Shown piece by piece: positions 1-64,000 of a stretch of 64,000 bases of DNA. The notes beneath the pieces are model-generated. The model did not search any database, was not told where the DNA came from, and saw only the letters and a list, made by a program, of their open reading frames with translations. Numbering within the stretch: position 1 is the first letter of the stretch; each line of letters begins with the position of its first letter. Made by a program: the position numbers and the translations under genes. The DNA is from Paludisphaera rhizosphaerae (GTDB lineage: Bacteria > Planctomycetota > Planctomycetia > Isosphaerales > Isosphaeraceae). The stretch covers positions 1 through 64,000 of the forward strand of contig NZ_JAALCR010000029.1 in assembly GCF_011065895.1 (NCBI RefSeq), read 5' to 3'.

Positions 1-64
1 GTTCCATCAACGTGAAACCGGGGCGGGCCGAGCGTCGGAGAGAGAGTTCCGAGGAAGGTTTCAT
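1..64 (-). CDS. Prepilin-type protein, N-terminal fragment (runs off left edge)
   Basis: Only the first 21 codons are in the window. They encode a basic leader followed by a prepilin peptidase motif, P-G-F-T-L-M-E: cleavage would fall between Gly16 and Phe17, and Glu21 is the conserved +5 glutamate. The ATG lies three bases after the stop of the preceding prepilin-type gene on the same strand, so the two are almost certainly co-transcribed. The call rests on the leader motif and position; the body of the protein is not visible. It would be the third pseudopilin of this cluster. Confidence 0.75.
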   Translation of the reverse strand, partial: MKPSSELSLRRSARPGFTLME

Positions 65-67
65 GGC

Positions 68-1801
68 TCAGCCTCCCGATCCGGCGGCGGCCGTGACGGT
101 ATGGTTGGAGATGTCGTCCTGACCGCTGTCCCAGAGTTGGAGCGACAGCGGATTCTGCGACATGTCGAACCGCTCCTTCGGGATGATCAAACTCGAGTTC
201 ATGGTCTCGCTGGGCAGAAACTGCGCGGCGGTGTTTTCGATCGATATCAACGCCTGGGCCGTGGATTCCGGGTCTGAGTAGCTCGACGGGTTGACGGTGA
301 CCACACCCGGAGTGCCGTCAGGACCTCCGGAGAGGATCAGCGGCTTGGTGAAGAACGCTCGGCGATATCCGAAACTGGCGGAGTTGGCGCGGTCCCAGTA
401 TTTCGAGACGGTGGGGTCGGGGACGTAATACTCCATCGGCTCGGTTAGCCGATGGAAGAACCACTCGAAGGCCGCAACGCCGCCGCTGCTGTACGTCGGC
501 GCTCCCTTCGCACCGATCGATCCCGCCAGAAGCGGCGGGTATCCCTGATTCTGCGTCGAGAGCCAGAATGCGGGAGCCGTGAGGCTCTGATTGGGGTCCA
601 GAGGGTTCTGCTCGCGGGTCTCGAAGGTCGAATCAAAAGGCCGGAGGAAGACGAGCGGGGCGGATGTGTTGGTGAGGTCGGGGCCGATCCGCTGGCCGCG
701 CTGGGTGTCGGAGTGATAGAGGGTCGGCCAGCGGTAGAACTGAAGCGGCTTGCCCCAGGCGTCGACGAACTCAGGGAGGCCGTCGCCGTCGGTGTCCTTG
801 ACCTCGCGGTCGCTGAAGTCGTCGGCGTTGAAGATCGATCCCAGCAGCCCCTGCCCCTCGACGAGCAGAGCATAGAGCATCTCGGAACGGGCGGTGTCGT
901 GTGTATGACTGCCGAGCCGAACGAGGACGTCGGCGGAGTTGGTCGAGTCCACCCCCTCGCTCCACTCGTCGATCAGGCCGTTGCCGTTGTTGTCGACCAT
1001 GTCATAGCCGGTCGGCAGGTAGCCGAGATTCTTGTACAGCCCGGCCGCAACCGAATAAGACGCGCCATAGATGCCCCGGCCGGCGTGGCCCAACTCCGGC
1101 GCCGAGGAGAAAAACATCACGGCCCCCGTCACCGTGTTGGTGTAGTAGTGGCTGTCTCCATAGCCGGTGCGCCAGCCGGCCAGGTTTTCGTTGTCACGCG
1201 GCCCCAGAACCATGTGACCCAGGGGGAGGATGTAGTTGGCGTGAACTGTCGCGAGCGGCCCCGACAGGCCGGCGGCCGCCTCCGTCGGCGTCCCCAGGAT
1301 GTAATGCGCGGCGAAGTTGAACGGGTAATCCGTGGCGTTCGGCGTCGACGAGAGCCCCGCCTGGACGAAGAAAACGTCGGGCATCTCGCTTTTGAGATAG
1401 TCCGCGAGAGCGAACGCCTGGGACCGCGCCAGCGTCTTGCACAGCGGGTCAGGTTGACCGTTCGCCTGGTTGACGGCCGGCGGGGCCATCAGCGGGTAGC
1501 CGTCGACGTCGCTCCCGCCCGGATAGTAACCTCCGAGATAGGCGTGGGTGTAGTTGGGGAGCGGCTTCATCTGCATGAGCGCGTCGAGACGGTCGTTGAG
1601 CCCCCCCTCAAGCTTGAGGATGAGCGCCTGGGTGGCCCGCATCTCCGCCTGACGGACCGCATCGGCCTGAGCGACCAGGATGAGCGAAATCAGAATCCCG
1701 ATGATCGTCATCACGACCAGCAGCTCGATGAGCGTGAACCCGCGTCGACGCGCCGCGAGACGTCCTACGTCGGGAGTCGGGATGGGAGGGGTGGGGGTCA
1801 T
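68..1801 (-). CDS. Large prepilin-type (pseudopilin) protein
   Basis: 577 residues. It begins with a Pro/Arg-rich leader and the prepilin peptidase motif R-G-F-T-L-I-E-L-L (cleavage after Gly21, +5 Glu26), then a hydrophobic helix at about 22-44. The remaining ~530 residues are a large exported domain, much longer than a normal major pilin (about 150 residues), so this is a minor pilin or pseudopilin rather than the main subunit. Two EF-hand-like loops are visible, DNNGNGLIDEW from Asp270 and DTDGDGLPEF from Asp336, suggesting calcium binding. It follows another prepilin-type gene by 79 bases and precedes a third by 3 bases. The fold of the large domain is not recognised. Confidence 0.85.
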   Translation of the reverse strand: MTPTPPIPTPDVGRLAARRRGFTLIELLVVMTIIGILISLILVAQADAVRQAEMRATQALILKLEGGLNDRLDALMQMKPLPNYTHAYLGGYYPGGSDVDGYPLMAPPAVNQANGQPDPLCKTLARSQAFALADYLKSEMPDVFFVQAGLSSTPNATDYPFNFAAHYILGTPTEAAAGLSGPLATVHANYILPLGHMVLGPRDNENLAGWRTGYGDSHYYTNTVTGAVMFFSSAPELGHAGRGIYGASYSVAAGLYKNLGYLPTGYDMVDNNGNGLIDEWSEGVDSTNSADVLVRLGSHTHDTARSEMLYALLVEGQGLLGSIFNADDFSDREVKDTDGDGLPEFVDAWGKPLQFYRWPTLYHSDTQRGQRIGPDLTNTSAPLVFLRPFDSTFETREQNPLDPNQSLTAPAFWLSTQNQGYPPLLAGSIGAKGAPTYSSGGVAAFEWFFHRLTEPMEYYVPDPTVSKYWDRANSASFGYRRAFFTKPLILSGGPDGTPGVVTVNPSSYSDPESTAQALISIENTAAQFLPSETMNSSLIIPKERFDMSQNPLSLQLWDSGQDDISNHTVTAAAGSGG

Positions 1802-1880
1802 ATTCGCATCCGTCTCTTCGAGCGTCGCAACGGGCCCGGGACGATCCCGGGCCGCCTGAGGAGCCCTGGCGCGGTCACGG

Positions 1881-3053
1881 TCAGTCGAGTCGGCCGCCGC
1901 GGAAGTTGGTCAGATTGTCCTGTTCCCGCTGGCGGACCCTGGCGTCCGTCGAGTTGGTCGTCGTCGAGCTATAGGGGAGAACGCCGGCCGCCGCGTTGGG
2001 GTTGAACTGACCCCCAGGCCCGTAGAGTCCGTCCACCCCCGAGGAGATGAGCTGATACGTCTGTGGGTTGACGAAGTTGACGACGGCCGCCGTCGTGGTC
2101 GTGCTGCAATAGGGATTCGGAGCCGGAGAGGCGGCGAACTGGGCGACGGTCCCATTGGACGTCTTCACCGGGAAACGCACATTGAAACTGGTCAGGATCG
2201 GCGACAACGGCGGAAACGCCTCGTCGGCCTCGCTGGCGAAGTTGACGTCGTTGGGATCGTAGGCGTTGTTGCCGTAGGCGCTGAAGTAGGCGATGAAGTT
2301 GATCTGACCGTTGCCGAGCGTGGTCGAGCCCAGAGTATCGATGTAACCGGGGATTCCGATCACGTTGCTCGGGTCGTTGATCGTGTCGGCGACCAACCGG
2401 GAGCTGTCGAACTCGAAGAGCGGGGCCTCACGGTTCTGGCTGTAGAAGGTTGATACGGTCGTGTTGACCGCCGGCGTGAACGGATTGGCCGGGTTCTTGG
2501 CGAAGCCGGTCATCGCGAATCCCTCGGACGTTTGCTGAGGCAACCCGCCGAGGAAGAAGGTCAGACACTGATGCCCCTGGAGGACGTAGGGGGCCGTATC
2601 GAAGACGCCGTTGCCGTTGAAGTCGTACCACTGCTTGTCGGCCGTCGTCCAAACGGGGGCGGACGTGCTGAACACGACCTTGGGGAAGAGCTTCCGCAAG
2701 GCCGCCAACGAGCGCTGGGCGAGCTGACCGGCCGTCATGTCAGACCAGGGCGACGTATTCCCCGCCAGGAGGGTCTGATCCTGGGTCTGAAAGTAGCCGT
2801 TCTCGTAAAGGATCACGCGGCTGGGGGGGAAGTCGCCGTACTTCGATTTGAAGGCGGCCAGGGCCGCGTCCAGCTGCTTGAGGTTCGCGGTGACGGCCGA
2901 ATTCTTGGCCGTCTTCACGGCGCCGTTGATCGCAGGGAGCAGCAGGGCGATGAGGATCGCCAGGATGACGAAGACGATCAACAGCTCCACCAGGGTGAAG
3001 CCCCCGCGGGAGGGGCCGGCCGGGGTGCGTCGGCGGTTCGAGTGGCGGGTCAT
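1881..3053 (-). CDS. Prepilin-type (GspG-like) protein
   Basis: 390 residues. A short Arg-rich leader ends in the prepilin peptidase motif G-G-F-T-L-V-E-L-L (cleavage after Gly18, +5 Glu23), followed by a hydrophobic helix and an amphipathic region resembling the pseudopilin stem (roughly residues 45-75, ending near YGDFPPS). That YGxxP-type stretch is common in GspG-like proteins. One EF-hand-like loop, DFNGNGVFD, starts at Asp144; calcium binding is known for GspG pseudopilins, so this may be functional. It sits downstream of pilC on the minus strand. Its assignment as major or minor subunit cannot be decided from sequence alone. Confidence 0.85.
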   Translation of the reverse strand: MTRHSNRRRTPAGPSRGGFTLVELLIVFVILAILIALLLPAINGAVKTAKNSAVTANLKQLDAALAAFKSKYGDFPPSRVILYENGYFQTQDQTLLAGNTSPWSDMTAGQLAQRSLAALRKLFPKVVFSTSAPVWTTADKQWYDFNGNGVFDTAPYVLQGHQCLTFFLGGLPQQTSEGFAMTGFAKNPANPFTPAVNTTVSTFYSQNREAPLFEFDSSRLVADTINDPSNVIGIPGYIDTLGSTTLGNGQINFIAYFSAYGNNAYDPNDVNFASEADEAFPPLSPILTSFNVRFPVKTSNGTVAQFAASPAPNPYCSTTTTAAVVNFVNPQTYQLISSGVDGLYGPGGQFNPNAAAGVLPYSSTTTNSTDARVRQREQDNLTNFRGGRLD

Positions 3054-3184
3054 CGGTCCGGGCCTCCGGGGGCTCGGCCGACGGCCGTCTGGGCCGTCGC
3101 GCCGAATCCGTTCTCACATATCGAAGTACGACGTTTCTCGAAGTTTTCAAGCGACGGCGCGGACCGTCCGGCCGCCAGGGGGGC

Positions 3185-3206
3185 GGGCGGCCTGAGCCGG
3201 CCGCCC
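3185..3206 (-). terminator. GC-rich hairpin after the pilC-like gene
   Basis: GGGCGGCC and GGCCGCCC form a perfect 8-bp stem with a 6-base loop, 14 bases beyond the stop of the pilC-like gene in the direction of transcription. There is no clear U tract, so it could be an attenuator or an mRNA 3'-end stabiliser rather than a full terminator. It would reduce transcription into the pseudopilin genes. Confidence 0.4.
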
Positions 3207-3220
3207 CGCCAGCCGAGGCC

Positions 3221-4465
3221 TCAGCCCGAGAGCTTCGTGATCAGGGTGATCAGAGGCAGGAAGAGGGCGATGACGATGAAGCCGACGATGCCGCCGAGGA
3301 CGACGATCATGATCGGCTCCAGCAGGCTGACGAGCGACTCGACGGCCACCTCGACCTCTTCGTCGTAGTTGTCGGCGATCTTGTTGAGCATGCTGTCGAG
3401 GTCGCCGGTCTCCTCGCCGACGTCGATCATGTTCACGACGATGTCGTCGACGATCCGGGCCTCGCGGAGCGGCTGGGCGATCGTCTCGCCCTCGCGGATG
3501 CTCTCGTAAATCCGGGTGAAGGCCCGCTCAAAGACGGCGTTGCCGGCCGTCTCGCGGACGATCGAGAGCGATTCCAGAATCGGCACGCCCGACTGCACGA
3601 GGGTGCCGAGCGTCCGCATCGTCCGCGCCACGGTCGACTTCTCCGCGATGGTCCCCATGACGGGAATCATCAACAGGATGCGGTCGCAGATATAAGCACC
3701 CGTCTTATTGCGGTACATCAGCTTAATGAAGAGCCAGATGAACAGCGGAGTTAAGAAGACGATGTAGAAGTACTTGATCAGGAAGTGGCTCGCCGTGATG
3801 AGCATCTTGGTCATGTTCGGCAACGGCACGCCGAAGTCGTTGAAGATGGCCTCGAACTTCGGAATGATGAAGTAGAGGATGAACCCGACGATTACGCAGG
3901 CGACGAAGATGACGACGATCGGGTAGACCATCGCGCCTTTGATCTTCCGCTTGAGCGACTGGGCCTTCTCCTTGAAGTCGGCCAGACGCTGAAGGATCGC
4001 TTCCAGGGCGCCGCCCGCCTCGCCGGCCTTGATCATGTTGCAGTAGAGGCGGTCGAACGCCTTGGGATGCTTGGCGAAAGCCTCGGAGAGGGTCTGGCCG
4101 CTCTCGATGTCCTCGACGACGTCCCCCAGCGCGTTCTTGAGCACGCCCGGCTTGCACTGACCTTCCAGGATCTTCAGGCTGCGGAGGACCGGCAGGCCGG
4201 CGTCCTGCAGCGTGGAGAGCTGGCGGGTGAACGTGCAAAGCTGCTTGGTGGAGATCCGGCCGATGGTGAACGACTTCTTCTTGCGCCGTCCCCCCTTCTT
4301 GGCCGTGGCCGCCTTGCGGGTCTTCTTCGCCTTCTCGGAGATCTTGGTGACGAAGAAGCCCTTCTGGCGGATCAGCTGCTGGGCTTCTTCCTGGGTGGCG
4401 GCGTCGATGGCGTCCTTCACCTCGCGCCCGGTGTGGTCCATCGCCTCGTATTGAAAGGTCGGCAT
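3221..4465 (-). CDS. pilC: Type II secretion / type IV pilus inner-membrane platform protein (PilC/GspF family)
   Basis: 414 residues, typical length for the family. PilC/GspF is the polytopic inner-membrane protein that links the cytoplasmic ATPases to pilin assembly. Two GspF domains are visible: the first at about 75-200 with the conserved GEAGG segment, the second at about 275-400 with GEETGDLD. Three hydrophobic segments follow the expected pattern: near residues 175-200, near 225-245, and at the C-terminus (VVLGGIVGFIVIALFLPL). A lysine/arginine-rich linker at about 45-65 is unusually basic. It lies 91 bases downstream of the first PilB-type ATPase gene, consistent with an operon. The symbol is by family; whether the machine is a pilus or a secretion system is open. 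Confidence 0.92.
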   Translation of the reverse strand: MPTFQYEAMDHTGREVKDAIDAATQEEAQQLIRQKGFFVTKISEKAKKTRKAATAKKGGRRKKKSFTIGRISTKQLCTFTRQLSTLQDAGLPVLRSLKILEGQCKPGVLKNALGDVVEDIESGQTLSEAFAKHPKAFDRLYCNMIKAGEAGGALEAILQRLADFKEKAQSLKRKIKGAMVYPIVVIFVACVIVGFILYFIIPKFEAIFNDFGVPLPNMTKMLITASHFLIKYFYIVFLTPLFIWLFIKLMYRNKTGAYICDRILLMIPVMGTIAEKSTVARTMRTLGTLVQSGVPILESLSIVRETAGNAVFERAFTRIYESIREGETIAQPLREARIVDDIVVNMIDVGEETGDLDSMLNKIADNYDEEVEVAVESLVSLLEPIMIVVLGGIVGFIVIALFLPLITLITKLSG

Positions 4466-4556
4466 CGGGATCCTCCCGCCTCGGGCGGGCGAAGGTGCGT
4501 GGGTCGTTGGTCGTTCGCGTGCGGTACGTCGTTTCGGGGACCTTCTCCGGCCCTGA

Positions 4557-6272
4557 TCAGACCTCGGTCATCGTTTCGCGTAATACCTCTTCGATGCTCG
4601 TCCGGCCCTCGCTGATCGCTTCAAGACCGGCTTCGCGGAGGGTCTTCATGCCGTGTTTGCGGCAGGCGTCGCGGAAGTCGTCGAGCGAGACCTCGGCGAC
4701 GATCATCTCGCGGAGGATGTCGTTCATGACGATCAGCTCGTAGATGCCCTGACGGCCCTTGTAGCCGGTGTTGTTGCAGCGGTCGCAGCCCTTGCCGTAG
4801 AACCACTTCTGGCCTGCCGCCTGCTCCTGCGTCATGCCCAGCTCCATGAGGACCTCGGCGCTGGGCATGAACTCGGCCTTGCAGTTCTGGCAGAGTTTGC
4901 GAACCAGCCGCTGAGCCAGCACGGCCTCAACGGTGGCCGTGATGAGGAACGTCGGCAGGCCCATATCGCGGAGCCGGGTGACGGCCGAGGGGGCGTCGTT
5001 GGTGTGCAGCGTGGTGAACACGACGTGGCCGGTCAGCGAAGCCTGGATCGAGATCTCCGCCGTCTCCAGGTCGCGCGTCTCCCCCACCAGGATCTTGTCC
5101 GGGTCCTGCCGCAGAATGGCCCGCAGACAGGCGGCGAAGGTCACGCCGATCTCAGGGTTGATCGGCACCTGGATCAGCCCTTCGATCTCGTACTCGACCG
5201 GTTCCTCGGTCGTGATGATCTTGTCCTCGATCTTGTTCAACTCGTTGAGCGTGGCGTAAAGCGTCGTCGTCTTGCCCGACGACGTCGGCCCGGTCACCAG
5301 GATGATGCCGTTGGGCTTGTGGATGACCTCCATCCAGCGAGCCAGGGTGTCGTTCGGAAGCCCGAGACGCTTGAGGTCGAGCTGGACGACCGAGCGGTCG
5401 AGGATTCGCAACACCACGCTCTCGCCGAACATGGTCGGCAACGTCGAGACGCGGATGTCGACGCTGTTACCGCCCAGGGCGAGCTGAATCTTGCCGTCCT
5501 GCGGCAGCCGGCGCTCGGCGATGTCGAGATTCGACATGACCTTGATGCGGCTGGAGATCGCCGGCGCGAGGTGGCGCGGGGGGGGCACCAGTTCGTACAG
5601 GATGCCGTCCACACGGTACCGCATCTTGTACTCTTCCTCGAACGGCTCAAAGTGGATGTCCGAGGCCTTGTCCTTGATCGCCAGCAGCAGCACCATGTTC
5701 AGGAGCTTGCGGACCGGCGCCGCCTCGGCCATCTCCTCGATCGCCTCGAGGTCGATCGTGTTCTCGTTGCGGCCGGCCATCTTCTGCAGGCCCTTGTCCT
5801 GCTCGATCTGCTTCACCACGTCCTGGATCGACTCGTGGTGGCCGGCGTAGATCCGCTCGATCGTCGCCGTCACGTCGGCCTCGGTCGAGATCGCCCCCTT
5901 GACGGGGACCCCCAGGAACAACCCCAGGTCGGTCAGGGTCGCGGGGTTCTGGGGCTCGGCCATCGCCACGGTGACGCTCTTATCCTTCTTGCTCTGCGAG
6001 AGCGGCACGACCTTGAACGTCGTCGCCATGCTCTCGTTCACCAGCTCGGTCATTTCGGCGGGGATCGTCGTGTCGGCCAGCTTGACCACCTTCATGCCAA
6101 GCTGTTCGCCGAGCGCCTTGAGGACCTGATCCTCTTTCACCATCCCCAGGCGGACGACCACCTTGCCCAGGAGCTCGCCGGCCCCACGCTTCTGCTCCTC
6201 GAGGGCGCGCATCAGCCCTTCCTCGTCGAGGTAGCCCATGTCGACCATGATGGTGCCGAGCCGTCGCGCCAT
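4557..6272 (-). CDS. pilB: PilB/GspE-type assembly ATPase (first copy)
   Basis: 571 residues from the chosen start, which gives the usual MARRLGTIMVDMGYL beginning of an MshEN domain; a possible ATG 13 codons upstream adds only an Arg-rich tail. It powers pilin polymerisation. Domains: MshEN N-terminal region (about 1-150), then the secretion ATPase core with Walker A GPTSSGKTTT, an Asp box around DIRVSTLPT, Walker B-like ILVGETRDLETAE and a His box ending in TLHTND. A tetracysteine zinc site is present as CQNC and CDRC. It lies between the pilT-like gene and the pilC-like gene. A second PilB-type gene is about 1.7 kb upstream, so the two copies may serve different machines or share one. Confidence 0.92.
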   Translation of the reverse strand: MARRLGTIMVDMGYLDEEGLMRALEEQKRGAGELLGKVVVRLGMVKEDQVLKALGEQLGMKVVKLADTTIPAEMTELVNESMATTFKVVPLSQSKKDKSVTVAMAEPQNPATLTDLGLFLGVPVKGAISTEADVTATIERIYAGHHESIQDVVKQIEQDKGLQKMAGRNENTIDLEAIEEMAEAAPVRKLLNMVLLLAIKDKASDIHFEPFEEEYKMRYRVDGILYELVPPPRHLAPAISSRIKVMSNLDIAERRLPQDGKIQLALGGNSVDIRVSTLPTMFGESVVLRILDRSVVQLDLKRLGLPNDTLARWMEVIHKPNGIILVTGPTSSGKTTTLYATLNELNKIEDKIITTEEPVEYEIEGLIQVPINPEIGVTFAACLRAILRQDPDKILVGETRDLETAEISIQASLTGHVVFTTLHTNDAPSAVTRLRDMGLPTFLITATVEAVLAQRLVRKLCQNCKAEFMPSAEVLMELGMTQEQAAGQKWFYGKGCDRCNNTGYKGRQGIYELIVMNDILREMIVAEVSLDDFRDACRKHGMKTLREAGLEAISEGRTSIEEVLRETMTEV

Positions 6273-6601
6273 GCCTCGCCCCCGATCGCGCCACGCGCGG
6301 ACGTCGGGCAAGCCCCGGAAGGGCCCCCGCCCGCGCCTCGTCGCCGGTCCGTTCGTCTCGTGCTGGTCTGGTGGATACGTTCAGAGAGAAGATCGTCGCG
6401 GCCCCCAGGGGCCGTGCGTCGCTAGCAAACTGGATCGCTGAAATCGAACCGGCCGCCCGCTGGGCGCCGAGGGGGTTGGCCGGGAAAGCCGACTCCGAAC
6501 CTCGCGCCCGCGGGGCATCGATCAGATCGTCTACCTATTTCAACGTGTACGTCTCTTGTACGCCGGCCGGGACGCCCTGTGACGAAACTCCCGTGCCGCG
6601 T

Positions 6602-7729
6602 TCACTTCCCTTCCTCGCCCTCTTCCTCTTCCTCGTCCTCGAAGATGCCCTTCTTGGCGTTCTCGATCCGATCCCGGAGATCGTTGACCTTGCGCGCCTT
6701 GTAGAGGACTTCTTCCTCCTCGCAGATCCCCTGCTTCCAGAGATTGAAGAGGCTGTCGTCCAGCAGGATCATGCCGTGTTTGCGACCGGTCTGGATCGAC
6801 GAGTCGATACGATACGTCTTGTTTTCTCGGATCAGGTTCGAGATGGCCGGCGTCACCACGAGCATCTCGTAGGCCGCCACCAGCCCCTTGGGCTTGCGCG
6901 GCAGCAACGACTGAGCGAGCACCCCCAGGATCGCCACCGAAAGCTGGGTGCGGATCTGGTCCTGCTGCTCCTTCGGGAAGACGTCGATGATTCGGTTGAC
7001 CGTCCCTTCGGCCGAGTTCGTGTGCAACGTGCCGAAGACGATGTGACCGGTCTCGGCGGCCGTGATCGCCGCCTGGATCGTCGCCAGGTCTCGCATTTCA
7101 CCCACGAGGATGATGTCCGGGTCCATTCGAAGGGCCCGGCGGATGGCCTCGGGGAAGTCCGGAACGTCGATGCCAATCTCGCGCTGGTTGACCAGGGACT
7201 TCTTGTGCTTGTGGAAGTACTCGATCGGGTCTTCGATCGTGATGATGTGCCGGTCCATGTTGTCGTTGATCCAGTTGATCATCGACGCCAGGCTCGTGGT
7301 CTTCCCCGAACCCGTCGGACCGGTCACCAGAATCAGACCGCGAGGCCGCTGGATCAACTGTTCCATCACCGCCGGCAGGCCGAGCTGCGCGAAGGTGAGG
7401 AACTCGTTGGGGATCCGCCGCAGGACCAAACCGATATTGCCACGCTGCTTGAAGATGGCGACGCGGAACCGGGCCATCTCGCCGAAGGCGAAACCGAAGT
7501 CGGTCCCGCCGACCTCCTGAAGCTCCTGCTGACAGCGTTCGGGCGTGATGCTCTTCATCAGCGCCACGGTGTCCGGCGGCTCAAGCACCTTGGTCGCCAG
7601 GGGCCGCATGTGCCCCCCCAACCGAAGCATGGGCTGGCTGCCCACCGTCAAGTGCAGATCGCTGGCCTTCTGAGTGCAGACCGTCTGAAGGAGCTTGTCG
7701 ATCAGGATCGTGCCCATGCCGTCGCTCAC
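6602..7729 (-). CDS. pilT: PilT-type retraction ATPase
   Basis: 375 residues, normal for PilT. The protein lacks the long MshEN domain of PilB and starts directly with the PAS-like region (KASDLHLTVGSQPMLR). Walker A is GPTGSGKTTS, the Walker B region reads ILVGEMRDLATI, and the His box contains GHIVFGTLHTNSA, all characteristic of PilT/PilU. The C-terminal tail is strongly acidic (a Glu/Asp run in the last 12 residues), which is not typical. PilT drives pilus disassembly, so its presence argues that the cluster encodes a retractable type IV pilus rather than a pure type II secretion system. It lies between the two PilB-type genes. Confidence 0.93.
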   Translation of the reverse strand: MSDGMGTILIDKLLQTVCTQKASDLHLTVGSQPMLRLGGHMRPLATKVLEPPDTVALMKSITPERCQQELQEVGGTDFGFAFGEMARFRVAIFKQRGNIGLVLRRIPNEFLTFAQLGLPAVMEQLIQRPRGLILVTGPTGSGKTTSLASMINWINDNMDRHIITIEDPIEYFHKHKKSLVNQREIGIDVPDFPEAIRRALRMDPDIILVGEMRDLATIQAAITAAETGHIVFGTLHTNSAEGTVNRIIDVFPKEQQDQIRTQLSVAILGVLAQSLLPRKPKGLVAAYEMLVVTPAISNLIRENKTYRIDSSIQTGRKHGMILLDDSLFNLWKQGICEEEEVLYKARKVNDLRDRIENAKKGIFEDEEEEEGEEGK

Positions 7730-7824
7730 CTCCCCTGGTTGCCTCTGGAATGTCGACTGGAATCGTGTCGGGCTTGACTTTGTCCTGAAGACCAGCTGTC
7801 CATCGAATTCCTGAGGTCCGGTTT

Positions 7825-7850
7825 GGAGTTAGGCGGTTGTGGCCTAATCC
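7825..7850 (-). other. Intergenic hairpin between the second pilB-type gene and pilT
   Basis: TTAGGC and GCCTAA form a 6-bp stem around a 7-base loop; the flanking GGA and TCC extend it to 9 pairs if one G bulges. It sits in the 276-base gap between the stop of the upstream ATPase gene and the pilT start. No T tract follows on either strand, so a processing or stabilising role is as likely as termination. Confidence 0.3.
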
Positions 7851-8005
7851 TCTCGGCGTACTTCATTATTTCGGTGGGGCAGTCCTGGATCAAGCGCGCG
7901 AGCGCCTGGAAATGCAGACGCCTCCCGCGCCGGGCTGGACTTGAGCAGCCAATCCAGCTGACGACTCGGGGGCGTCTCAGGTCGTCCAACGTCTATCGGC
8001 TGGAA

Positions 8006-9760
8006 TCACGCAGGGGTCGACGGCTTCTTCTCAGGCGTGGGCGTCGTGGCCGCCGAGACGTCGTGCTGGGTGATCCGGAGAACCTCGTCGAGCGTGGTGA
8101 TCCCCTTGATCGCCTTGATGACGCCGTCTTCGAACAGTGTGCGCATCCCCTGCTTACGGGCCACCTTACGAATCGCCATCGTCGACTCGCCCTTGAACGC
8201 CATCTCGCGGACGGTGTTGGACATGAGCATCAACTCGTAGATGCCCAGACGACCCCGGTAGCCCTTCTTATTGCAGTTGGAGCATCCCTTCCCCTTCACG
8301 AAATTCGCCTTCTTCGCAAGCTCCGGACGCAAGCCGAGACTTGCCAAAACGTGGGCTGGGGGTTCGTAGCGCACCTTGCACTTGGGGCAGACCTTTCGCA
8401 CCAAGCGTTGAGCCAAGACTGCAAGCACGGAGCTGGCCACAAGGAAGGGCTGGATGCCCACGTCGACCAGACGTGTAATGGCGCTGGGCGCATCGTTCGT
8501 ATGCAATGTACTGAAAACCAAGTGTCCGGTCAGAGAGGCCTGGATAGCCGTCTCAGCGGTCTCCAAATCCCGAATTTCGCCCACCAGGAGGATGTTCGGG
8601 TTCTGCCGGAGCATGGCTCGAATGATGCGTGCAAAGGTCATTCCGATCTTCGCCTTGACCTCACATTGGTTCACACCAGGGAGGTAGTATTCCACGGGGT
8701 CCTCGGCCGTGATGATCTTCACGTCCGGGCGATTGAGCTCGTTAAGAGCCGCGTAGAGGGTCGTCGTCTTGCCGGACCCGGTGGGACCAGTGACCAGAAG
8801 GATGCCGTTGGGGCGACGAATCAGCTGCTTGAACTTGGCGTAGTCGTCATCCGAGAAACCCAGGTCTTGCAAGCTGACCTTGATGTTGTCGCGGTCGAGG
8901 ATACGCATGACCACGGACTGGCCATGCGTGGTTGGCAGAATGCTGACGCGAAGGTCGATGTCTTTACCGGCGACGAGGATCTTGATTCGGCCGTCCTGAG
9001 GTCGACGTTTCTCGGCGATGTCGATCTGCCCCATGATTTTGAGGCGGCTCACCATCGCACCGAGCAGACGCCGGGGGGCGGAATCCCGCTCCATCAGGAC
9101 GCCGTCGATCCGATATCGGATCCGAACCCGTTCGGCGAACGGTTCGATATGGATGTCCGAGGCTCGGTTGCGGACGGCCTCTTCAATAATGAGGTGAACC
9201 AGGCGAATGACCGGGGCGTCGCCGTCCTCCAGCGTGTTCGTCCGGGATGTACCGCCGCCGCCGCCGGTATCATCCATGTAATCCATCTGGGTGTCTGTGA
9301 ACTCGGTGAGCATCGAGTCGACGGACTCGGTCTCGCCGGTTGCAGCACCATAGTATTTATTGATGGCCTCGATGATCGCCTCGCGGGGCGCGAGGGCCAC
9401 CTCGATCTCACGGTTCAGCACGAACCGCAGCTTCTCGATCGTCTCGAAACCCATCGGATCGTGCATGATGACGCGGATGGAGCCATTGCCCTCCTCCATC
9501 GGCATCACGATGTTTTCGCGGGCGAGCGACTCGGGGACCTTGCCGATCACGGACGCGGGGATCTCGACCTCGCGCAGTTCGACGTAGGGGAGTCCGTGTT
9601 GTTCGGCCTTGGCCTTGGTAACGTCGGTGGCGTCGGCGTAGCCCAGCTTGACCAGGGCGTCCTCGACTTCGCCGCCGGAGCGTTGCGCCTCCTTGAGCTG
9701 GTCGGGGCCGATCACGCCGCGTCGAATGAGGATCTCCGTCCAGTCCCGACTCTTGGCCAT
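8006..9760 (-). CDS. PilB/GspE-type assembly ATPase (second copy)
   Basis: 584 residues from the ATG at 9760, chosen because GGGAG precedes it by about 10 bases and because MAKSRDWTEILIRRGVI begins a standard MshEN domain; the open frame extends 33 codons further upstream in low-complexity sequence. Walker A is GPTGSGKTTT, the Walker B region ILVGEIRDLETAE, and the His box ends TLHTND. The zinc tetracysteine is CPKC plus CSNC. A glycine-rich insert (DDTGGGGG) sits between the N-terminal domain and the ATPase core. It is the first gene of the minus-strand pilus cluster and is clearly paralogous to the 4557-6272 gene. Confidence 0.92.
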   Translation of the reverse strand: MAKSRDWTEILIRRGVIGPDQLKEAQRSGGEVEDALVKLGYADATDVTKAKAEQHGLPYVELREVEIPASVIGKVPESLARENIVMPMEEGNGSIRVIMHDPMGFETIEKLRFVLNREIEVALAPREAIIEAINKYYGAATGETESVDSMLTEFTDTQMDYMDDTGGGGGTSRTNTLEDGDAPVIRLVHLIIEEAVRNRASDIHIEPFAERVRIRYRIDGVLMERDSAPRRLLGAMVSRLKIMGQIDIAEKRRPQDGRIKILVAGKDIDLRVSILPTTHGQSVVMRILDRDNIKVSLQDLGFSDDDYAKFKQLIRRPNGILLVTGPTGSGKTTTLYAALNELNRPDVKIITAEDPVEYYLPGVNQCEVKAKIGMTFARIIRAMLRQNPNILLVGEIRDLETAETAIQASLTGHLVFSTLHTNDAPSAITRLVDVGIQPFLVASSVLAVLAQRLVRKVCPKCKVRYEPPAHVLASLGLRPELAKKANFVKGKGCSNCNKKGYRGRLGIYELMLMSNTVREMAFKGESTMAIRKVARKQGMRTLFEDGVIKAIKGITTLDEVLRITQHDVSAATTPTPEKKPSTPA

Positions 9761-10207
9761 GACGTCGTAACTCCCAAGAGAGATGCCAGGGGGGGCCGGT
9801 CCGCAGCCAGCGGCCGGCGCGGAAGGCGCGAGTCGCGACGGCGACCGGTGAGCGATCACCGCGGGCCTGGCGTCGTCGCCGCAGTAATATGGCGTTGAAC
9901 GAGGTGCGAATACAATGACTGTGAGGCGACGGCCGCGAACCGTTCTGGTCGCCCCGTCCTGCGAAGATGCGAAGGGAATGAGGCCGAGGCGTTTCCCTGC
10001 CTTCGAAGCTAACAGACCGAATTCCCTCCATCAAGCGATTCCGATGGAATTCAAAGGACTTAGGTAACGGTCCCCCGGTTGATTCCGATCGGTCCTGCGG
10101 CTTGACTTCGGGGTGCTGGACTACGACTCTAGTTCTCGAAGACGTCGACTCGGTGGAATTCGCCAACACGCCGCGTCGAGGAACGACTCCCTACCGGAGA
10201 CCCACCC
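9761..10207. promoter_or_regulatory. Divergent intergenic region
   Basis: 447 bases separate the pilus cluster (minus strand) from the sugar dehydrogenase gene (plus strand), so promoters for both must lie here. No convincing -35/-10 pair was found: a TTGACT at 10102 lacks a good partner. I see no gene in it. Confidence 0.4.
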
Positions 10208-11461
10208 TTGCATCGACTCACCGAAGCCTCCGGGCGCCGGCAGCGCATCCGGAGGACCCTTCTGACGGCCTGCCTCGCCTTCGCGCCGGCGGTCGTCCTC
10301 GGCCAGGCCGTCGCGCCGGTTCAGGTTGCGACGCCGGTCGCCTACCCCAACCTCCGCTTCGACCGCCCGGTCGCCCTCGCCTATCCGAAAGAGGATCCCA
10401 GCCGATACTACATCGCGGAGCAGCACCAGGCGAAGATCTGGTCGTTCCCTGCGAGTCCGCGGGACACCTCTGAGAAGAAGTTGTTCCTCCAACTCTCCGC
10501 CCCGATTAATCGCGGCAACGAAGAAGGGCTCCTCGGCCTGACCTTCCACCCCAAGTTTAAGGAAAACGGCCAGTTCTTCGTTTACTATTCAGCGAAGGAC
10601 GCCGACCGTCGCTCGGTGGTCTCGCGATTCACCGTTTCCTCGGACGACCCCACGAAGGCGGATCCGACGAGCGAGAAGCGGATCTGGGTGTCCGACGTCG
10701 ACCGGTGGGAGAACCACAACGGCGGGACGATCCTCTTCGGCCCTGACGGCTATCTGTATATCACGCTCGGCGACGGCGGCGCGGGCGGGGATCCGCTCTC
10801 GACCGGCCAGAACCCAAAGGACTGGTTCGGTTCGATCCTGCGGATCGACGTCGATCATCCGGGAGAGGGCAAAGCTTACGGGATCCCTTCTGACAATCCG
10901 GCCGTTCGTTCCAAGACCCATGGCCACTGGGCTCCGGAAGTCTACGCGATCGGCCTGCGAAACGTCTGGAAGTTCAGCTTCGACCGCCAGACGGGCGACC
11001 TCTGGGCCGGGGACGTCGGCCAGAACCTCTATGAGATGATCCACAAGATCGACAACGGCGGCAACTACGGCTGGAGCATCCGCGAGGCGTTCCACCCGTT
11101 TGAACCGCATCGCCGGCAGAAGGCCGACCCGGCTTCCGAGATCAAGCCTCCTCTGGCTGAGTACCCCCACAAGCCGACGGCGGATCGTCCCGACAGCGGG
11201 CTCAGCATCACGGGCGGATACGTCTACCGCGGGTCGGCCATCCCCGAGTTGAAGGGGTGGTATGTTTACGGCGACTACGACTCGGGCCGGATCTGGGCTT
11301 TGAAGTCCGAAAACGGCAAGAGCGTCGTAAACACAGAGATTCTCAAGATTGTGCCTGGTTCCAAGCTCAATATCACCTCGTTCGACGAAACGCCCGACGG
11401 CGAACTGCTGATCCTGGCCTTCGACGGACGGATCCACGAGCTGACGCCGGCCTCGAAGTAA
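10208..11461 (+). CDS. PQQ-dependent sugar dehydrogenase (glucose/sorbosone dehydrogenase family), exported
   Basis: 417 residues. The start is TTG, supported by GGAG 8 bases upstream. An N-terminal signal peptide (RRTLLTACLAFAPAVVLGQA) directs export. The body is the six-bladed propeller of the GSDH family: NRGNEEGLLGLTFHP near residues 100-115, the calcium/PQQ region HNGGTILFGPDGYLYITLGD, GLRNVWKFSFD, and NGGNYGWSIRE. Family members oxidise sugars or related alcohols in the periplasm with PQQ; many homologues have no proven substrate. Planctomycetes often carry several copies. A UxaA-family gene follows 73 bases downstream and may be co-transcribed, which would fit sugar-acid catabolism. 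Confidence 0.85.
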   Translation: MHRLTEASGRRQRIRRTLLTACLAFAPAVVLGQAVAPVQVATPVAYPNLRFDRPVALAYPKEDPSRYYIAEQHQAKIWSFPASPRDTSEKKLFLQLSAPINRGNEEGLLGLTFHPKFKENGQFFVYYSAKDADRRSVVSRFTVSSDDPTKADPTSEKRIWVSDVDRWENHNGGTILFGPDGYLYITLGDGGAGGDPLSTGQNPKDWFGSILRIDVDHPGEGKAYGIPSDNPAVRSKTHGHWAPEVYAIGLRNVWKFSFDRQTGDLWAGDVGQNLYEMIHKIDNGGNYGWSIREAFHPFEPHRRQKADPASEIKPPLAEYPHKPTADRPDSGLSITGGYVYRGSAIPELKGWYVYGDYDSGRIWALKSENGKSVVNTEILKIVPGSKLNITSFDETPDGELLILAFDGRIHELTPASK

Positions 11462-11534
11462 CGACGGCGGCGCGGGTCGCCGGCGGGCGGCCCGCGCTCT
11501 CCTTCCCCCCAACGCCCGAGAGGAAGCGCGTCCC

Positions 11535-13094
11535 ATGGCGACCGCAACGACCATGCCCCGGGCCGTCCTCCTCCGACGGGACGACGACGTGGCGGTCGCC
11601 TCCGCCCCGATCCCAGCAGGGGCGGAGATCAAGGTGGAGGGCGTGGCCCTGACGGCCCTCGATCCGATCGGACTGGGTCATAAGATCGCAGTTCACGACC
11701 TGCAGAAGGGCTCGCCAGTCCGCAAGTATGGCCAGGTGATCGGTTTCGCCTCGGAACGGATCGCGGCGGGGTCGTGCGTCCACGTCCACAACCTCCGAGC
11801 CGAGTTGTTTGAACGTGATTACGCCTTCGCTCAGGAGAGGAGCACGGAGCACCCTCTCGATCCGGCTCGCACGTTTCGAGGCTACCTCAGGCCCGACGGT
11901 CGCGTTGGAACTCGAAACTATATCGCGGTCGTCAGCACGGTGAATTGCTCGGCCAGCACCTCGCGTTACATCTCGAACCGATTTCAGGACAGGGATTTCC
12001 GTCGATCGCACCCAAACGTCGACGGCGTCTTCGCGATCACTCACAAGGGAGGCTGCGGACTTCCTTTCGAGGGGAAGGACCACCAGATCCTGGAGCGTGT
12101 GCTGGCCGGTTTCGTCCACCACCCCAACGTCGCGGCCTACGTCCTGGTTGGGCTGGGATGCGAAGGCGCTTACGCGGAACACCTCATCGAGAGCCATCAT
12201 CTCCGGCTGGCCGCCGGCTCGGATCGCACCGTCTCCCAAAAGCCACGCGTATTCACGATCCAGGACGAGGGAGGAGTGTCGCGGACCGTCGAGGCTGCGG
12301 TCAGGGCCGTCGAGGGGCTTCTGCCCACGGCCGACGCTTGCCGACGCACCGAGCAACCGGCGTCGAAGCTCTGCGTCGCGCTGGAATGCGGCGGCTCCGA
12401 CGGCAATTCGGGGGTGACGGCCAATCCGGCCCTCGGCGTCGCAGCCGACCTCGTGGTCGCTCAGGGGGGCTCGGCCGTTCTTGGCGAGACGACCGAGATC
12501 TACGGTGCCGAACACCTTCTAACCCGCCGCGCCGTCTCCGAAGAGGTCGGCCGAAAGCTCCTGGATCGGATCAAATGGTGGGAGTGGTACACGAAGGTCT
12601 TTGGCGCTGCGATCAACAACAATCCGTCACCGGGGAACAAAGCCGGCGGGCTGTCGACGATCTACGAGAAGTCGCTCGGCGCCCTGGCGAAGGCTGGCTC
12701 GACGCCGCTGGTCGCCGTGGTCGATTACGCTGAGCAGGTCCGAACGCCGGGACTGGTCTTCATGGATACGCCGGGTTACGATCCGGTCTGCACGACGGGT
12801 CTCGTCGCCGGCGGCGCGAACATCCTCGTCTTCACGACGGGCCGCGGGAGCGTCCTGGGACTTCGACCAACCCCTTGCATCAAGGTGGCGACCAACACCC
12901 CGATGTTCGAGAAGCTTCGCGACGATATGGACCTGGACGCCGGTACGATTCTGGACGGCGAGTCCGTCGAGGCCGTGGGCCGCCGGGTCTTCGACAGCAT
13001 CCTCGCCGTCGCCAGCGGCGAACCGACCCGTAGCGAGCGCGCGGGGATCGGCGAGGAAGAGTTCGCCCCCTGGACCATTGGGCCGACCCTCTAA
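11535..13094 (+). CDS. Altronate/galactarate dehydratase family protein (UxaA family)
   Basis: 519 residues with the full-length UxaA layout. An N-terminal SAF domain occupies about 1-90. The catalytic part contains GYLRPDGRVGTRNYI, THKGGCGLPFEG, LGCEGAY, CGGSDGNSGVTANPALG, and FMDTPGYDPVC. The Cys residues in these motifs probably serve metal or cluster binding. UxaA eliminates water from D-altronate to 2-keto-3-deoxygluconate in uronate degradation, and relatives act on galactarate. The exact sugar acid cannot be told from sequence. It follows the PQQ sugar dehydrogenase gene, and pectin esterases occur elsewhere in the window, so a role in uronate use is reasonable but inferred. Confidence 0.85.
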   Translation: MATATTMPRAVLLRRDDDVAVASAPIPAGAEIKVEGVALTALDPIGLGHKIAVHDLQKGSPVRKYGQVIGFASERIAAGSCVHVHNLRAELFERDYAFAQERSTEHPLDPARTFRGYLRPDGRVGTRNYIAVVSTVNCSASTSRYISNRFQDRDFRRSHPNVDGVFAITHKGGCGLPFEGKDHQILERVLAGFVHHPNVAAYVLVGLGCEGAYAEHLIESHHLRLAAGSDRTVSQKPRVFTIQDEGGVSRTVEAAVRAVEGLLPTADACRRTEQPASKLCVALECGGSDGNSGVTANPALGVAADLVVAQGGSAVLGETTEIYGAEHLLTRRAVSEEVGRKLLDRIKWWEWYTKVFGAAINNNPSPGNKAGGLSTIYEKSLGALAKAGSTPLVAVVDYAEQVRTPGLVFMDTPGYDPVCTTGLVAGGANILVFTTGRGSVLGLRPTPCIKVATNTPMFEKLRDDMDLDAGTILDGESVEAVGRRVFDSILAVASGEPTRSERAGIGEEEFAPWTIGPTL

Positions 13095-13114
13095 TTCGCA
13101 GCCGGGTTCGTGCC

Positions 13115-13888
13115 TCAGGCCCCAACCGCCGACGAAGCCCCCTTGGCCCGAAGGTACTCCACGATCACGACGTTGTTGCGCGCGATGGCCAAATCCAAAG
13201 CAGAGAAGGGCCGTGATGAGTCGCCGGCGTGAACCACGTCCACGCTCGCCCCCGATTCGACGAGGGCCTTCACCGCGTTCTCCTGCCCCTGGAAAGCGGC
13301 CGCCATCAAGGGAGTCAGCCCATCCGCCTTGGGCAGGTTGAGGTCGGCTCCATGTCGGGTGAGCATCCGGATCAGCGCAACGTCTCCGGTCGACGCTGCA
13401 TAGATGAGCAAGGTGAGCTGCTGTTGATCTGGTGGATCGGACGGCAGAGCGATAGGCGAATTCGGATCGGCTCCAGCCTCGAGCAAGAGCCTGCCGAGCG
13501 CGACGTGGCTGTGACGGAACGCAAAAGCCATGGCGGTGAGAGGAGGTTGGCCACACCTCGCGTCGACCGTTGCGCCATGTTCGATCAGAAGCCGCACCAG
13601 GGCTTCATTTCCATGGAGCGCCGCGGCATGGAGCGGCCTCATGCCACCCCGAGGATCCGGACGATCAACGTCCGCACCATTCTTGATCAGGAATTCGGCG
13701 ACATCGTCTCGACCTTTGACGAGTGCGAGCACAAGCGGCGGCGGCCCGTCACTCTGCGACCCATTGATATCGGCCCCATTCTCCAAGGCGGCCTTGGCGA
13801 GTGCGACGTCCCCATGCAACGCAGCGGCTAGAAGATCGTTGCCCTTTGAAGCCGGCTTCCGGCCGAACAACCAAGCCAATAGACCCAT
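13115..13888 (-). CDS. Ankyrin-repeat protein
   Basis: 257 residues from the ATG at 13888 (MGLLAWLFG); an in-frame start 31 codons upstream is less likely because the added sequence has no domain character. Six to seven ankyrin repeats are visible from about residue 20 to the end, with recurring units such as LLAAALHGD, LLIEHGATVDA, LLLEAGADPN and LTRHGADLNLP. Such repeats mediate protein-protein contacts and give no enzymatic hint. The short hydrophobic start may be a membrane anchor or simply a cap. It is convergent with the UxaA-family gene, 20 bases apart. Confidence 0.85.
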   Translation of the reverse strand: MGLLAWLFGRKPASKGNDLLAAALHGDVALAKAALENGADINGSQSDGPPPLVLALVKGRDDVAEFLIKNGADVDRPDPRGGMRPLHAAALHGNEALVRLLIEHGATVDARCGQPPLTAMAFAFRHSHVALGRLLLEAGADPNSPIALPSDPPDQQQLTLLIYAASTGDVALIRMLTRHGADLNLPKADGLTPLMAAAFQGQENAVKALVESGASVDVVHAGDSSRPFSALDLAIARNNVVIVEYLRAKGASSAVGA

Positions 13889-14139
13889 CGTGACCTCATT
13901 CAGTGCGTGCGAGGCGTCGATTTCGACGACGTGGCACACTCCGACTTTATCCGAAACTAATCGTTGACGCTTAATGGGCACGATATGATGATCTCAATCC
14001 TTCCGCAAGATCGATGCGTCGAAAGAGCGAGGCACGCGAAAACCTATCCGGTCGCGGATCATCACCGTAAGCTGAGAGGATGGGGCTCCGTCTCACCAAG
14101 GTAGTCCCCTCGTAACCCAGACGACGGACTGCCGCCGAC

Positions 14140-16257
14140 ATGAGCCATCGCGCCCGCCCATTTCGACCGCCCACAGGCTCTATCGACCCCCCTGCCCCCG
14201 ATCTCGGCCTCTTCCAGCGCAGCGGGTGGCCGCTGGTGATCCTGGCTGTCCTTGAGGTGCTCTGGCTGGGCTGGTTCCTGGTCGAGCCCTTGCCGAACGC
14301 CCCCACGAGCAATGGAACGATCCGTCGCGGCTTGCTGGCGCTGCACCTGCTTCCGGGGGTCGTTCCGGGAGTGACCTTCCGTGACTCCCTCCTAGGGAAG
14401 GCCCTGGGAGAGTTCAGCGATGCGGCCAACCTCCCGCAGCGGCTCCCTATAGTCGCGGCGGCCGGCCTGATCGTCCTGGCGGCCGTCGGCCTGGGCGACC
14501 TGATCCTGCGGCGTTGTCGGATGGACGATCGTTGCGGAGTCGCTGCCAGGCTGGCGATCGATTACATGCTGGGAACGGTCGTCCTCGGCCTGACGACCTT
14601 GATCGTCGGCCGCATCGGGATACCCGGAGCGTGGGTCGTGCGGCTAGCCCTCCTGACGGTGGGAGTCGCGGGGGCTTACGCCTCGAAATTCTGGTCGTGG
14701 ACGCGAGTTCGCCTGGACGCCGGAGCGTGGACAGCGCTCGCGGTGGTCGCGCCGTTTGCGCTGATGATGATCCTGGGCTCCATGCTGCCAGCGATTGATT
14801 TCGACGTCCTCGAATACCACCTGCAAGGACCGAAGGAGTATTACGAGGCTGGGCGAATCGCCTTCCTGCCGCATAACGTCTACACCAACATGCCTTTCGG
14901 CGTGGAGATGCTCCATCTCCTGGGTATGGAGGTCATGGGCGACTGGTGGTGGGGCGGCCTGACGGGACAGCTTCTCGTCGCGTTCTTCGGCCTCTGTGCG
15001 GCGATCCTGATCGCGTCGACGGCCAATCGCCTCGGAGGCTGGCGGGCCGGTTGCCTGGCAGGACTGATCTACCTGACGACCCCATGGATTTACCGCCTGG
15101 GCGTGATCGCCTACGTCGAAGGGCCGCTTTGCGGCTTCCAGGCCGCTCTCCTGTGGGCCTTCGTTCGTGGTCGGACGGAGCCAGAGCACTCGCCGTCGCG
15201 ATTGTGGGCGTTCCTCGGATTCCTGGCCGGCGGCGCGACGGCTTGCAAGTACACGGCCGTCCTGCCCTCGGTGATTCCGTTCGGCGTACTCAGTCTCGTC
15301 GACGCCTGGCGAGGGCGGTCGTTGCGGCCGGTCGTTGCGTTCGTCCTCGGCTGGTCGGTGGTGATGGGCCCCTGGATGATCAAGAACGTGATCGACACGG
15401 GGAATCCGGTTTATCCGCTAGCCTATCGAGTGTTCGGCGGTCGGGACTGGACCGAGGCCCGAGAGGCGCAATGGACCCGAGCCCACGGCCCACGGCCGGC
15501 CTCCTTCGAGCTGCTGCGGGCTTCCGTGGTGGATGTGGCTGGGAGGTCGGATTGGCAGTCGCCGCTCTACACCGCGTTCATTCCGCTGGTCCTGTTGAAT
15601 CCGAGGGCTCGCCGCATTGCCGGATGGCTCGGCCTTTACCTGGCGTGGATGTTTCTATCCTGGTGGATGTTGACGCATCGGCTTGACCGCTTCTGGCTGC
15701 CGATGCTCCCCGCCGCGGCGGTCCTGGCCGGCCTGGGGGCGGACTGGTCGAAATCGCTGGCGTGGCGGGTCGTCCGGGCTGGGGTTCTCACGTTGGGCGT
15801 CGCGACGAACCTCGTTTACAGCTCGACGGCCCTCTCAGGCCTTAACGAGTGGACGGGCGATCTGGAGGCGCTCCGAGCCGACATTCCCCATCGGCTCAAT
15901 GCCCCCCTGGCGAAGCTTGACGCCGAACTTCCATCCGACGCAAAGATCCTCCTTGTCGGCCAGGCGGCCGTCTACCACCTCAGACACTCGATTCTCTACA
16001 ACACCGTCTTCAATCCCGAGACCATCGAGACGATGGCCTCGGGGCGGACTGCGGAGGAGTTTCGCCAGGCGCTCCACGATCGACGGGTCTCGCACGTCTA
16101 CGTCGACTGGAAGGAGATCAATCGCCATCGCCATCCCGCGGGCTACGGCTTCACCGACTTCGTCACTCCCGATCGGTTCGCGGCCTGGGTCTCGGCGGGT
16201 GTTCTTTCTGGCCCGATCTCCGTCGGCATGGAGCAGGATCTCTACGAGGTCCGATGA
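14140..16257 (+). CDS. Polytopic membrane protein, glycosyltransferase family 39-like
   Basis: 705 residues with about 11-13 hydrophobic segments spread from residue 28 to about 560 and a soluble C-terminal part. An Asp-x-Glu pair near the end of the first large loop (IDFDVLEYHLQGPKEYY) resembles the metal/lipid-phosphate site of GT39/ArnT-like mannosyltransferases, which use polyprenyl-phosphate sugars to modify proteins or lipids on the outer face. Later loops hold GNPVYPL, a stretch common in these planctomycete proteins. The donor and acceptor cannot be inferred. It stands alone between an ankyrin gene and a convergent ceramidase-like gene. Confidence 0.65.
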   Translation: MSHRARPFRPPTGSIDPPAPDLGLFQRSGWPLVILAVLEVLWLGWFLVEPLPNAPTSNGTIRRGLLALHLLPGVVPGVTFRDSLLGKALGEFSDAANLPQRLPIVAAAGLIVLAAVGLGDLILRRCRMDDRCGVAARLAIDYMLGTVVLGLTTLIVGRIGIPGAWVVRLALLTVGVAGAYASKFWSWTRVRLDAGAWTALAVVAPFALMMILGSMLPAIDFDVLEYHLQGPKEYYEAGRIAFLPHNVYTNMPFGVEMLHLLGMEVMGDWWWGGLTGQLLVAFFGLCAAILIASTANRLGGWRAGCLAGLIYLTTPWIYRLGVIAYVEGPLCGFQAALLWAFVRGRTEPEHSPSRLWAFLGFLAGGATACKYTAVLPSVIPFGVLSLVDAWRGRSLRPVVAFVLGWSVVMGPWMIKNVIDTGNPVYPLAYRVFGGRDWTEAREAQWTRAHGPRPASFELLRASVVDVAGRSDWQSPLYTAFIPLVLLNPRARRIAGWLGLYLAWMFLSWWMLTHRLDRFWLPMLPAAAVLAGLGADWSKSLAWRVVRAGVLTLGVATNLVYSSTALSGLNEWTGDLEALRADIPHRLNAPLAKLDAELPSDAKILLVGQAAVYHLRHSILYNTVFNPETIETMASGRTAEEFRQALHDRRVSHVYVDWKEINRHRHPAGYGFTDFVTPDRFAAWVSAGVLSGPISVGMEQDLYEVR

Positions 16258-16272
16258 TCGAACTCGAGGCTC

Positions 16273-17586
16273 TCAGGGCTTCGTCGCCTCCTCGACCAGT
16301 TTGAGGGCGTTCTCAATAAGGATCTCGCCCGTCTCCTCCCCCAGCGACGTACGAGAGACGTAGTCATATCTCGAGAAGCTGTGAAAGTCGACGCGAGTGA
16401 GCATGTAACCGAAGGCGTCGTTCGTCAGACCGAAGAGGAGGTTGTGCTTCCCTCCCATCTTCCGCTTGAGATAGAAGCCGATGTTGGGGAGAGCCTCGCC
16501 CGGAATCGTCAGAATGCGGGCGTCGCCCAGAGTGACCAGGTTCAGACGCGCCGAAACCGTTCGGTCGGCGTTGCGGGGGTAGTCGAGCGGCGAACCGGCG
16601 ATCACCGCCCAGATCAGGTCGGACTCGACCGGAAACCGCACGACCCTTGAGGAGCAGGACAGGGCCGGATCGTCCTGCGCGGGGGCGTCGGCCACGATCC
16701 TGAGGGCCTCAGAGGCCATGAGCCGACCGATTCGCAGGCACTCGTCCCAGCTTCTCTCGTCGTGCCAGTAACCTCGAGCGGCGTCAGCGGCCTTATCGAG
16801 GAGCCGATTGTCGGCCGTGACCATGCCTCCCTGGGCACCGTTCATGAACACCGCGAGGCCCCCCGACTTCGCCTCGATCTCTTCACGGAGTGGACCGACG
16901 AGATCGGGGCTGAGCAGGCCCACGTCGTTGCCGAGGACCTCAGGGTGGATCGCGTAATTGACGAGGGTGGCGACCGTCTTACCGGTCGGGCTTGCGGCCC
17001 GAATCACGCTCATTCGGCGATCGTAGAGGTCGGGCGCATAGTAGTTGTAGGCAATCTTGCCCACGGCCTCGCCTGTGGCCACCTGAATTCGGACCGGCTC
17101 CAGGCGATCCAGCGCCTCGTTCAGAGCCTCGGCCGCCCGTTCGCAGACGAGATTCATGTAGGCGAGATCTCCGGTGTGCCCTCCCTTGCCGTCTGGAAAA
17201 GCGTAACAATCCGGCGCGCTGTGAGTGTGTGTCGATCCGATCAGAATTTTATCGGCGTCGATGCGAGGAACCTTGGCCCGGACCCGATCACCGAGAACGG
17301 AAGGAAAACCGAGGAGGTCGAGCGAGACCATGCCGACAGTCGTCGTCCCCTTCCGAAGAACGATGGCCCGCGCTGTAAGATCGCCTCGTTTCTCACGTAC
17401 GGGTCGAGTCGGACCCATACCACCGGAAACCGGCAAAAGCGGATCAGGGGTGATGACGCGGACACTGGCTCCTGCTAGGATCTCTGCCTGGGCCGTCCTC
17501 GCCGACATCGCGAGGAGGATCGCAGACCCGACGAACAGCGCGACGACGCGCGAAACGGCCTTGATAAAGCAGGGTTTGTTAGACAT
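16273..17586 (-). CDS. Neutral/alkaline non-lysosomal ceramidase N-terminal domain protein, exported
   Basis: 437 residues with a signal peptide (hydrophobic 12-28, cleavage near ARTAQA). The body matches the ceramidase N-terminal domain: AGASVRVITPDPLLPVSGG at the start, GSTHTHSAPDCY with the zinc-type His residues, and FMNGAQGGMV holding the region of the catalytic serine/acid pocket. True ceramidases are about 650-750 residues with a C-terminal Ig-like domain; this one lacks that domain, as do many planctomycete homologues whose substrates are unknown. Hydrolysis of an N-acyl lipid is possible but unproven. It is divergent from the HpnA-like gene with 96 bases between the chosen starts. 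Confidence 0.8.
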   Translation of the reverse strand: MSNKPCFIKAVSRVVALFVGSAILLAMSARTAQAEILAGASVRVITPDPLLPVSGGMGPTRPVREKRGDLTARAIVLRKGTTTVGMVSLDLLGFPSVLGDRVRAKVPRIDADKILIGSTHTHSAPDCYAFPDGKGGHTGDLAYMNLVCERAAEALNEALDRLEPVRIQVATGEAVGKIAYNYYAPDLYDRRMSVIRAASPTGKTVATLVNYAIHPEVLGNDVGLLSPDLVGPLREEIEAKSGGLAVFMNGAQGGMVTADNRLLDKAADAARGYWHDERSWDECLRIGRLMASEALRIVADAPAQDDPALSCSSRVVRFPVESDLIWAVIAGSPLDYPRNADRTVSARLNLVTLGDARILTIPGEALPNIGFYLKRKMGGKHNLLFGLTNDAFGYMLTRVDFHSFSRYDYVSRTSLGEETGEILIENALKLVEEATKP

Positions 17587-17682
17587 CTTGTCGCCTCGGA
17601 AGAGTGGTACATCAACGCTCGTCAGATGGGTGCGGTCGCGCCCATGCTACAAGCGAGGTGGCGTGAAAGGAATCGAGGGCTC

Positions 17683-18678
17683 ATGAGCGGGCTTTCGACA
17701 ATCACCGGAGGCGCAGGGTTCATTGGCAGCCACCTCGTGGAGTTGCTGACGAGCCTCGGCCGCGCCGTTCGCGTCGTCGAAAGACCTGGAGCGGACGTCA
17801 GCCACCTTCCGTCAGGGGTCGAGGTGCTCTTCGCCGACGTCCGTCGTCGCGAGGGCCTTGCGGACGCCCTTCGTGGCAGCCGGTTCGTCTATCATCTGGC
17901 CGCCAACCCCAACCTCTGGCTGCGGGACCGCCGCGAGTTCGACGCGGTGAACAACGTCGGAGCGGTCAACGTTCTCGACGCGGCACTCGAAGTCGGCGCC
18001 GAGCGTATTCTGCACACAAGTACGGAAAGCATCCTGACCAAAGAGAATGCTTCAGGACTGATCGACGAGGACGTCGAGATCGTCGAGTCTGACGCCGTCG
18101 GTCCCTACTGCCTCTCGAAACTCCGCGCTGAGAATCACGCGATGAAACTGGCCCGCGAAGGTCGGCCGGTGGTCGTCGCCAACCCGACCATGCCCGTTGG
18201 ACCGGGCGACCGAGGCCCATCGCCGCCGACCCGATTGATCATGGACTTCTGTCGCGGCGCTCTCCCCGCCTTCATCGACTGCACATTGAACCTCATCGAC
18301 GTCCGCGACGTCGCCCTCGGTCTATTGCGGGTCCTGGAAGTCGGCCGCCCCGGAAGACGCTATCTTTTGGGGGCGGCAAATCTCTCACTTGCCGAATTAA
18401 TGGCCATCCTCTCTCAGATCACGGGAATTCCCGCACCTCGCCGTCGAGTTCCATATGCTTTCGGCCTAGGATTTGCCTATCTCAGCGAGTTCTGGGCGGA
18501 CCATGTAACGGGAAAGCCCCCCAAAGCCTCCGTGACGGGAGTCAAACTGGCGCGTCGAATCATGCACTTTGACGTGTCACGCAGCCTTCGCGAGTTGGAG
18601 CTCACCCCGCGACCGATCGCTCGGTCGCTGGCGGACTCGGTCGCCTGGTTGCAGCTTCAAGAGAGGAACAACCGATAA
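17683..18678 (+). CDS. hpnA: NAD-dependent sugar epimerase, HpnA-like (hopanoid-associated)
   Basis: 331 residues from the ATG at 17683, preceded by GAGGG; earlier in-frame ATGs add a basic tail before the Rossmann fold. It is an extended short-chain dehydrogenase: TGGAGFIGSH near the N-terminus binds NAD, STES is the catalytic Ser/Thr region, and YCLSK holds the Tyr/Lys pair. The segment NPTMPVGPGD...FIDCTLNLIDVRDVA closely follows the pattern of HpnA, the epimerase linked to hopanoid biosynthesis. No squalene-hopene cyclase or other hpn gene lies nearby, so the assignment is by protein pattern only. A general NDP-sugar epimerase is the alternative. Confidence 0.72.
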   Translation: MSGLSTITGGAGFIGSHLVELLTSLGRAVRVVERPGADVSHLPSGVEVLFADVRRREGLADALRGSRFVYHLAANPNLWLRDRREFDAVNNVGAVNVLDAALEVGAERILHTSTESILTKENASGLIDEDVEIVESDAVGPYCLSKLRAENHAMKLAREGRPVVVANPTMPVGPGDRGPSPPTRLIMDFCRGALPAFIDCTLNLIDVRDVALGLLRVLEVGRPGRRYLLGAANLSLAELMAILSQITGIPAPRRRVPYAFGLGFAYLSEFWADHVTGKPPKASVTGVKLARRIMHFDVSRSLRELELTPRPIARSLADSVAWLQLQERNNR

Positions 18679-19045
18679 GAGCTAATACGATGTCTGAATT
18701 CTGATGCGGTTGATCAACATCAAACACCAAGACGTTCATGCTTCAACTATTTTGTTTGCTCAAACGTGCACGTCGCTGTTAAAAAGCAATTCTAAATCAG
18801 TTTGACGATGAAATTCGAGTCTTTTTGCGGAAGTCAGCTCACGGATTTGCTCGTGCCTCGCGTTGAAGGAATTGGGCCGCCAAACTCGCATCGAACGCGG
18901 CGAGATCGCGTCATCCCCGCACTGACGGGTGTTTTTTTCTGATGGATGAGAGAGTCCCGCCGGGTTTAGAATGATTTCTTCGGTCAATCCACCGCAGGGG
19001 TCGAACAATACCCCTCCGGTTGGAGTCGTTCCAGGATGCTGTCTC
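18679..19045. other. AT-richer intergenic region
   Basis: 367 bases with noticeably lower GC content than the flanking genes, especially 18690-18800. It must hold the 3' end of the HpnA-like gene and the promoter for the FHA pair. No gene is supported here. Confidence 0.4.
18916..18938 (+). terminator. Weak intrinsic terminator
   Basis: A 4-bp CCCG/CGGG stem with a 6-base loop is followed two bases later by seven consecutive T residues. The stem is short, but the T tract is rare in this GC-rich window. It lies 238 bases after the HpnA-like gene and about 110 before the first FHA gene. Confidence 0.35.
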
Positions 19046-19594
19046 ATGAACGCCCGTCTCGTGGCCCTTGACGACGGTCCAGACATTGACCTGAATCAGG
19101 CCATGGTCGTGGTCGGGCGCCATCCTGCGTGCGACGCGCGTCTGGATTCCCTCCGCGTCTCGCGCCATCACTGCTGTATGACCCACACGAACGGCGAACT
19201 GCTGATTCGAGATCTGGGAAGCACCAACGGAATCCGGATCAACGGCCAACGCGTGGAAATCGGCCGCCTGAAACCCGGCGACGAGTTGTCGATCGCCCAC
19301 ATTCGCTATCGACTCGACGATGGTTCGGGGCACGATAAGACGCTTGCGGATTCGTCGTCCGACCCCATCCGTGACGTGCGTGAGCCGGCTGAGGTCATGG
19401 TCCGGAACGGCGGTCGACCGACTTATCGACCTGATGAGAACGCCCTGGCTGCTGCCGTGCGCAAGATTTTGCCTCCCTCAGTTGCGAGCCGCTGCCGAAT
19501 CCAGGTGATCGTCCGGATGGACGACGACGACGAGCCGCCGCACCCGACTCCCGTCGGGATGTCGAGTTCCCAAGGCCAGGGGGCGTCGGAATGA
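19046..19594 (+). CDS. FHA-domain protein (first of a tandem pair)
   Basis: 182 residues from the ATG at 19046 (AGGA about 10 bases upstream); an ATG at 18971 would add 25 residues. A forkhead-associated domain spans about residues 3-85 with the phosphothreonine-binding landmarks GRHPACD, VSRHHC and LGSTNGIRING. The C-terminal half is a low-complexity tail without a recognised domain. FHA domains bind pThr peptides, so the partner is probably a Ser/Thr kinase substrate; planctomycetes have many such kinases, none of which is in this window. The stop overlaps the start of the next FHA gene (ATGA), indicating translational coupling. Confidence 0.85.
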   Translation: MNARLVALDDGPDIDLNQAMVVVGRHPACDARLDSLRVSRHHCCMTHTNGELLIRDLGSTNGIRINGQRVEIGRLKPGDELSIAHIRYRLDDGSGHDKTLADSSSDPIRDVREPAEVMVRNGGRPTYRPDENALAAAVRKILPPSVASRCRIQVIVRMDDDDEPPHPTPVGMSSSQGQGASE

Positions 19595-19968
19595 CTTTTA
19601 GGTTGACGCCGATCGTCAAGGGGAGTGGGCCGACGGTCGTGCTGCAGCGGCCGATCTACCTGGTCGGCCGGCATCCTGAATGCGACCTCCGGCTGGACCT
19701 TCCCAAGGTGTCGAGACGCCACTGCTGCATCGCCCTGGCCTACGATCGGCTCATCGTGCGCGACCTGGGGAGCCGCAACGGCCTGCGCGTGAACGGTCGC
19801 GAGGTCGTTGAGACGCAGCTCTTCCGCGGCGACGAAGTCGCGATCGGTCCCCTGATCTTCCGCGTCGAGCAAGACGCGGACGCCCCGACGAAGACGCCTC
19901 CAAGTCCTGCCCGCCCTGCCGCCGACCAACTGCCTGAGATCGACCTCGTCCCCCTCGACGACGTCTGA
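19591..19968 (+). CDS. FHA-domain protein (second of a tandem pair)
   Basis: 125 residues, almost entirely one FHA domain: LVGRHPECDLRLD, VSRRHCCIAL and DLGSRNGLRVNGREV. The domain is clearly paralogous to the upstream gene, sharing GRHP-x-CD-x-RLD and the unusual Cys-Cys after the RxH motif. Its ATG overlaps the preceding stop by four bases. A short acidic tail follows (EIDLVPLDDV). It would act as a small phosphothreonine-reading adaptor in the cytoplasm; its partner is unknown. Confidence 0.85.
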   Translation: MTFRLTPIVKGSGPTVVLQRPIYLVGRHPECDLRLDLPKVSRRHCCIALAYDRLIVRDLGSRNGLRVNGREVVETQLFRGDEVAIGPLIFRVEQDADAPTKTPPSPARPAADQLPEIDLVPLDDV

Positions 19969-20222
19969 TCTGCGGATGATGCACGCCCGCTCGCCGGGAT
20001 CATCCCCGCCAACAGTGCCGCTGTGTGGATTTCAACGGCCGCGGTGTTATAGTTCGAGAAACGGTTTACGATAGGATCAATGGGCCGTGCGCCCGTTCGC
20101 GACGTTTGGACTGCAACGTTGTGGCGATCCCCCAGTCCTTTCAGGATGGGGCCGCGTCGGAATCCGATTCGCACCGTCGATTTCGCCTCGCCGTCGCTGA
20201 CGTCATCCGAGAGGAAGAGATC

Positions 20223-21359
20223 ATGATGAAACGAACGATCCCCGCCCTGGGGCTGGCGATCGCCCTGTCCTTCTCTGCCCCTGAGTGCCGCGCGCAATGG
20301 GGCTACGGCGGCTACGGCGGCTACGGCGGCTGGGGCTGGGGCGGGTGGGGAATGGGCATGGGCGCCGGCTCCACTTACGCGGGGAGCGTCGCCCAGGGCC
20401 TCGGCACGTTGGCCATGGGCGCCGGCATCTACAACGAGCAGACGGCCGTCGCCAACTCGATCAACACTGACACCGTGATGCGGTGGAACCAGTACGTTTA
20501 CGAGTCGCAGAAAGAGGCGACCCGTCAGTATTACGGCCGTCGCGACAACAATCTCGCGAAGAACCGTGATGCGTACAACCAGAACATGGACCGCGTCATC
20601 AACAACCCCACCGCCCGAGACGTCCAGCAGGGCGACGCCCTGAACGCGGTCCTCGACCAGCTGGCCGACCCGCGGATCCCGCCCTCGGCGATTCGGAGCG
20701 TTGATGCACCGATCGACGCGAAGCTCATCCGCCAGATCCCCTTCGTCAACGCTTCGGAGGCGATCACCCTCAGCCTGGACGGCATCCGTCAGGCCGCGAC
20801 CTGGCCCAACCGGCTTCGCGAGGCTCGCTTCGAGCCCGAGCAGAAGGACTTCGAGAAGCTCGTCGCCCAGGCCCGCAAGGAAGACGAGGAAGGCGACCTC
20901 TCTCCCGATACCCTGTCTCAGCTCCGCGGCGTCGCCAAGCGGATCAAGGACAAGGTCACGGAGATGCCCCGGGGCAACAACCCCGACGACATCCAGGCGA
21001 TGAACTTCGCCAAGACCATCGTCGCCATGACCCGGATGCTGGAGAAGCCCAAGGTCGAACAGGTCCTCGACGAACTCAAGAAGATCGACAAGACGAGCCT
21101 CAGCGATCTGCTCGGCTTTATGCACACCTTCAACCTGCGGTTCGGTCCCGCCGAGACGCCCGAGCAGCGCACCGCCTACTCCGAGCTCTTCCCGGCCATG
21201 GACTCCGCCCGCGACAAGCTCCTGGCTCAGTTGAAGCTCCCGGAGGGGACCCCGAGCTACAAGGCTCACCCCCACGACTTCTTCTCGGCGATGAGCGGCG
21301 ACTCGGTCGAGGGCAAGCCCCGGCCCAACACCCCCGCCCCGCCGGCGCCCCAGCCCTGA
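20223..21359 (+). CDS. Exported protein of unknown function
   Basis: 378 residues from the ATG-ATG at 20223, which is preceded by GAGGAAGAG and opens a good signal peptide (MMKRTIPALGLAIALSFSAP, cleavage near CRAQ). The mature N-terminus is a Gly/Tyr/Trp-rich stretch built of repeated GYGG and WGWGG units, followed by a small-residue segment and a long, mostly helical charged region (about 120-340). The tail is Pro-rich. I do not recognise the family; similar exported Gly-Tyr-rich proteins occur in planctomycetes. A hairpin terminator follows directly, so it is probably a single-gene transcript. Confidence 0.75.
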   Translation: MMKRTIPALGLAIALSFSAPECRAQWGYGGYGGYGGWGWGGWGMGMGAGSTYAGSVAQGLGTLAMGAGIYNEQTAVANSINTDTVMRWNQYVYESQKEATRQYYGRRDNNLAKNRDAYNQNMDRVINNPTARDVQQGDALNAVLDQLADPRIPPSAIRSVDAPIDAKLIRQIPFVNASEAITLSLDGIRQAATWPNRLREARFEPEQKDFEKLVAQARKEDEEGDLSPDTLSQLRGVAKRIKDKVTEMPRGNNPDDIQAMNFAKTIVAMTRMLEKPKVEQVLDELKKIDKTSLSDLLGFMHTFNLRFGPAETPEQRTAYSELFPAMDSARDKLLAQLKLPEGTPSYKAHPHDFFSAMSGDSVEGKPRPNTPAPPAPQP

Positions 21360-21386
21360 TCCGGCTTGGTCGAGCGTAAACCACCA

Positions 21387-21420
21387 GCCCCGCCGCGAGC
21401 CTCTCGGTTCCCGGCGGGGC
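21387..21420 (+). terminator. Hairpin terminator after the exported Gly-Tyr-rich protein
   Basis: GCCCCGCCG and CGGCGGGGC form a perfect 9-bp stem with a 16-base loop, 27 bases after the upstream stop, followed by the pyrimidine-rich CTTCTC. It also lies just beyond the 3' end of the convergent DUF885 gene and may serve both. Confidence 0.6.
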
Positions 21421-21448
21421 CTTCTCATGCGCGGTGGAGTCAGCGAAT

Positions 21449-23212
21449 TCAACGCACCTCCAGCCCAAGCCTGGTCCGCGTCAGACTTGGCAGATGCTTC
21501 ACCGGAATCGTCCCCTCGGACAGGACGGCCTCGTGATACTTCGCCAGGTCGAACCTGTCGCCCATCTCCCGCTGGATCGACTTTCGCAGCCGGTAGAACG
21601 CCGTCCGCCCCACGAAGTAGGTCGAAAGCTGACAGGACGACTGCTTCGACCGGATGATCTTTCCCGTCGCCTCGCCGTCGGTCTGGAAGGCGCGGCCGAC
21701 GAGGAGTTCGCGAGCCTCGTCGTCGGTCATCCCCGCGCAGTGCATCTTGTTGTCGAGGATCGCATTGACCACAGCCCGAAGATAGAACTTCAACTGCTGA
21801 AGCCGCAGGGGGAGGCTGCCGCCCCCGAATCCCTGATCGAGCATCATCTGCTCAGTGTAGACGGCCCAGCCTTCGGCGAACGTCCCCGACGACAGCACCC
21901 GGCGGATGAAGCTCGGGCACCGGTTCGAGTATTCGAGCTGGACGTAGTGGCCCGGATACGCCTCGTGGATCGTGAGGACCTGAAGCATCGCCTTGTTGTA
22001 CTCGTGCAGGAAGCTCTCAGCACGCTCGGGGCTCCAGTCGCTCGGGGGCGGGCTGATGGCGTACTCGCTGGACCCCTTCGGATCGAGCGGCGGCGCGGGG
22101 TTGAGGTAGGCGACTGAATTGCCCCGCATGAACTCGGGCATCTCGATGATCCGGCACTGATCGGGTTCGGGGAGAGCCAGGATCTTGCGGGCCCGGATGA
22201 ATTCCTTGATGGCGGCGACGGTCCCCTTCGCGTCCGACACCAGCGTCTCGGCCGTCCCATGGTCGTCGCCGATCTTGGCAAGCACTCGCCGCGTCATCTC
22301 GCGGCGCCCGGCCTCGTCATCGGGAGGGACGACCACGCCGGGGAAATACTCGGCCCAGAGATGCCGGGCGAAGACGGCCATCTCGTTCTCAACGCGCGTC
22401 GCCTCGCTCTCGGCCTCGGCGAGGACCTCGTCGGCGGAAAGCCCGGCGTCCAGCTCGTAGTCGAGCTTCTTGACGAACTTCTCCCGGCCGATCCGCCACT
22501 CCTCGCCGCTCCGGGGGAGAACGTCGGCCTTGAGGAAGGCGACATAGCTCTTCAGAGCCTCAGCCAGCTTGGCGGCGGGGGCGGCCAGGTCGCCCTCGCC
22601 GGGCTTGTCGCCGGCCAGGACGAACAACTCGCCCTGGTAGAAGGAGACGGCCCCCTCAGCCTGACGGATGGCCGTCTCGACCTTCACGCGGGGAGGTTTG
22701 CCGATCGTCTTCCGGGCGGTCTCCAGAATCGCCGGCGCCTGCTCGATCCGCTTCTGGGCGTTCCGCTTGTTCACTTCGCGAGGGAGCGTGGACTGCGTCA
22801 GCAGCAGGTAGACGCTGCCGTTGACGTATTCGCCGTAGACGCGGGGATCGTCACGGAACGGGTCGAACGTCTCGCGAAGCCAGATCGACGACTCCAGGTG
22901 GCGGCGGAAGACGTCGAGATCGACCTTCCCCGCGGCCGAAAGCTCCGCGGGATTGATCTCCTTCTTGATCCGTTCGAGGGTCGTTTTCAGGAATTCGAGA
23001 TTGGACCGGCGCGACTCGGGGGAGACGTCGTCGAGGCGGTCGTCGTAGGCGTGCTCTCCAAGCTGGGTCGCCGTCGTGGGCTCGCGACGGAACGTCTCCT
23101 GGAGGAAGGCGGCGAAGAGCGACTGAAGACGGGCGTCCTCCGAGACCTCGCCAGCCCTGACCCCCGCACACGCCATGATGATCACCGCGGACGACACGAG
23201 CGGGCGTAACAT
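21449..23212 (-). CDS. DUF885-family protein, exported, metallopeptidase-like
   Basis: 587 residues, typical for DUF885. It has an N-terminal signal peptide (MLRPLVSSAVIIMACAGVRA). The family hallmark HEAYPGHYVQ is present at about residues 415-425; in related DUF885 proteins the His/Glu residues of this HExxPGH motif bind zinc and carry out peptidase-type hydrolysis, although few members have been tested. An early segment PTTATQLGEHAYDDRLDD matches the conserved N-terminal region. The gene is preceded by GGAG-type sequence and is convergent with the preceding exported unknown. Confidence 0.85.
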   Translation of the reverse strand: MLRPLVSSAVIIMACAGVRAGEVSEDARLQSLFAAFLQETFRREPTTATQLGEHAYDDRLDDVSPESRRSNLEFLKTTLERIKKEINPAELSAAGKVDLDVFRRHLESSIWLRETFDPFRDDPRVYGEYVNGSVYLLLTQSTLPREVNKRNAQKRIEQAPAILETARKTIGKPPRVKVETAIRQAEGAVSFYQGELFVLAGDKPGEGDLAAPAAKLAEALKSYVAFLKADVLPRSGEEWRIGREKFVKKLDYELDAGLSADEVLAEAESEATRVENEMAVFARHLWAEYFPGVVVPPDDEAGRREMTRRVLAKIGDDHGTAETLVSDAKGTVAAIKEFIRARKILALPEPDQCRIIEMPEFMRGNSVAYLNPAPPLDPKGSSEYAISPPPSDWSPERAESFLHEYNKAMLQVLTIHEAYPGHYVQLEYSNRCPSFIRRVLSSGTFAEGWAVYTEQMMLDQGFGGGSLPLRLQQLKFYLRAVVNAILDNKMHCAGMTDDEARELLVGRAFQTDGEATGKIIRSKQSSCQLSTYFVGRTAFYRLRKSIQREMGDRFDLAKYHEAVLSEGTIPVKHLPSLTRTRLGLEVR

Positions 23213-23475
23213 GGCAGCTCCCTTTCCTCGACCCGAGCGGGCCGGCTGAGAACCTTGTCAGAATTGATCCTGGATGGTAGAACGAGACGATACGATGAGG
23301 TGCGAAGCCCCGTCAAATTGAAGGCTCAGCCTGCGAACACGGCGACCTACTTGCGGGCTCGCCGTCCAGAAGACACCAGCCCTCCACCCTCCCGCCGGCC
23401 GCGCGAAGGGCCTCCGATTGACGGGAGGACCCGACGTCGCTTCCGTCGCCCCGGGCCGATTCACGACGAGTAACG

Positions 23476-24087
23476 ATGGCCGCGTTGATGTCATCGCAGG
23501 TTTTGCTCATCCGCCCCGGCGCGACGCTCTACGACGAGCAGAACCGCGTCCAGGGCGTTCTCGACATCCCCCTCAGCGAACAGGGCCGCTCCGAGGTCGA
23601 CCGGCTGGCCGAGCGCCTCGCCGCCCGTGGAGACGCTCCTCGCCTGGCGGCCCTTTACTGCGGGCCGGGGGAGAGCGTGGTTCGCACGGCCGAGATCGTC
23701 GGTAAGGCGTTGGGGCTGCGTCCCAAGCGGATCGATGAGTTCCGCAACCTCGACCAGGGGCTCTGGCAGGGCCTCCAGATCGAGGAGATCCGCCGTCGAA
23801 ACACTCGCCTCTTCCGGCAGTGGATCGACGATCCTCGGACCATTCGACCACCCCAGGGCGAGACGATCGAGGAGGCGATGGAACGCGTCCGGGCGGCCTT
23901 CCGCCCTCTTTTCCGCCGCCACCAGTCCGAGGCGTTCGGGCTGGTCGCCGGCGAGCCGCTGGGCCGCCTGATCGCCGCTTACCTGAAACGCGTCCCCCGA
24001 CTCCAGCTCGACGAATTCCTCCCCTGTTGCGGCTTCGAGCGGATCGAGGTCCACGCCGACGTCCTCGGCGGCAACGGCTCCTCTTGA
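23476..24087 (+). CDS. Histidine-phosphatase-fold protein lacking catalytic residues
   Basis: 203 residues with the overall pattern of a phosphoglycerate-mutase-like phosphatase (LLIRPGAT...RVQGVLDIPLSEQG...FRNLDQGLWQGL...). The catalytic RHG motif reads R-P-G, so the phosphorylated histidine is replaced by proline. The second histidine (normally VSHG) is replaced in LVAGEP, the Arg of the RAxxTA motif is missing (SVVRTAE), and the acidic Glu of the LxE motif is Asn. Enzyme activity is therefore not expected; a binding or regulatory role is more likely. It lies 66 bases upstream of accD and may be co-transcribed with it. Confidence 0.82.
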   Translation: MAALMSSQVLLIRPGATLYDEQNRVQGVLDIPLSEQGRSEVDRLAERLAARGDAPRLAALYCGPGESVVRTAEIVGKALGLRPKRIDEFRNLDQGLWQGLQIEEIRRRNTRLFRQWIDDPRTIRPPQGETIEEAMERVRAAFRPLFRRHQSEAFGLVAGEPLGRLIAAYLKRVPRLQLDEFLPCCGFERIEVHADVLGGNGSS

Positions 24088-24153
24088 CAAGATCGCCCCG
24101 CCGGTGTGACCTGGGGGCTCCCCTGCACCGTTCCTACAGGAGTAAGATCGCCC

Positions 24154-24999
24154 ATGGCCGCCAAAGGAGGACCCCTGCACGCCTGGCATGGGCATTTCGA
24201 AGCCAAGCGCGTCCCCGAAGGCGTCTGGATGCGCTGCGACGGCTGCGGCGCGACCCTCTTCCGCAAGCAGGTCGAGCAGAACCTCAGCGTCTGCCCGGAA
24301 TGCAACCACCACATGCCCCTGACGGCTCAGGACCGCATCCGCCAACTCCTCGACACCGACACCTTCGAGGACTGGTTCTCCGACCTCAAGCCGGCCGACC
24401 CTCTGGAGTTCGACGACCGCCGGCCTTACCCCGAACGGGTCAAGGCCGAGCAAGCGCGGACCGGGCTCAACGAGGCCGCACTTGTCGGCCAGGGCTTCAT
24501 CAAGGGCCGCCGCATCGTCTTCGGCATCACCGACAGCGGCTTCATCATGGGGAGCATGGGCTCGGTCGTCGGCGAGAAGCTGACCCGCGCCGTTGAGGAG
24601 GCCACTCGCCAGAAGCTGCCGCTGGTGATCGTCTCCGGCTCCGGCGGCGGGGCCCGGATGCACGAGGGGATCTACTCCTTGATGCAGATGGCCAAGGTCT
24701 CCACGGCTCTGGGACGCTATCGCTCTGCGGGGGGCCTGTTCATCAGCGTCCTGACCCATCCCACAATGGGAGGGGTCGCCGCCAGCTTCGCCTCGCTGGG
24801 CGATATCATCATCGCCGAACCGAAAGCCCTCATCGGCTTCGCCGGCCCCCGGGTCATCGAGCAGACCGTGCGCGAGCGACTCCCCGAGGGCTTCCAGACC
24901 AGCGAGTTCCACCTCCAGCACGGCTTCGTCGATCGGATCGTTCATCGCCGAGACCTCAAGAGCCTGATCGCCCAGCTCATCGACTTCACGACAGCCTGA
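24154..24999 (+). CDS. accD: Acetyl-CoA carboxylase carboxyltransferase subunit beta
   Basis: 281 residues from the ATG at 24154, preceded by AGGAG 11 bases upstream. AccD pairs with AccA to transfer the carboxyl group from carboxybiotin to acetyl-CoA, the committed step of fatty acid synthesis. The N-terminal zinc ribbon is complete (CDGCGATLF then CPECNHHM). The crotonase-like core carries [12 protein letters not shown] and the downstream [11 protein letters not shown], both conserved acyl-CoA/oxyanion elements. Its 3' end overlaps the convergent PIG-L gene by 14 bases. No accA or accBC is in the window. Confidence 0.95.
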
Positions 25000-25774
25000 C
25001 AGTCTTCCCCCCCTTGCCGTCCTGTCCGAGCAGGTCGAGCAACAGGTTGTCGTGCGGGTAAGGATGGCCGAGGTACTGGCGGAAGCCCTCGGCCTTATCG
25101 ACGCCGATCTCCTTCCCGCGGACCTCGCCCCAGCGCTTCTGGCTCTCCAGGTACTCGTCGATCCCGTGCTGCCGCAGCAGCCACTCCCGCTGGCTGGCGT
25201 GGCAGGCGAGCATTTCACGCTTGGTCTCGAAGACGTCGGTCACGTCGACGTGGAAGGCCACCGGCAAGGGGCGACCGTCGCGGTCGATCCCTTCCAGTGA
25301 GTCGACGAAATACAGGTGGGGGATGTAGTCGATCGCCTTCGCCGGCTCCCACTGCCGGGTCGCGTAGTTCGGACAACCGGCCGCGAAGCAGGCGTCGCGA
25401 ACCAGCAGGCTGGTCATCTCGTGGTCGCAGAGGTAGTCGACCGGCGGAGCAGTCAGGATCACGTCGGGCCGAATCCGCCGAACGGCCTCCGTCACGCGCC
25501 GTCGCGACTCGTCGTCGTTAAAGATGGCCAGGTCCCGGAATTCCAGGCAGAGATACTCGGCCCCGATCAGGTCGGCCGCCGCCTTGGCCTCGGCGCGGCG
25601 GATGGCGGCGATCGCCTCGCAATCGTGCTCGGCGCTGCCGCAATCGCCCGGAGTCATCGTGGCGATCGTCACAGCGTGGCCACTCTTTAGGAGCAGAGCC
25701 AGAGCCCCCGCACACTGAAATTCGACGTCGTCGGGATGGGCGTGGATGGCCAAAATGCGCTTTTGTGTGTGCAT
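24986..25774 (-). CDS. PIG-L/LmbE family deacetylase
   Basis: 262 residues. The zinc-binding motif HAHPDDVEF lies near the N-terminus and the second metal ligand region appears as [10 protein letters not shown] at about residue 115. Members remove an N-acetyl group from GlcNAc-containing small molecules or lipids (for example in glycolipid, mycothiol or bacillithiol pathways). No mycothiol or bacillithiol partner gene is nearby, so the substrate is unknown. The start was chosen at [16 protein letters not shown], which gives the standard short N-terminus. Confidence 0.85.
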
Positions 25775-25916
25775 CGGTGATGGGTCCGAATCCGTCGGCG
25801 GTGGAAAAAAGAACCGGCTCAGGGTACCCCAGGGAGTACGCCTAAAGCAAGAATCGGGATGATGTTGCGCTCCAATTCAGAAGTCCGTGCAAGGGATGGA
25901 TGGGTTGTAGCCGAAA

Positions 25917-25952
25917 AATGTATTGGCGTGCGCTAGACGACCGCTGTACATT
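25917..25952. promoter_or_regulatory. Inverted repeat upstream of lexA, candidate operator
   Basis: AATGTA (25917-25922) and TACATT (25947-25952) are exact inverted copies separated by 24 bases, centres about 30 bases (three helical turns) apart, and the right arm overlaps a TGTACA palindrome. They lie about 100 bases before the lexA start. LexA usually represses its own gene, but this does not match the Escherichia coli or Bacillus SOS boxes, so the role is a guess. Confidence 0.3.
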
Positions 25953-26054
25953 ACCCACAAAGGGCCAGGTAGTGATCGCCCGTCCGCTGCGCTTATTTCC
26001 ATGCCCCGACGGGCTGCCCGGCCGTCTTGCGACCCCACCCGAACGGAGCCCACC

Positions 26055-26663
26055 ATGGCCGACCTCGACTCGCTCACATCGCGGCAACGCGAGATCTACA
26101 GCTTCATCAGGAGCAAGATTCAAGGACGAGGCTACGGTCCCACGGTGCGGGAAATCGGTCTTCATTTTCAGATCAAGAGCCCTAACGGCGTGATGTGCCA
26201 CCTGAAGGCACTGCAGAAGAAGGGCTTGATCCACCGCGAGCCCAACATGTCGCGCGCGATCCAGCTTCTGGACGACCCCACCACGGCTCAGCCGGCGGGC
26301 GGGTTGAAGCTGGTGGGTCGGATCGCCGCCGGCCAGCCGATCGAGGCGATCGAGCAGGACGACGAGTTGACCTTTTCCGACTGGGTCGAGGACGGCGGCA
26401 AATTCGCCCTCCGGGTGACCGGCGAGTCGATGATCGAAGAGCACATCGCCGACGGCGACTACGTCGTGATCAAGCAACAGGACCAGGCTCGCGACGGTCA
26501 GATCGTGGCGGTCCGCGACGAGGACGGCGAGGCGACCCTCAAGAAGATCTTTCGAGACCGGGGACGCGTCCGCCTCGAACCGGCCAACCGCACCATGAAG
26601 CCGATCTTCCGCGATCACGTCGACATCCTCGGCGTGCTGGTCGGCGTCGTCCGCAAGTACTGA
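26055..26663 (+). CDS. lexA: LexA repressor (SOS response)
   Basis: 202 residues from the ATG at 26055. LexA represses DNA-damage genes and self-cleaves when activated by RecA. The N-terminal winged helix (LTSRQREIYSFI, TVREIG, KSPNGVMCHLKAL) is complete. The cleavage site is present as the Ala-Gly pair in RIAAGQPI. The catalytic Ser is in TGESMIE and the Lys in EATLKKI. Everything needed for autocleavage is thus present. Upstream in-frame codons before the chosen ATG do not add domain sequence. The next gene downstream is rnhA, 126 bases away. Confidence 0.95.
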   Translation: MADLDSLTSRQREIYSFIRSKIQGRGYGPTVREIGLHFQIKSPNGVMCHLKALQKKGLIHREPNMSRAIQLLDDPTTAQPAGGLKLVGRIAAGQPIEAIEQDDELTFSDWVEDGGKFALRVTGESMIEEHIADGDYVVIKQQDQARDGQIVAVRDEDGEATLKKIFRDRGRVRLEPANRTMKPIFRDHVDILGVLVGVVRKY

Positions 26664-26789
26664 CCGCCCGTCCGGCTTGACGGCGTCCGGCGGCGTCCGG
26701 ATCATCGAGGGCCGGTTGGGGGACGTCCCCCAGCTCGGCCCGTCGAACCGCCCCTTTGCGGGCGGACCTGGAAGGATCGCATCAAGCCC

Positions 26790-27281
26790 ATGGAACCGGA
26801 CGCCTCCGCCCCCGCCGACCTTGTCAAGCTCTTCACCGACGGCGCCTGCAGCGGCAACCCCGGCCCTGGCGGCTGGGCCTACATCCTCCAGCATCCCGCC
26901 AGCGGCCAGGAGCGCAGTGAGGCCGGCGCCGAGTGGGAGACCACGAACAACCGGATGGAGTTGACCGGCCCGATCGAGGGGCTCGCCTCGCTGAAGCGGC
27001 GATGCACCGTCGAGCTGGTGACGGACAGCCAGTACGTCGCCAAGGGGATCAAGGAGTGGATGCCCAACTGGAAGCGCCGGGGCTGGCAGCGGAAAGAGGG
27101 GAACGCCCTCAAGCCCGTAATGAACGTGGACCTCTGGAAGCGGCTCGACGAACTGCTCGCCGCCCATGACGTCCGCGTCACCCACGTTCTCGGCCACCGA
27201 GGCCACGTCGAGAACGAAGCCTGCGATCGCATGGCTGTCGAAGCTTACAAGGAACTCAAACGCAACGGCCGACCGGTTTGA
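26790..27281 (+). CDS. rnhA: Ribonuclease HI
   Basis: 163 residues, standard for bacterial RNase HI, which cuts the RNA strand of RNA-DNA hybrids. The four metal-binding carboxylates are visible: Asp in FTDGACSGNPGPGG, Glu in NNRMELTG, Asp in VTDSQYV, and the final Asp in NEACDRMA; the catalytic His is in GHRGHVENE. The basic-protrusion region KEWMPNWKRRGWQR is also present. It lies downstream of lexA on the same strand and may share its transcript. Confidence 0.95.
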   Translation: MEPDASAPADLVKLFTDGACSGNPGPGGWAYILQHPASGQERSEAGAEWETTNNRMELTGPIEGLASLKRRCTVELVTDSQYVAKGIKEWMPNWKRRGWQRKEGNALKPVMNVDLWKRLDELLAAHDVRVTHVLGHRGHVENEACDRMAVEAYKELKRNGRPV

Positions 27282-27749
27282 CGGCGGCTTCGATTGGCTT
27301 TGATTGCGGAGTGGACCGCACGCCCCCGCGCATCGCAAAATCTTACCCAGAAACGCCTTGCATGATCCTCGGTAAACCCGCGATCGGCTTCGATCGTCCA
27401 TTTTCGCCGATGCCGTTCTCGATTCCGCCACGCGTCGAGCCAACCCCTTGATCCGGGGAGTGTCGGGCCGCGGCGTCATGAGACGGCTGGCCGAGTCTCG
27501 CGGCGGGTTCGGGTTCGATTGGGTTCGACCGCTGACCGCGCAGGCCGACCCCACGTGACGCAAACCACAGCAAGGAATCGGCCTGCGTGAATCCCGGTCT
27601 TGCGGCGATTGGGTTTGTTTGGTCATTCCGCGTCGATCCTCGTGCCGTCAAAGCCGCCCTGGTCTCACCCCGGATGGGGCGGTGCCAGGGCGACTCTTCC
27701 AAGTAGGAGGATACGACCAGAATCCGATTACTGACGCGAGATTACGCCG
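27282..27749. repeat. Intergenic region with short degenerate GATTGG repeats
   Basis: 468 bases without a supported gene. The motif GATTGG(C/G)TT recurs near 27292, 27517 and 27609, with further partial copies such as GATCGGCTTCGATCG near 27381. Intergenic arrays of this sort recur in Isosphaeraceae genomes as far as I recall; here they are degenerate. A large open frame across it on the minus strand has no protein-like composition. Confidence 0.35.
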
Positions 27750-29252
27750 TCAGCCGAGGACGCCGGAAACGGCCTCGCGAGCGCGGATCATGAGGGGGCT
27801 GTCCGGCTTCCTCGCCCCGGGTAAGTAGTACATCGCGGCGGCGGCGAGTCGGGGATGCCATCTCGGGTCGCTGACGTTCAGGGATTCTTCCCAGATCGCC
27901 GCGCCGTATTTGTAGTCGTGGCTGTCCGTCGCCTTGCGGAAGATCATCTTCGAGGCCGTGTCGAAGACGGCGAGCGGCGAGCCTCCGCGTGTGAGGTACG
28001 CGATCGTCTCGGCCGCGGCGCGGGCCCGGTCGCGGCCGACGGCGTCGAAGATCCGTTCGACGGCTTCGGGACCGGTCGAGGCGGCCGTCTCTTCCGTGAT
28101 GGCGTCGATCTTCACGGGGGTCGGGCTCTTGACCCGCTCACGATAAAGCGGCTGCCAGCCGACGGCCTGAAGGAGGGCCAGCTTGCGGGTAGTCTCGTCG
28201 CCGCTGGCGCCGTAGATGAAGTGGAGCGCGTTCGCGGCGGTGGTCGCGTGGACGGCGATGATGCCGGAATTCCGCATCATCAACTCGCCCGCGAAGAGGA
28301 GCGCAGCATCCCAGATCGAGCCGGGAGCGATCCCCTGCCCCAGCATCTCCACGACCTTCGCGGACGCCTCCTCGGGCGAGGCCTCGCGAAGCGCCTCCAG
28401 CAGAGCGATCGTGGCCGCGGGGTCGGGCTTGCCGGCCTGCCAGTCGGGACCGATCTTCGAGGCGTTGCGAAGGTTTTCCTCATAGGGGCCGACGGGAACG
28501 GGCTTGTCGTTGCCGTGGTCGAGCATCGCGTAGGCCAGGCATCGCAGGACCGGTTCGGCGTGCTCCCAGCCGATCGCCTGGAGGGTCCGCCAGCTCTGGG
28601 CGGCGAAAATCGCCTTATGACCGATGTCGCGCTGGTCGCGAACGGCCATCCGCCAGAGCGGCTCCATCGCCTCGGCCGCGCCGGCGGCCCGGCAAAGGCC
28701 GGCGACCGAGACGTCGGCTCCGTCCACGTCCCAGGCCTCCATCGCGCGGACGAAGGCCTCCTTCGCCTGGTGGGGCTTCGGCACCCGGGCCTCGTCGACG
28801 GGTCCTAGCGACCAGTCCCCTTCGGCCACGTCTTTGGCCTGGGAGTTCTTGAAGTTGTCGAGAGCCCAGAAGAGGGGGAGAAGCCGGTCCGACACCGGCG
28901 CGGACTGGCCCAGGTAGTGGGCCGAGTTGATGACCATCACGGCGTGGAACTTGAACCCCACCGGTCGAGGCTGGATGTTCCGGACGCCGGCCAGGAACAG
29001 CCCGCCCAGCAAAAGTCGGTACGAAAGCCCCCCCTTCAACTCGGCGACGGCCTTCTCGAAAACCCCGTCGCGCGGAGTTTCCTCGATCCAGCGGACGACC
29101 GGCTCGATCTCAGGCCGGAGCCGCACGAGATCAGGCCGGACCCTGGCCTCTTCCGCACCAGCGGCCAGCCCGAGCCGCTCCCAGCCGCCCAGCGCGGCGC
29201 CCGCGACCGAAGCCGAGCGCAAGAAATCGCGACGAGGGAATCCCCGATCCAT
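27750..29252 (-). CDS. Tat-exported protein of unknown function
   Basis: 500 residues from the ATG at 29252, chosen because GGAGG lies 6 bases upstream and because it opens a twin-arginine signal (FPRRDFLRSASVAGAALGG). The mature part is helical and contains HAVMVINSAHY, DIGHKAIFAAQSWRT and IAVHATTAANALHFIYG; the regularly spaced His residues suggest a metal or cofactor site, and the Tat signal suggests export of a folded protein. I do not recognise the family with certainty. It lies 107 bases beyond the 3' end of the response regulator gene on the same strand and might belong to its transcript. Confidence 0.72.
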   Translation of the reverse strand: MDRGFPRRDFLRSASVAGAALGGWERLGLAAGAEEARVRPDLVRLRPEIEPVVRWIEETPRDGVFEKAVAELKGGLSYRLLLGGLFLAGVRNIQPRPVGFKFHAVMVINSAHYLGQSAPVSDRLLPLFWALDNFKNSQAKDVAEGDWSLGPVDEARVPKPHQAKEAFVRAMEAWDVDGADVSVAGLCRAAGAAEAMEPLWRMAVRDQRDIGHKAIFAAQSWRTLQAIGWEHAEPVLRCLAYAMLDHGNDKPVPVGPYEENLRNASKIGPDWQAGKPDPAATIALLEALREASPEEASAKVVEMLGQGIAPGSIWDAALLFAGELMMRNSGIIAVHATTAANALHFIYGASGDETTRKLALLQAVGWQPLYRERVKSPTPVKIDAITEETAASTGPEAVERIFDAVGRDRARAAAETIAYLTRGGSPLAVFDTASKMIFRKATDSHDYKYGAAIWEESLNVSDPRWHPRLAAAAMYYLPGARKPDSPLMIRAREAVSGVLG

Positions 29253-29359
29253 GATTGCCTCCCTTCCGCACGACGCCTCTGAAACGCCTCGACTGTCATC
29301 GTAGACGGGCGGCGTGGCGAAGGGAATCGAGCACCATGGGAGGGTCGCCCCCGCCGATT

Positions 29360-30760
<1,401 letters not shown>

Positions 30761-30823
30761 GGCTTCCTCCCTGACCTCTTCCCGAGCCTGGCAATTCCGT
30801 TTGTTTCGTGTCGTCGCGGGGCG

Positions 30824-32449
30824 TCATGCGGCGTGGACGTGCGAGCCTCGAGTCTCGCTGTCGCCCAGGGCTTCGGCCTTCTCGGACGGGTGTATGGGCA
30901 GCCGAACGCGGAAGGTCGATCCCTTGCCGACGCCCTGGCTGGTCGCGGTGATTTCGCCGTGGTGCTGATTGACGATCCGATGCGTGATCGAGAGCCCCAA
31001 ACCCGTCCCCTTGCCGTCGCGGCGGCGGGTGAAGAAGGGCTCGAAGATGTTCTCCAGGACGTCGGGGGGCATCCCGCAGCCGTTGTCGACGAAGCTGATC
31101 TCCGCCATGCCGTGGTCGTAGCGGACGTCGATCCGCAGCGTCCCGCCGGCGTCCATCGACTCCAGCGCGTTCACCGCGAGGTTCAGGACGACCTGCTTGA
31201 TCTCCTGGCTGTCGACGTGGGCCAGCACGGCCTCCTTGGGCTGGAAGAGGATCGTCTTCCCCCGGTACTTGCCGATGTGCCGGATCATGTCGACCACCCC
31301 CTGGATCAGGCTGGGGAGGTCTGACCGCTCGCGCTTGATGTCGCCGCAGCGGGCGAAGTCGAGGAGCTTTTCGGTGATGTTCTTACACCGGAAGGCCTCT
31401 TCCTGGATCATCTTCAGATAGTTGGAGATCACCCGATGGTCGGGATCGTCGGCCGAACCCGCGAGCGCCCCCACGCGATTCTCCAGGGCCTCGGAGCAGA
31501 AGGCGATCGAGGCCAGCGGGTTGTTGATTTCGTGGGCCACCCCCGCGGCGAGGAAACCCACGCCCGCCAACCGCTCGGAACGGACGAGTTGTCGACTGCG
31601 CTCGTGGACCTGCTGCTCGAGATCGGCGTAGGTCATGCTGATCCGGGCGGTCATCTCGTTGAAGGCGGCGGCCAGGTCTTCCATCTCGTCGCCCGAATTC
31701 AGGTCGATCTTGTAATCGAACGACCCCCGAGCGACCCGCCGTACGCCTCGCTGGAGGAGCCGGACCGGGTTGAGCACCCAGCGCTGGAAGAGGGCCATCA
31801 GACCGCAGAGCATGGCCAGCACGATCAGCGACGCCGTCCAGACGATGACCCGGCTCGCCTGGTATTGCATCTTGGACATCGAGAGGATCTCGAAGAAGTC
31901 CTCGTGCAGTTCCTTGGGCAGCAGCATGACGATGTGCTTGAGCCGCTCGATCCGCGACGGCAGGTCGACGGCCGGTTCGAGTTGGGGGAGCATCTCCGGG
32001 TGCTGGGCGATGAAATAGGTCGTCCCGAGGAGCATTGGTGCGACGGCGGGACCTTCCGGTCGAAGTTCGTTGAGGAGCGTCGCCAGACCGTCGTCCAGCA
32101 GGAATGAGAGCCCTAGCTCATCCAGTCCGCTGTTGGCGCGGTTGCCGCGCATTGTGTTCTGCTTGAGTTCCTGAAAGTAGCCCGTGAGGGCTTCGCGGGC
32201 CGTCGACGCGACGTCAATGAGGGCGGCCCGCTCCTCTTCCGTACGCTCGCGAGGGGCGTGGAGCCGGAAGACGGCCTCGATGAGGTCCTTGGAGGCCCCC
32301 AGCTCGCGAAGCTGGTCGGTGAGCGAGAGGTTGCTGACGTGGAACGCGTGCAGCCCGAAGATCGAGCCCCCCATCAGGATGAGCATCATCCCGACGACCA
32401 CGCAAAGGCCGACCATCAGCTTGAGGCGAATCGGCCAACGGACCATCAC
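30824..32449 (-). CDS. Membrane sensor histidine kinase with HAMP domain
   Basis: 541 residues. A first transmembrane helix lies at about 9-32 (LMVGLCVVVGMMLILMGGSIFG), then a roughly 170-residue external sensor region, a second helix at about 203-222, and a HAMP domain ending in EDLAAAFNEM. A short coiled coil leads to the H box VAHEINNPLASI, whose His is the phosphorylation site. The ATPase domain shows the N box NLAVNALESM, DNGCGMPP and GTGLGLSI. All kinase motifs are intact. It probably phosphorylates the adjacent sigma-54-type regulator. The sensed signal is unknown; the sensor region has no recognised domain. Confidence 0.93.
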   Translation of the reverse strand: MMVRWPIRLKLMVGLCVVVGMMLILMGGSIFGLHAFHVSNLSLTDQLRELGASKDLIEAVFRLHAPRERTEEERAALIDVASTAREALTGYFQELKQNTMRGNRANSGLDELGLSFLLDDGLATLLNELRPEGPAVAPMLLGTTYFIAQHPEMLPQLEPAVDLPSRIERLKHIVMLLPKELHEDFFEILSMSKMQYQASRVIVWTASLIVLAMLCGLMALFQRWVLNPVRLLQRGVRRVARGSFDYKIDLNSGDEMEDLAAAFNEMTARISMTYADLEQQVHERSRQLVRSERLAGVGFLAAGVAHEINNPLASIAFCSEALENRVGALAGSADDPDHRVISNYLKMIQEEAFRCKNITEKLLDFARCGDIKRERSDLPSLIQGVVDMIRHIGKYRGKTILFQPKEAVLAHVDSQEIKQVVLNLAVNALESMDAGGTLRIDVRYDHGMAEISFVDNGCGMPPDVLENIFEPFFTRRRDGKGTGLGLSITHRIVNQHHGEITATSQGVGKGSTFRVRLPIHPSEKAEALGDSETRGSHVHAA

Positions 32450-32651
32450 GACCTCCTTGTCGCCCAGGCGCGCACGAGCTTCCCGATGCTTTCCCCCTCG
32501 TCCTACCGGGGTCGAGCCGAGACCTTATACCAGAACTCCCGAAATCGCTCAAATCCGACTCAAGAATCAGTCGAGCGAAGTCGGGGATGATCGAATTCAG
32601 CGTTCCGAGAAACTGACGGACAGGCGCGCCGAAACACGCTAAAATGAAGTC

Positions 32652-32920
32652 ATGAAACAGGTAACGAATCAGCTCAAGCCCAGCGATTCCCACGTTGATG
32701 AGGTGCATCGAGCACTCGCCAAGGTGATTCGGCCGGAATACCTTGTGAGATCTGGCTCTCAACTCCAAACCCGGCGTTCTCGGTGATTCGGGCCATCGAG
32801 ATGATCGAGCAAGGGGAGACCGGCCGAATTCTGCTGAATGATCTACGAACTCGAATCGGGCGCACCAGGCTGAACCGGGCTACCTCAGTGGAAGTCCATC
32901 TGGTCGACTTCAATCTCTGA
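32652..32920 (+). pseudogene. Antitoxin-like gene (MbcA/ParS-type C-terminal domain), apparently frameshifted
   Basis: Two reading frames join here. From the ATG at 32652, the first frame gives a helical start ending DEVHRALAKVIRPEYL. A different frame, open from 32702 to the TGA at 32918 but without any start codon before the domain, then gives EIWLSTPNPAF, AIEMIEQGETGRI and a C-terminus ending VEVHLVDFNL. The second segment resembles the toxin-binding domain of MbcA/ParS-type antitoxins (W-L-x-x-P-N-x-A-F followed by an IExGE helix). A one-base loss or a two-mod-three deletion near 32740 would explain the pattern; programmed frameshifting is less likely. The stop lies 13 bases before the next gene. 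Confidence 0.45.
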
Positions 32921-32933
32921 AGAGGACCGGCCT

Positions 32934-33437
32934 ATGCCGATGTTCGTTCACTTGACTGCTGAGTCGCTTGCAGCCCAGATCCGTGGCAATGGGATCAGCC
33001 GACTCCGTCGGTCAAACACGTCACACCCAGGCGGAGTCTTCGCGGTACCAGTAACCCGAAATTTCTACGTTTCGCATCAGTGGCTGCGTGAGTTGAAACG
33101 CCGCGGTCAGGGTCCCATCGTCGGAATCTACTTCCGTATCCCTGACCTCGAATCGGTTTGGATCGGGCATTACGGCGGTCCACACGAGGAGGTTACCGCC
33201 GCTGTAGCCGCAGCGACCTTCTCCGAATCGCACGATCGGCAGGGATGGGAGGTTATCATCCCTCGGCGGATCGCGGGAAAGGAGATCCATCGCGTCCGTT
33301 CGCTGCCGCAAGTTGTGGGCTGGCGATATTCTCCGGACGCCAAGGGCAAACCACCCTTTTGCACTTGCAAGTTCTGTACTCGCGGAGAGTACGGAGCGGC
33401 TCGACTGCGGGCGCGGCTCGGCTCACCCAACGACTAA
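32934..33437 (+). CDS. Unknown protein, possible ADP-ribosyltransferase-like toxin
   Basis: 167 residues, preceded by AGAGGA. The start HLTAESLAAQIRGNGI has the H-x-T...L-x-x-I-x-x-x-G spacing seen at the beginning of DarT- and Tpt1-like ADP-ribosyltransferase folds, and GGVFAVPVTRNF could be the next strand. Conserved-looking segments GIYFRIPD, VIIPRRI and VVGWRYSPDA follow, and the end carries a metal-binding CTCKFCTRGE. I do not recognise a named family. It follows the antitoxin-like segment by 13 bases, the usual layout of a toxin-antitoxin operon; MbcA-type antitoxins normally pair with RES toxins, which also have the ADP-ribosyltransferase fold. Function is an inference. Confidence 0.5.
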   Translation: MPMFVHLTAESLAAQIRGNGISRLRRSNTSHPGGVFAVPVTRNFYVSHQWLRELKRRGQGPIVGIYFRIPDLESVWIGHYGGPHEEVTAAVAAATFSESHDRQGWEVIIPRRIAGKEIHRVRSLPQVVGWRYSPDAKGKPPFCTCKFCTRGEYGAARLRARLGSPND

Positions 33438-33457
33438 CCTGGGGCAGTTCATGTCCT

Positions 33458-34930
33458 TCAACGGATCATCCCCAGCCAGTGGGCAGCCCCAGCAACTCCG
33501 ATGACGGCCAGCAGGCCGGCGGCGAGGCCGTAGCGGACGCGGCGGACGTGGCGCTGGAAGGCGGCCTCGCGTTCGGGGGCGGCGGCGAGCTTCTGGAGGA
33601 AGGCGATGCGGCTCGCGATGCTGCCGTGACGCCAGGATTTGGTCTCGGGATCGATGCCGTTCTGGCGGGCCACGGTCGCCAGGGCGTCGGCGAAGATCCG
33701 GACGCCGGTCGGACAGACGCGGTCGATGGGACGGCCGTCGTCGACGAGGGCTTCCAGGTCGACGTGGGGCGGGCAGTCCTCCGAATCGCAGGAGACCGCC
33801 TTGCAGCCGTAGACGTCGGCCTGACGCTCGAATCGGCGTGACAGCTGGCCGAAAAGGAGCCAGAAGACTCCGCCGATCCCCACGGCGACCGTCAGGCCCT
33901 CGACGACGTCGCGAACCGTCGACGGGCCCGAGGGATCGACGGTGGTCAGGTGCGAGATCCAGGCCTCGAGGCCGGTGAAGACGTCGGAGGCCATCGTCAG
34001 GACCGTCAGACAGCCGACGAAGAAGAACAGAAAGAACGGCAGGTGTCGGTGCGCGACGTGGCCGATCTCATGGCCGAAAACGGCGGCGATCTCCGTCGGC
34101 GTCAGTGAGTCGATGAGGGCGTCGGAAAGCAAGACGTAGCGGAACCTCGGCAGGACGCCCGTCACGCAGGCGTTGACCATCGCGTGGTCGGTGTCCCAGA
34201 CCAGCACGTCGCTGCAACGGAAGCCCGACCGCCGCGAGATCGCCTCCAGCCGGTTCCGGAGCGGCCCGTCGGGGAGCGGACGGGTCGGCCAGGCCATCCG
34301 AATGAACAGAGGCGAGAGGACCAGGATCAGAAACCCGAGCAGGGCCAGCTCGGCCGTCTCGGCCGCCGGATCGTCCCGCGTTTCCGGCCAGAACCGTCCG
34401 AAGACGTCGTTGCGAAGCACGAAGATCAGGATGATCGGCATCGCCAAAGCCAGCGCCTGACGCGTCTTGAGGTAGAGATGCCTTGCGACCCGCGCGGAGG
34501 CGTGCGAGACCGGCAGCCCGTGGATGGCCCGTTCGCCGTAAAAGAGGCCCCACCACGTCAGGATCTGCATGAACAGAAACGGCGCGATCGTCAGCACGTC
34601 GTCGACGAGGACCGAGCCCCGCCATCCCCAGGAATCGTTCACGACCCCGGCCCACCCCCAGCCGTGGATCATCCAGCCGAAGGCCGCCAGGGTGAGAACG
34701 GCGACCAATCGCGAGCCATAGAAGAAGACTCGCCGCACGCGGGAGGTCGCGTACCCCTTGCCTCGGACGCGCCAGGCCGTCCAGAGTCCCAGGGTGAAGG
34801 CGGCCGAGGCCACGGCCAGGCTTGCGGCGACCGTTCGAATCGTCGTGGCGATGACGTCGTCCGGCGGCGACCCCGGCGCATCGAGGCCGAAAGCGAGAAA
34901 AAGGGCGATCAGAAACGGGATGGGGATCAT
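33458..34930 (-). CDS. Membrane M48-family metallopeptidase
   Basis: 490 residues. The zinc motif HEIGH lies in VFGHEIGHVAHRH at about residues 283-296, with the third ligand expected in the region after the following membrane helices. Several hydrophobic segments occur in the N-terminal half (first at 1-18, then about 35-55, 70-90, 105-130, 170-190) and two more around 300-370, giving a polytopic protease unlike the soluble M48B type. HtpX/Ste24-like relatives degrade misfolded membrane proteins or cleave specific substrates. It is convergent with the 167-residue unknown, 20 bases apart. Confidence 0.88.
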   Translation of the reverse strand: MIPIPFLIALFLAFGLDAPGSPPDDVIATTIRTVAASLAVASAAFTLGLWTAWRVRGKGYATSRVRRVFFYGSRLVAVLTLAAFGWMIHGWGWAGVVNDSWGWRGSVLVDDVLTIAPFLFMQILTWWGLFYGERAIHGLPVSHASARVARHLYLKTRQALALAMPIILIFVLRNDVFGRFWPETRDDPAAETAELALLGFLILVLSPLFIRMAWPTRPLPDGPLRNRLEAISRRSGFRCSDVLVWDTDHAMVNACVTGVLPRFRYVLLSDALIDSLTPTEIAAVFGHEIGHVAHRHLPFFLFFFVGCLTVLTMASDVFTGLEAWISHLTTVDPSGPSTVRDVVEGLTVAVGIGGVFWLLFGQLSRRFERQADVYGCKAVSCDSEDCPPHVDLEALVDDGRPIDRVCPTGVRIFADALATVARQNGIDPETKSWRHGSIASRIAFLQKLAAAPEREAAFQRHVRRVRYGLAAGLLAVIGVAGAAHWLGMIR

Positions 34931-35029
34931 GGAATCCTGGTGCGGGCGTCACGGCTTGAGAGGGGCGGACGGCGACCGTCCGGACGAAGATCTCGCCGGC
35001 CGAATTATCCGAACGATTTCCGCCCGCCG

Positions 35030-35590
35030 TCAAGGGGAGGGGTCGAGACCCGGCTCGTCGGAGAGTCGTTTGCTCGAGGCTGGCGCCCAGCCGTCGGTAC
35101 GTCGGCGAGTGGCTTCCATCTCGGTCGGCAGCGGCTTGCGACGCTCGGTGCGCGTGGGGGGCTCGGCCGGAGGCGGGGTTTCCTCGTCGATCGGATCCCG
35201 ATCAGCATCGAGGGCGACTCGGGAGCCCTTTTCGGCCAGGACGGAACGGACGGCGGTGGGGAGGCTGTCGCGAAGCTCGCGGAAGGCGGTTTTCAGCTCG
35301 TCTTGCTGCGTCTGATAGGCGTGGACGCTCCGGCGCAGGCCCTCGATCGTCTCGACCTGAGCGACGGCTCGGCGGTTGTCGTCGACCGACCGTTCGGAGA
35401 GGTCGTCGTACTGGTTGCGGTAGGTGAGAAGCTGATCCTTGAGCTGATCGTTCTCAGAACGGAGAGCCTGAATGTAGCGATGGCTCTCTTCCAGCCGCTG
35501 GCGAGAGCCGAACTGGTTGCATCCAGGCGCGGTCAGGGCGCAGGCCAGCGCGAGGATCGACCAGGCTCGTCGTCTCGGCGCGGGGGTCAT
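35030..35590 (-). CDS. Coiled-coil lipoprotein
   Basis: 186 residues. The N-terminal signal ends in the lipobox-like LTAPGC, giving a lipidated Cys24. A coiled coil follows at about 33-100, with heptad-like Leu/Gln/Glu spacing (QRLEESHRYIQALRSENDQL, then VETIEGLRRSVHAYQ). The C-terminal third is Pro/Arg/Glu-rich and probably disordered. No enzymatic domain is present. It could be a periplasmic spacer or envelope-stabilising protein. It lies between the M48 peptidase and the SDSDV-repeat gene, all on the same strand. Confidence 0.75.
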   Translation of the reverse strand: MTPAPRRRAWSILALACALTAPGCNQFGSRQRLEESHRYIQALRSENDQLKDQLLTYRNQYDDLSERSVDDNRRAVAQVETIEGLRRSVHAYQTQQDELKTAFRELRDSLPTAVRSVLAEKGSRVALDADRDPIDEETPPPAEPPTRTERRKPLPTEMEATRRRTDGWAPASSKRLSDEPGLDPSP

Positions 35591-35764
35591 GCGTCCCGAT
35601 TCCCTCCGGGGCCGTCCGCGATCGTCGCGCGGATGCGCAACGCGACCCGTCTGCGTCCGAATGGAGGTGACGGGTCAAGGCGTCTCGCGGGGCTCAGCGG
35701 GGTCGTCTTAGCGGATTCCGGCCGATCGGGCAAGGCCGATGCGGCCGGAATCCACCGGAGACGA

Positions 35765-37255
35765 TCATTGGAAGACGAGGCCGGAGATCGACTTGACGAG
35801 TCCGGAGGCGACGCCTCCCTCGTGGAAGTCGTAGAGGTTCCGGACCAGGTCGTAGGCCAGGAACGAGGAGAGCAGGACGAAGAAGCTGGCGGCGGCCAGC
35901 AGACCCACGGAGAGGCCGTCCCAATCGGCGGCCGGCTCACGCGAGATGACCATGCCCGGCGAGGCCGAGGAGGTCGAGGGGGTGTCGTCCGACGCCCAGG
36001 CGGTCGCCATTTCGCTGGAGACGGCGTCGTCGAAGCCGTCGTCTTCCTCGTCGTCGTCCTCGGTGATGCCCGAGGGGGCCATCGCCGTGGCGGCGTTGAT
36101 GTCGACGTCTTCCTCGTCGATCGCGAAGACTTCCGAGGCGCTGTCGCTGTCTTCCAGGTCGAAGTCGCTGCCGGCGTTGAGCTGGACGGTCTTGTCGTCC
36201 GACTCGTCGTCGAGGGCGGCGTCGACCTCGAAGTCGGTGTCGTCGAAGATATCCTTCTCGGCCTTGGCGACGGCCGGCGGGGGCGTGGCGGACAGGCCGG
36301 GCTTGGGCTTGGACGGGGCGGCCGGCCTGGCCTTGCTGGTGGGGAGTTCCTCGTCGCTGAGCGGGGCCAGCTCGATCGACTCGCCGCCGCTGAAAGCGCC
36401 CAGCAGGTTGATGCCGGAGTCGCTGGGCCGGGACAGGTTGATGCCGGAGAGGTTCGGGTCGGCCGCGGTGACGTCCGAATCGCTCGGCTTCAGCGGGGTC
36501 GCCTCGAATTCGTCGCTGGCGTCCAGAGCGCTCAGCTCGAAGTCGCTGCCCGATTCGGGCTGGAGAGCGTCGACGAGTTGCTCGCTGGAGGGCTTCAGCT
36601 CGAAGTCGCTGTCGGCCGAGGCGGCCGACATCTCGGACGACGAGCCGACGCGGCCGGGACTGATGCCGCTGTCGGACGCGCCGGAGGCCGGGATCAGCAT
36701 GTGCTCCGAGGTGTCGTCCTTGATGAGGGTGACGTCGGAGTCGCTCGGGACGCGGCCGGGAGAGGCGAGCCGGACGTCAGAGTCGCTGGCGCCCTTGTAT
36801 TCGGGGACCAGGCGGACGTCGGAGTCGCTGGGACGCTTGCCGCTCGTGGACATGCCGATGATGACCGAGCTGGAGCCGGTCACCGGGTTGGGCGGGACCG
36901 ACAGGTCGTCGATCATCAGGTCGTGCTCGCCGGATCCGCTGTCGCCGGTCACGCCGAAGTGCATCGTCTCGGCGCCGAGGTCCGGCTTGGCCGCGCCGAG
37001 CTGGAACTCGGAGAGATCCAGCTCGTCGAGGTCGGCGGCGCTGGCGGCCGGGGCTTCCAGGTCGGAGAGCCGCAGCTCGGCGTCGCTTCCCAGGCCGTGG
37101 CGGCGGGCGAGCTCATCCACGTCGGCGACGCGGAACCGCCAGGTGCCGCCGTCCAGAAACGCGCGGACTTCTCGGGACTGAGCCTTCGCCTTCAGTTCCT
37201 CAGGACTCATCCCCAGGACGCGGGCGGCTTCTTCAAGCGTGTAGAACTGAGCCAT
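35765..37255 (-). CDS. Membrane-anchored helix-turn-helix protein with acidic SDSDV repeats
   Basis: 496 residues from the ATG at 37255, which begins MAQFYTLEEAARVLGMS. Residues about 2-55 are an excisionase/MerR-type helix-turn-helix (EEAARVLGMSPEELKAKA, then FRVADVDELARR). The centre (about 60-420) is low-complexity and highly acidic, with repeated short units SDSDVRL, SDSDVTL, SDSGI and SDFEL. One membrane helix lies near 450-472 (LLAAASFFVLLSSFLAYDLV), followed by a short tail. The layout suggests a DNA- or protein-binding head held at the membrane by a long acidic spacer. The repeated SDSDV units could be phosphorylation sites. Family function is not known to me. Confidence 0.75.
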   Translation of the reverse strand: MAQFYTLEEAARVLGMSPEELKAKAQSREVRAFLDGGTWRFRVADVDELARRHGLGSDAELRLSDLEAPAASAADLDELDLSEFQLGAAKPDLGAETMHFGVTGDSGSGEHDLMIDDLSVPPNPVTGSSSVIIGMSTSGKRPSDSDVRLVPEYKGASDSDVRLASPGRVPSDSDVTLIKDDTSEHMLIPASGASDSGISPGRVGSSSEMSAASADSDFELKPSSEQLVDALQPESGSDFELSALDASDEFEATPLKPSDSDVTAADPNLSGINLSRPSDSGINLLGAFSGGESIELAPLSDEELPTSKARPAAPSKPKPGLSATPPPAVAKAEKDIFDDTDFEVDAALDDESDDKTVQLNAGSDFDLEDSDSASEVFAIDEEDVDINAATAMAPSGITEDDDEEDDGFDDAVSSEMATAWASDDTPSTSSASPGMVISREPAADWDGLSVGLLAAASFFVLLSSFLAYDLVRNLYDFHEGGVASGLVKSISGLVFQ

Positions 37256-37343
37256 GGATAGGGTCCTCGCGATCATATCGGCCCGAGGGCCGTGGGGGGT
37301 CGATTCCAAAGTGGGCCGAGGACCGTGGCCGAGGCTCTCCCGA

Positions 37344-37796
37344 CTAGCGGTCCTTGGTGGGTCGTCCGGCAGGAGACGATGCTTTCACCGTCGCCTCGAT
37401 GGCGCCGGGTTCCGGCGCCTGGTTGTTGTACTGATCCAGCTTGAGGTCCCATTCGTACCGCCGGGCGGCTTCCAGCTTCAGCATCCCCTTGGGGTTGCTC
37501 GGGTCGACCCGGTACACGGCCATCGCCTGCGCTTTCGTGTCGACCAGAAACAGCCACTGGCCCTGCTGGTTCCCCGGGGGGGTCGTGACGAAGGCCATCG
37601 TCCCGCCGGCTTCGCCGCCGGCCGTCGGCCGGACCGGGAAGCCCCGGGACGAATCGCCCCGCAAGGCGCCGGCGTCCGCCGCCGTCTGGGCCGCCAGCTC
37701 CGGACCTCGCGCCCCTGCCAGCCAGGAGACGGCGACGCCCACGATCAAGCCGGGAAGACCGAATCGCGCCACCCCGTTCCAGTCGCGTACCTTCAT
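37344..37796 (-). CDS. Small anchored or exported protein of unknown function
   Basis: 150 residues from the ATG at 37796, supported by GGAGG in the 14 bases upstream; an earlier in-frame start adds only a basic tail. An N-terminal hydrophobic segment (FGLPGLIVGVAVSWLAG) is either a signal or an anchor. The visible conserved part is GQWLFLVDTKAQAMAVYRVDP...LKLEAARRYEWDLKLDQYNN, a small beta-rich unit. I do not recognise a named family, though similar sequences occur in planctomycetes. It is 88 bases upstream of the SDSDV-repeat gene and probably co-transcribed with it. Confidence 0.7.
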   Translation of the reverse strand: MKVRDWNGVARFGLPGLIVGVAVSWLAGARGPELAAQTAADAGALRGDSSRGFPVRPTAGGEAGGTMAFVTTPPGNQQGQWLFLVDTKAQAMAVYRVDPSNPKGMLKLEAARRYEWDLKLDQYNNQAPEPGAIEATVKASSPAGRPTKDR

Positions 37797-38242
37797 CTCG
37801 TCCCCCTCCCTGAGCACCCTTCGCCGACGTCCATCCCAGACGCCGACCCCTCGCCGCGGGGAGAAACTCCCGCGCACGGCAAAGGACGTTCGACTTCAGT
37901 CTATCACACGCTTTACGGGAAATTCGTTGCTTCCGACCCCGGATCGAGGTCGTCGAGGTCGGCTGGAAATGGGGCGGAGAGGCCCTTCGCCGACTTCTTG
38001 ATTTTTTATTGTAAGATTTCGGACTCAGCCGGCAAGACCACCCTCAGAGTCCTCCCAACCGGCAGGTCCTTCGATCCTCCACGCAGGCGCTTGCAAAAGA
38101 GGTCGACTCGCGGTAAGTTGTTAAACAATTGCCGTAGCTTCCGAAGAGGTGGTTGCGGCGAACCCACGACCACACCCGCCTTTGACGCCGGCGGGCTCGC
38201 CGATGGTTCCCGAATTCCCGCCCCTGCCCGAGGGACGCCGCC
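37797..38242. promoter_or_regulatory. AT-richer intergenic region before the DUF1549/1553 gene
   Basis: 446 bases between divergent genes. Two AT-rich blocks stand out: around 38000-38020 (a run ATTTTTTATTGTAAGATTT) and 38118-38128, where TTGTT-A-AACAA is a perfect inverted repeat. Promoters for both directions should lie here, but no exact -10/-35 pair could be assigned. No gene seen. Confidence 0.4.
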
Positions 38243-40711
38243 ATGACCGGACCCCGACGCCGAGACCTTTGCGGGCGAATCCTGCTGACGACGTTCCTGG
38301 CGGCCTCGGCCGCGACGACCGTCTGGGCCGATGATCCCGTCGACGCTCTGATCGGATCGCCGACCTCGGTGAAGATCGAACCCCCGGACGCCCTGATGGT
38401 CGGCCAGCGAGCCAACGCCCGCCTGATCGTCACGGCGACCTACGCCGACGGCTCCGTCCGCGACCTGACCCGCGCCCTCGAGTGGTCGAGCGAAGACCAG
38501 AACGTCGCGACGGTTTCCAAGACCGGCCTGGCGACCCCGAAGGCGAACGGCAAGTCCGTGATCACCGCCCGCAAGGGGAGCGTCGAGGTTTCAACGACCG
38601 TCCGGGTCGAGGGGATGGACAAACCTTCCCCCGTCAGCTTCCGTCGCGACGTGGTCCCCGCGCTCAGTCAGGCGAGCTGCAATATGGGGGCCTGTCACGG
38701 CACCCCGACCGGCAAGGGTGGGCTCAAGCTGAGCCTTCGCGGCTACCTGCCTGACCAGGACTTCATCACGTTGAGCCGCGAATCGGGCGGCCGGCGCATC
38801 AACATGATGGACGCCGACGCCAGCGTCATCCTCCGCAAGCCGCTCGGCGAAGCCCCCCACGAGGGCGGCATCCGCCTGAAGCGCGATTCCAAGGCCTTCG
38901 AATATCTCCACGACTGGATCGCCGAGGGCGCCCACGACGACCCGAGCTCCTCCGAGCCGGTCAAACTGGAGATGCTCCCCGGCGCCCGCGTCCTCAACGC
39001 CCCGGCGAAGAACCAGCAGCTCGTCGTGATGCTGACCCTGGCCGACGGCTCGCGGAAGGACGTCACCTCGATCTGCTATTACGACTCGTCAAACCCGGAC
39101 GTCGCCGAGGTCGATTCCACGGGCTACGTGAACTTCAAGAACCGGGGCGAGGCGGCGATCATCGCCCACTATCTCAGCCTGGTCGCCAGCGTCCGGCTGA
39201 CGCATCTCGTCGAGGTCCCCGGCTTCGCGGCCGTCGACGTCCCCGAAGACAACGTGGTCGACCATACGGTCGTCGCCAAGCTCAACCGGATGCGGATCGC
39301 CCCGTCCGAGAACTGCTCCGACGCTGAGTTCATCCGCCGAGTCTACCTGGACGTCATCGGCGTCCTCCCCCGCCCCGAGGAGGTTGAGGCGTACCTGAAG
39401 GACAGCCCGGCCGACCGTCGCGGCAAGGTGATCGACGCCCTCCTCGAACGGCCGGAGTTCTACGACTTCTGGGCGTTGAAGCTGGCCGACGTCCTCCGAT
39501 CCAACGGCCGACTGATCGATCCCAAGGGAGCCTACGTCTTCCACCGCTGGATCCGCTCGGCGCTGGAGTCGGGGATGCCGATGGACCGGTTCGTCCAGGC
39601 CCTGCTCTCTTCGGACGGCTCGACCTTCTCCAACCCGGCCACCAACTACTACCGGATCAGCCGGGAGCCCGAGGCGGCCGTCGAGACCACGGCTCAGCTC
39701 TTCCTGGGCGTCCGGATCCAGTGCGCCAAGTGCCACAACCACCCCTTCGAGCGCTGGACGCAGGACGATTACTACGGCTTCGCCGCCTTCTTCTCGCAGA
39801 TCGGCCGGAAACCGGGGGCCATCCCCGGCGAGGAGGTCGTCTACGGCACCGGAGCCGGCGACGTGAAGCAGCCCCGGACGGGCAAGGTCATGCCCCCCAA
39901 GGCCCTGGGCGGCCCCGTTCTGGAAGACGCCGCGACCGACCGTCGCGCCCGCCTGGCGACGTGGCTGACCTCCAAGGAGAACCCGTTCTTCGGCAAGATC
40001 CTGGTCAACCGGATCTGGTATCACCTGATGGGCCGGGGGATCGTCGAACCCGTCGACGACTTCCGCGACTCCAATCCGCCCTCAAACGACGAGTTGCTCG
40101 ACGGCCTGGTCAAGGAGTTCGTCGCCGGCGGATTCCAGCTCAAGCCGCTGATCCGAACGATCGTCCAAAGCCGCACTTACCAGCTTTCGGCGACGGCCAA
40201 CCCGCTGAACAAGGACGACTCGATCTACTTCTCGCACGCCGCCACGAAGCTGCTCCCGGCTGAGGTGCTGCTCGACGCCATCTGCGACGTCACCGGCACG
40301 CCCAACGCCTTCCCGGGGCTCCCCCCGGCGGCCCGCGCTTGCCAGATCCCCGACGGCAAGATGGACGACCCGTTCCTCAAGACCTTCGGCCGTCCTGCCC
40401 GCGAGTTGGCCTGCGAATGCGAGCGCGAGACCGACTCGAATCTCTCGCAGGCCCTCCAGCTCATCGGCGGCTCGACTGTGAACAACAAGCTCCGCTCCGA
40501 CGGCGGCCGGATCGCCGGCCTCGCCAAGAGCGGCAAGCCCCCTGAGGCGATCGCCGAGGACCTCTACCGCATCGCCTTCAGCCGCTCCCCCAACGCCGCC
40601 GAAACCGAAGCGGCCGTCAAGCACCTCAAGGATTCGAAAGACCTCCGCGCCGCCGTCGAAGACCTGGCGTGGGTGTTGATCAACTCCAAGGAGTTCCTGT
40701 TCCGGCATTGA
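38243..40711 (+). CDS. Giant planctomycete protein with Big2, DUF1549 and DUF1553 domains
   Basis: 822 residues with a cleavable signal (TFLAASAATTVWA). Order: a bacterial Ig-like Big2 domain (about 35-135), a cytochrome-like patch with CNMGACHG near 150-160, a second Big2-like region (about 245-330), then DUF1549 with CAKCHNHPFERWTQDDYYG near 495-510 and DUF1553 with LVNRIWYHLMGRGIVEP near 590-610. Such proteins are expanded in planctomycetes; they often sit beside DUF1501 partners and are proposed to bind haem and take part in extracellular redox or polysaccharide use, which is not proven. No DUF1501 gene is adjacent here. Confidence 0.92.
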   Translation: MTGPRRRDLCGRILLTTFLAASAATTVWADDPVDALIGSPTSVKIEPPDALMVGQRANARLIVTATYADGSVRDLTRALEWSSEDQNVATVSKTGLATPKANGKSVITARKGSVEVSTTVRVEGMDKPSPVSFRRDVVPALSQASCNMGACHGTPTGKGGLKLSLRGYLPDQDFITLSRESGGRRINMMDADASVILRKPLGEAPHEGGIRLKRDSKAFEYLHDWIAEGAHDDPSSSEPVKLEMLPGARVLNAPAKNQQLVVMLTLADGSRKDVTSICYYDSSNPDVAEVDSTGYVNFKNRGEAAIIAHYLSLVASVRLTHLVEVPGFAAVDVPEDNVVDHTVVAKLNRMRIAPSENCSDAEFIRRVYLDVIGVLPRPEEVEAYLKDSPADRRGKVIDALLERPEFYDFWALKLADVLRSNGRLIDPKGAYVFHRWIRSALESGMPMDRFVQALLSSDGSTFSNPATNYYRISREPEAAVETTAQLFLGVRIQCAKCHNHPFERWTQDDYYGFAAFFSQIGRKPGAIPGEEVVYGTGAGDVKQPRTGKVMPPKALGGPVLEDAATDRRARLATWLTSKENPFFGKILVNRIWYHLMGRGIVEPVDDFRDSNPPSNDELLDGLVKEFVAGGFQLKPLIRTIVQSRTYQLSATANPLNKDDSIYFSHAATKLLPAEVLLDAICDVTGTPNAFPGLPPAARACQIPDGKMDDPFLKTFGRPARELACECERETDSNLSQALQLIGGSTVNNKLRSDGGRIAGLAKSGKPPEAIAEDLYRIAFSRSPNAAETEAAVKHLKDSKDLRAAVEDLAWVLINSKEFLFRH

Positions 40712-40792
40712 TCGTCGGACCTCATCGAACAGGACGTGATAGACTCCCTCATTGGAGTCCGTCCCGAATCTGTTCGATCGAGGTTCTTCGCC

Positions 40793-41404
40793 GTGAGCTC
40801 GACCCACAACGAGCGTGTTCTCGTCGTCCCTGCCGCCGAGCTTGACCGTCTGGGCCGGTTCCAGGGGTTCCACGCGGACGCCGACCGTTACCTCTCCGTC
40901 CTGCTCAAGCCGGAGAACACGTCGTTCCGTCCTCGGTCGGAGGTCGAGACCGACCCTAGCCTGAAGCAGATCATTCCCTACGTCGTGCTCCGGTCGGCGG
41001 GAAAGGTTTTCTGCTACACGCGGGGGGGGTCGCAGGGAGAGAAGCGGCTGCACTCGCTCCGCTCGCTGGGCGTCGGTGGGCACGTCGACGAGGCCGACGC
41101 CGGCGGCAACTGCGGCTTCGAGGCCTACGATACGGCCATGCGCCGGGAGCTTGAGGAGGAGGTCGACATCCAGAGCCCGGGCGTCCTCAAGCTCGCCGGC
41201 CTCATCAACGACGACGCCACGCCCGTCGGCGAGGTCCACCTGGGCGTCGTCCACATTTACGACCTGGAGGAGCCCCTGGTCTCCCCTCGCGAGGAGGGTC
41301 TGGCCGCCAGCGGCTTCGTGCCGATCGCCGAGTTGCTAGAAGATCGCGACCGCTTTGAGACCTGGTCGCGGTTCTGCATCGACGAGTTACTGGCCGAAGC
41401 CTGA
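40793..41404 (+). CDS. Nudix hydrolase-domain protein
   Basis: 203 residues from the GTG at 40793 (SD-like GAGG upstream); a GTG at 40736 would add 19 residues of doubtful value. The Nudix box is recognisable but split: GVGGHVDEAD, an insertion, then AMRRELEEEV, which supplies the metal-binding REx2EE core. Nudix enzymes hydrolyse nucleoside diphosphates linked to another group; some family members are regulators. The substrate cannot be told. Its 3' end overlaps the convergent alpha/beta hydrolase gene by 18 bases. Confidence 0.8.
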   Translation: MSSTHNERVLVVPAAELDRLGRFQGFHADADRYLSVLLKPENTSFRPRSEVETDPSLKQIIPYVVLRSAGKVFCYTRGGSQGEKRLHSLRSLGVGGHVDEADAGGNCGFEAYDTAMRRELEEEVDIQSPGVLKLAGLINDDATPVGEVHLGVVHIYDLEEPLVSPREEGLAASGFVPIAELLEDRDRFETWSRFCIDELLAEA

Positions 41405-42577
41405 TCCGGTTTGTGGACTCGCCACGGCCTGCGGGCTGGGGGACGGACCCGGCTGGCGCTCGTCGAGCCACTTGAGGACGGCCGGGAAGATCTCGACCGG
41501 GGCGTGCTTGCTCCAGACGAGGTCGCAGTGCCCGTACCGGCCGCGGCTTCCGGCTTTCTCGCCGAAGACGAGCAGCGTCTTATCTGGGCTCCCGAGCCGA
41601 TCGAAGGTCCTTTGGGTCGATGGCACGTCGGAGATCAGGTCGGTCTCCCCCGCGATCATCAGAGTCGGGACGACGACCTCGGTCAGGTGATCGGCGTAGT
41701 CGATCCGATCGTCGGCCGAGAGCAGATGCCCGTACCGCAGGTAGGGGGCGAACTGCCGGAGCGCCCCCGGTCCGGGATCCTCCAACGTGTAGCCGTAGAA
41801 CCGGGAGACCGTCCGGTCGTCCACGTTCTCGGCCGTGTAATAGAAGCGGTCGATCCTGTCCATTCCGGGCAGGCGAAAGTACGTCAGCGGACGGCCGAGC
41901 CTTCCAGCGCTGGCGATGGACAGCAGCGTCCGGATGCCGCCGTTGGCGGAGAGCATCTGGTTCTGCGGAGTCGTCGCCTGGATGATGGTGCTCCCCATCC
42001 CGACGAAGTTGGCGATGCGCCAGGGCTCGGTGCTGAGCTGCTGGAAGGGGAACATGACCATCCCTCCCAGGCTGTGGCCGACCCAGTTGACCTGCTTCAT
42101 CCCCGTCTGCTGTTCGACGTGCTCCAGGATCGCCGGCATGTCGTAGCGGACGACGTCGTCGAGCGTCCAGTTCGACTCTCCGCGCTCTCGGAACGGAGTC
42201 TCACGCAGGAACCGATTGAACCGGTCGCAGGACCCCAGCCGCGAGTTCTCACCGGAAGCTCGCAGGTCGAAGAGGAAAACCTCGTAGCCGTCAGCCGCTA
42301 GCTGGGACGGAAGGTTGTCGTCGGTGATCGTCCAGAAGGTGGCGTTAAGCCCCAACCCGTGACAGAGAATCACGGGGAGCTTCCCCGGGTCGGGCCGCTC
42401 GGGACGATAACGCCGGACGCCCAGCCGCCAACCGTCCTTCGTATAAGCGAACTCGTCGGTGCAGGGACGGAGATCAGGCGAGACGGCGTTCCGGCGCATC
42501 GCCGCGCAACCGGATAACCCGGCCACGCCGGCGGCCAGCGCCGCGGCCGCCCACTCCCTGCGGGACAGTCGATGCAT
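41387..42577 (-). CDS. Alpha/beta hydrolase lipoprotein
   Basis: 396 residues from the ATG at 42577; its signal ends in a lipobox-like LSGC near residue 23, so it is probably lipid-anchored and exported. The nucleophile elbow is GHSLGG at about residue 165, preceded by the oxyanion strand VILCHGLGLNATFW. An Asp in LMIAGETDLI and a C-terminal His (in YGHCDLVW) complete the triad. The arrangement resembles acid lipases or triacylglycerol/cholesteryl ester hydrolases, but the substrate is unknown. Confidence 0.85.
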   Translation of the reverse strand: MHRLSRREWAAAALAAGVAGLSGCAAMRRNAVSPDLRPCTDEFAYTKDGWRLGVRRYRPERPDPGKLPVILCHGLGLNATFWTITDDNLPSQLAADGYEVFLFDLRASGENSRLGSCDRFNRFLRETPFRERGESNWTLDDVVRYDMPAILEHVEQQTGMKQVNWVGHSLGGMVMFPFQQLSTEPWRIANFVGMGSTIIQATTPQNQMLSANGGIRTLLSIASAGRLGRPLTYFRLPGMDRIDRFYYTAENVDDRTVSRFYGYTLEDPGPGALRQFAPYLRYGHLLSADDRIDYADHLTEVVVPTLMIAGETDLISDVPSTQRTFDRLGSPDKTLLVFGEKAGSRGRYGHCDLVWSKHAPVEIFPAVLKWLDERQPGPSPSPQAVASPQTGSGFGQ

Positions 42578-42839
42578 GCGTAACGGAATCCTTCCGACGG
42601 CAACCAAGTCGCGGTCTTCCCGACCGTAGGCGGGATTCTAATCGACTCCGCCTCTGAGGGGAACGTGAGCATCGCACGGGAAAGTCCCCCGGGATCACTC
42701 ATAATCGGTCCGCCCCGACGAACTTCCGTCTTGAACAGCGTCCGGCGCGCCCGCAAGATCGGTATCTTCGGGCCGCTCGATCGGCCGATTACGCCACAAC
42801 TCGCCGAGCCGACCTCGGCGCGAACGGGAGACAGCCGCC

Positions 42840-43442
42840 ATGCCGTCGGGAATCTGGGGAATCCTGCTGGTCATCGCCCTCGTGATCCTGGGCCTCTTCG
42901 GCTGGCTGGCGATGGCGTTCAACAGCCTGGTCGCCTTGCGAAACCGCTACAAGACGGCCTTCAGCCAGATCGACGTCCAGCTCAAGCGACGGTACGACCT
43001 GATCCCGAACCTGATCGAGACGGCCAAGGCTTACATGAATCACGAGCGTCAGACGCTCGAATCCGTCGTACAGGCCCGCAACTCCGCGCTCGCGGCCAGT
43101 CGAACGGCCGCCGCGAATCCTGGCGACCCGTCCTCCATGGCCGGCCTCGCCGCCGCCGAGACCCAGCTCAACGGAGCCCTGGGCCGGCTGTTCGCCGTCG
43201 CCGAGGCCTACCCCGACCTCAAGGCGAATCAGACGATGCTGAACCTGCAGCAGGAGTTGACCAATACCGAGGATCTCATCGCTTCATCTCGGCAGGTCTT
43301 CAACAACAGCGTTCAGCAGTACAACACCGCCCGCGAGAGCTTCCCCACGAATTTCGTCGCCAACGCGATGGGCTTCGCCCCGGCCCAGCTTTTCGAGCTC
43401 TCCTCGGAAAAGGAACGCGAGACCCCCGGCGTCTCGTTCTGA
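42840..43442 (+). CDS. lemA: LemA family protein
   Basis: 200 residues. A single N-terminal membrane helix (ILLVIALVILGLFGWLAMAFN) is followed by the LemA domain, with the family landmark FSQIDVQLKRRYDLIPNLIETAKAY at about 42-65 and YNTAREs-type sequence (QQYNTARESFPTN) near the C-terminus. LemA proteins are inner-membrane proteins of unresolved function, sometimes paired with a TPM or M48 gene. No TPM gene is seen here. tRNA-Gln follows 73 bases downstream. Confidence 0.92.
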   Translation: MPSGIWGILLVIALVILGLFGWLAMAFNSLVALRNRYKTAFSQIDVQLKRRYDLIPNLIETAKAYMNHERQTLESVVQARNSALAASRTAAANPGDPSSMAGLAAAETQLNGALGRLFAVAEAYPDLKANQTMLNLQQELTNTEDLIASSRQVFNNSVQQYNTARESFPTNFVANAMGFAPAQLFELSSEKERETPGVSF

Positions 43443-43515
43443 TCGGCCTTGCACGATCGGCCGACGATCTCTATGATGCTCCTATCGGGCCGAAAACCGG
43501 CCCAACCCGCCGTTT

Positions 43516-43586
43516 TGGGGAATGGTGTAACGGTAGCACGGCTGACTCTGGATCAGTTAGTCTAGGTTCGAATCCTAGTTCCCCAG
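43516..43586 (+). tRNA. tRNA-Gln (CTG anticodon)
   Basis: 71 bases that fold as a complete cloverleaf: acceptor TGGGGAA pairs with TTCCCCA; the anticodon arm GCTGA/TCAGT encloses CTCTGGA, giving anticodon CTG (decodes CAG); the T arm has the invariant GGTTCGAATCC. The 3' CCA is not encoded. The discriminator is G. Confidence 0.93.
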
Positions 43587-43678
43587 CTCCACAGGCCGCA
43601 ACGCTGCGGCGATTTCAAAAACCGGCTCTCCTCGTCCCGCTTTCTCAGCATCGACGAGTCGGTTGAAAGTGGTCGAGA

Positions 43679-44863
43679 TCAAGGGACGCGGTTCCCGACA
43701 GCGGCCGCGATCTCGGCAAGACGTTGGTTCAGTTTGGAGTTCCGCCCCGTCTCGTCGGGCGATCCCCAATCCGCCTCCTCGGCCACGACGACCGCGCCGA
43801 GGCTGGGGAGGACGGCTGAACTGTTGCCTCGGTGCCCGAGGGACAGGAACAGATCGGCGGGCGCATCGGGCCAGATGAGCCGATCCTCGGTGGCTCGGCC
43901 GTGCGCGTTGAACCACCAGTTGAATCCGTAGATCCCCGGCCCCGCCTGGGAAAAATGGTCGGAGCCGCCGCCGTAGGTGCCGATCGACAGGTAGTCGTCG
44001 GTCTCGGCCTTGCGCGTCAGCGGCAGGTTCCGCGGGACCTGAGGACGCATCACGTCGTCGACAGCGTCTCGTGGTAGCAGTTGCTCGCCGTCCCAGGCCC
44101 CGCGATTCAGCCAGAACCAGGCGATGCGGGCGAAATCGCGGACGGAAGCCTTGATGCGTCGGTTGGTCGCGCGAAACTCCAGGCCGTCCTCCAGCCCGAT
44201 CGCTCCAAGCCGTGAGCGATCGGCGGCGACCTTCCGCGGCTCGTCGCGGAAGATGCGGTCGAAGAGGGTCTTCTGATAGAGCTGGATCGCGAAGTCGTTG
44301 TACGACCAGGCTTCGCCGGGACGCTCCGGGCGCGCGTAGCCGCTGGTCATGTTCGTCAGATGCCGCAGCGTCATGTCGCGGTCCTTCGGCTTCAAGTCCC
44401 AGCCGAAATCGCTAAGCGGCTGGTCGAGACCGCGAATCTTCCCCTCCTTCAGGGCGAACAGCAGCAGCGTGCCGAGCATCGGCTTGGCGGAGGAATAGAC
44501 GTCGCCCTTGAGCGACTGGTCGCCCCAGGTCTTTACGACGTAACCGTTCTTCACGACGCAGCCCCGGCCTCCAAGGCTCCTGGCGAGGGCGTCAAGCCGC
44601 TCCCGGCTGAGACCGAGCGCTTCCGGTTCTCGATGTTCCCACGCGGCTTTCGGGAACACGTAGGGGGCGGTCGCCTCCTGCCGCGGCTCGGCCGACCGAG
44701 GGTCGATCTCATTCCCGGGCTCCCCTCGGAGCGGGGTCGAGACTCCCTCGAAGGCTGCCGAAACGACAAGGAGAATCAGCATCGCCCGGATCGCAAGGCG
44801 GGTCCCTCTCACGAGTGCGCTCCTCGTTGGAGGAGGCTCGCCCTGGGTCTCGACGACGCTCAA
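43679..44863 (-). CDS. Exported serine hydrolase, class C beta-lactamase / penicillin-binding-like
   Basis: 394 residues with an N-terminal hydrophobic signal (AIRAMLILLVVSAAFEGV). The beta-lactamase-family motifs are present: S-x-x-K as SSAKPM (about residue 130), Y-x-N-type YNDFA near 200, and H-x-G as HRGN near 355. Members of this family include esterases, DD-peptidases and true beta-lactamases; resistance is not implied. It follows tRNA-Gln on the opposite strand. The substrate is unknown. Confidence 0.85.
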   Translation of the reverse strand: MSVVETQGEPPPTRSALVRGTRLAIRAMLILLVVSAAFEGVSTPLRGEPGNEIDPRSAEPRQEATAPYVFPKAAWEHREPEALGLSRERLDALARSLGGRGCVVKNGYVVKTWGDQSLKGDVYSSAKPMLGTLLLFALKEGKIRGLDQPLSDFGWDLKPKDRDMTLRHLTNMTSGYARPERPGEAWSYNDFAIQLYQKTLFDRIFRDEPRKVAADRSRLGAIGLEDGLEFRATNRRIKASVRDFARIAWFWLNRGAWDGEQLLPRDAVDDVMRPQVPRNLPLTRKAETDDYLSIGTYGGGSDHFSQAGPGIYGFNWWFNAHGRATEDRLIWPDAPADLFLSLGHRGNSSAVLPSLGAVVVAEEADWGSPDETGRNSKLNQRLAEIAAAVGNRVP

Positions 44864-44891
44864 GGGCGAGCCATGAACCGAAGCCTTCGGT

Positions 44892-45236
44892 TCAGGCCGG
44901 GAGAGCGGCGACGTCCTGGGACTTACCCATCGAGCCGACGGCCTCCTCGGCGGCGGTCCGTGCGTCGTTCGCTCCGTCGATCAGGCCGCGGACGGCGGCG
45001 TTTTCGCGCGGGACGGCGCCTGCGGCGAGCATCACCGGGAAGACCACGCCGTACGAGATCGTGTAGCACGTGGTATAGACGAACCGACTGGCGAACCGGC
45101 CGGCCGATTCCCAGGCCTTCGACGCCGCTTCAACGGCGTCGGCCGAGCCGCGGCGGATGCCGTCGGAGGCCACGGCCAGGACGGTCGGCCCTTCTTCGTG
45201 AGACTCGGCTTGCTCGGTTTCGTGGTGCTCGGACAT
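44892..45236 (-). CDS. Small hydrophobic protein, paralogue of the 54803-55159 protein
   Basis: 114 residues from the ATG at 45236, preceded by GGAGG. An acidic N-terminus (SEHHETEQAESHEEGP) leads to a hydrophobic core with YTISYGVVFPVMLAAGAVPRENAAVRGLIDGA and a short charged tail. The block YGVVFP-x-ML followed by VP-x-ENAAV-x-GLIDGA is shared with the 118-residue protein about 9.9 kb away, at the other end of the P-type ATPase cluster, so the two are paralogues. I do not recognise the family. The segment may be a re-entrant or single membrane element. Confidence 0.7.
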   Translation of the reverse strand: MSEHHETEQAESHEEGPTVLAVASDGIRRGSADAVEAASKAWESAGRFASRFVYTTCYTISYGVVFPVMLAAGAVPRENAAVRGLIDGANDARTAAEEAVGSMGKSQDVAALPA

Positions 45237-45379
45237 GGGTGCCTCCAGGAACCGCTCTCGCGAAACGGAACGCTCGAACTGGTCGCCAACTTCGATTCTA
45301 CGCATTTTACCCAGCCAACGGGGACGATGTTAGGAAATCTCGCCTCCGGAATGCTGAAACGACGTCGACGCGCACCGAA

Positions 45380-46606
45380 TCAGAGCGCCACGGCGAAGCC
45401 CATCAGCGCGATCGTCTGGGGAGCGGCGACTGTGATACCGAAATTGTAGCTCCCGAAAACGGCCAGCCGATCGTTCACGGTCCACAGGCCCCCGCCTCCC
45501 AGGACGGTCACCTGCGGCACGGAATTGCCGACCGTCCCAACGCCCTGGAACTGGAGCAGCCGGGGCAGCGCCGAGGCGTTGTAGAAGCCATGGAAGAAGA
45601 CCTTGAAGTCCTCGACGACCTCGCGCTCGAAGGCCCACTGAAAGCTGAGTTGGTAGGCGATCTGGTTGGCGTTGTTCTCAACGCCGGTCACGCCGACGTT
45701 GTACTCGAGGCCGATCTCGTACGGCAGGCTTTTCTCGAAGAGGACGTTGATCGAGGGCTGGGTGCCGTTGTTGAACGGAGTCGAGCCGAGTTCGGTCTGG
45801 AGATAGACCTCAAGCCCCATCGCGGGGAGGTGATATCGGGTGTTCTCCTCCCAGAAGTTCGCCTTGAAGTCAAAGGCCAGGGGCGAGTATCCGAAGGCGG
45901 CCGGGTGGGCGCCCAGGGCCGACTGATAGGACAGTCCGTTGGAGAAGATCCGCAGCTCCAGATTATCGGTCAGGCCGTATCGAAGGAGCGCTTCCCACTG
46001 GTAAATGCCCGGCTGCAATCCGCTGCGGCTCTTGCTGTAGAGGCCCAAAGGGGAGTTCTCGATGTAGACTCGCCCCTTGGGGATCGTGTACGGCGAATTG
46101 GGGAAGTTCGCGGTGTCCGGGTCTGGGTCGCGAATGTTGATCTTGAGCCGATGGCGGATCTCGTTGTCGAGGGCCCTGTGAGGGTCCTCGTCGTCGAGCA
46201 GCCAGCGGTCCTCGAAGATCAGATTGACCAGGCTGGGAAGGACGAACCGATCGGCGTCGGGTCGTGAAACGCCGTAACGCTCGCGGTAGTAGTCGATCGG
46301 ATCGATGTGAGCGTCGGGGTATTCGTACTTCGGCTCCTCCCCAGGCGCCGCCGTGTCGATCAGGCGATTGCGAAGCGCCGGGCTGATGTCGTCGTCCGCG
46401 GTGACGGTGGACGAGTCCGCGGCCGGTACCCCCGACGAGGGCTCCGGATCCTGACCCCGGACGGTCCTCACGCTGGAATCGAGAGCCGCGCAACCGTCCA
46501 GACCGGAAAGCAGGGTGCAGACGAGCCATACCCAGGCGGCCGGACGAAGAACGCCGGCGAGGCCCCGCCCGCCACGGACCTCGGATACGCTCGTCGGCTC
46601 GCTCAA
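45380..46606 (-). CDS. Outer-membrane transporter-like protein (phenol-degradation meta-pathway family)
   Basis: 408 residues with an N-terminal lipobox-like LDGC near residue 39, which suggests lipid attachment. The body shows the amphipathic beta pattern of a small outer-membrane barrel. The segment NFPNSPYTIPKGRVYIENSPLG closely follows the family signature of the PF13557-type 'transporter' proteins. Their substrates are mostly unknown. It is encoded 114 bases downstream of the Ca2+/H+ exchanger-like gene on the same strand and might belong to the metal-related gene set, but that is an inference. Confidence 0.75.
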   Translation of the reverse strand: MSEPTSVSEVRGGRGLAGVLRPAAWVWLVCTLLSGLDGCAALDSSVRTVRGQDPEPSSGVPAADSSTVTADDDISPALRNRLIDTAAPGEEPKYEYPDAHIDPIDYYRERYGVSRPDADRFVLPSLVNLIFEDRWLLDDEDPHRALDNEIRHRLKINIRDPDPDTANFPNSPYTIPKGRVYIENSPLGLYSKSRSGLQPGIYQWEALLRYGLTDNLELRIFSNGLSYQSALGAHPAAFGYSPLAFDFKANFWEENTRYHLPAMGLEVYLQTELGSTPFNNGTQPSINVLFEKSLPYEIGLEYNVGVTGVENNANQIAYQLSFQWAFEREVVEDFKVFFHGFYNASALPRLLQFQGVGTVGNSVPQVTVLGGGGLWTVNDRLAVFGSYNFGITVAAPQTIALMGFAVAL

Positions 46607-46719
46607 GTCGTCTCCCCGCTGACGCCTCCCAACCCGGAGGGGGACCGTCCGCGCAGCCCCACGAGATCGTTATCGACTCCACAAACGGCAAACTTGACAC
46701 AGTCGTCAAAATCAGCCCG

Positions 46720-47802
46720 TCAGAAGCCCGGCGACGGGGTCTCCGTCAGGTAGAAGAAGCCGATGCCGAGCATGGCATAGACGCCGATCAGCATGAGCCC
46801 GTCGAGCCAACTGGACTCGCCGTCGTCGATCAAGGGCCGGGTGACGAGAACGGCGAGGAAGACGGCGACGACCTCGAACCGCCCGAAGACGAGATCCATC
46901 GGCTTGCCGAGGAAGGCCCCGTAGAACACCAGCACCGGCGCGACCAGCAGGGCCACCTGGATGCTCGACCCGACCGTCACCCCCAGGGAAAGATCCATCT
47001 TCCCCATCCGGGCGAACCCCACGGCGCAGGAGGTTTCCGAAACGTTGCCCGCCAACGCGAGAAGGAAGACTCCGGAGAAAACGGGCGTCAGTCCCAGTGC
47101 CGCCGAAGCGGGCTCGATCGCGTCCGTGAGGATCTCGCTGACGACGGCGAGAACGATCGTCGACCCAGCGAGAATCGCCAGCGCCTTGCCGCGGCTCCAG
47201 CGGCTCTCCTGCTTGGGTTGGTCGGTCAGCTCGACGACCTGGGCTTCGACCGCCTGCTTACCGGCGGCGGGACGGCTGGAGACGACCGTGAAGACCAGGC
47301 TCGCCAGGTAGATCAAGAACAGGACGCCCGCGACCTCGACGCTGATCGCCCGGCTGAAGGAGGTCGAAGTATGGTTGAACACGGCCGGGATGATGAGGCC
47401 GGCCGCCGTCAGCGTCAGGAGCGCCGAGCCAGTCCCCGCCACACGGCGGTTGAACCGCTGCGTCCCGTTCCGGAGCCCGCCGAGGAACATCGAGAGCCCC
47501 AGGGCCAGCAGCAGGTTGCCCAGGATCGACCCCACCAACGATGATTTCACCACGTCGACGAGCCCGCGCCGCAGGGCCGAGGCGCCGATGATGATCTCCG
47601 GGGCGTTGCCGAGCGAGGCGCTCAGCAGGCCGCCCCAGGTTGAACCCAGGTCGGAGGCGAGGGAGTCGGTCGAATCCTGGCTCAATCGAGAGAGCGGGAT
47701 GAGCGCCAGGGCCGAGCAGCCGAAGACCAGGATGGGATGAGCCCCGACCGCATACAGCGCCAGGGCCGCCGGGACGAACGCCAGGAGAAAGTCGAGCCGC
47801 AT
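46720..47802 (-). CDS. Ca2+/H+ exchanger-like (Cax-type) membrane protein
   Basis: 360 residues with about 11 hydrophobic segments and two alpha repeats. The first repeat is canonical (GNAPEIIIGASALR...VKSSLVGSILGNLLLALG). In the second, the usual GNAAEH-type site reads GNVSETSCAVGF, followed by KMDLSLGVTVGSSIQVAL: the Glu is kept, the His is missing. Cax proteins export Ca2+ or other divalent cations in exchange for protons. The altered second site may change ion preference. The gene closes the operon-like series that starts with the P-type ATPases. Confidence 0.85.
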   Translation of the reverse strand: MRLDFLLAFVPAALALYAVGAHPILVFGCSALALIPLSRLSQDSTDSLASDLGSTWGGLLSASLGNAPEIIIGASALRRGLVDVVKSSLVGSILGNLLLALGLSMFLGGLRNGTQRFNRRVAGTGSALLTLTAAGLIIPAVFNHTSTSFSRAISVEVAGVLFLIYLASLVFTVVSSRPAAGKQAVEAQVVELTDQPKQESRWSRGKALAILAGSTIVLAVVSEILTDAIEPASAALGLTPVFSGVFLLALAGNVSETSCAVGFARMGKMDLSLGVTVGSSIQVALLVAPVLVFYGAFLGKPMDLVFGRFEVVAVFLAVLVTRPLIDDGESSWLDGLMLIGVYAMLGIGFFYLTETPSPGF

Positions 47803-47889
47803 GCGACGATCCTTCGTCTCCGGAAGCAGTTCCTGGAGGGGGATGCACGGCGGGCCGGGAGAGGTCCGGCCGCCCAGAGGCCGGCCCGA

Positions 47890-48057
47890 TCAGAGAACTC
47901 GAAGGGCCCTTCTCGACAGCCATTTGACCACGAACCTTGGCCCCGAGTAATAGAGGCCGGCGAAGAGGGCTAACGCCGCGACCAGAGCCATCAAGGCCAG
48001 GGCGAAGCTCAGGCCGACCACGACCCCGGCGAGCGGGGAGGCGAGAATCAATTCCAT
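47890..48057 (-). CDS. Small single-helix membrane protein
   Basis: 55 residues, read directly from the sequence. The first part is a long hydrophobic helix (GVVVGLSFALALMALVAALA, continuing to residue 37), followed by a basic tail (KWLSRRALRVL). The helix runs GV-x-G...SFALALMALVAALA with small residues. It sits in the minus-strand operon, 39 bases after the upstream gene and 87 bases before the exchanger-like gene. No family is recognised. Confidence 0.55.
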   Translation of the reverse strand: MELILASPLAGVVVGLSFALALMALVAALALFAGLYYSGPRFVVKWLSRRALRVL

Positions 48058-48096
48058 GCGCGGGCTCCTTTCGACGAAAGGTTCGGTTCGACGCAG

Positions 48097-48429
48097 TCAC
48101 TTCTCAAGGGGATAACGGCGGTCGAGGTCGTCCAGGAATCGGGCGACTTGCCGCACGCTCTGACGATGCAACCGGGGAAAGCGCTTCACGAAGCCGTCCT
48201 CGACGCGGCGAAAGGCCGAGGGCCAGAGGACCAGACCGCCAAGGATCAGGAAAGGCGAGCCGACCGGGCCGGGGAGCAGGATCCCGCCGATCCCAGCCAC
48301 GATCAGGAGAACGCCGACCTCCTTCGGAAGCCCCTCGATCCTTTGCAACTGCTGGGCCTCGAATGCCTGGTTTTCGGCGGAATCCTCGTCACCAGAACTC
48401 ACGCCGGTCGCGGGCGGGGCCGTGCTCAT
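48097..48429 (-). CDS. Small PGPGW-like membrane protein (copy 1)
   Basis: 110 residues. Two hydrophobic stretches surround the motif ILLPGPVGSPFLILGGLVLWP at about residues 47-70, which resembles the 'putative transmembrane PGPGW' family. A C-terminal amphipathic part holds RQVARFLDDLDRRYP. It is clearly paralogous to the upstream 105-residue protein (shared LPKE-x-GV, LP...G-x-P, GG-x-VLWP, RFP, LDDL-x-RR-x-P). The gene begins 24 bases after the copy-2 stop, so the pair is probably co-translated. Confidence 0.75.
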   Translation of the reverse strand: MSTAPPATGVSSGDEDSAENQAFEAQQLQRIEGLPKEVGVLLIVAGIGGILLPGPVGSPFLILGGLVLWPSAFRRVEDGFVKRFPRLHRQSVRQVARFLDDLDRRYPLEK

Positions 48430-48453
48430 TCGCTCGCCTTTCCGTTGGCCGCG

Positions 48454-48771
48454 TCAGGCGCGGGTCGAGTCGGGGAATCGCCGCTCCAGGTCGTCGAGGT
48501 AACGGCCGATCTGGCGCATCCCCTCGCGGTACGCGGTAGGGAAACGGCGGGCCGCCCAGGTTTCGACCCTGCCGAACGTCCTGGGCCAGAGGACCATCCC
48601 ACCCGCGACGAGCGCGGGGAGCCCCGCCATCGCCGGCAGGATGAAACCGATCGCCCCGACCGAGACGAGCATGACGCCCGCCTCCTTCGGCAGTTCGGCG
48701 ATCCGCGAGGGCGTCGTCCCCGTTGCGGGAGTTGGAGCGTTGGAAGCCTTCTCGGTCGGATTCGTCCTCAC
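48454..48771 (-). CDS. Small PGPGW-like membrane protein (copy 2)
   Basis: 105 residues from a GTG start that overlaps the stop of the upstream ATPase-like gene by four bases, a sign of translational coupling. A disordered Thr/Pro-rich start leads to a membrane segment LPKEAGVMLVSVGAIGFILP and AGLPALVAGGMVLWP, then a charged tail with RQIGRYLDDLERRFP. It is paralogous to the downstream 110-residue protein. Function is unknown. Confidence 0.75.
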   Translation of the reverse strand: MRTNPTEKASNAPTPATGTTPSRIAELPKEAGVMLVSVGAIGFILPAMAGLPALVAGGMVLWPRTFGRVETWAARRFPTAYREGMRQIGRYLDDLERRFPDSTRA

Positions 48772-51101
48772 GCGATCACCTCCCCGGTCGATCCCGCCGC
48801 GCGGCGGTACAGTTGCAGCGTCCCCAGGTTGTTCACCACGACCACGGCCAGCGAGGTCACCCCGAAGAACATCGCCCCGGCGACGCACATCACGCCGGGA
48901 ACCAGAACGAAACGCCGGGCCGATCGACCCGCTTCCTCCTGGGACCGAGCGGTCGAAAGCGCTTCGGCCAGGAGCCCGAGTTCGGGCCGCATCAGAACGG
49001 CCGACGCGGGGCTGTGGTCCGATGCGACCTCGCCGCTGATGCAAACGGCGGCGAAGGCGGATCGCGCGGCGGTTTCCTCGGCCGTGCAATCGCCGACGAA
49101 CATCGGTCGACCTCGCGTCCGGAGGTCCTGCATGAGCCTGGCCTTGTCGGCGGAAGTCAGCCCTCCCAGCGTCGCGTCGACGCCGAGCGCCCGGCCCATT
49201 CGCTCTGCCTCGGCGGTGGGTCGGGACGAAATGAAGGCGACGGGAATTCTCAATCGCCGACGCAGCCGGGCGACCGCACCGGCCGCCGCAGGCGCGTCCG
49301 ATCGCTCGAAGGCAATCGAGCCCGCGTCGCGACCGTCGATTTCGACGGTCAGGCGACCAACGCCGGGTTCGCCCTGGTCGCGGACGACGACCCGGTGCTT
49401 GCCATGCGCAACCGTCACGCCGTCGTCGAAGCCGAGCGGAGCCAGGTCGAGCAGGAAGCCCCCCCTGCTCCGACAGGCGTCCTCCAGGGCCGTCGAGCGG
49501 TCGTCGGCCATGTGCCGGAACGCGGCGGCGGCATATCGAAGGACGAGTTCCTGGGGAAGCTCCGACTGGACCGAGGCCACGCGGACGCCTGGACGGTGCA
49601 GTTCCGGGAAGTCGTCGAGAACCAGGCGGTCGATTCCAGCCAGCCGGCCGAAAGCATCGGGCGACCGGACGACCACGCCGATCCTCGCGCAGGCCGCCGC
49701 GTTGCGCAACGACTCCAGCGGGCCCACCATGCCCGGTCCGGTCGCGTAGTCGGGTCGGAGGACGGCCGTCGCGACGTCGAGTCCGCCCGACATCAGGCCC
49801 ACCCCGGCCGCCACGATGGTCGGCCCCACGGCGCGCTCTGCGAACGCCTCGGCGTCGCGCGGGGTGGCCCTGTCCGGCGCGAAGTTCGTCGCCCCGACCA
49901 GCGCTCGGCCCACGGCCGCCGCCCGAGCATCGGCCGACGGCCGGGAGACCTCCAGGGCCAGCGTCCCATGCAAGACGCGTCCCCCCGCCAGCAGTTCGTC
50001 GCCGGCGTCGACCCGCGAGGCTCCTCGCAGGCCTCGGACGGCGCACTGATCGACGAGCCCGCGACCGCTCGCCACTCGACCGTCGGCGGGCACTGCGTCG
50101 CCGGGGCCGAGTCGGACAAGGTCTCCTGGGAGGAGGCGGTCCGGAGACTCGAACGCCGTTCCCGACCCGCGGTCCACCTGGACGACGGAAGGCATCGGCA
50201 GACATTCCGCCAGCAGCCGCCGACGCCCAGCCGAGAGATCGACCCGCAGCCGATCCTGCCAGTATTTGAACGACCAGGCCATGAGCGCCGAGGCCAGGAA
50301 ATTACCGGTCGCGAGCGTCCCCCCGACGATGACCGTGTAGAGCACGGGGAGGCCGGCCCTGCGTTCCTGGACCTGCACGACCGCCTGGCGGAACGTCTTC
50401 AGGTTCCCCCCGACCAGGATCGTCGCGCAGACGACGCCAAGTCCGGGCGCGGCGAGGTCCGCCGCAGCGCCGACGGCCAGATTCGCATTCGACAGCGCGA
50501 ACGAAGCGCGAGGCGGCGGCGGCGATTCGCGGTCCCACCAGCCGGCGGCGTCCAGCGACTCCTCGACGACCTCGATCATTCGCTCCACCTTCGCGCCGCC
50601 TCGGACGTTGAGCGTCCCCGTCCTTCCCTCGACGCAAACGTGCTTCACGCCCGGCTCGGCGGCGACCCGGCGCTGGCATTCGCGCGCCGCCAGTCGGTCC
50701 TCCTTGAGCCTCGGGTGCCTCAGGCGGAGCAACCCCGGCTGGTCGATCAGTACCTCGCAAGTGGATGCCCGGCCGTCGTTGCGATGGATCGTACACGAGG
50801 ACGCCCAGGCCCTCGGCAGCCTCGGACGGTTCGAGGGCTCGGAGCGCAACGCCCCGGAGAGTCTGGTCAGCACGTCTCGACGATCCGCCGAGCGTTGAGG
50901 TCGAACGTATGCGACCCCCGCAGCGCGGTCGATGCGGATCGAGGCGACTTCCGCGAGGGTGAGGACTCGCTCCAGGAGCCGTCGAACCGAGGCGTCGGCC
51001 CTCGGTCCCAGGGTCCTCGGCGCGCGAATCTCCACCTCGTCCCCCGCCAGGAGGATCTGGGGGGCGTCGCCGGCTCGGCTCGCCTGATGTGCGTGGGGCA
51101 T
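48768..51101 (-). CDS. Catalytically degenerate P-type ATPase-like protein with HMA-like N-terminal domains
   Basis: 777 residues with the full outline of a heavy-metal P-type ATPase: two HMA-like N-terminal regions (about 15-85 and 110-185), membrane helices, actuator region, P/N domains and final helices. Every catalytic signature is altered: the actuator TGE is RGL (356-358), the phosphorylation DKTGT is DDFPE (496 onward), and the hinge GDGxND is GDCTAE (670 onward). The CPx membrane motif is replaced by YATGPGMVGP. The hydrolytic cycle cannot run in this form, so a structural, scaffolding or regulatory role is likely. An R-x8-S-V segment begins at Arg29, paralleling the R-x8-S-L of the intact ATPase downstream in sequence coordinates. 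Confidence 0.85.
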   Translation of the reverse strand: MPHAHQASRAGDAPQILLAGDEVEIRAPRTLGPRADASVRRLLERVLTLAEVASIRIDRAAGVAYVRPQRSADRRDVLTRLSGALRSEPSNRPRLPRAWASSCTIHRNDGRASTCEVLIDQPGLLRLRHPRLKEDRLAARECQRRVAAEPGVKHVCVEGRTGTLNVRGGAKVERMIEVVEESLDAAGWWDRESPPPPRASFALSNANLAVGAAADLAAPGLGVVCATILVGGNLKTFRQAVVQVQERRAGLPVLYTVIVGGTLATGNFLASALMAWSFKYWQDRLRVDLSAGRRRLLAECLPMPSVVQVDRGSGTAFESPDRLLPGDLVRLGPGDAVPADGRVASGRGLVDQCAVRGLRGASRVDAGDELLAGGRVLHGTLALEVSRPSADARAAAVGRALVGATNFAPDRATPRDAEAFAERAVGPTIVAAGVGLMSGGLDVATAVLRPDYATGPGMVGPLESLRNAAACARIGVVVRSPDAFGRLAGIDRLVLDDFPELHRPGVRVASVQSELPQELVLRYAAAAFRHMADDRSTALEDACRSRGGFLLDLAPLGFDDGVTVAHGKHRVVVRDQGEPGVGRLTVEIDGRDAGSIAFERSDAPAAAGAVARLRRRLRIPVAFISSRPTAEAERMGRALGVDATLGGLTSADKARLMQDLRTRGRPMFVGDCTAEETAARSAFAAVCISGEVASDHSPASAVLMRPELGLLAEALSTARSQEEAGRSARRFVLVPGVMCVAGAMFFGVTSLAVVVVNNLGTLQLYRRAAGSTGEVIA

Positions 51102-51111
51102 CGGGCCTCGC

Positions 51112-51309
51112 TCAGGAAGGGGGCGAGTAAGGCTTGAGCTCGCCGCTGGCGACCATTCCTTCCAGGACCTGCGCGATCTTGCTCTCTTCCTTGTCGAACA
51201 CGTTGAAAACCTCGCGCAGGCGGCTGCGTTCGCGAGACAGCTCGAAGCCGAGCCACCCCGCGATCAGGAGGCCGACGACGGCGGGAAGCAGTGGGATCTC
51301 TTCGTCCAC
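51112..51309 (-). CDS. Small single-helix membrane protein
   Basis: 65 residues from a GTG at 51309, supported by an AGGGAG eight bases upstream; a GTG six codons earlier lacks such a site. An N-terminal membrane helix (LLPAVVGLLIAGWLGFEL) is followed by a charged helix (SRERSRLREVFNVFDKEESK) and a short tail. It ends 10 bases before the start of the degenerate ATPase-like gene. Small accessory proteins often accompany P-type ATPases, which makes a subunit role conceivable. No family recognised. Confidence 0.65.
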   Translation of the reverse strand: MDEEIPLLPAVVGLLIAGWLGFELSRERSRLREVFNVFDKEESKIAQVLEGMVASGELKPYSPPS

Positions 51310-51338
51310 GGTGCAGCTCCCTTTCACTTCAGGTCGGA

Positions 51339-51872
51339 TCAGACGAGCTCGATCGAGGCGGCCGACGCCTCGCGCAGGATCTTCACGGCGCCGGAGAAGC
51401 CCTCGCGGTGCAGCTCTCCGCGAACAGCCTTGTCGAGCCGTTCGGCCGTTCGATTCATGTTCACGAACCGGAGGAACTCCTGCAGACGCGCCATCGCGTG
51501 CTCGCCGCTGCGGAACTTGCCCAGGTGGATCCGGAAGCCTCGGAAACGTCCGGCCCCCCCCTGCCCGCCGGCCAGAAGGTCGTAAACCAGCAGCGTCGGG
51601 TCGTGACCGATCAGGGTCGGCTCGCGCCGGAGCACCTCCACCGACTGGTCGGGGGTCAGGATGTAGAGGGAGTCCTGGCGCTGGAATTCGTAGAGGACCG
51701 GCAGATGCTTGCGCACGATCTCCGACACCGGCCGATTCCAGCCGGTGTCGATGAGGAACATATCGAACCTCTTGATCGTCGGGTCGATCGCCGCGGCGGG
51801 CGTCGCGGTCCGGAGGTTGAGCGAAGACGCCGGGGCCTCATGCGTCTTGGAATGGGCAGCTTTTCGAGGCAT
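51339..51872 (-). CDS. Unknown soluble protein in the P-type ATPase cluster
   Basis: 177 residues. A Lys/Ala-rich start leads to a compact core with KRFDMFLIDTGWNRPVSE, VLYEFQRQDSLYIL and TLLVYDLLAGGQGGAG, mixed alpha/beta in pattern. There is no signal peptide or membrane segment. I do not recognise the family. It is preceded by the 103-residue gene (25 bases) and followed by the 65-residue membrane protein (29 bases), clearly within the same transcript as the two ATPases. Confidence 0.7.
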   Translation of the reverse strand: MPRKAAHSKTHEAPASSLNLRTATPAAAIDPTIKRFDMFLIDTGWNRPVSEIVRKHLPVLYEFQRQDSLYILTPDQSVEVLRREPTLIGHDPTLLVYDLLAGGQGGAGRFRGFRIHLGKFRSGEHAMARLQEFLRFVNMNRTAERLDKAVRGELHREGFSGAVKILREASAASIELV

Positions 51873-51897
51873 GCGAGGTCTCCCGGGAGCCGTCTCT

Positions 51898-52209
51898 TCA
51901 GAGCCCGAGGTCCGTCACGATCGAGTCGATGAAGCCTACGGCTTTGGCCCGATGCCGCTGGGTCGCCATGGCCTTGGCGGCCAGCGACAACTCGGCCACG
52001 ACCTGCATCTCCTCACGGCCGAAGTTCACGACGAAGGCCAGGAGAGGGGCCTTGATCGTGAACTGAGGCAGGTGGGGATGCCACTGGAACTCGGTCGGCA
52101 TCGGGATCTCGCCGCGACGACGCTCGTACTCCCCGCTGATCGCGGAGCGAGCCGCCTCGTCAAGCGGCCGCTGAAGACGCCTTGTGTACAGCGTTTCTTT
52201 CCATCGCAT
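51898..52209 (-). CDS. Unknown small protein overlapping the intact ATPase gene
   Basis: 103 residues; its ATG at 52209 lies 50 bases inside the 3' end of the intact P-type ATPase gene, in another frame. A start at Met37 would remove the overlap but shorten the protein to 67 residues. Visible core: PTEFQWHPHLPQFTIKAPLLAF, VVNFGREEMQVVAELSL and KAVGFIDSIV, a small alpha/beta unit. Partial resemblance to the PHA-granule-region family was considered but is weak. Function unknown. Confidence 0.6.
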   Translation of the reverse strand: MRWKETLYTRRLQRPLDEAARSAISGEYERRRGEIPMPTEFQWHPHLPQFTIKAPLLAFVVNFGREEMQVVAELSLAAKAMATQRHRAKAVGFIDSIVTDLGL

Positions 52210-54691
52210 GGCTGTGGGTCAACTCCAGCCGATACCGGCGCTCGGCCTCGATCTTGGCCGCTTTCCGCAGGGGCATCACGCCGTTGGCCAGCGCGGCCAG
52301 GGCGGCGACGTTGTTGGTGACGACGGAGGCCATGATCCCGAAGCCCATCGTGAACACGCCCGCGATGCAGGCTATGTTCGGCGCCAGGATCATCGACCAG
52401 CTCCGCTTGACGTTCCGGTCCAGGTCGCGGGCCACGTCGCGGAGGTCGCAGAGTTTCGCGAGGCCCTCCTCCAGGAAGACGATGTGGGCCGTGTCGGTGG
52501 CGATCGACGAAGCCCCCCGCAGCGAGATCGACACGTTGGCCTTCTTCAGGGCGATCGAATCGTTGATGCCGTCGCCCACGAAGCAGACCTTCTTCCCTTC
52601 CTTCTGCAGCCTCTCGACGTAGTCGGCCTTGTCGGCGGGGAGCACCTGAGCGAAGTAGCGGTCCATCCCCAGCGACTCGGCCAGTTTTTTCGTCGGAGCC
52701 TCGTGGTCGCCGGAGATGATCGCGATGTGCTTGATCCCGCGCTCTCGCAGACCGGCGATGATCGACTTGACCTCGGGCCGGACGGAAGCCTGCAACTCGA
52801 TCGCCCCGCCGAGATGGTCGTCGACGCCGACCATGACCATGGTATAACCCTCGCGATGGGCCTCGTCGAGGGCCTGCTTGACTTCGGGGGTCAGCTCGAT
52901 CCCCTCGGTCTCCAGGAACCGTTTCGAGCCCACGCGGACCGTCCGACCGTCGATGTGGACCGTGATCCCGTAGCCCACCTTGTACTGGGTCTCGTCCGTC
53001 TCCGGCAGGGAGAGGCCGACCTCCTTGGCCTTGTGCAGGATGGCCAGGGCGATCGGATGGTGGAACTTCTTCTCAGCCGCGGCCGCGTATCCCAGGATCT
53101 GATCGGCGTCGAAGCCCTTCGAGGCAATGACTCGGCCGACCTCCGGGCGTTCGCGGGTCAGCGTGCCGGTCTTGTCGAAGAGGACCGTGTCGACCTCGTT
53201 CATCAACTCGAGGGCCCGGCCGTCCTTGACGAGGATCCCCTTGTTGGCGCACAAGGTCAGCGAGCTGAGCATCGCCAGCGGGGCCGCCATCCGGATGCCC
53301 GTGCCGAAGTCGCTGTTGAGGACGGCCACCGCGCCGGCGGGGCCCATCGCGGCCATCCCCACCGACCCGATGGCGAGCGTTGGGATCACCGCCTTGTCGG
53401 CCAGCCGTTCGCCCTTGTGCTGGGAGGAGAGCTTGTAGCCGGCCGTGTCGTTGAGGATCTGCGAGATCTTCGCCGAGGCCGTCTCGCTCCCCGAGGTCTC
53501 GACCGACACGAAGACCTTGCCCGCGACCATGATCGTCGAGGCGAAGACCCGGTCGCCGACCCCTTTCTCGGCGGGCGTCGACTCGCCCGTCAGCGCGTGC
53601 TGGTCGATCATCGCCATCCCCTCGACGACGTGGCCGTCGACGGGGACCACCTCGCCGGTGTTGACGACGATCGTATCGCCCTGCTGGAGCTTGTCGACCG
53701 AGACCTGGACCTCGACGCCGTCGCGGATCATCCAGGCGTATCTCGGCTGCTTGCCGAAGGCGTTGAGCAGCATCTTCTTCGAGTCGTCCTGCGTCCGTTT
53801 GACCAGCACCCTGCCGAAGCTGAGGCACCAGCAGAGGACCGCCCCGGGGAAGATCGACATCGTTCCCAAACAGCCGACCACGACGATCGCGTCCAGGACG
53901 TCCACCCCTAGCCGCTTCTCCTCGAAGAGGACGCTCTTCGCCTCCTTGAACGTCGGGATCGAGGTGTAAGCGAACAACCCGGCCGCCACCGGGAGGAGCG
54001 GCGGGAAGGCGAACTGGGCCACGGCCGCGAAGGGGACCGAGGCCGTGCAGAGCGGCAGGTGGAGGTCCAGCTTGTCCAGCTTCTCGGGATGCTCGGCGTT
54101 GTCGAGCGCGGTCGAGACGATCTCGATCACCTGATCGCGGGTGAGCTGGGCCGGGTCGTAGTCGACCTGGACGAAGCACCGGATCGAGCCCGTGGAGTAC
54201 TTCTCGATCCCCAGGATGCTCATCAGCTCGCGCTCGATCGCCTGGCAGAGGTCGTTCTTGCGATAGAGCACTCGGTTGCGGAGGCGGATTCGACCCGGAC
54301 GATCAACCTGGATCTCCCAGGAGCCGCTCGCCGGAGCAGCCGTCGTCGCCGGAGCATCGACCCGGACGTGGCGAATCGAGCCGTCCCGCGCGTGGGAAAC
54401 CAGGCGCTGAGGCGGGGCTGACTGCGCAGGAGCCTCGGGATCAGCCCGCCGAAGGGCGGCCGAGATCCGGGCGACGACCGCCTGAACGGTCCAGGACTTC
54501 GGGCAGAAGCGAACCTCGGCGGCGGGGGAGTCGCCGGGAATGAAGGCGACCTCGGTGACTTCCGGAGCTTGCATCACCCGATCGAGAAACCGCCGGCAAA
54601 GAGAGCCGTCGGGATCGCCGAAAAGGGTCCGACTCGAGAGCCGTACCACGCCCCCGGTTGGGAACGTGACGGCCAGATCCAGGCTGCTCAT
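52160..54691 (-). CDS. HMA-type P-type ATPase, intact; P1B-6-like
   Basis: 843 residues. Two HMA-like domains lead (about 5-82 and 125-200), each opening with a G-x-x-(V/I)RL element. Catalytic motifs are complete: TGES (368-371), DKTGT with Asp506, and GDGIND around 706. The ion-pathway motif is not CPx: the segment reads FGTGIRMAAPLA, so copper or zinc transport of the usual P1B type is unlikely. An R-x8-S-L motif spans Arg21 to Leu31; from memory, this type of motif marks FezB/FezC of ferrosome clusters, whose P1B-6 ATPases load iron. Metal specificity is not proven here. The gene starts 111 bases after the 118-residue small-protein gene. Confidence 0.85.
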   Translation of the reverse strand: MSSLDLAVTFPTGGVVRLSSRTLFGDPDGSLCRRFLDRVMQAPEVTEVAFIPGDSPAAEVRFCPKSWTVQAVVARISAALRRADPEAPAQSAPPQRLVSHARDGSIRHVRVDAPATTAAPASGSWEIQVDRPGRIRLRNRVLYRKNDLCQAIERELMSILGIEKYSTGSIRCFVQVDYDPAQLTRDQVIEIVSTALDNAEHPEKLDKLDLHLPLCTASVPFAAVAQFAFPPLLPVAAGLFAYTSIPTFKEAKSVLFEEKRLGVDVLDAIVVVGCLGTMSIFPGAVLCWCLSFGRVLVKRTQDDSKKMLLNAFGKQPRYAWMIRDGVEVQVSVDKLQQGDTIVVNTGEVVPVDGHVVEGMAMIDQHALTGESTPAEKGVGDRVFASTIMVAGKVFVSVETSGSETASAKISQILNDTAGYKLSSQHKGERLADKAVIPTLAIGSVGMAAMGPAGAVAVLNSDFGTGIRMAAPLAMLSSLTLCANKGILVKDGRALELMNEVDTVLFDKTGTLTRERPEVGRVIASKGFDADQILGYAAAAEKKFHHPIALAILHKAKEVGLSLPETDETQYKVGYGITVHIDGRTVRVGSKRFLETEGIELTPEVKQALDEAHREGYTMVMVGVDDHLGGAIELQASVRPEVKSIIAGLRERGIKHIAIISGDHEAPTKKLAESLGMDRYFAQVLPADKADYVERLQKEGKKVCFVGDGINDSIALKKANVSISLRGASSIATDTAHIVFLEEGLAKLCDLRDVARDLDRNVKRSWSMILAPNIACIAGVFTMGFGIMASVVTNNVAALAALANGVMPLRKAAKIEAERRYRLELTHSHAMERNAVHKASSAAA

Positions 54692-54802
54692 CGATTGTGG
54701 GCCTCGAGCGTCGGTGATCGGAGTAGTCCGGCGTCGGGGGAGAGGGAGCCGACGACGACGATTCGGAAGGGCGTTTGCAATCGAAGGGCGAAGTCGCCCG
54801 CG

Positions 54803-55159
54803 TCAGGACGACGGTGATTCCGACGCGCCGCTTTCGGGCGCCGCCGCGTTCTTGGCCTTCATCTCCTCAATGAGATCCATCGCCGCCCGGGCCCCGTCGA
54901 TCAGCCCATGAACGGCGGCGTTCTCCTTGGGAACGAGATTGACGACCAGCATCGTGGGGAAGACGACGCCGTAGGAAACGCCGTAACACGCCTTGTAGGT
55001 CAACCCGGAGAGCATCCCGCCGATCGCAGGGACCGCCCTCGACGCGGCCTCCGCTGCATCGCCAACGCCATCTTTAGCAGCCTGAACCGCGGCATCAAGG
55101 GCATCAGCAACCGAGTGCAACGGATCGCCGCCGGTTGAATTCACAGCCTCCTCGGACAT
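54803..55159 (-). CDS. Small hydrophobic protein, first gene of the P-type ATPase cluster
   Basis: 118 residues from the ATG at 55159 (GGAG 9 bases upstream); a GTG four codons earlier is possible. After a charged helical start (about 1-40) comes a hydrophobic stretch (SGLTYKACYGVSYGVVFPTM), then VPKENAAVHGLIDGA and an Ala/Lys/Glu tail. It is paralogous to the 114-residue protein at 44892-45236. As the first gene of the cluster it may be a membrane-associated structural component. The family is not recognised. Confidence 0.7.
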   Translation of the reverse strand: MSEEAVNSTGGDPLHSVADALDAAVQAAKDGVGDAAEAASRAVPAIGGMLSGLTYKACYGVSYGVVFPTMLVVNLVPKENAAVHGLIDGARAAMDLIEEMKAKNAAAPESGASESPSS

Positions 55160-55459
55160 GACACGCTCCACGGAGGGTTTTTAGTCTGGCCAAAGAACGC
55201 AGAGATATAAAGATATCGAAAAATCGGCAGGGATAACCTTAGACAATCGTAATCTTAGCCTATCCTCCCCCGATTATCTGTCAAAGTTCTTGTTGATCAC
55301 ATTTTTCGTTTTCGCCGACCCAATCGGCATTCTTCCGCCGACCGTCAAAATCGGAAAACCTGAGAACCGGGAGTTCGCGGCGTGGATCGTCCGACCTCGA
55401 CCTTCCAGTCTCGTATAAGATCGAACATCGACATCCGATTCGCCAACAGGAGTCCACGC
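55160..55459. promoter_or_regulatory. Divergent promoter region of the metal-cluster operon and the molybdopterin oxidoreductase
   Basis: 300 bases between divergent genes with an AT-rich core (55195-55330). No clear metal-regulator operator was found: an isolated GATTATC at 55272 is palindromic around its centre but not a Fur box. This is the most likely position for regulation of both transcripts. Confidence 0.45.
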
Positions 55460-57544
55460 TTGTCGCCCGACCCCTCCTCCACGATCCGGAAAAACGTCTG
55501 TCCTCTCGACTGCCCGGATACGTGCAGCATGCTCGTCACCGTTCGCGATGGCGTCGCGACGGAGTTGAAGGGCGACCCGCTCCATTCGTTTACGCGAGGC
55601 TTCCTCTGCCGCAAGATGGCCCGGTATCTCGATCGAGTCTACAGCAACGATCGACTCATGCAACCATTGATTCGAGTCGGCCGAAAAGGCGAAGGGCGTT
55701 TTGAGCCGATCGCCTGGGACGAAGCGATCGACAGCATCGCGGGGCGCTTCCGCGCGATCGCCGACTCGGCCGACGGCCCCCAGGCGATCCTCCCGTACAG
55801 CTATTACGGCACGATGGGGAAAATCCAGGCCAGCAGCCTCGACCGGAGGTTCTTCCACCGGCTGGGGACGTCGAAGCTTGATAGAACCATCTGCGCCTCG
55901 GCCGGGACGGTCGGCTACGAGTACACCGTCGGCCGGGGCCGCCTGAGCGCCGATCCGCTGGCCGTCCCTGGGTGCAAATTCCTGGTCAACTGGGGTTCAA
56001 ATACCGTCAACACAAACTCTCACCTCTGGAGCCTGATGATCGAGGCCCGCAAGAAAAACGGCGCAACGATCGTCACCGTCGATCCCTACCTCAGCCCGAC
56101 CGCCAGGAAGTCCGACTGGCACATTCAGCCCCGTCCCGGAACCGACGCCGCCCTCGCATTGGGCCTGATGCACGTGATCTGGCGTGACGGCCTCGCCGAT
56201 GAAGAGTACCTGGCGCGGGCGACCGTCGGCGCTCCCCTGCTCCGCGACCGTGTGCTGAACGATTATCCGCCCGAACGAGTCGCCGCGATCACCGCCGTCG
56301 ACGTCGCGACGATCGAGGCCTTCGCACATCGGCTGTCGAAGGAGCAGCCGTCGTTGATCCGCTTGAACTACGGCATGCAGCGCCACCGCGGAGGCGGGAT
56401 GGCCGTGCGGACGATCGCCTGTCTGCCGGCCGTGATCGGATCGTGGCGGCATGCCGGCGGCGGTGCGATGCTCTCCACCAGCGGCGCCTACGACTTCGAC
56501 ATGATGCGTCTCACCCGGCCCGATCTCTCCCCTTCCGGGACGCGCACCATCAACATGAACCAGCTCGGCGAGGCGCTCCTGGGAGAGCTTCCCGGCCCGC
56601 CGGTCCGCGCTCTCTACGTCTACAACTCAAACCCGGCCGCCGTCGCCCCCAACCAGGCGAAGGTGCTGCAAGGCCTGGCCCGCGACGACCTTTTCGTGGT
56701 CGTCCATGAATTGTTCGCGACGGACACGGTCGACTACGCCGACATCGTCCTGCCGGCGACCTCGCAACTGGAGCACGTCGACCTGATGGGCTCGTACGGT
56801 CATCACGAGGTCATGTACAACCCTCGATCGATCGAGCCCCTCGGCGAATGCCGGTCCAACGCCGACGTCTTCCGCGCCCTGGCCGAGCGGATGGGCTTTG
56901 AGCCCGAACTCTTCCCCGACGACGACACGCTCATCCGCGAGGCGCTCGGCGAAGGCCCGACGCTTCGAGGGATCACACTCGAACGACTCAAGGAGGAAGG
57001 TTCCGTCCGCCTGGACCTCCCGACACCCTACGCCCCCTTCGCCGACGGCGTCTTCCCGACGCCCTCCGGCAAGTGCGAGCTTTACTCCGAGCAGATGGCC
57101 CGCGACGGCTTCGACCCGCTGCCGACGTACATCCCACCGCTCGAAGATCCGCAATCCCGTCTCGATCTCGCCGCCCGGTACCCGATCCAGCTCCTGAGCC
57201 CGCCCCGCCCCCAGTTCCTCAACTCGACCTTCGCCAACTCGCAGCGTCACCGCGACCACGCTGGCGACCCGACCGTCGAATTATCCGCCGACGACGCCCA
57301 GGCTCGGGACATCCGGGAAGGCTCCTGGGTGGAAGTCTTCAACGACCGAGGCTCCTTCCGCGCCCGTGCGGCTCTCACCGGCTCCGTCCGACCCGGCGTG
57401 GCCGTCGCCGCTGGCATCTACTGGAACAAACTCTCGCCGAGCGGCTCCAACGCCAACAACACAACTTCCTCCGCCCTCACCGACATGGGAGGCGGCGCGA
57501 CCTTCTTCGACAACCTGGTTGAAATCAAGTCTGCCGACGAATGA
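55460..57544 (+). CDS. Molybdopterin-dependent oxidoreductase, formate-dehydrogenase-like
   Basis: 694 residues from a TTG at 55460, supported by AGGAG eight bases upstream; a GTG at 55382 is in frame but unsupported. An N-terminal [4Fe-4S] site reads CPLDCPDTC with a fourth Cys in GFLCRKMARY. The molybdopterin-binding core follows, with NWGSNTVNTNSHLW and TVDPYLSPTARKSDWHI, and the C-terminal dinucleotide-binding domain carries FANSQRHRD. Family members oxidise formate or reduce oxyanions and sulfoxides; the substrate is unknown. It is divergent from the P-type ATPase cluster. There is no Tat signal, so it is probably cytoplasmic. Confidence 0.88.
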   Translation: MSPDPSSTIRKNVCPLDCPDTCSMLVTVRDGVATELKGDPLHSFTRGFLCRKMARYLDRVYSNDRLMQPLIRVGRKGEGRFEPIAWDEAIDSIAGRFRAIADSADGPQAILPYSYYGTMGKIQASSLDRRFFHRLGTSKLDRTICASAGTVGYEYTVGRGRLSADPLAVPGCKFLVNWGSNTVNTNSHLWSLMIEARKKNGATIVTVDPYLSPTARKSDWHIQPRPGTDAALALGLMHVIWRDGLADEEYLARATVGAPLLRDRVLNDYPPERVAAITAVDVATIEAFAHRLSKEQPSLIRLNYGMQRHRGGGMAVRTIACLPAVIGSWRHAGGGAMLSTSGAYDFDMMRLTRPDLSPSGTRTINMNQLGEALLGELPGPPVRALYVYNSNPAAVAPNQAKVLQGLARDDLFVVVHELFATDTVDYADIVLPATSQLEHVDLMGSYGHHEVMYNPRSIEPLGECRSNADVFRALAERMGFEPELFPDDDTLIREALGEGPTLRGITLERLKEEGSVRLDLPTPYAPFADGVFPTPSGKCELYSEQMARDGFDPLPTYIPPLEDPQSRLDLAARYPIQLLSPPRPQFLNSTFANSQRHRDHAGDPTVELSADDAQARDIREGSWVEVFNDRGSFRARAALTGSVRPGVAVAAGIYWNKLSPSGSNANNTTSSALTDMGGGATFFDNLVEIKSADE

Positions 57545-57745
57545 CGACAGCATCTGAGTCGCCGTTGATCTTGCCGTCTCAACGGGGACTGTCCGCCCTC
57601 CCACCGCATCGGTCTGCCGCAGCCAGACCACGCGAGACTTGTGGCTGCACGATGGGACACAGGAGAATGGACGTCTCGATCTCCTGAGGCCCTACGATGC
57701 TCGGCGGACACTCGCCGAATCACGATCGAAATGAAGAGGACTCCC

Positions 57746-58483
57746 ATGGCAAGCCGAACAGCCTGGATCATGTTGTTCCTGTGTGGGACGGCCGCCGCCT
57801 CCGAGCCGCCCGCTGATCGAACCAAGGTCCGAATCGTCCTCGCCGGCGATTCGACCGTGACGGACGACGCCGGTTGGGGGAAGGGCTTTGCGAATCTCCT
57901 CATGGGGGACGTCGAGGTCGTCAATCTGGCGAAGGGTGGACGAAGCTCGAAGAGCTACAGAGCCGAGGGCTGGTGGAAGAAGTGCCTGGAGTTGAAGCCG
58001 AACTATATCCTGATCCAGTTCGGCCACAACGACCAACCCGGCAAGGGTCCCGAGCGGGAGACCGACCCGGAGACGACCTTTCGCGAGAACATCATCCGAT
58101 ACGTCGATGAAGCTCGGGCCGTGGGCGCGATCCCGATCGTCGTCACCTCGCTCTCGCGTCGACAGTGGGGGAAGGACGGCAAGATCCAGTCGACGCTGGT
58201 CCCCTACGTCGAGTCCGTGAAGAAGCTCGCCGCCGAGCGCAACGCCCCGCTGATCGACCTGCATGCTCGGAGCATCGAGCTTTATGAGAAGATGGGACGT
58301 GAAGGGTGTCTTGAGATCTCCCCCCGGACGGAGAAGAACGGCGTCGATGGAACGCACCTGAACGCCCGAGGCGCTGAGGTGATCGCCCCGCTCGTCGCGA
58401 ACGAGCTTCGGCGAGCCGTGCCGGCGCTCGCACAGTTCGTCCCGCCCGACTCCGTTGCTCCTGTTCGACCAGATACGAAGTAG
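57746..58483 (+). CDS. SGNH esterase, rhamnogalacturonan acetylesterase-like, exported
   Basis: 245 residues from the ATG at 57746, preceded by GAGGA. A signal peptide (TAWIMLFLCGTAAASEPP) is followed by the SGNH landmarks: GDST (catalytic Ser), GGRSSKSY, GHND (oxyanion Asn), and DGTHLNARGAEV (Asp/His). The family removes acetyl groups from rhamnogalacturonan or similar plant polysaccharides. The pectinesterase gene lies 0.66 kb downstream on the same strand, which supports a pectin-related role. Confidence 0.88.
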   Translation: MASRTAWIMLFLCGTAAASEPPADRTKVRIVLAGDSTVTDDAGWGKGFANLLMGDVEVVNLAKGGRSSKSYRAEGWWKKCLELKPNYILIQFGHNDQPGKGPERETDPETTFRENIIRYVDEARAVGAIPIVVTSLSRRQWGKDGKIQSTLVPYVESVKKLAAERNAPLIDLHARSIELYEKMGREGCLEISPRTEKNGVDGTHLNARGAEVIAPLVANELRRAVPALAQFVPPDSVAPVRPDTK

Positions 58484-59146
58484 CTAAATGGCACCAGCCC
58501 CCGTCGCAGGCTCAGTGGCGACGACCGGCTCACAACAGCGTCGATGCGTCGATCCGTGATGTCGTGGAAGTAGAATCTTCAGACACCTGTCGCCGAGCAT
58601 CCGGTCGATCGTGGTGGGCTTTGTGATGGCGTCGCAACCCCGCGAACGCGTTCTCGCAGCCCCATTCTCAAGGCGCTGCCCCTAGGTCGAGTGGTCTTGT
58701 AGTACCGCCTAGTTCGGGCGAGAACGCAACGAATTCCCGGTTCACCCCCCGTCGAACATGAAGGTTATTCAATCAGAGACCGAACCGCATAAGCGGTATC
58801 GCGGATTTACCGCGTTCGTGCAGGGCTTCGAGCGTGATCATCGCTCGCCCTGATTCAGCGTCTTTAACGCCAACGCACGGCCCACCGAAGGCCTTCGAGC
58901 CTCGTGAAATCGACGTCCGCTTCGACGCCGCAATTTTAGAATAGATTGCCGCCATTTTGAAGCGCGGGCCCCCGGGTCCTCGATTATGATCCGAGCGTCG
59001 ATTCGCTCTGATTCACCCCAATTCTGATGGGGTCGTGCGTTCATACAACCGCCGAACGACGAGACGACCGCAAATCCCGGAGTCTTCGGATCTCCTGCGC
59101 ACATGAGGGGAGCGAGGCTGGTCGTCTTCCGATGAGGAGCCAGGTC
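58484..59146. other. Long intergenic region
   Basis: 663 bases between the two pectin-related genes without a supported gene. GCGGTA (58793) and TACCGC (58808) form a 6-bp stem with a 9-base loop. The region has no obvious transposon ends or target duplications. Short open frames here lack protein-like composition. Confidence 0.4.
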
Positions 59147-60229
59147 ATGACGAGCCGGCAGGTCGTCTTTGATGTGCGGAGCGAGACGCTGACGACGATC
59201 GCGCTCATCGTCGTCCTCCTCATGCTCATCGTCATGTTCGCTCCGGTCGTCCGGGCGGCCGAGTCGCAGGAAACACGAACAATCACCGTGGCCGTGGACG
59301 GAAGCGGCGAATTCAAGTCGATCCAGGAGGCTCTGGCGTCCCTCTCGGAGGAAGCTCCTGGCCGCACCATCCTGAGCCTCAAGCCTGGGAGGTATCAGGG
59401 GCCGATCCTCGTGGCGAAATCCAAGCCGAGGATCTCGTTCGTGGGCTCCGGCGCTGAGAAGACGATCATCACTTATGGGTTGAACGTCTACGAAACGCAG
59501 GAGCCGCAACCGCAGGGTTTCCGCGACCCCGCGGCGGACGCCCTCAAACACTATCGAGGCACCGGAGTGGTCGTCCTGGGGGACGACTTTCAGGCGGCCG
59601 ATATCACTTTCCAGAACACCTCAGGAGACCACGGACAGGCGATCGCTCTGCGGATCGACGGCGATCGCGCCGCACTCAAGAACTGCCGCATCCTGGGCTG
59701 GCAAGACACGCTCCGTGCTGAGAAAGGCCGTCAATACTACCGCGAGTGCCTCATCGAAGGCCGGGTCGACTTCATCTACGGTGGTGCAACCGCCGTTTTC
59801 GACCGCTGTGAGATCCGCAGCAAGAACGGCGGCTACGTCACGGCAGCCAGCACGCCCGAGGACCACCCATTCGGCTATGTCTTCCTTCACTGTCGGCTGA
59901 CCGCCGATCCCACGTCATGGTCGAACCCGTTCCCCGAAACGCCTGGGCCTCCGCCTCGTGCCTTCCTCGGCCGTCCCTGGAGGCCCCATGCCTGTGTCGC
60001 CTTTCTCGGATGCGAGATGGGTGATCACATCCGGCCCGAGGGTTGGGACAACTGGCGCAAAGCCGAGAACGAGGCGACCGCCCGATACGCCGAGTACGGC
60101 AGCACCGGCCCTGGCGCGAATCCCGAGAAGCGGGCCGGTTGGTCAAGACAGCTCACGAAGGAACAGGCCGAGAAGATCACCGTCGAGGCTGTTCTCGCCG
60201 GCACAGACGGCTGGCGGCCCGGCGACTAA
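59147..60229 (+). CDS. Pectinesterase (carbohydrate esterase family 8), exported
   Basis: 360 residues from the ATG at 59147, preceded by AGGAG; an ATG five codons earlier is less well placed. The signal region is long and hydrophobic (TTIALIVVLLMLIVMFAPVV). The right-handed beta-helix motifs are intact: QAIALRIDGD, GWQDTL with the catalytic Asp, VDFIYGGATAVFD with the second Asp, and FLGRPWRPHA with the Arg. It removes methyl groups from pectin. Together with the acetylesterase upstream it suggests pectin use. Confidence 0.92.
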   Translation: MTSRQVVFDVRSETLTTIALIVVLLMLIVMFAPVVRAAESQETRTITVAVDGSGEFKSIQEALASLSEEAPGRTILSLKPGRYQGPILVAKSKPRISFVGSGAEKTIITYGLNVYETQEPQPQGFRDPAADALKHYRGTGVVVLGDDFQAADITFQNTSGDHGQAIALRIDGDRAALKNCRILGWQDTLRAEKGRQYYRECLIEGRVDFIYGGATAVFDRCEIRSKNGGYVTAASTPEDHPFGYVFLHCRLTADPTSWSNPFPETPGPPPRAFLGRPWRPHACVAFLGCEMGDHIRPEGWDNWRKAENEATARYAEYGSTGPGANPEKRAGWSRQLTKEQAEKITVEAVLAGTDGWRPGD

Positions 60230-60287
60230 CTCAGCCGACGATCCAACGCCCCTGCATCTGCACGCGCATACCAATCGTGAGGTGATC

Positions 60288-60677
60288 ATGCGGCATATTT
60301 ATTATTTCGTTGGATCGACTCTCCTGGTCGGTGCAACGTACGCCCTCGTTGGCTGCGATCGTGCGGGTTCGGCCCCCTCGGTCTCGTCCTCCACCACAGA
60401 GGCGAGCGTCAGCGGCACCGTTTCGATTAAGGGCAAGCCGGCGACGAAGGGAGAAGTGACCTTCGATCCGTCCAACAGCAGCCGACGTGACGCCGGAGCC
60501 CGAACCGCCCCGATCGGACCGGACGGCTCCTACAAGGTCGTGACCCTGGTCGGCGGCAACATCGTGCGGGTTTCAACCCCTGAAACGACCAAGGACTCCG
60601 TCCTTCAATTCAACGAAACCACGCTCGACGTCCAGTCGGGCGAGAACAAGCTCGACATCGTTCTGCCGAAGCCCTGA
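60288..60677 (+). CDS. Small exported lipoprotein with carboxypeptidase-regulatory-like domain
   Basis: 129 residues from the ATG at 60288 (GAGGTGATC upstream). The signal ends in the lipobox-like LVGC at about residue 23. The body is a small beta sandwich: [22 protein letters not shown], then [13 protein letters not shown], resembling the carboxypeptidase regulatory domain found in many planctomycete lipoproteins. It lies directly before the DUF1559 gene, a common pairing in planctomycete genomes. Confidence 0.8.
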
Positions 60678-60753
60678 CCGCCGCGCGCAGCCGCTCCACA
60701 AGGGCGCCTCCAGCGTCCGCACATTCTCCACTTCTTCCGATGGAGGACCTCCG

Positions 60754-61794
60754 ATGCCCGAATCGAAACGCGCCGGGTTCACTTTGATCGAATTGCTCGT
60801 GGTGATCGCCATCATCGCCGTCCTCATCGCCCTGCTGTTGCCCGCCGTCCAGGCGGCGCGGGAGGCGGCTCGCCGCGCCCAGTGCGTGAACAACCTGAAG
60901 CAGATCGGCCTGGCGATGCACAACTACGAGAGCGTCAACGGCAGCCTCCCGCCGGGCCAGTTGCTTGGGGCCGGCAACTACGACCTCGCCGCTCAGGTCT
61001 ACCTGTTGAACTACCTGGAAGGCGGAACGGTCTACAACACGATCAATTTCATGTTCCAGCCGGCGGCGACCGCCGGCGCAGGGGCAGCGGCGAATACAAC
61101 CGCCTTTCGGACCAAGATCAACACGTTCCTCTGTCCCTCCGACATGGACAGGCTCACCAGCGCGACGGGACATCTGAACTACGTGGCTTGCAGCGGGTCG
61201 GCGGCGAATTCGAACAACACCAAGGGCCCGTTCTCCGGTCCGTTCCTGGGCCCCGCGTCGAGCGCCTTGACGGCCTCACAGGTCGTCAAGTTCGGCGACA
61301 TCGTCGACGGTCTGAGCAACACGGCGGCCTTCAGCGAGAAGGTCATGGGGATCGGCACCGTCAACACGTTCGACCTGCTGAAGCCTTCCTCCACGATCTA
61401 CCTCGTGACCACGCCGGCGAACCAGGCGATCCCGAACGAGTTGAATACGCTGTGCCAGGGGATCGTCCCCTCGGCGACCGCCCCGCTGGCTGCGGGGATC
61501 TATTACTCAAACAACTCGTACGGGGTGGGAGGCTGCTGGCACCTGGGTATCATGAGCTTCACCCGATACACCCACGTCATGCCGCCGAACTCCGCGAGTT
61601 GCGACTTCACAACGTCCGGCGGCGGCCTGAACATCAAGGGCGCCCACACAGCGTCCAGTCGGCACTCAGGGGGCGTCAACATGGGTCTCTGCGACGGCTC
61701 GGTCCGTTTCATCAAGTCGAGCATCGGCCTGGCGCCCTACTGGGCGCTCGGCACGGTTGCCAACGGCGAGATCCTCTCGTCCGACCAACTCTAA
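60754..61794 (+). CDS. DUF1559 prepilin-type protein
   Basis: 346 residues, preceded by GGAGG. The N-terminus has the prepilin motif [20 protein letters not shown] (cleavage after Gly8), then [27 protein letters not shown], the hallmark of DUF1559. The C-terminus ends with the family's H-x-G-G-V-N-x-x-x-x-D-G-S pattern ([19 protein letters not shown]). These proteins are greatly expanded in planctomycetes; they are exported and probably assembled into or onto pilus-like structures, but their function is unknown. Confidence 0.95.
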
Positions 61795-61914
61795 CGCCGC
61801 CCGCCCATTACGTACGAAGCCGCTCCCCATTCGGACGCGGGAGCGCGCTTTGTCGGAAAAGTCGAAGGCTCGCGGGATGCCCTCGGCAAGCACCTGCGGC
61901 CAGGCAACTCCCGG

Positions 61915-62367
61915 CTACGAGCCGCGCCTCTGGATGGCGTGGAGGACCTCGTCGAGTTTCGAGAGGAAGCGTGACCGATCCGTCTTGGAGAACGCGGACG
62001 GTCCCCCGACGATCTCGCCCGACTGCCTGAGCATGTCGAGCAAGGCGCGGGTGGCCAACGCCTCGCCGATCGAGTCTTCGGAGAACGCGTCACCTCGGGG
62101 GCTGATCGCCCGGGCTCCCGCCTTGAGGCAACGATCCGCCAACGGGATGTCAGCCGTGACGACGACGTCGCCCGGAGCGATGCGAGTCGCGATCCAGTCG
62201 TCAGCGGCGTCGAAACCGCCTCGAACGACGACCATCTCGATCGCCTCCTCGCGGGGTGTGAACATGCCCGAGTTCGCCACGACGAACACCCGGATCCCAT
62301 GCCGGCGCGCCACCCGATAGACCTCATCTTTCACGGGGCAGGCGTCGGCGTCCACATACACGGCCAT
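61915..62367 (-). CDS. YaiI/YqxD-family (DUF188) protein
   Basis: 150 residues from the ATG at 62367; an extended upstream frame adds only Arg/Ala-rich sequence. The core MAVYVDADACPVKDEVYRVA is the family hallmark, and GDVVVTADIPLADRCLKAGA and SPRGDAFSEDSIGEALATR complete it. The conserved Asp residues suggest a nuclease-like metal site (PIN-related fold), but no activity is established. It stands alone between two long gene-poor stretches. Confidence 0.9.
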   Translation of the reverse strand: MAVYVDADACPVKDEVYRVARRHGIRVFVVANSGMFTPREEAIEMVVVRGGFDAADDWIATRIAPGDVVVTADIPLADRCLKAGARAISPRGDAFSEDSIGEALATRALLDMLRQSGEIVGGPSAFSKTDRSRFLSKLDEVLHAIQRRGS

Positions 62368-63338
62368 GTTCAGTCCCGGCGAAGTCGATGATCGAGGCGC
62401 GTCGTCAGCCTCGAGTCTACTCGCAGCCGCATCAGGCTGACCACGTCGACGCCCGACCGCCGGCGTGAATCGCTCGGCGGCGAACGCTCCTCGCCTCACA
62501 AGGCTTACTTGCCGTCGAGCGCAAACCGTAAGCCTCGGCTGGAGGCAGGCATGACGACGGTTCCGTGCTCCTCGTCGTGGAATCCGTGGAAGAACACTGT
62601 CATGTTCTCAACGCTCGACCAAGAGCGCAGATTCTCTGGCCATGCGCGACTGAAAGCTCTCCATCCAAGGCCGGGAACAGAAAGCTCAGGGCTTCCTTCC
62701 GTCGGCCTCCCGCATGTGGAAGGGAGCCGCCCCCCATCGATCACTTCCCTGCGACTCTCGAACTCGACTCCACCGACTAACCACTGAGAGCGGTGCCACG
62801 ACGCCCCACCTCGGCCGACGTTCGGTCGTGAGTCGCTGGCCGGGAGACGACTGAAATCCGCCCCGCAATCAGCCCACGAAAAGGCGAGGCGACGTCCCAT
62901 TCCGCGAACAATCTCCGCTTCCAGGAACCATGATCCTAGGTGGGAGCACTCGACATCCCGGTCGACGACCGGGGGCGACGGTCGGACCTTGGAGGCTTTG
63001 CGGAGTTGTCGCGGATGACGGGAAACCAGCCGAACGAACCCGATTCGAGAATACGATTTGTTCACCCAAACCACTGGGCAACCAGGCTTTGCGTTGACGC
63101 CTTAGCGTCCGACGCACTGACGATCGAACCCGATCGGAGCCAATCGACTCTGGAGCGCAGCGCGTCCTCGGTTTTCGCTCCGGTCGATCCGAGACGAGAA
63201 GGCCAAGGGAAGCGACCCGACGACGCGTCGGCCGTCGCGCTGAACGCGTCGTCGGGTCGCTTTTCGGGATCGGACGAGGGCCTGAGGTTGACAACCCCCC
63301 CCGCGAAACCCTATTCTGTGCCTCTCGCCGATCAGTGC
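62368..63338. other. Gene-poor stretch before tRNA-Phe
   Basis: 971 bases with no supported gene. A minus-strand frame of about 190 codons ends in a segment that looks faintly protein-like (VENMTVFFHGFHDEEHGTVV), but the rest is compositionally poor. The main feature is the perfect inverted repeat at 63210-63262. Otherwise nothing is recognised. Confidence 0.4.
63210..63262 (+). repeat. Perfect 19-bp inverted repeat, possible terminator or structured RNA
   Basis: The 19 bases at 63210-63228 are the exact reverse complement of 63244-63262, separated by 15 bases. The plus strand has TTTT at the end of the right arm (63261-63264), giving a strong hairpin with a short U tract. No gene ends just upstream on the plus strand, so a terminator role lacks an obvious transcript. 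It lies 77 bases before tRNA-Phe. Confidence 0.6.
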
Positions 63339-63411
<73 letters not shown>

Positions 63412-63449
63412 CTCCTTCCACTTTCCCAACCCCAGCCGCTCCGGCGGGG

Positions 63450-64000
63450 TCAGGGACCTTCGATCAACGACGCCTCTTCTTTGCCGCCCGGCTCGACCGA
63501 CTGGTGCTTGCCCGTCAAGGCGACGGCCAGCAGCGCCACGGCCAGCACGGCGAACGACCCCAGCGCCGGCAACAGATATTCGGGCTCGGCTCCTGGCTTC
63601 TGGATCGAGAAGTCGAGGGCCTTGCCGAGCCCTTCGAAGACGATCAACAGGGCGATCAGAATACCGGCCAGCGAGCCGCCCGCGATCAAGCCGGTGGACA
63701 TCATGGTGCCAGGGCTGGTCTCGGACTCCTCGGGCGAGAGCTTCCGGGCGCGGTCGACGAGCAGGCGGATGATGCCGCCGACGAAGATCGGCAGCGTCGT
63801 GGAGAGCGGCAGGTAGACCCCCACCGCGAAGGCCAGGGCCGAAACCCCGGCAAGCTGCACGACGATCGCCAGCACGCCTCCCAGGATCACCAGGCCCCAG
63901 GGAAGGTTGCCGCTCATGATGCCGTCGATGATCGTGGCGAAGAGCCGCGGTTGGGGCGGGCTGAACTTCTTGATCGGTGCGCCGCTGGTGGTGTGCTCCA
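63450..64000 (-). CDS. OPT-family oligopeptide transporter, C-terminal part (runs off right edge)
   Basis: At least 183 residues are visible; the frame remains open to the window edge, and the internal Met at 63917 is not the real start because upstream codons continue a protein-like sequence (PRLFATIIDGIMSG). Four to five hydrophobic segments are seen (NLPWGLVILGGVLAIVVQ, ALAFAVGVYLPLSTTLPIFVGG and others). NLPWGLV and GVYLPLSTTLPIFVGG are typical of the C-terminal half of OPT transporters, which take up oligopeptides or metal chelates. The specific substrate is unknown. Confidence 0.85.
   Translation of the reverse strand, partial: EHTTSGAPIKKFSPPQPRLFATIIDGIMSGNLPWGLVILGGVLAIVVQLAGVSALAFAVGVYLPLSTTLPIFVGGIIRLLVDRARKLSPEESETSPGTMMSTGLIAGGSLAGILIALLIVFEGLGKALDFSIQKPGAEPEYLLPALGSFAVLAVALLAVALTGKHQSVEPGGKEEASLIEGP

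Follow-up and report, generated by a model that had tools for sequence, protein, structure and literature searches.

A conserved gene cluster encoding an intact and a degenerate sister P-type ATPase in Paludisphaera rhizosphaerae

Gene content of the locus

A cluster of ten genes (N122, A, S103, S177, S71, B, P110a, P110b, M55 and CAX) lies on the minus strand of the window, that is, the whole stretch of 64,000 nucleotides that was analysed. The first-pass annotation had described about ten packed minus-strand genes at this place. All of the open reading frames of the set were confirmed on that strand, and they are tightly packed with overlaps or short gaps.

The first gene of the set, N122 (54803..55171, minus strand), encodes a small hydrophobic protein with the sequence pattern YxxxYxxSYGVVFP...IPxxNAxVHGLVDGA and with no match in Pfam or NCBIfam; its true start is probably an ATG inside the annotated frame. 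The gene A (52160..54691, minus) encodes an intact P1B-like ATPase of 843 amino acids, identified from its TIGR01525 match, its motifs, its orthologues and its position in the tree. The gene S103 (51898..52209, minus) overlaps the end of A and encodes a soluble protein of 103 amino acids. The gene S177 (51339..51872, minus) encodes a cytosolic protein predicted from a structure model to have a Cys-less thioredoxin-like fold. The product of S71 (51112..51327, minus) contains one transmembrane helix and a conserved FxxFDxExxxIAxxLE helix. The gene B (48768..51101, minus) encodes a degenerate paralogue of A, 777 amino acids in length, that is without a working phosphorylation loop.

The genes P110a (48454..48771, minus) and P110b (48097..48429, minus) are paralogues that encode PGPGW-like small membrane proteins. 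The start codon of P110a is a GTG at 48771, and there is a 4-nt overlap with the stop codon of B. The likeness to PGPGW (PF09656) stays below the cut-off, with 12.6 bits for P110 (cut-off, 23.3) and an E value of 0.1 for P110b. The gene M55 (47890..48057, minus) encodes a membrane protein of 55 amino acids and is present also at loci L047 and L051. The last gene of the ten, CAX (46720..47802, minus), had been described as Ca2+/H+ exchanger-like; its product matches the calcium/proton exchanger family TIGR00378 with 290.7 bits (cut-off, 211), in agreement with that description. Two further genes extend the set downstream on the same strand, and both of their families recur at other loci. OMP (45380..46606, minus) encodes an outer-membrane barrel of the Phenol_MetA_deg family (PF13557, 41.1 bits), whereas N137 (44892..45305, minus), which closes the set, is a paralogue of N122 with 39% identity to it.

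The small accessory families have no match among the Pfam or NCBIfam profiles. The model of S177 has a pLDDT of 81; its best structural match has a Z score of 7.6, with many matches tied, and the Foldseek E value is 0.03 at best. The CxxC pair is absent from S177. Homologues of S103 were also found without a nearby ATPase A (L050:10207-10518, L058:9924-10235 and L062:10054-10365), and S103 may have another partner besides A. At one locus (L047:13677-14705) an EcsC-family protein (PF12787) that matches the N122 profile occupies the place of CAX, and similar N122-matching proteins of 340-370 amino acids are found at L049, L064, L106, L120, L123 and L135.

The intact ATPase A

ATPase A matches TIGR01525 with 416.7 bits (cut-off, 346) in a profile search and contains the complete catalytic motifs TGES, DKTGT, HP and GDGIND. 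The fourth transmembrane segment (TM4) reads DFGTGIRMAAPLA and is free of Cys, so that the CPx metal motif is absent; close orthologues read GIRMAAPLA. These results bear out the earlier description of A as an intact HMA-type ATPase without a CPx motif. The N-terminal part of A is HMA_2-like, and the HMA_2 domain is kept in the orthologues. Across 81 A sequences, the catalytic residues show little or no variation, and the P-domain ranks with the best-conserved regions of the protein (0.87-0.95 identity). A and S103 form a single fusion protein in four genomes (L061, L064, L065 and L066), with S103 at the C-terminus.

The P-type ATPases of the searched family in the genome of P. rhizosphaerae comprise two CPC types, one TPC type, KdpB, A and B, and therefore include no YSC-type pump. 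Two variants of A were observed elsewhere. At L123:9001-11682, the A protein has DNTGT for DKTGT (Lys to Asn), which is due either to an error or to a gradual loss of activity in this A. A lone A-type ATPase with 43% identity is located on plasmid pMRAD05 of Methylobacterium radiotolerans (L177:14001-16454), where the annotated gene table holds no companions.

The degenerate ATPase B

ATPase B matches the ATPase families of A weakly, and its catalytic motifs are missing according to the profile search and the motif check. The Glu of TGE, the K-T-G-T that follows the phosphorylated Asp, the HP motif and GDGxND are degraded in the 56 B sequences, none of which has the complete set of catalytic motifs (DKTGT, TGE and GDGxND). 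The Asp itself is kept in 32 of the 56, including the window copy, in which DDFPE replaces DKTGT. The earlier description of the second ATPase as catalytically dead is refined by these results: the phosphorylation Asp is still present, and it is the rest of the loop and the TGE, HP and GDGxND motifs that are lost.

Polar residues within the membrane are kept in B: the TM4 Asp in 56/56 sequences, the TM5 Asn in 53/56 and the TM6 Asn in 54/56. The window copy has Gly at the TM5 Asn position and keeps DYATG in TM4. The membrane parts are the best-conserved parts of B (0.41 and 0.48 identity), whereas the second part of the P-domain reaches an identity of only 0.30. An AlphaFold2 model of B shows a full P-type fold (pLDDT 90.1, pTM 0.85). 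The nearest solved chain is 7r0g, a copper P1B ATPase (Z 28.8, rmsd 5.5 over 471 residues), although a modelled fold shared with P-type ATPases says nothing on the function of B.

The degraded motifs, together with the low identity of other B proteins to the window copy (24-52%), would fit a decaying relic that persists because it is part of the operon. That B is such a relic is highly improbable, however, considering the long open frames of the 56 B sequences over several phyla, the retention of the TM4 Asp and the TM5 and TM6 Asn, the preferential conservation of the membrane parts and the confidently predicted full-length fold.

In two trees, A and B form monophyletic sister clades with a support of 100 each, which points to a single old duplication that preceded the spread of the system. 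Of the 35 unique loci with 5 kb or more of flank on each side, 32 have B no farther than 7 kb from A; B is missing from the other three and is thus not strictly required. Two different degenerate ATPases were observed beside ATPase A at a Spartobacteria locus (L131:2325-7130).

Distribution and conservation of the gene order

ATPase A was detected in 29 of 45 Isosphaeraceae genomes; the genomes examined in this family include Tautonia sociabilis and Aquisphaera insulae. S103 and B were each detected in 23 of 59 relatives, all of them from Isosphaeraceae. A phylum-wide search of 392 genomes with a strict cut-off did not find A outside the family of the window. A scan of genome contigs from 84,980 species retained 80 loci with A orthologues, including loci from other families and phyla. 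Orthologues with 50-79% identity occur in Methylococcaceae, alphaproteobacteria, Azomonas and Verrucomicrobiota. The taxa that carry A include Methylolobus, Methylotetracoccus, Rhodopila, Xanthobacteraceae, Schlesneria, Verrucomicrobiota, Rhodoblastus acidophilus DSM 142, Azomonas macrocytogenes and Syntrophaceae; Aquisphaera insulae and, within Methylolobus, M. aquaticus are among the carriers.

The recurrent gene order is N122 - A - S103 - S177 - S71 - B - P110 - M55/CAX - OMP. Largely this order is found in more than 10 Isosphaeraceae loci and in Methylococcaceae, and N122, S177, S71, B and P110 follow one another in the same order at several loci beyond Isosphaeraceae. Near the 79 unique A genes, many of whose loci are cut by contig ends, the neighbours counted were N122 (65), B (55), S177 (35), P110 (32), S71 (29), CAX (18) and OMP (14). 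The loci are related by descent, and the recurrences are therefore not independent events. The recurrence of the order in both Isosphaeraceae and Methylococcaceae excludes chance for the cluster. Variation of the neighbours between related genomes, which the first-pass annotation had named as a point against the grouping, was not seen at random. The gene set is conserved across phyla, and this conservation supports a real system.

Other genes were observed near remote loci. An amino-acid permease of one family is found near the A/B pair at Azomonas, Rhodovastum and Spartobacteria loci (L137:13672-15123), and SulP-like and sulfate-binding-like genes are found near others.

Relationship to ferrosome operons

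The first-pass annotation had taken the R-x8-(S/T)-L motif and a P1B-6 ATPase as the marks of fez clusters, which give rise to iron-storing ferrosomes, and had proposed a ferrosome-like or other metal-compartment cluster, possibly a distinct variant, for the present locus. According to PMC12016538, the fez operon of Rhodopseudomonas is RPA2333-2338, and FezC is a DUF4405-like cytochrome according to PMC10979944.

A six-gene operon was found in three Rhodopseudomonas-like genomes (5.0-5.3 Mb, from the family of a Xanthobacteraceae MAG). This operon encodes a YSC-type ATPase, three short hydrophobic proteins and two HMA_2-like proteins and is adjoined by a Fur-family gene. In Desulfobacterota, the YSC-type ATPase adjoins FeoA genes. 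From the number of genes and the Fur-family and FeoA neighbours, read against PMC12016538, we infer that the YSC clade corresponds to FezB/P1B-6.

In a tree of 53 sequences, the YSC clade has a support of 99.2/99. Its sister group, which comprises L273, Gloeothece, the AAP pump of L320, B and A, has a support of 97.6/99. The two groups are joined at 99.6/99, apart from the P1B-1, -2, -4 and -5 types. On its sequence, A is kin to the putative FezB, yet outside that clade. The P1B-6 assignment raised earlier for A is therefore not borne out, although A belongs to the sister group. The putative FezB clade has DYSC, with a Cys in TM4, and LHN, with a His in TM6, at positions where A instead has DFGT and TNN.

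The R-x8-S-L motif is present in A at residues 21-31, as the first-pass annotation stated, but at that place in this genome only. It was found within the first 60 residues of 6 of 85 A proteins, at scattered positions, compared with 3.2% of unrelated genes. The motif was rejected as a signal because its frequency in A proteins is at about the background level. No R-x8-(S/T)-L was found when the N-terminal 70 residues encoded by the six genes at L316 and L317 were inspected, and the motif is thus at most a putative fez marker.

A profile search of the accessory proteins, as had been proposed earlier for FezA/FezC, gave no match to the putative fez accessory families. N122, S71, P110, S103 and S177 reached a probability of at most 3% against four such families in hhalign, in which the positive control reached 95%. 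No match to PF14358 (DUF4405, FezC-type) was found in this genome. DUF4405 in Xanthobacteraceae was rejected as a route to fez clusters, the three best loci having no ATPase nearby. A protein of 80-95 amino acids encoded upstream of A in many relatives weakly resembles (57%) a small protein upstream of FezB-like pumps; this weak match could be due to chance for a glycine-rich helix, and the protein is missing in the window.

The pairing of a pump with a dead copy has apparently evolved on more than one occasion. In two Desulfobacterota genomes (L266:6125-10257 and L267:2093-6395), a FezB-like YSC ATPase adjoins a second, degenerate copy, and in the L267 copy DKTGT has become NKAGI and GDG has become GGG.

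A ferrosome-type system, in which A, B and the small membrane proteins would form lipid-bounded stores of iron or another metal, is decidedly unlikely. It would agree with the joint clade of A and the putative FezB (99.6/99), with the HMA_2-type N-terminal part and the several short hydrophobic proteins common to both, with the degenerate second ATPase in the FezB-like operons of L266 and L267, and with the small protein upstream of A in relatives. However, A lies outside the FezB clade (97.6/99) and is without the TM4 Cys and TM6 His, the motif is not conserved, a FezC-type gene is absent from the genome, and the window accessories have no profile match to the putative fez accessories, the weakly similar upstream protein being missing among them. 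On these same points, membership of the locus in the canonical ferrosome group was rejected. What stands of the ferrosome-like proposal is the kinship of the pump with the putative FezB; the YSC ligands, the motif, FezC and the accessories are not matched. The suggestion of a distinct variant came nearer to the truth than that of a ferrosome, and a metal compartment would be hypothetical.

Proposed function and cargo

On balance, it is somewhat probable that the locus encodes a membrane transport system with two sister P-type ATPase subunits, a hydrolysing A and a non-hydrolysing partner B, together with small helper proteins. In such a system, A would split ATP and move a cation. B would be an old duplicate that has no working phosphorylation loop, with its P-type fold and the polar ion-path residues still in place; most likely it would serve A as a non-hydrolysing structural, gating or ion-hand-over subunit. 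The small membrane proteins N122, P110, M55 and S71 may scaffold or regulate the A-B pair. S103 would sit on the C-terminus of A and act on it, as the S103-A fusions in some relatives suggest, and S177, going by its model, may be a Cys-less thioredoxin-like adaptor. The conservation of the genes, the phylogeny, the residues lost and kept in B and the S103-A fusions are observed; from them we infer the A-B complex, the direction of transport, the substrate and any compartment.

A hard divalent cation (Ca2+, Mn2+, Mg2+ or Fe2+; perhaps Ca2+) appears more likely as the cargo than Cu or Zn, because there are no Cys or His ligands in TM4 and TM6 and CAX is a frequent neighbour. The missing Cys and His are a weak indication of the substrate.

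CAX is located within 9 kb of A at 18 of the 79 unique loci, in Planctomycetota and Methylococcaceae and mostly on the same strand. This proximity and the absence of soft-metal ligands from A would suit a calcium module, in which A, with the aid of B, would export Ca2+ or load a Ca2+ store while CAX works alongside. Such a module is nonetheless unlikely, as CAX is absent from most loci and the TM residues of A are, to our knowledge, unlike those of known Ca2+ pumps. It is also distinctly improbable that A, with B as its accessory subunit, transports a cargo other than a metal ion (e.g., H+, K+, a polyamine or a lipid). The usual metal ligands are absent from TM4-6 of A, and amino-acid permease or SulP neighbours occur at some remote loci, but the best family match of A is to the heavy-metal P1B ATPases, and its orthologues keep the HMA_2 domain.

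The two-subunit cation transporter favoured above can be extended, tentatively, to a hetero-oligomeric P-type ATPase. B would then be a conserved pseudo-pump that predates the spread over several phyla, has kept its ion-binding residues, has lost hydrolysis and gates or relays ions. The small membrane proteins would possibly shape a dedicated cation-storing membrane compartment parallel to ferrosomes.

P-type ATPases are commonly viewed as one-chain catalysts that have, at most, unrelated helper subunits. P-type ATPases as such are known, whereas the conserved sister pseudo-pump and the accessory set are missing from the family libraries used. A narrow search of the open-access literature, which is not proof of novelty, found no paper linking a pseudoenzyme with a P-type ATPase, and a search of the same kind found none on P-type ATPases of Isosphaeraceae. 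Retained in planctomycetes, methanotrophs and other bacteria, a catalytically silent sister chain of this kind would make a pseudoenzyme partner inside the P-type ATPase superfamily. The sister group of the putative FezB, with its different intramembrane ligands, provides a test case for what makes a pump build a ferrosome.

Comparison with known systems

The locus resembles fez operons in its sister-clade ATPase, in the HMA_2-type N-terminal region of that ATPase and in the presence of several short hydrophobic proteins in the operon. It differs from them (the FezB clade being putative) in that A is without DYSC and LHN and FezC and matching accessories are absent. The window locus adds the conserved degenerate ATPase, S177, S103, the PGPGW-like proteins and CAX.

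A plasmid locus of Gloeothece verrucosa (L178) also carries a Cys-less TM4 ATPase (DFGTGIRVSVP) beside a shortened ATPase without DKTGT. At this locus (L178:5881-11363), a DUF5132 protein is encoded between the Cys-less HMA_2 ATPase and a protein of 522 amino acids annotated as 'HMA2 domain-containing'. The Gloeothece locus differs from that of the window in having DUF5132 in place of N122 and a partner of only 522 amino acids. Both of its ATPase proteins group together in the first tree, and the pairing may therefore be a separate duplication.

KdpFABC is likewise a P-type ATPase with membrane partners, one of which is a single-helix peptide. KdpA, however, is a channel-like protein and not a paralogue of the ATPase, unlike B. 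The mycobacterial CtpC with PacL/DUF1490 also pairs a P1B pump with a small membrane protein of one helix, but the CtpC-like ATPase beside DUF1490 at L226 differs from A in having a CPC motif and is placed elsewhere in the tree.

Follow-up and report, generated by a model that had tools for sequence, protein, structure and literature searches.

A catalytically dead P1B-like ATPase paralogue maintained under selection beside an intact pump: a candidate non-catalytic pump subunit

Gene cluster around the pump pair

The 64,000-nt stretch of the Paludisphaera rhizosphaerae genome analyzed here (the window) contains a cluster of genes in the order up122-ActPump-sm103-c177-sm65-PseuPump-pg93-pg110 (Table 1). 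ActPump is an intact P1B-like ATPase with an M4 segment (NSDFGTGIR) that lacks CPx and with a match to the NCBIfam family TIGR01525 (416.7 bits) over the cut-off. PseuPump is a paralogue without the catalytic motifs. Its 777-residue frame, reported as open in an earlier note on this DNA, indeed has an ATG start and no internal stops, and the intact ATPase that the note placed 1 kb upstream ends 1,059 nt before it. The start/stop coupling described in the note is also present: the PseuPump stop and the GTG start of pg93 share 4 nt (GTGA), and 10 nt separate the end of sm65 from the PseuPump ATG. Because its GTG overlaps the PseuPump stop, pg93 is 105 aa long.

The two pump genes are linked in an operon, and the order ActPump-sm103-c177-sm65-PseuPump-pg93-pg110 is conserved across relatives. 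A calcium/proton exchanger gene often lies near the cluster or ends it. The sm65 gene was absent from the list of open reading frames and was found in the gap before PseuPump; its product is up to 69% identical to those of relatives and accompanies c177. A Pfam search of the small cluster proteins gave no match, and sm65 also lacks a match to DUF1490. Gene fusions join some of the products. The ActPump C-terminus and sm103 form one fused protein in 7 genomes, and in a planctomycete locus (L035) the C-terminus of PseuPump is fused in frame to a pg93/pg110-like membrane domain. No fusion of ActPump with PseuPump was found; all genomes examined encode them separately.

Similar small proteins, d137 and up122, are encoded one on each side of the cluster and have the motif SYGVVFP...ENAAV.GLIDGA in common. 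In addition, an extra HMA-like segment resembling the PseuPump N-terminus lies upstream of the pump pair in a SYHD metagenome-assembled genome (MAG; L034), where it is preceded by a pg93-like gene.

Table 1. Features of the window and of the related loci discussed in the text.
Feature	Record	Positions	Strand	Description
up122	window	54803..55171	-	conserved small protein, first in cluster
ActPump	window	52160..54691	-	intact P1B-like ATPase, 843 aa; DKTGT, TGES, GDGIND
sm103	window	51898..52209	-	103 aa; 50 nt overlap with ActPump 3' end
c177	window	51339..51872	-	conserved; no membrane helix predicted; no Pfam or NCBIfam match
sm65	window	51112..51309	-	65 aa; one hydrophobic segment; GTG start
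PseuPump	window	48768..51101	-	catalytically dead P1B-like P-type ATPase paralogue, 777 aa
PseuPump HMA-like N-terminus	window	residues about 20-200
PseuPump TM	window	residues about 205-285
PseuPump degenerate A domain	window	residues 290-405
PseuPump M3-M4	window	residues 415-480
PseuPump degenerate P/N domain	window	residues 481-728
PseuPump M5-M6	window	residues 729-765
PseuPump M4 region	window	49712..49784	-	residues about 440-463; family signature RPDYATGPG (449-457)
PseuPump M4 signature	window	49732-49757		exact DNA pattern
pg93	window	48454..48771	-	small membrane protein
pg110	window	48097..48429	-	small membrane protein; sub-threshold likeness to Pfam PGPGW
Calcium/proton exchanger	window	46720..47802	-	CaCA; TIGR00378
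d137	window	44892-45305	-	small protein similar to up122
Extra HMA-like segment	L034	6425-6943	+	SYHD MAG
PseuPump fusion	L035	23-2557	+	C-terminal pg93/pg110-like domain
Second dead lineage	L057	1861-4389	+
Second dead lineage	L068	709-3057	-
Second dead lineage	L069	4449-6803	+
Second dead lineage	L071	3499-5559	-
pMRAD05 live pump	L137 (NC_010518.1)	26-2479	-
pMRAD05 CorA	L137 (NC_010518.1)	35509-36405	-
pMRAD05 dead pump P0003	L137 (NC_010518.1)	33665-35509	-	'hypothetical protein', 614 aa
Gloeothece intact ATPase	L138 (NC_014533.1)	7881-10097	+	Gloeothece verrucosa plasmid; DFGTGIR-type
Gloeothece degenerate P-type ATPase	L138 (NC_014533.1)	11795-13363	+	'HMA2 domain-containing protein'; without A and N domains

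Catalytic loss and retention of the membrane core

PseuPump has the domain order of P1B ATPases (CopA, ZntA, HMA4; TIGR01525) as well as their A- and P-domain folds, and these enzymes are its best relatives of solved structure. Homology and modeling thus predict a P-type ATPase fold. In Pfam the protein matches E1-E2_ATPase (PF00122) at 1.5e-11 and a HAD domain below threshold, whereas its best NCBIfam matches, heavy-metal P-type ATPases, fall far under the cut-off. A PDB search with a profile of the dead family retrieved P1B ATPases (best E 1e-50, HMA4). The AlphaFold model, built from a five-row alignment and good in the P and N (cytosolic) domains but unreliable in the membrane part (mean pLDDT 62), resembles CopA, ZntA and HMA4; its P domain matches structure 2voy_I with a Z of 18.1 and an rmsd of 1.7 over 127 residues. 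Profile and structure comparison together recover the A- and P-domain folds of the architecture described in the earlier note. The HMA-like N-terminus gives a weak signal in the window protein, but HMA_2 reaches significance in the L035 orthologue (9e-9).

The replacement of the catalytic motifs was confirmed at each of the motifs named in the note. PseuPump has DDFPE (D496-E500) in place of DKTGT, RGL (356-358) in place of the TGE motif for dephosphorylation in the A domain, and GDCTAE (670-675) in place of the Mg-binding motif GDGxND, although the phosphorylatable aspartate itself (D496) is still present. P1B ATPases carry both the catalytic motifs and the CPx metal motif in M4; PseuPump lacks the former and has RPDYATGPG at the M4 position, where ActPump has SDFGTGIR.

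Catalytic loss is family-wide. We aligned the dead copies against 27 live pumps and found no member with the TGE glutamate (0/28), the DKTGT lysine (0/31), the GDGxND asparagine (0/28) or the His-Pro pair that binds ATP in the N domain of P1B enzymes (0/23), and the aspartate of the second HAD motif survives in only 2 of 29. The phosphorylatable aspartate persists in 22/31 copies, being E, G, A or I in the other 9, and the aspartate of GD (D671) in 22/28. These two residues, together with the retained HAD-like fold of the P domain, could point to an enzyme with another chemistry, such as a divergent HAD phosphatase or an unconventional ATPase with relocated catalytic residues. We regard this as very improbable, however, given the substitutions at the aspartate, the complete loss of the motif lysine and of the GDGxND asparagine, and the near-complete loss of the second-motif aspartate. 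Furthermore, we found in the P domain of the dead family no similarly invariant polar signature that could take their place.

The membrane core has a different history. In M4, D451, Y452 and G455 are invariant (31/31 dead copies). P735 and N736 of M5 are kept in 28/28 and 26/28 copies, respectively, the window PseuPump having Gly at 736, and N758 of M6 in 28/28. Of the positions invariant among the ActPump proteins, the dead copies retain 25/101 in the TM segments, a higher share than the 15/154 retained in the P/N domain (Fisher p = 0.0024). Indeed, conservation of the dead family is highest in M3-M4 and M5-M6, while the P domain is among the best-conserved parts of the live family. An arginine next to the M4 aspartate (R449) is present in 29/31 dead copies, and R467 of ActPump is absent from the dead family. 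The M4 site could therefore be a salt-bridged plug rather than an ion site, with R449 as a built-in counter-ion that may occlude it.

Selection, descent and distribution of the dead pump

The dead copies are under purifying selection. Their dN/dS values (Nei-Gojobori, tested pairs) range from 0.07 to 0.44, well under 1, compared with 0.06-0.28 for the live pumps. In neutral simulations, which place the same nucleotide changes randomly and give a dN/dS of about 1, seven dead-copy pairs reached 0.83-1.12 against observed values of 0.165-0.436. About 1-14 stops were expected per pair and none was seen. As the earlier note had argued, random decay would have left stops: for the window PseuPump and a same-genus genome, the simulation predicted about 8 (minimum 2 in 100 runs) and none is present. 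The note's proposal of selection for a non-enzymatic role is strongly supported because no orthologue (0 of about 30) has intact motifs and dN/dS is well below 1.

These results also bear on the possibility that PseuPump is a decaying pseudogene that is open by chance in the window genome. Such decay would fit the lost motifs and the greater divergence of the dead copies, about 3.4 times that of the live ones. Yet the frame is open in essentially all relatives, and the motifs were already gone in the common ancestor. In a quick maximum-likelihood tree, whose long branches leave the finer order uncertain, the dead copies form one clade (SH-aLRT 100) apart from the live pumps; the motif loss is therefore older than the family. 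We give a pseudogene almost no credence, recent decay being ruled out by the motif states of the orthologues, the dN/dS values and the neutral simulation. A sequencing or frameshift artifact was likewise ruled out by the same state in about 30 genomes.

Constraint on the dead pump is biased toward the membrane. Regional dN/dS is lowest in M5-M6 (0.15) and M3-M4 (0.17) and indicates weaker constraint in the A domain (0.34), the P/N domain (0.36) and the N-terminus (0.37). That constraint is concentrated in the ion-path helices points to a function within or beside the ion path and, with the membrane core the most constrained part, a membrane or ion-path role is favored over that of a purely cytosolic scaffold. 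A scaffold could nonetheless act in the membrane, with PseuPump mainly gathering pg93, pg110, sm65, sm103 and c177 into a platform in a role like that of PacL1. The several conserved small proteins encoded in the operon, the L035 fusion and the 4 nt that PseuPump shares with pg93 in the window would agree with such a function. However, a mere scaffold would not need an M4 motif that is invariant across the family, nor would its constraint be expected to peak in the membrane core instead of the cytosolic domains. We judge this explanation rather unlikely.

ActPump and PseuPump co-occur strictly. Among 45 genomes of the taxonomic family, Isosphaeraceae (Planctomycetota), 30 have both (counting G016, in which only a fragment of PseuPump is present) and 15 have neither, with ActPump presence scored at E <= 1e-80. 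The pair appears and disappears jointly within genera: G000, G028 and G029 have both genes and G030-G032 neither, and similar switches separate G008 (present) from G007 (absent) and G042 (present) from G039-G041 (absent). Two further loci, both from planctomycete MAGs, came from GTDB genome contigs, one with the live/dead pair (L034) and one with a dead copy (L035). When 392 genomes of this phylum were searched with the A1 profile, two candidates being scored per genome, no dead copy was seen outside the family among the matches inspected; the best of these outside matches have intact motifs. The exact DNA pattern of the M4 signature matched the window genome only, but this pattern is over-strict and also missed a family member (G022). 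No dead copy was found in viral contigs.

The two pumps have also diversified together. Across 20 genomes, a mirror-tree comparison of raw distances correlates the live with the dead pumps at r = 0.78 (Mantel p about 1e-4), a correlation that is partly due to common descent. The identical presence and absence in 45 genomes, the fixed operon and this co-diversification lend indirect support to the suggestion of the earlier note that PseuPump is a partner of the intact ATPase.

A proposed subunit of a P-type ATPase system

P-type ATPases are usually viewed as self-contained motors and are recognized by DKTGT. The loss of the motor from a protein whose membrane core is under strong selection beside a live pump means that the shell is functional in its own right, and the dead family provides a natural case in which the ion path is separated from the motor. 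On balance, we favor the interpretation that PseuPump serves a P1B-like P-type ATPase system as a dedicated non-catalytic subunit. In this view, a 'DFGTGIR'-type pump was duplicated long ago, and one duplicate lost its capacity to autophosphorylate, bind ATP and dephosphorylate before diversification of the family; it would have been retained for a membrane core that works jointly with the intact ATPase of the same operon. This working core would comprise M1-M2, M3-M4 with the invariant D-Y-x-x-G site, and M5-M6 with the invariant Asn. PseuPump would probably sit beside ActPump in the membrane, in physical contact with it as a stable or regulatory partner, and shape, feed or gate the ion path, with ActPump as the source of ATP-driven motion. 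The complex would be completed by sm103 on the side of the live pump, by pg93 and pg110 on that of the dead pump, and by sm65 and c177. The substrate may be a divalent cation, the only hints of this being HMA_2, the Ca/H exchanger close to the cluster and a CorA gene in the Methylobacterium operon (see below). Arguing against the subunit model, operon linkage and common descent can produce co-occurrence and co-diversification even between proteins that do not touch, and the divergence of the dead copy is about 3.4 times that of the live pump.

PseuPump could instead handle ions autonomously and independently of ATP, as a passive pathway, a metal buffer or an ion sensor that has only its regulation in common with ActPump. 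The pattern of loss and retention is what such a protein might show: the motor is gone, the membrane core with the M4 Asp, M5 Pro/Asn and M6 Asn is best kept, and an HMA_2-like N-terminus is still present in the dead family. But PseuPump occurs without ActPump in 0/45 genomes, the conserved arginine beside the M4 Asp may fill the site, and the A and P domains keep their fold under moderate constraint (w 0.34-0.36), which is unexpected for a simple channel. An autonomous ion protein is thus unlikely in our assessment.

To our knowledge, no live/dead heteromer has been described among stand-alone P-type ATPases. A full-text literature search for pseudoenzyme partners of P-type ATPases in bacteria returned nothing relevant, which does not prove their absence. 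Chan et al. 2010 reportedly described the N-terminal half of FUPA family 24 as a non-functional type I ATPase. This family resembles the pump pair in maintaining an inactive P-type-like half alongside an active one; however, there the active half is of type II and belongs to the same polypeptide, whereas ActPump and PseuPump are separate genes, both P1B-like, with dedicated small proteins. No gene examined here joins a dead type I half to an active type II half, and the live partner is of the TIGR01525 type. Members of the FUPA family such as CtpH and CtpI of M. tuberculosis have a large N-terminal segment followed by a functional C-terminal ATPase half (PMC3573892) and are uncharacterised (PMC10654040).

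Other systems share single features with the proposed assembly. Apicomplexan guanylate cyclases bear an appended P4-ATPase-like domain (PMC6592433, PMC7858053), a P-type ATPase module inside a larger signaling assembly, but the domain is fused to the cyclase, unlike PseuPump. Furthermore, the ATPase Asp of the P. falciparum cyclase could not be replaced, suggesting that its domain is active (PMC7858053). In KdpFABC, too, one operon supplies a P-type ATPase subunit, a distinct membrane subunit and small peptides that work together, although KdpA is a channel-type protein and not a dead P-type ATPase. In mycobacteria, PacL1 assembles CtpC metal efflux platforms, in which a P1B ATPase is co-encoded with small single-TM proteins (PMC9374683); a dead pump is not described there and sm65 has no DUF1490 match.

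We also identified a second loss of catalysis within the family. Four genomes (G010, G016, G018 and G020) carry a further copy of the live pump that is open but lacks the catalytic motifs and is followed by c177 and sm65, the latter cut by the contig end in G016. All of them also contain the primary live/dead pair. The extra dead copies group in a clade of their own within the live pumps (SH-aLRT 98), and the position of this clade indicates that they lost the motifs independently. The dN/dS of the G016/G020 pair is 0.455, versus about 1.18 under neutrality.

Similar arrangements, one instance each, occur in Methylobacterium and Gloeothece. The closest live relative on plasmids (43% identity) is on pMRAD05 of Methylobacterium radiotolerans, where the live pump, CorA and the dead pump P0003 read, in this order, as one operon spanning the record start. 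A Pfam search of P0003 gave no match. Its hhalign score was 242.7 with the dead family but 61.8 with the live one, a comparison tilted toward the dead family by the lower diversity of the live profile. No similarity was found between sm103 and a small neighbor in Methylobacterium (P0007). The degenerate paralogue on the Gloeothece verrucosa plasmid is remoter than that of Methylobacterium and is separated from the intact pump by DUF1345 and DUF5132 genes. With these parallels in Alphaproteobacteria and Cyanobacteria and at least two losses of catalysis, we tentatively raise the possibility of a heteromeric live/dead P-type ATPase in which a motor-less, obligate second subunit contributes an ion-handling membrane core. 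Proteins annotated as 'hypothetical' or 'HMA2 domain' beside such pumps may be pump subunits that motif-based annotation misses.
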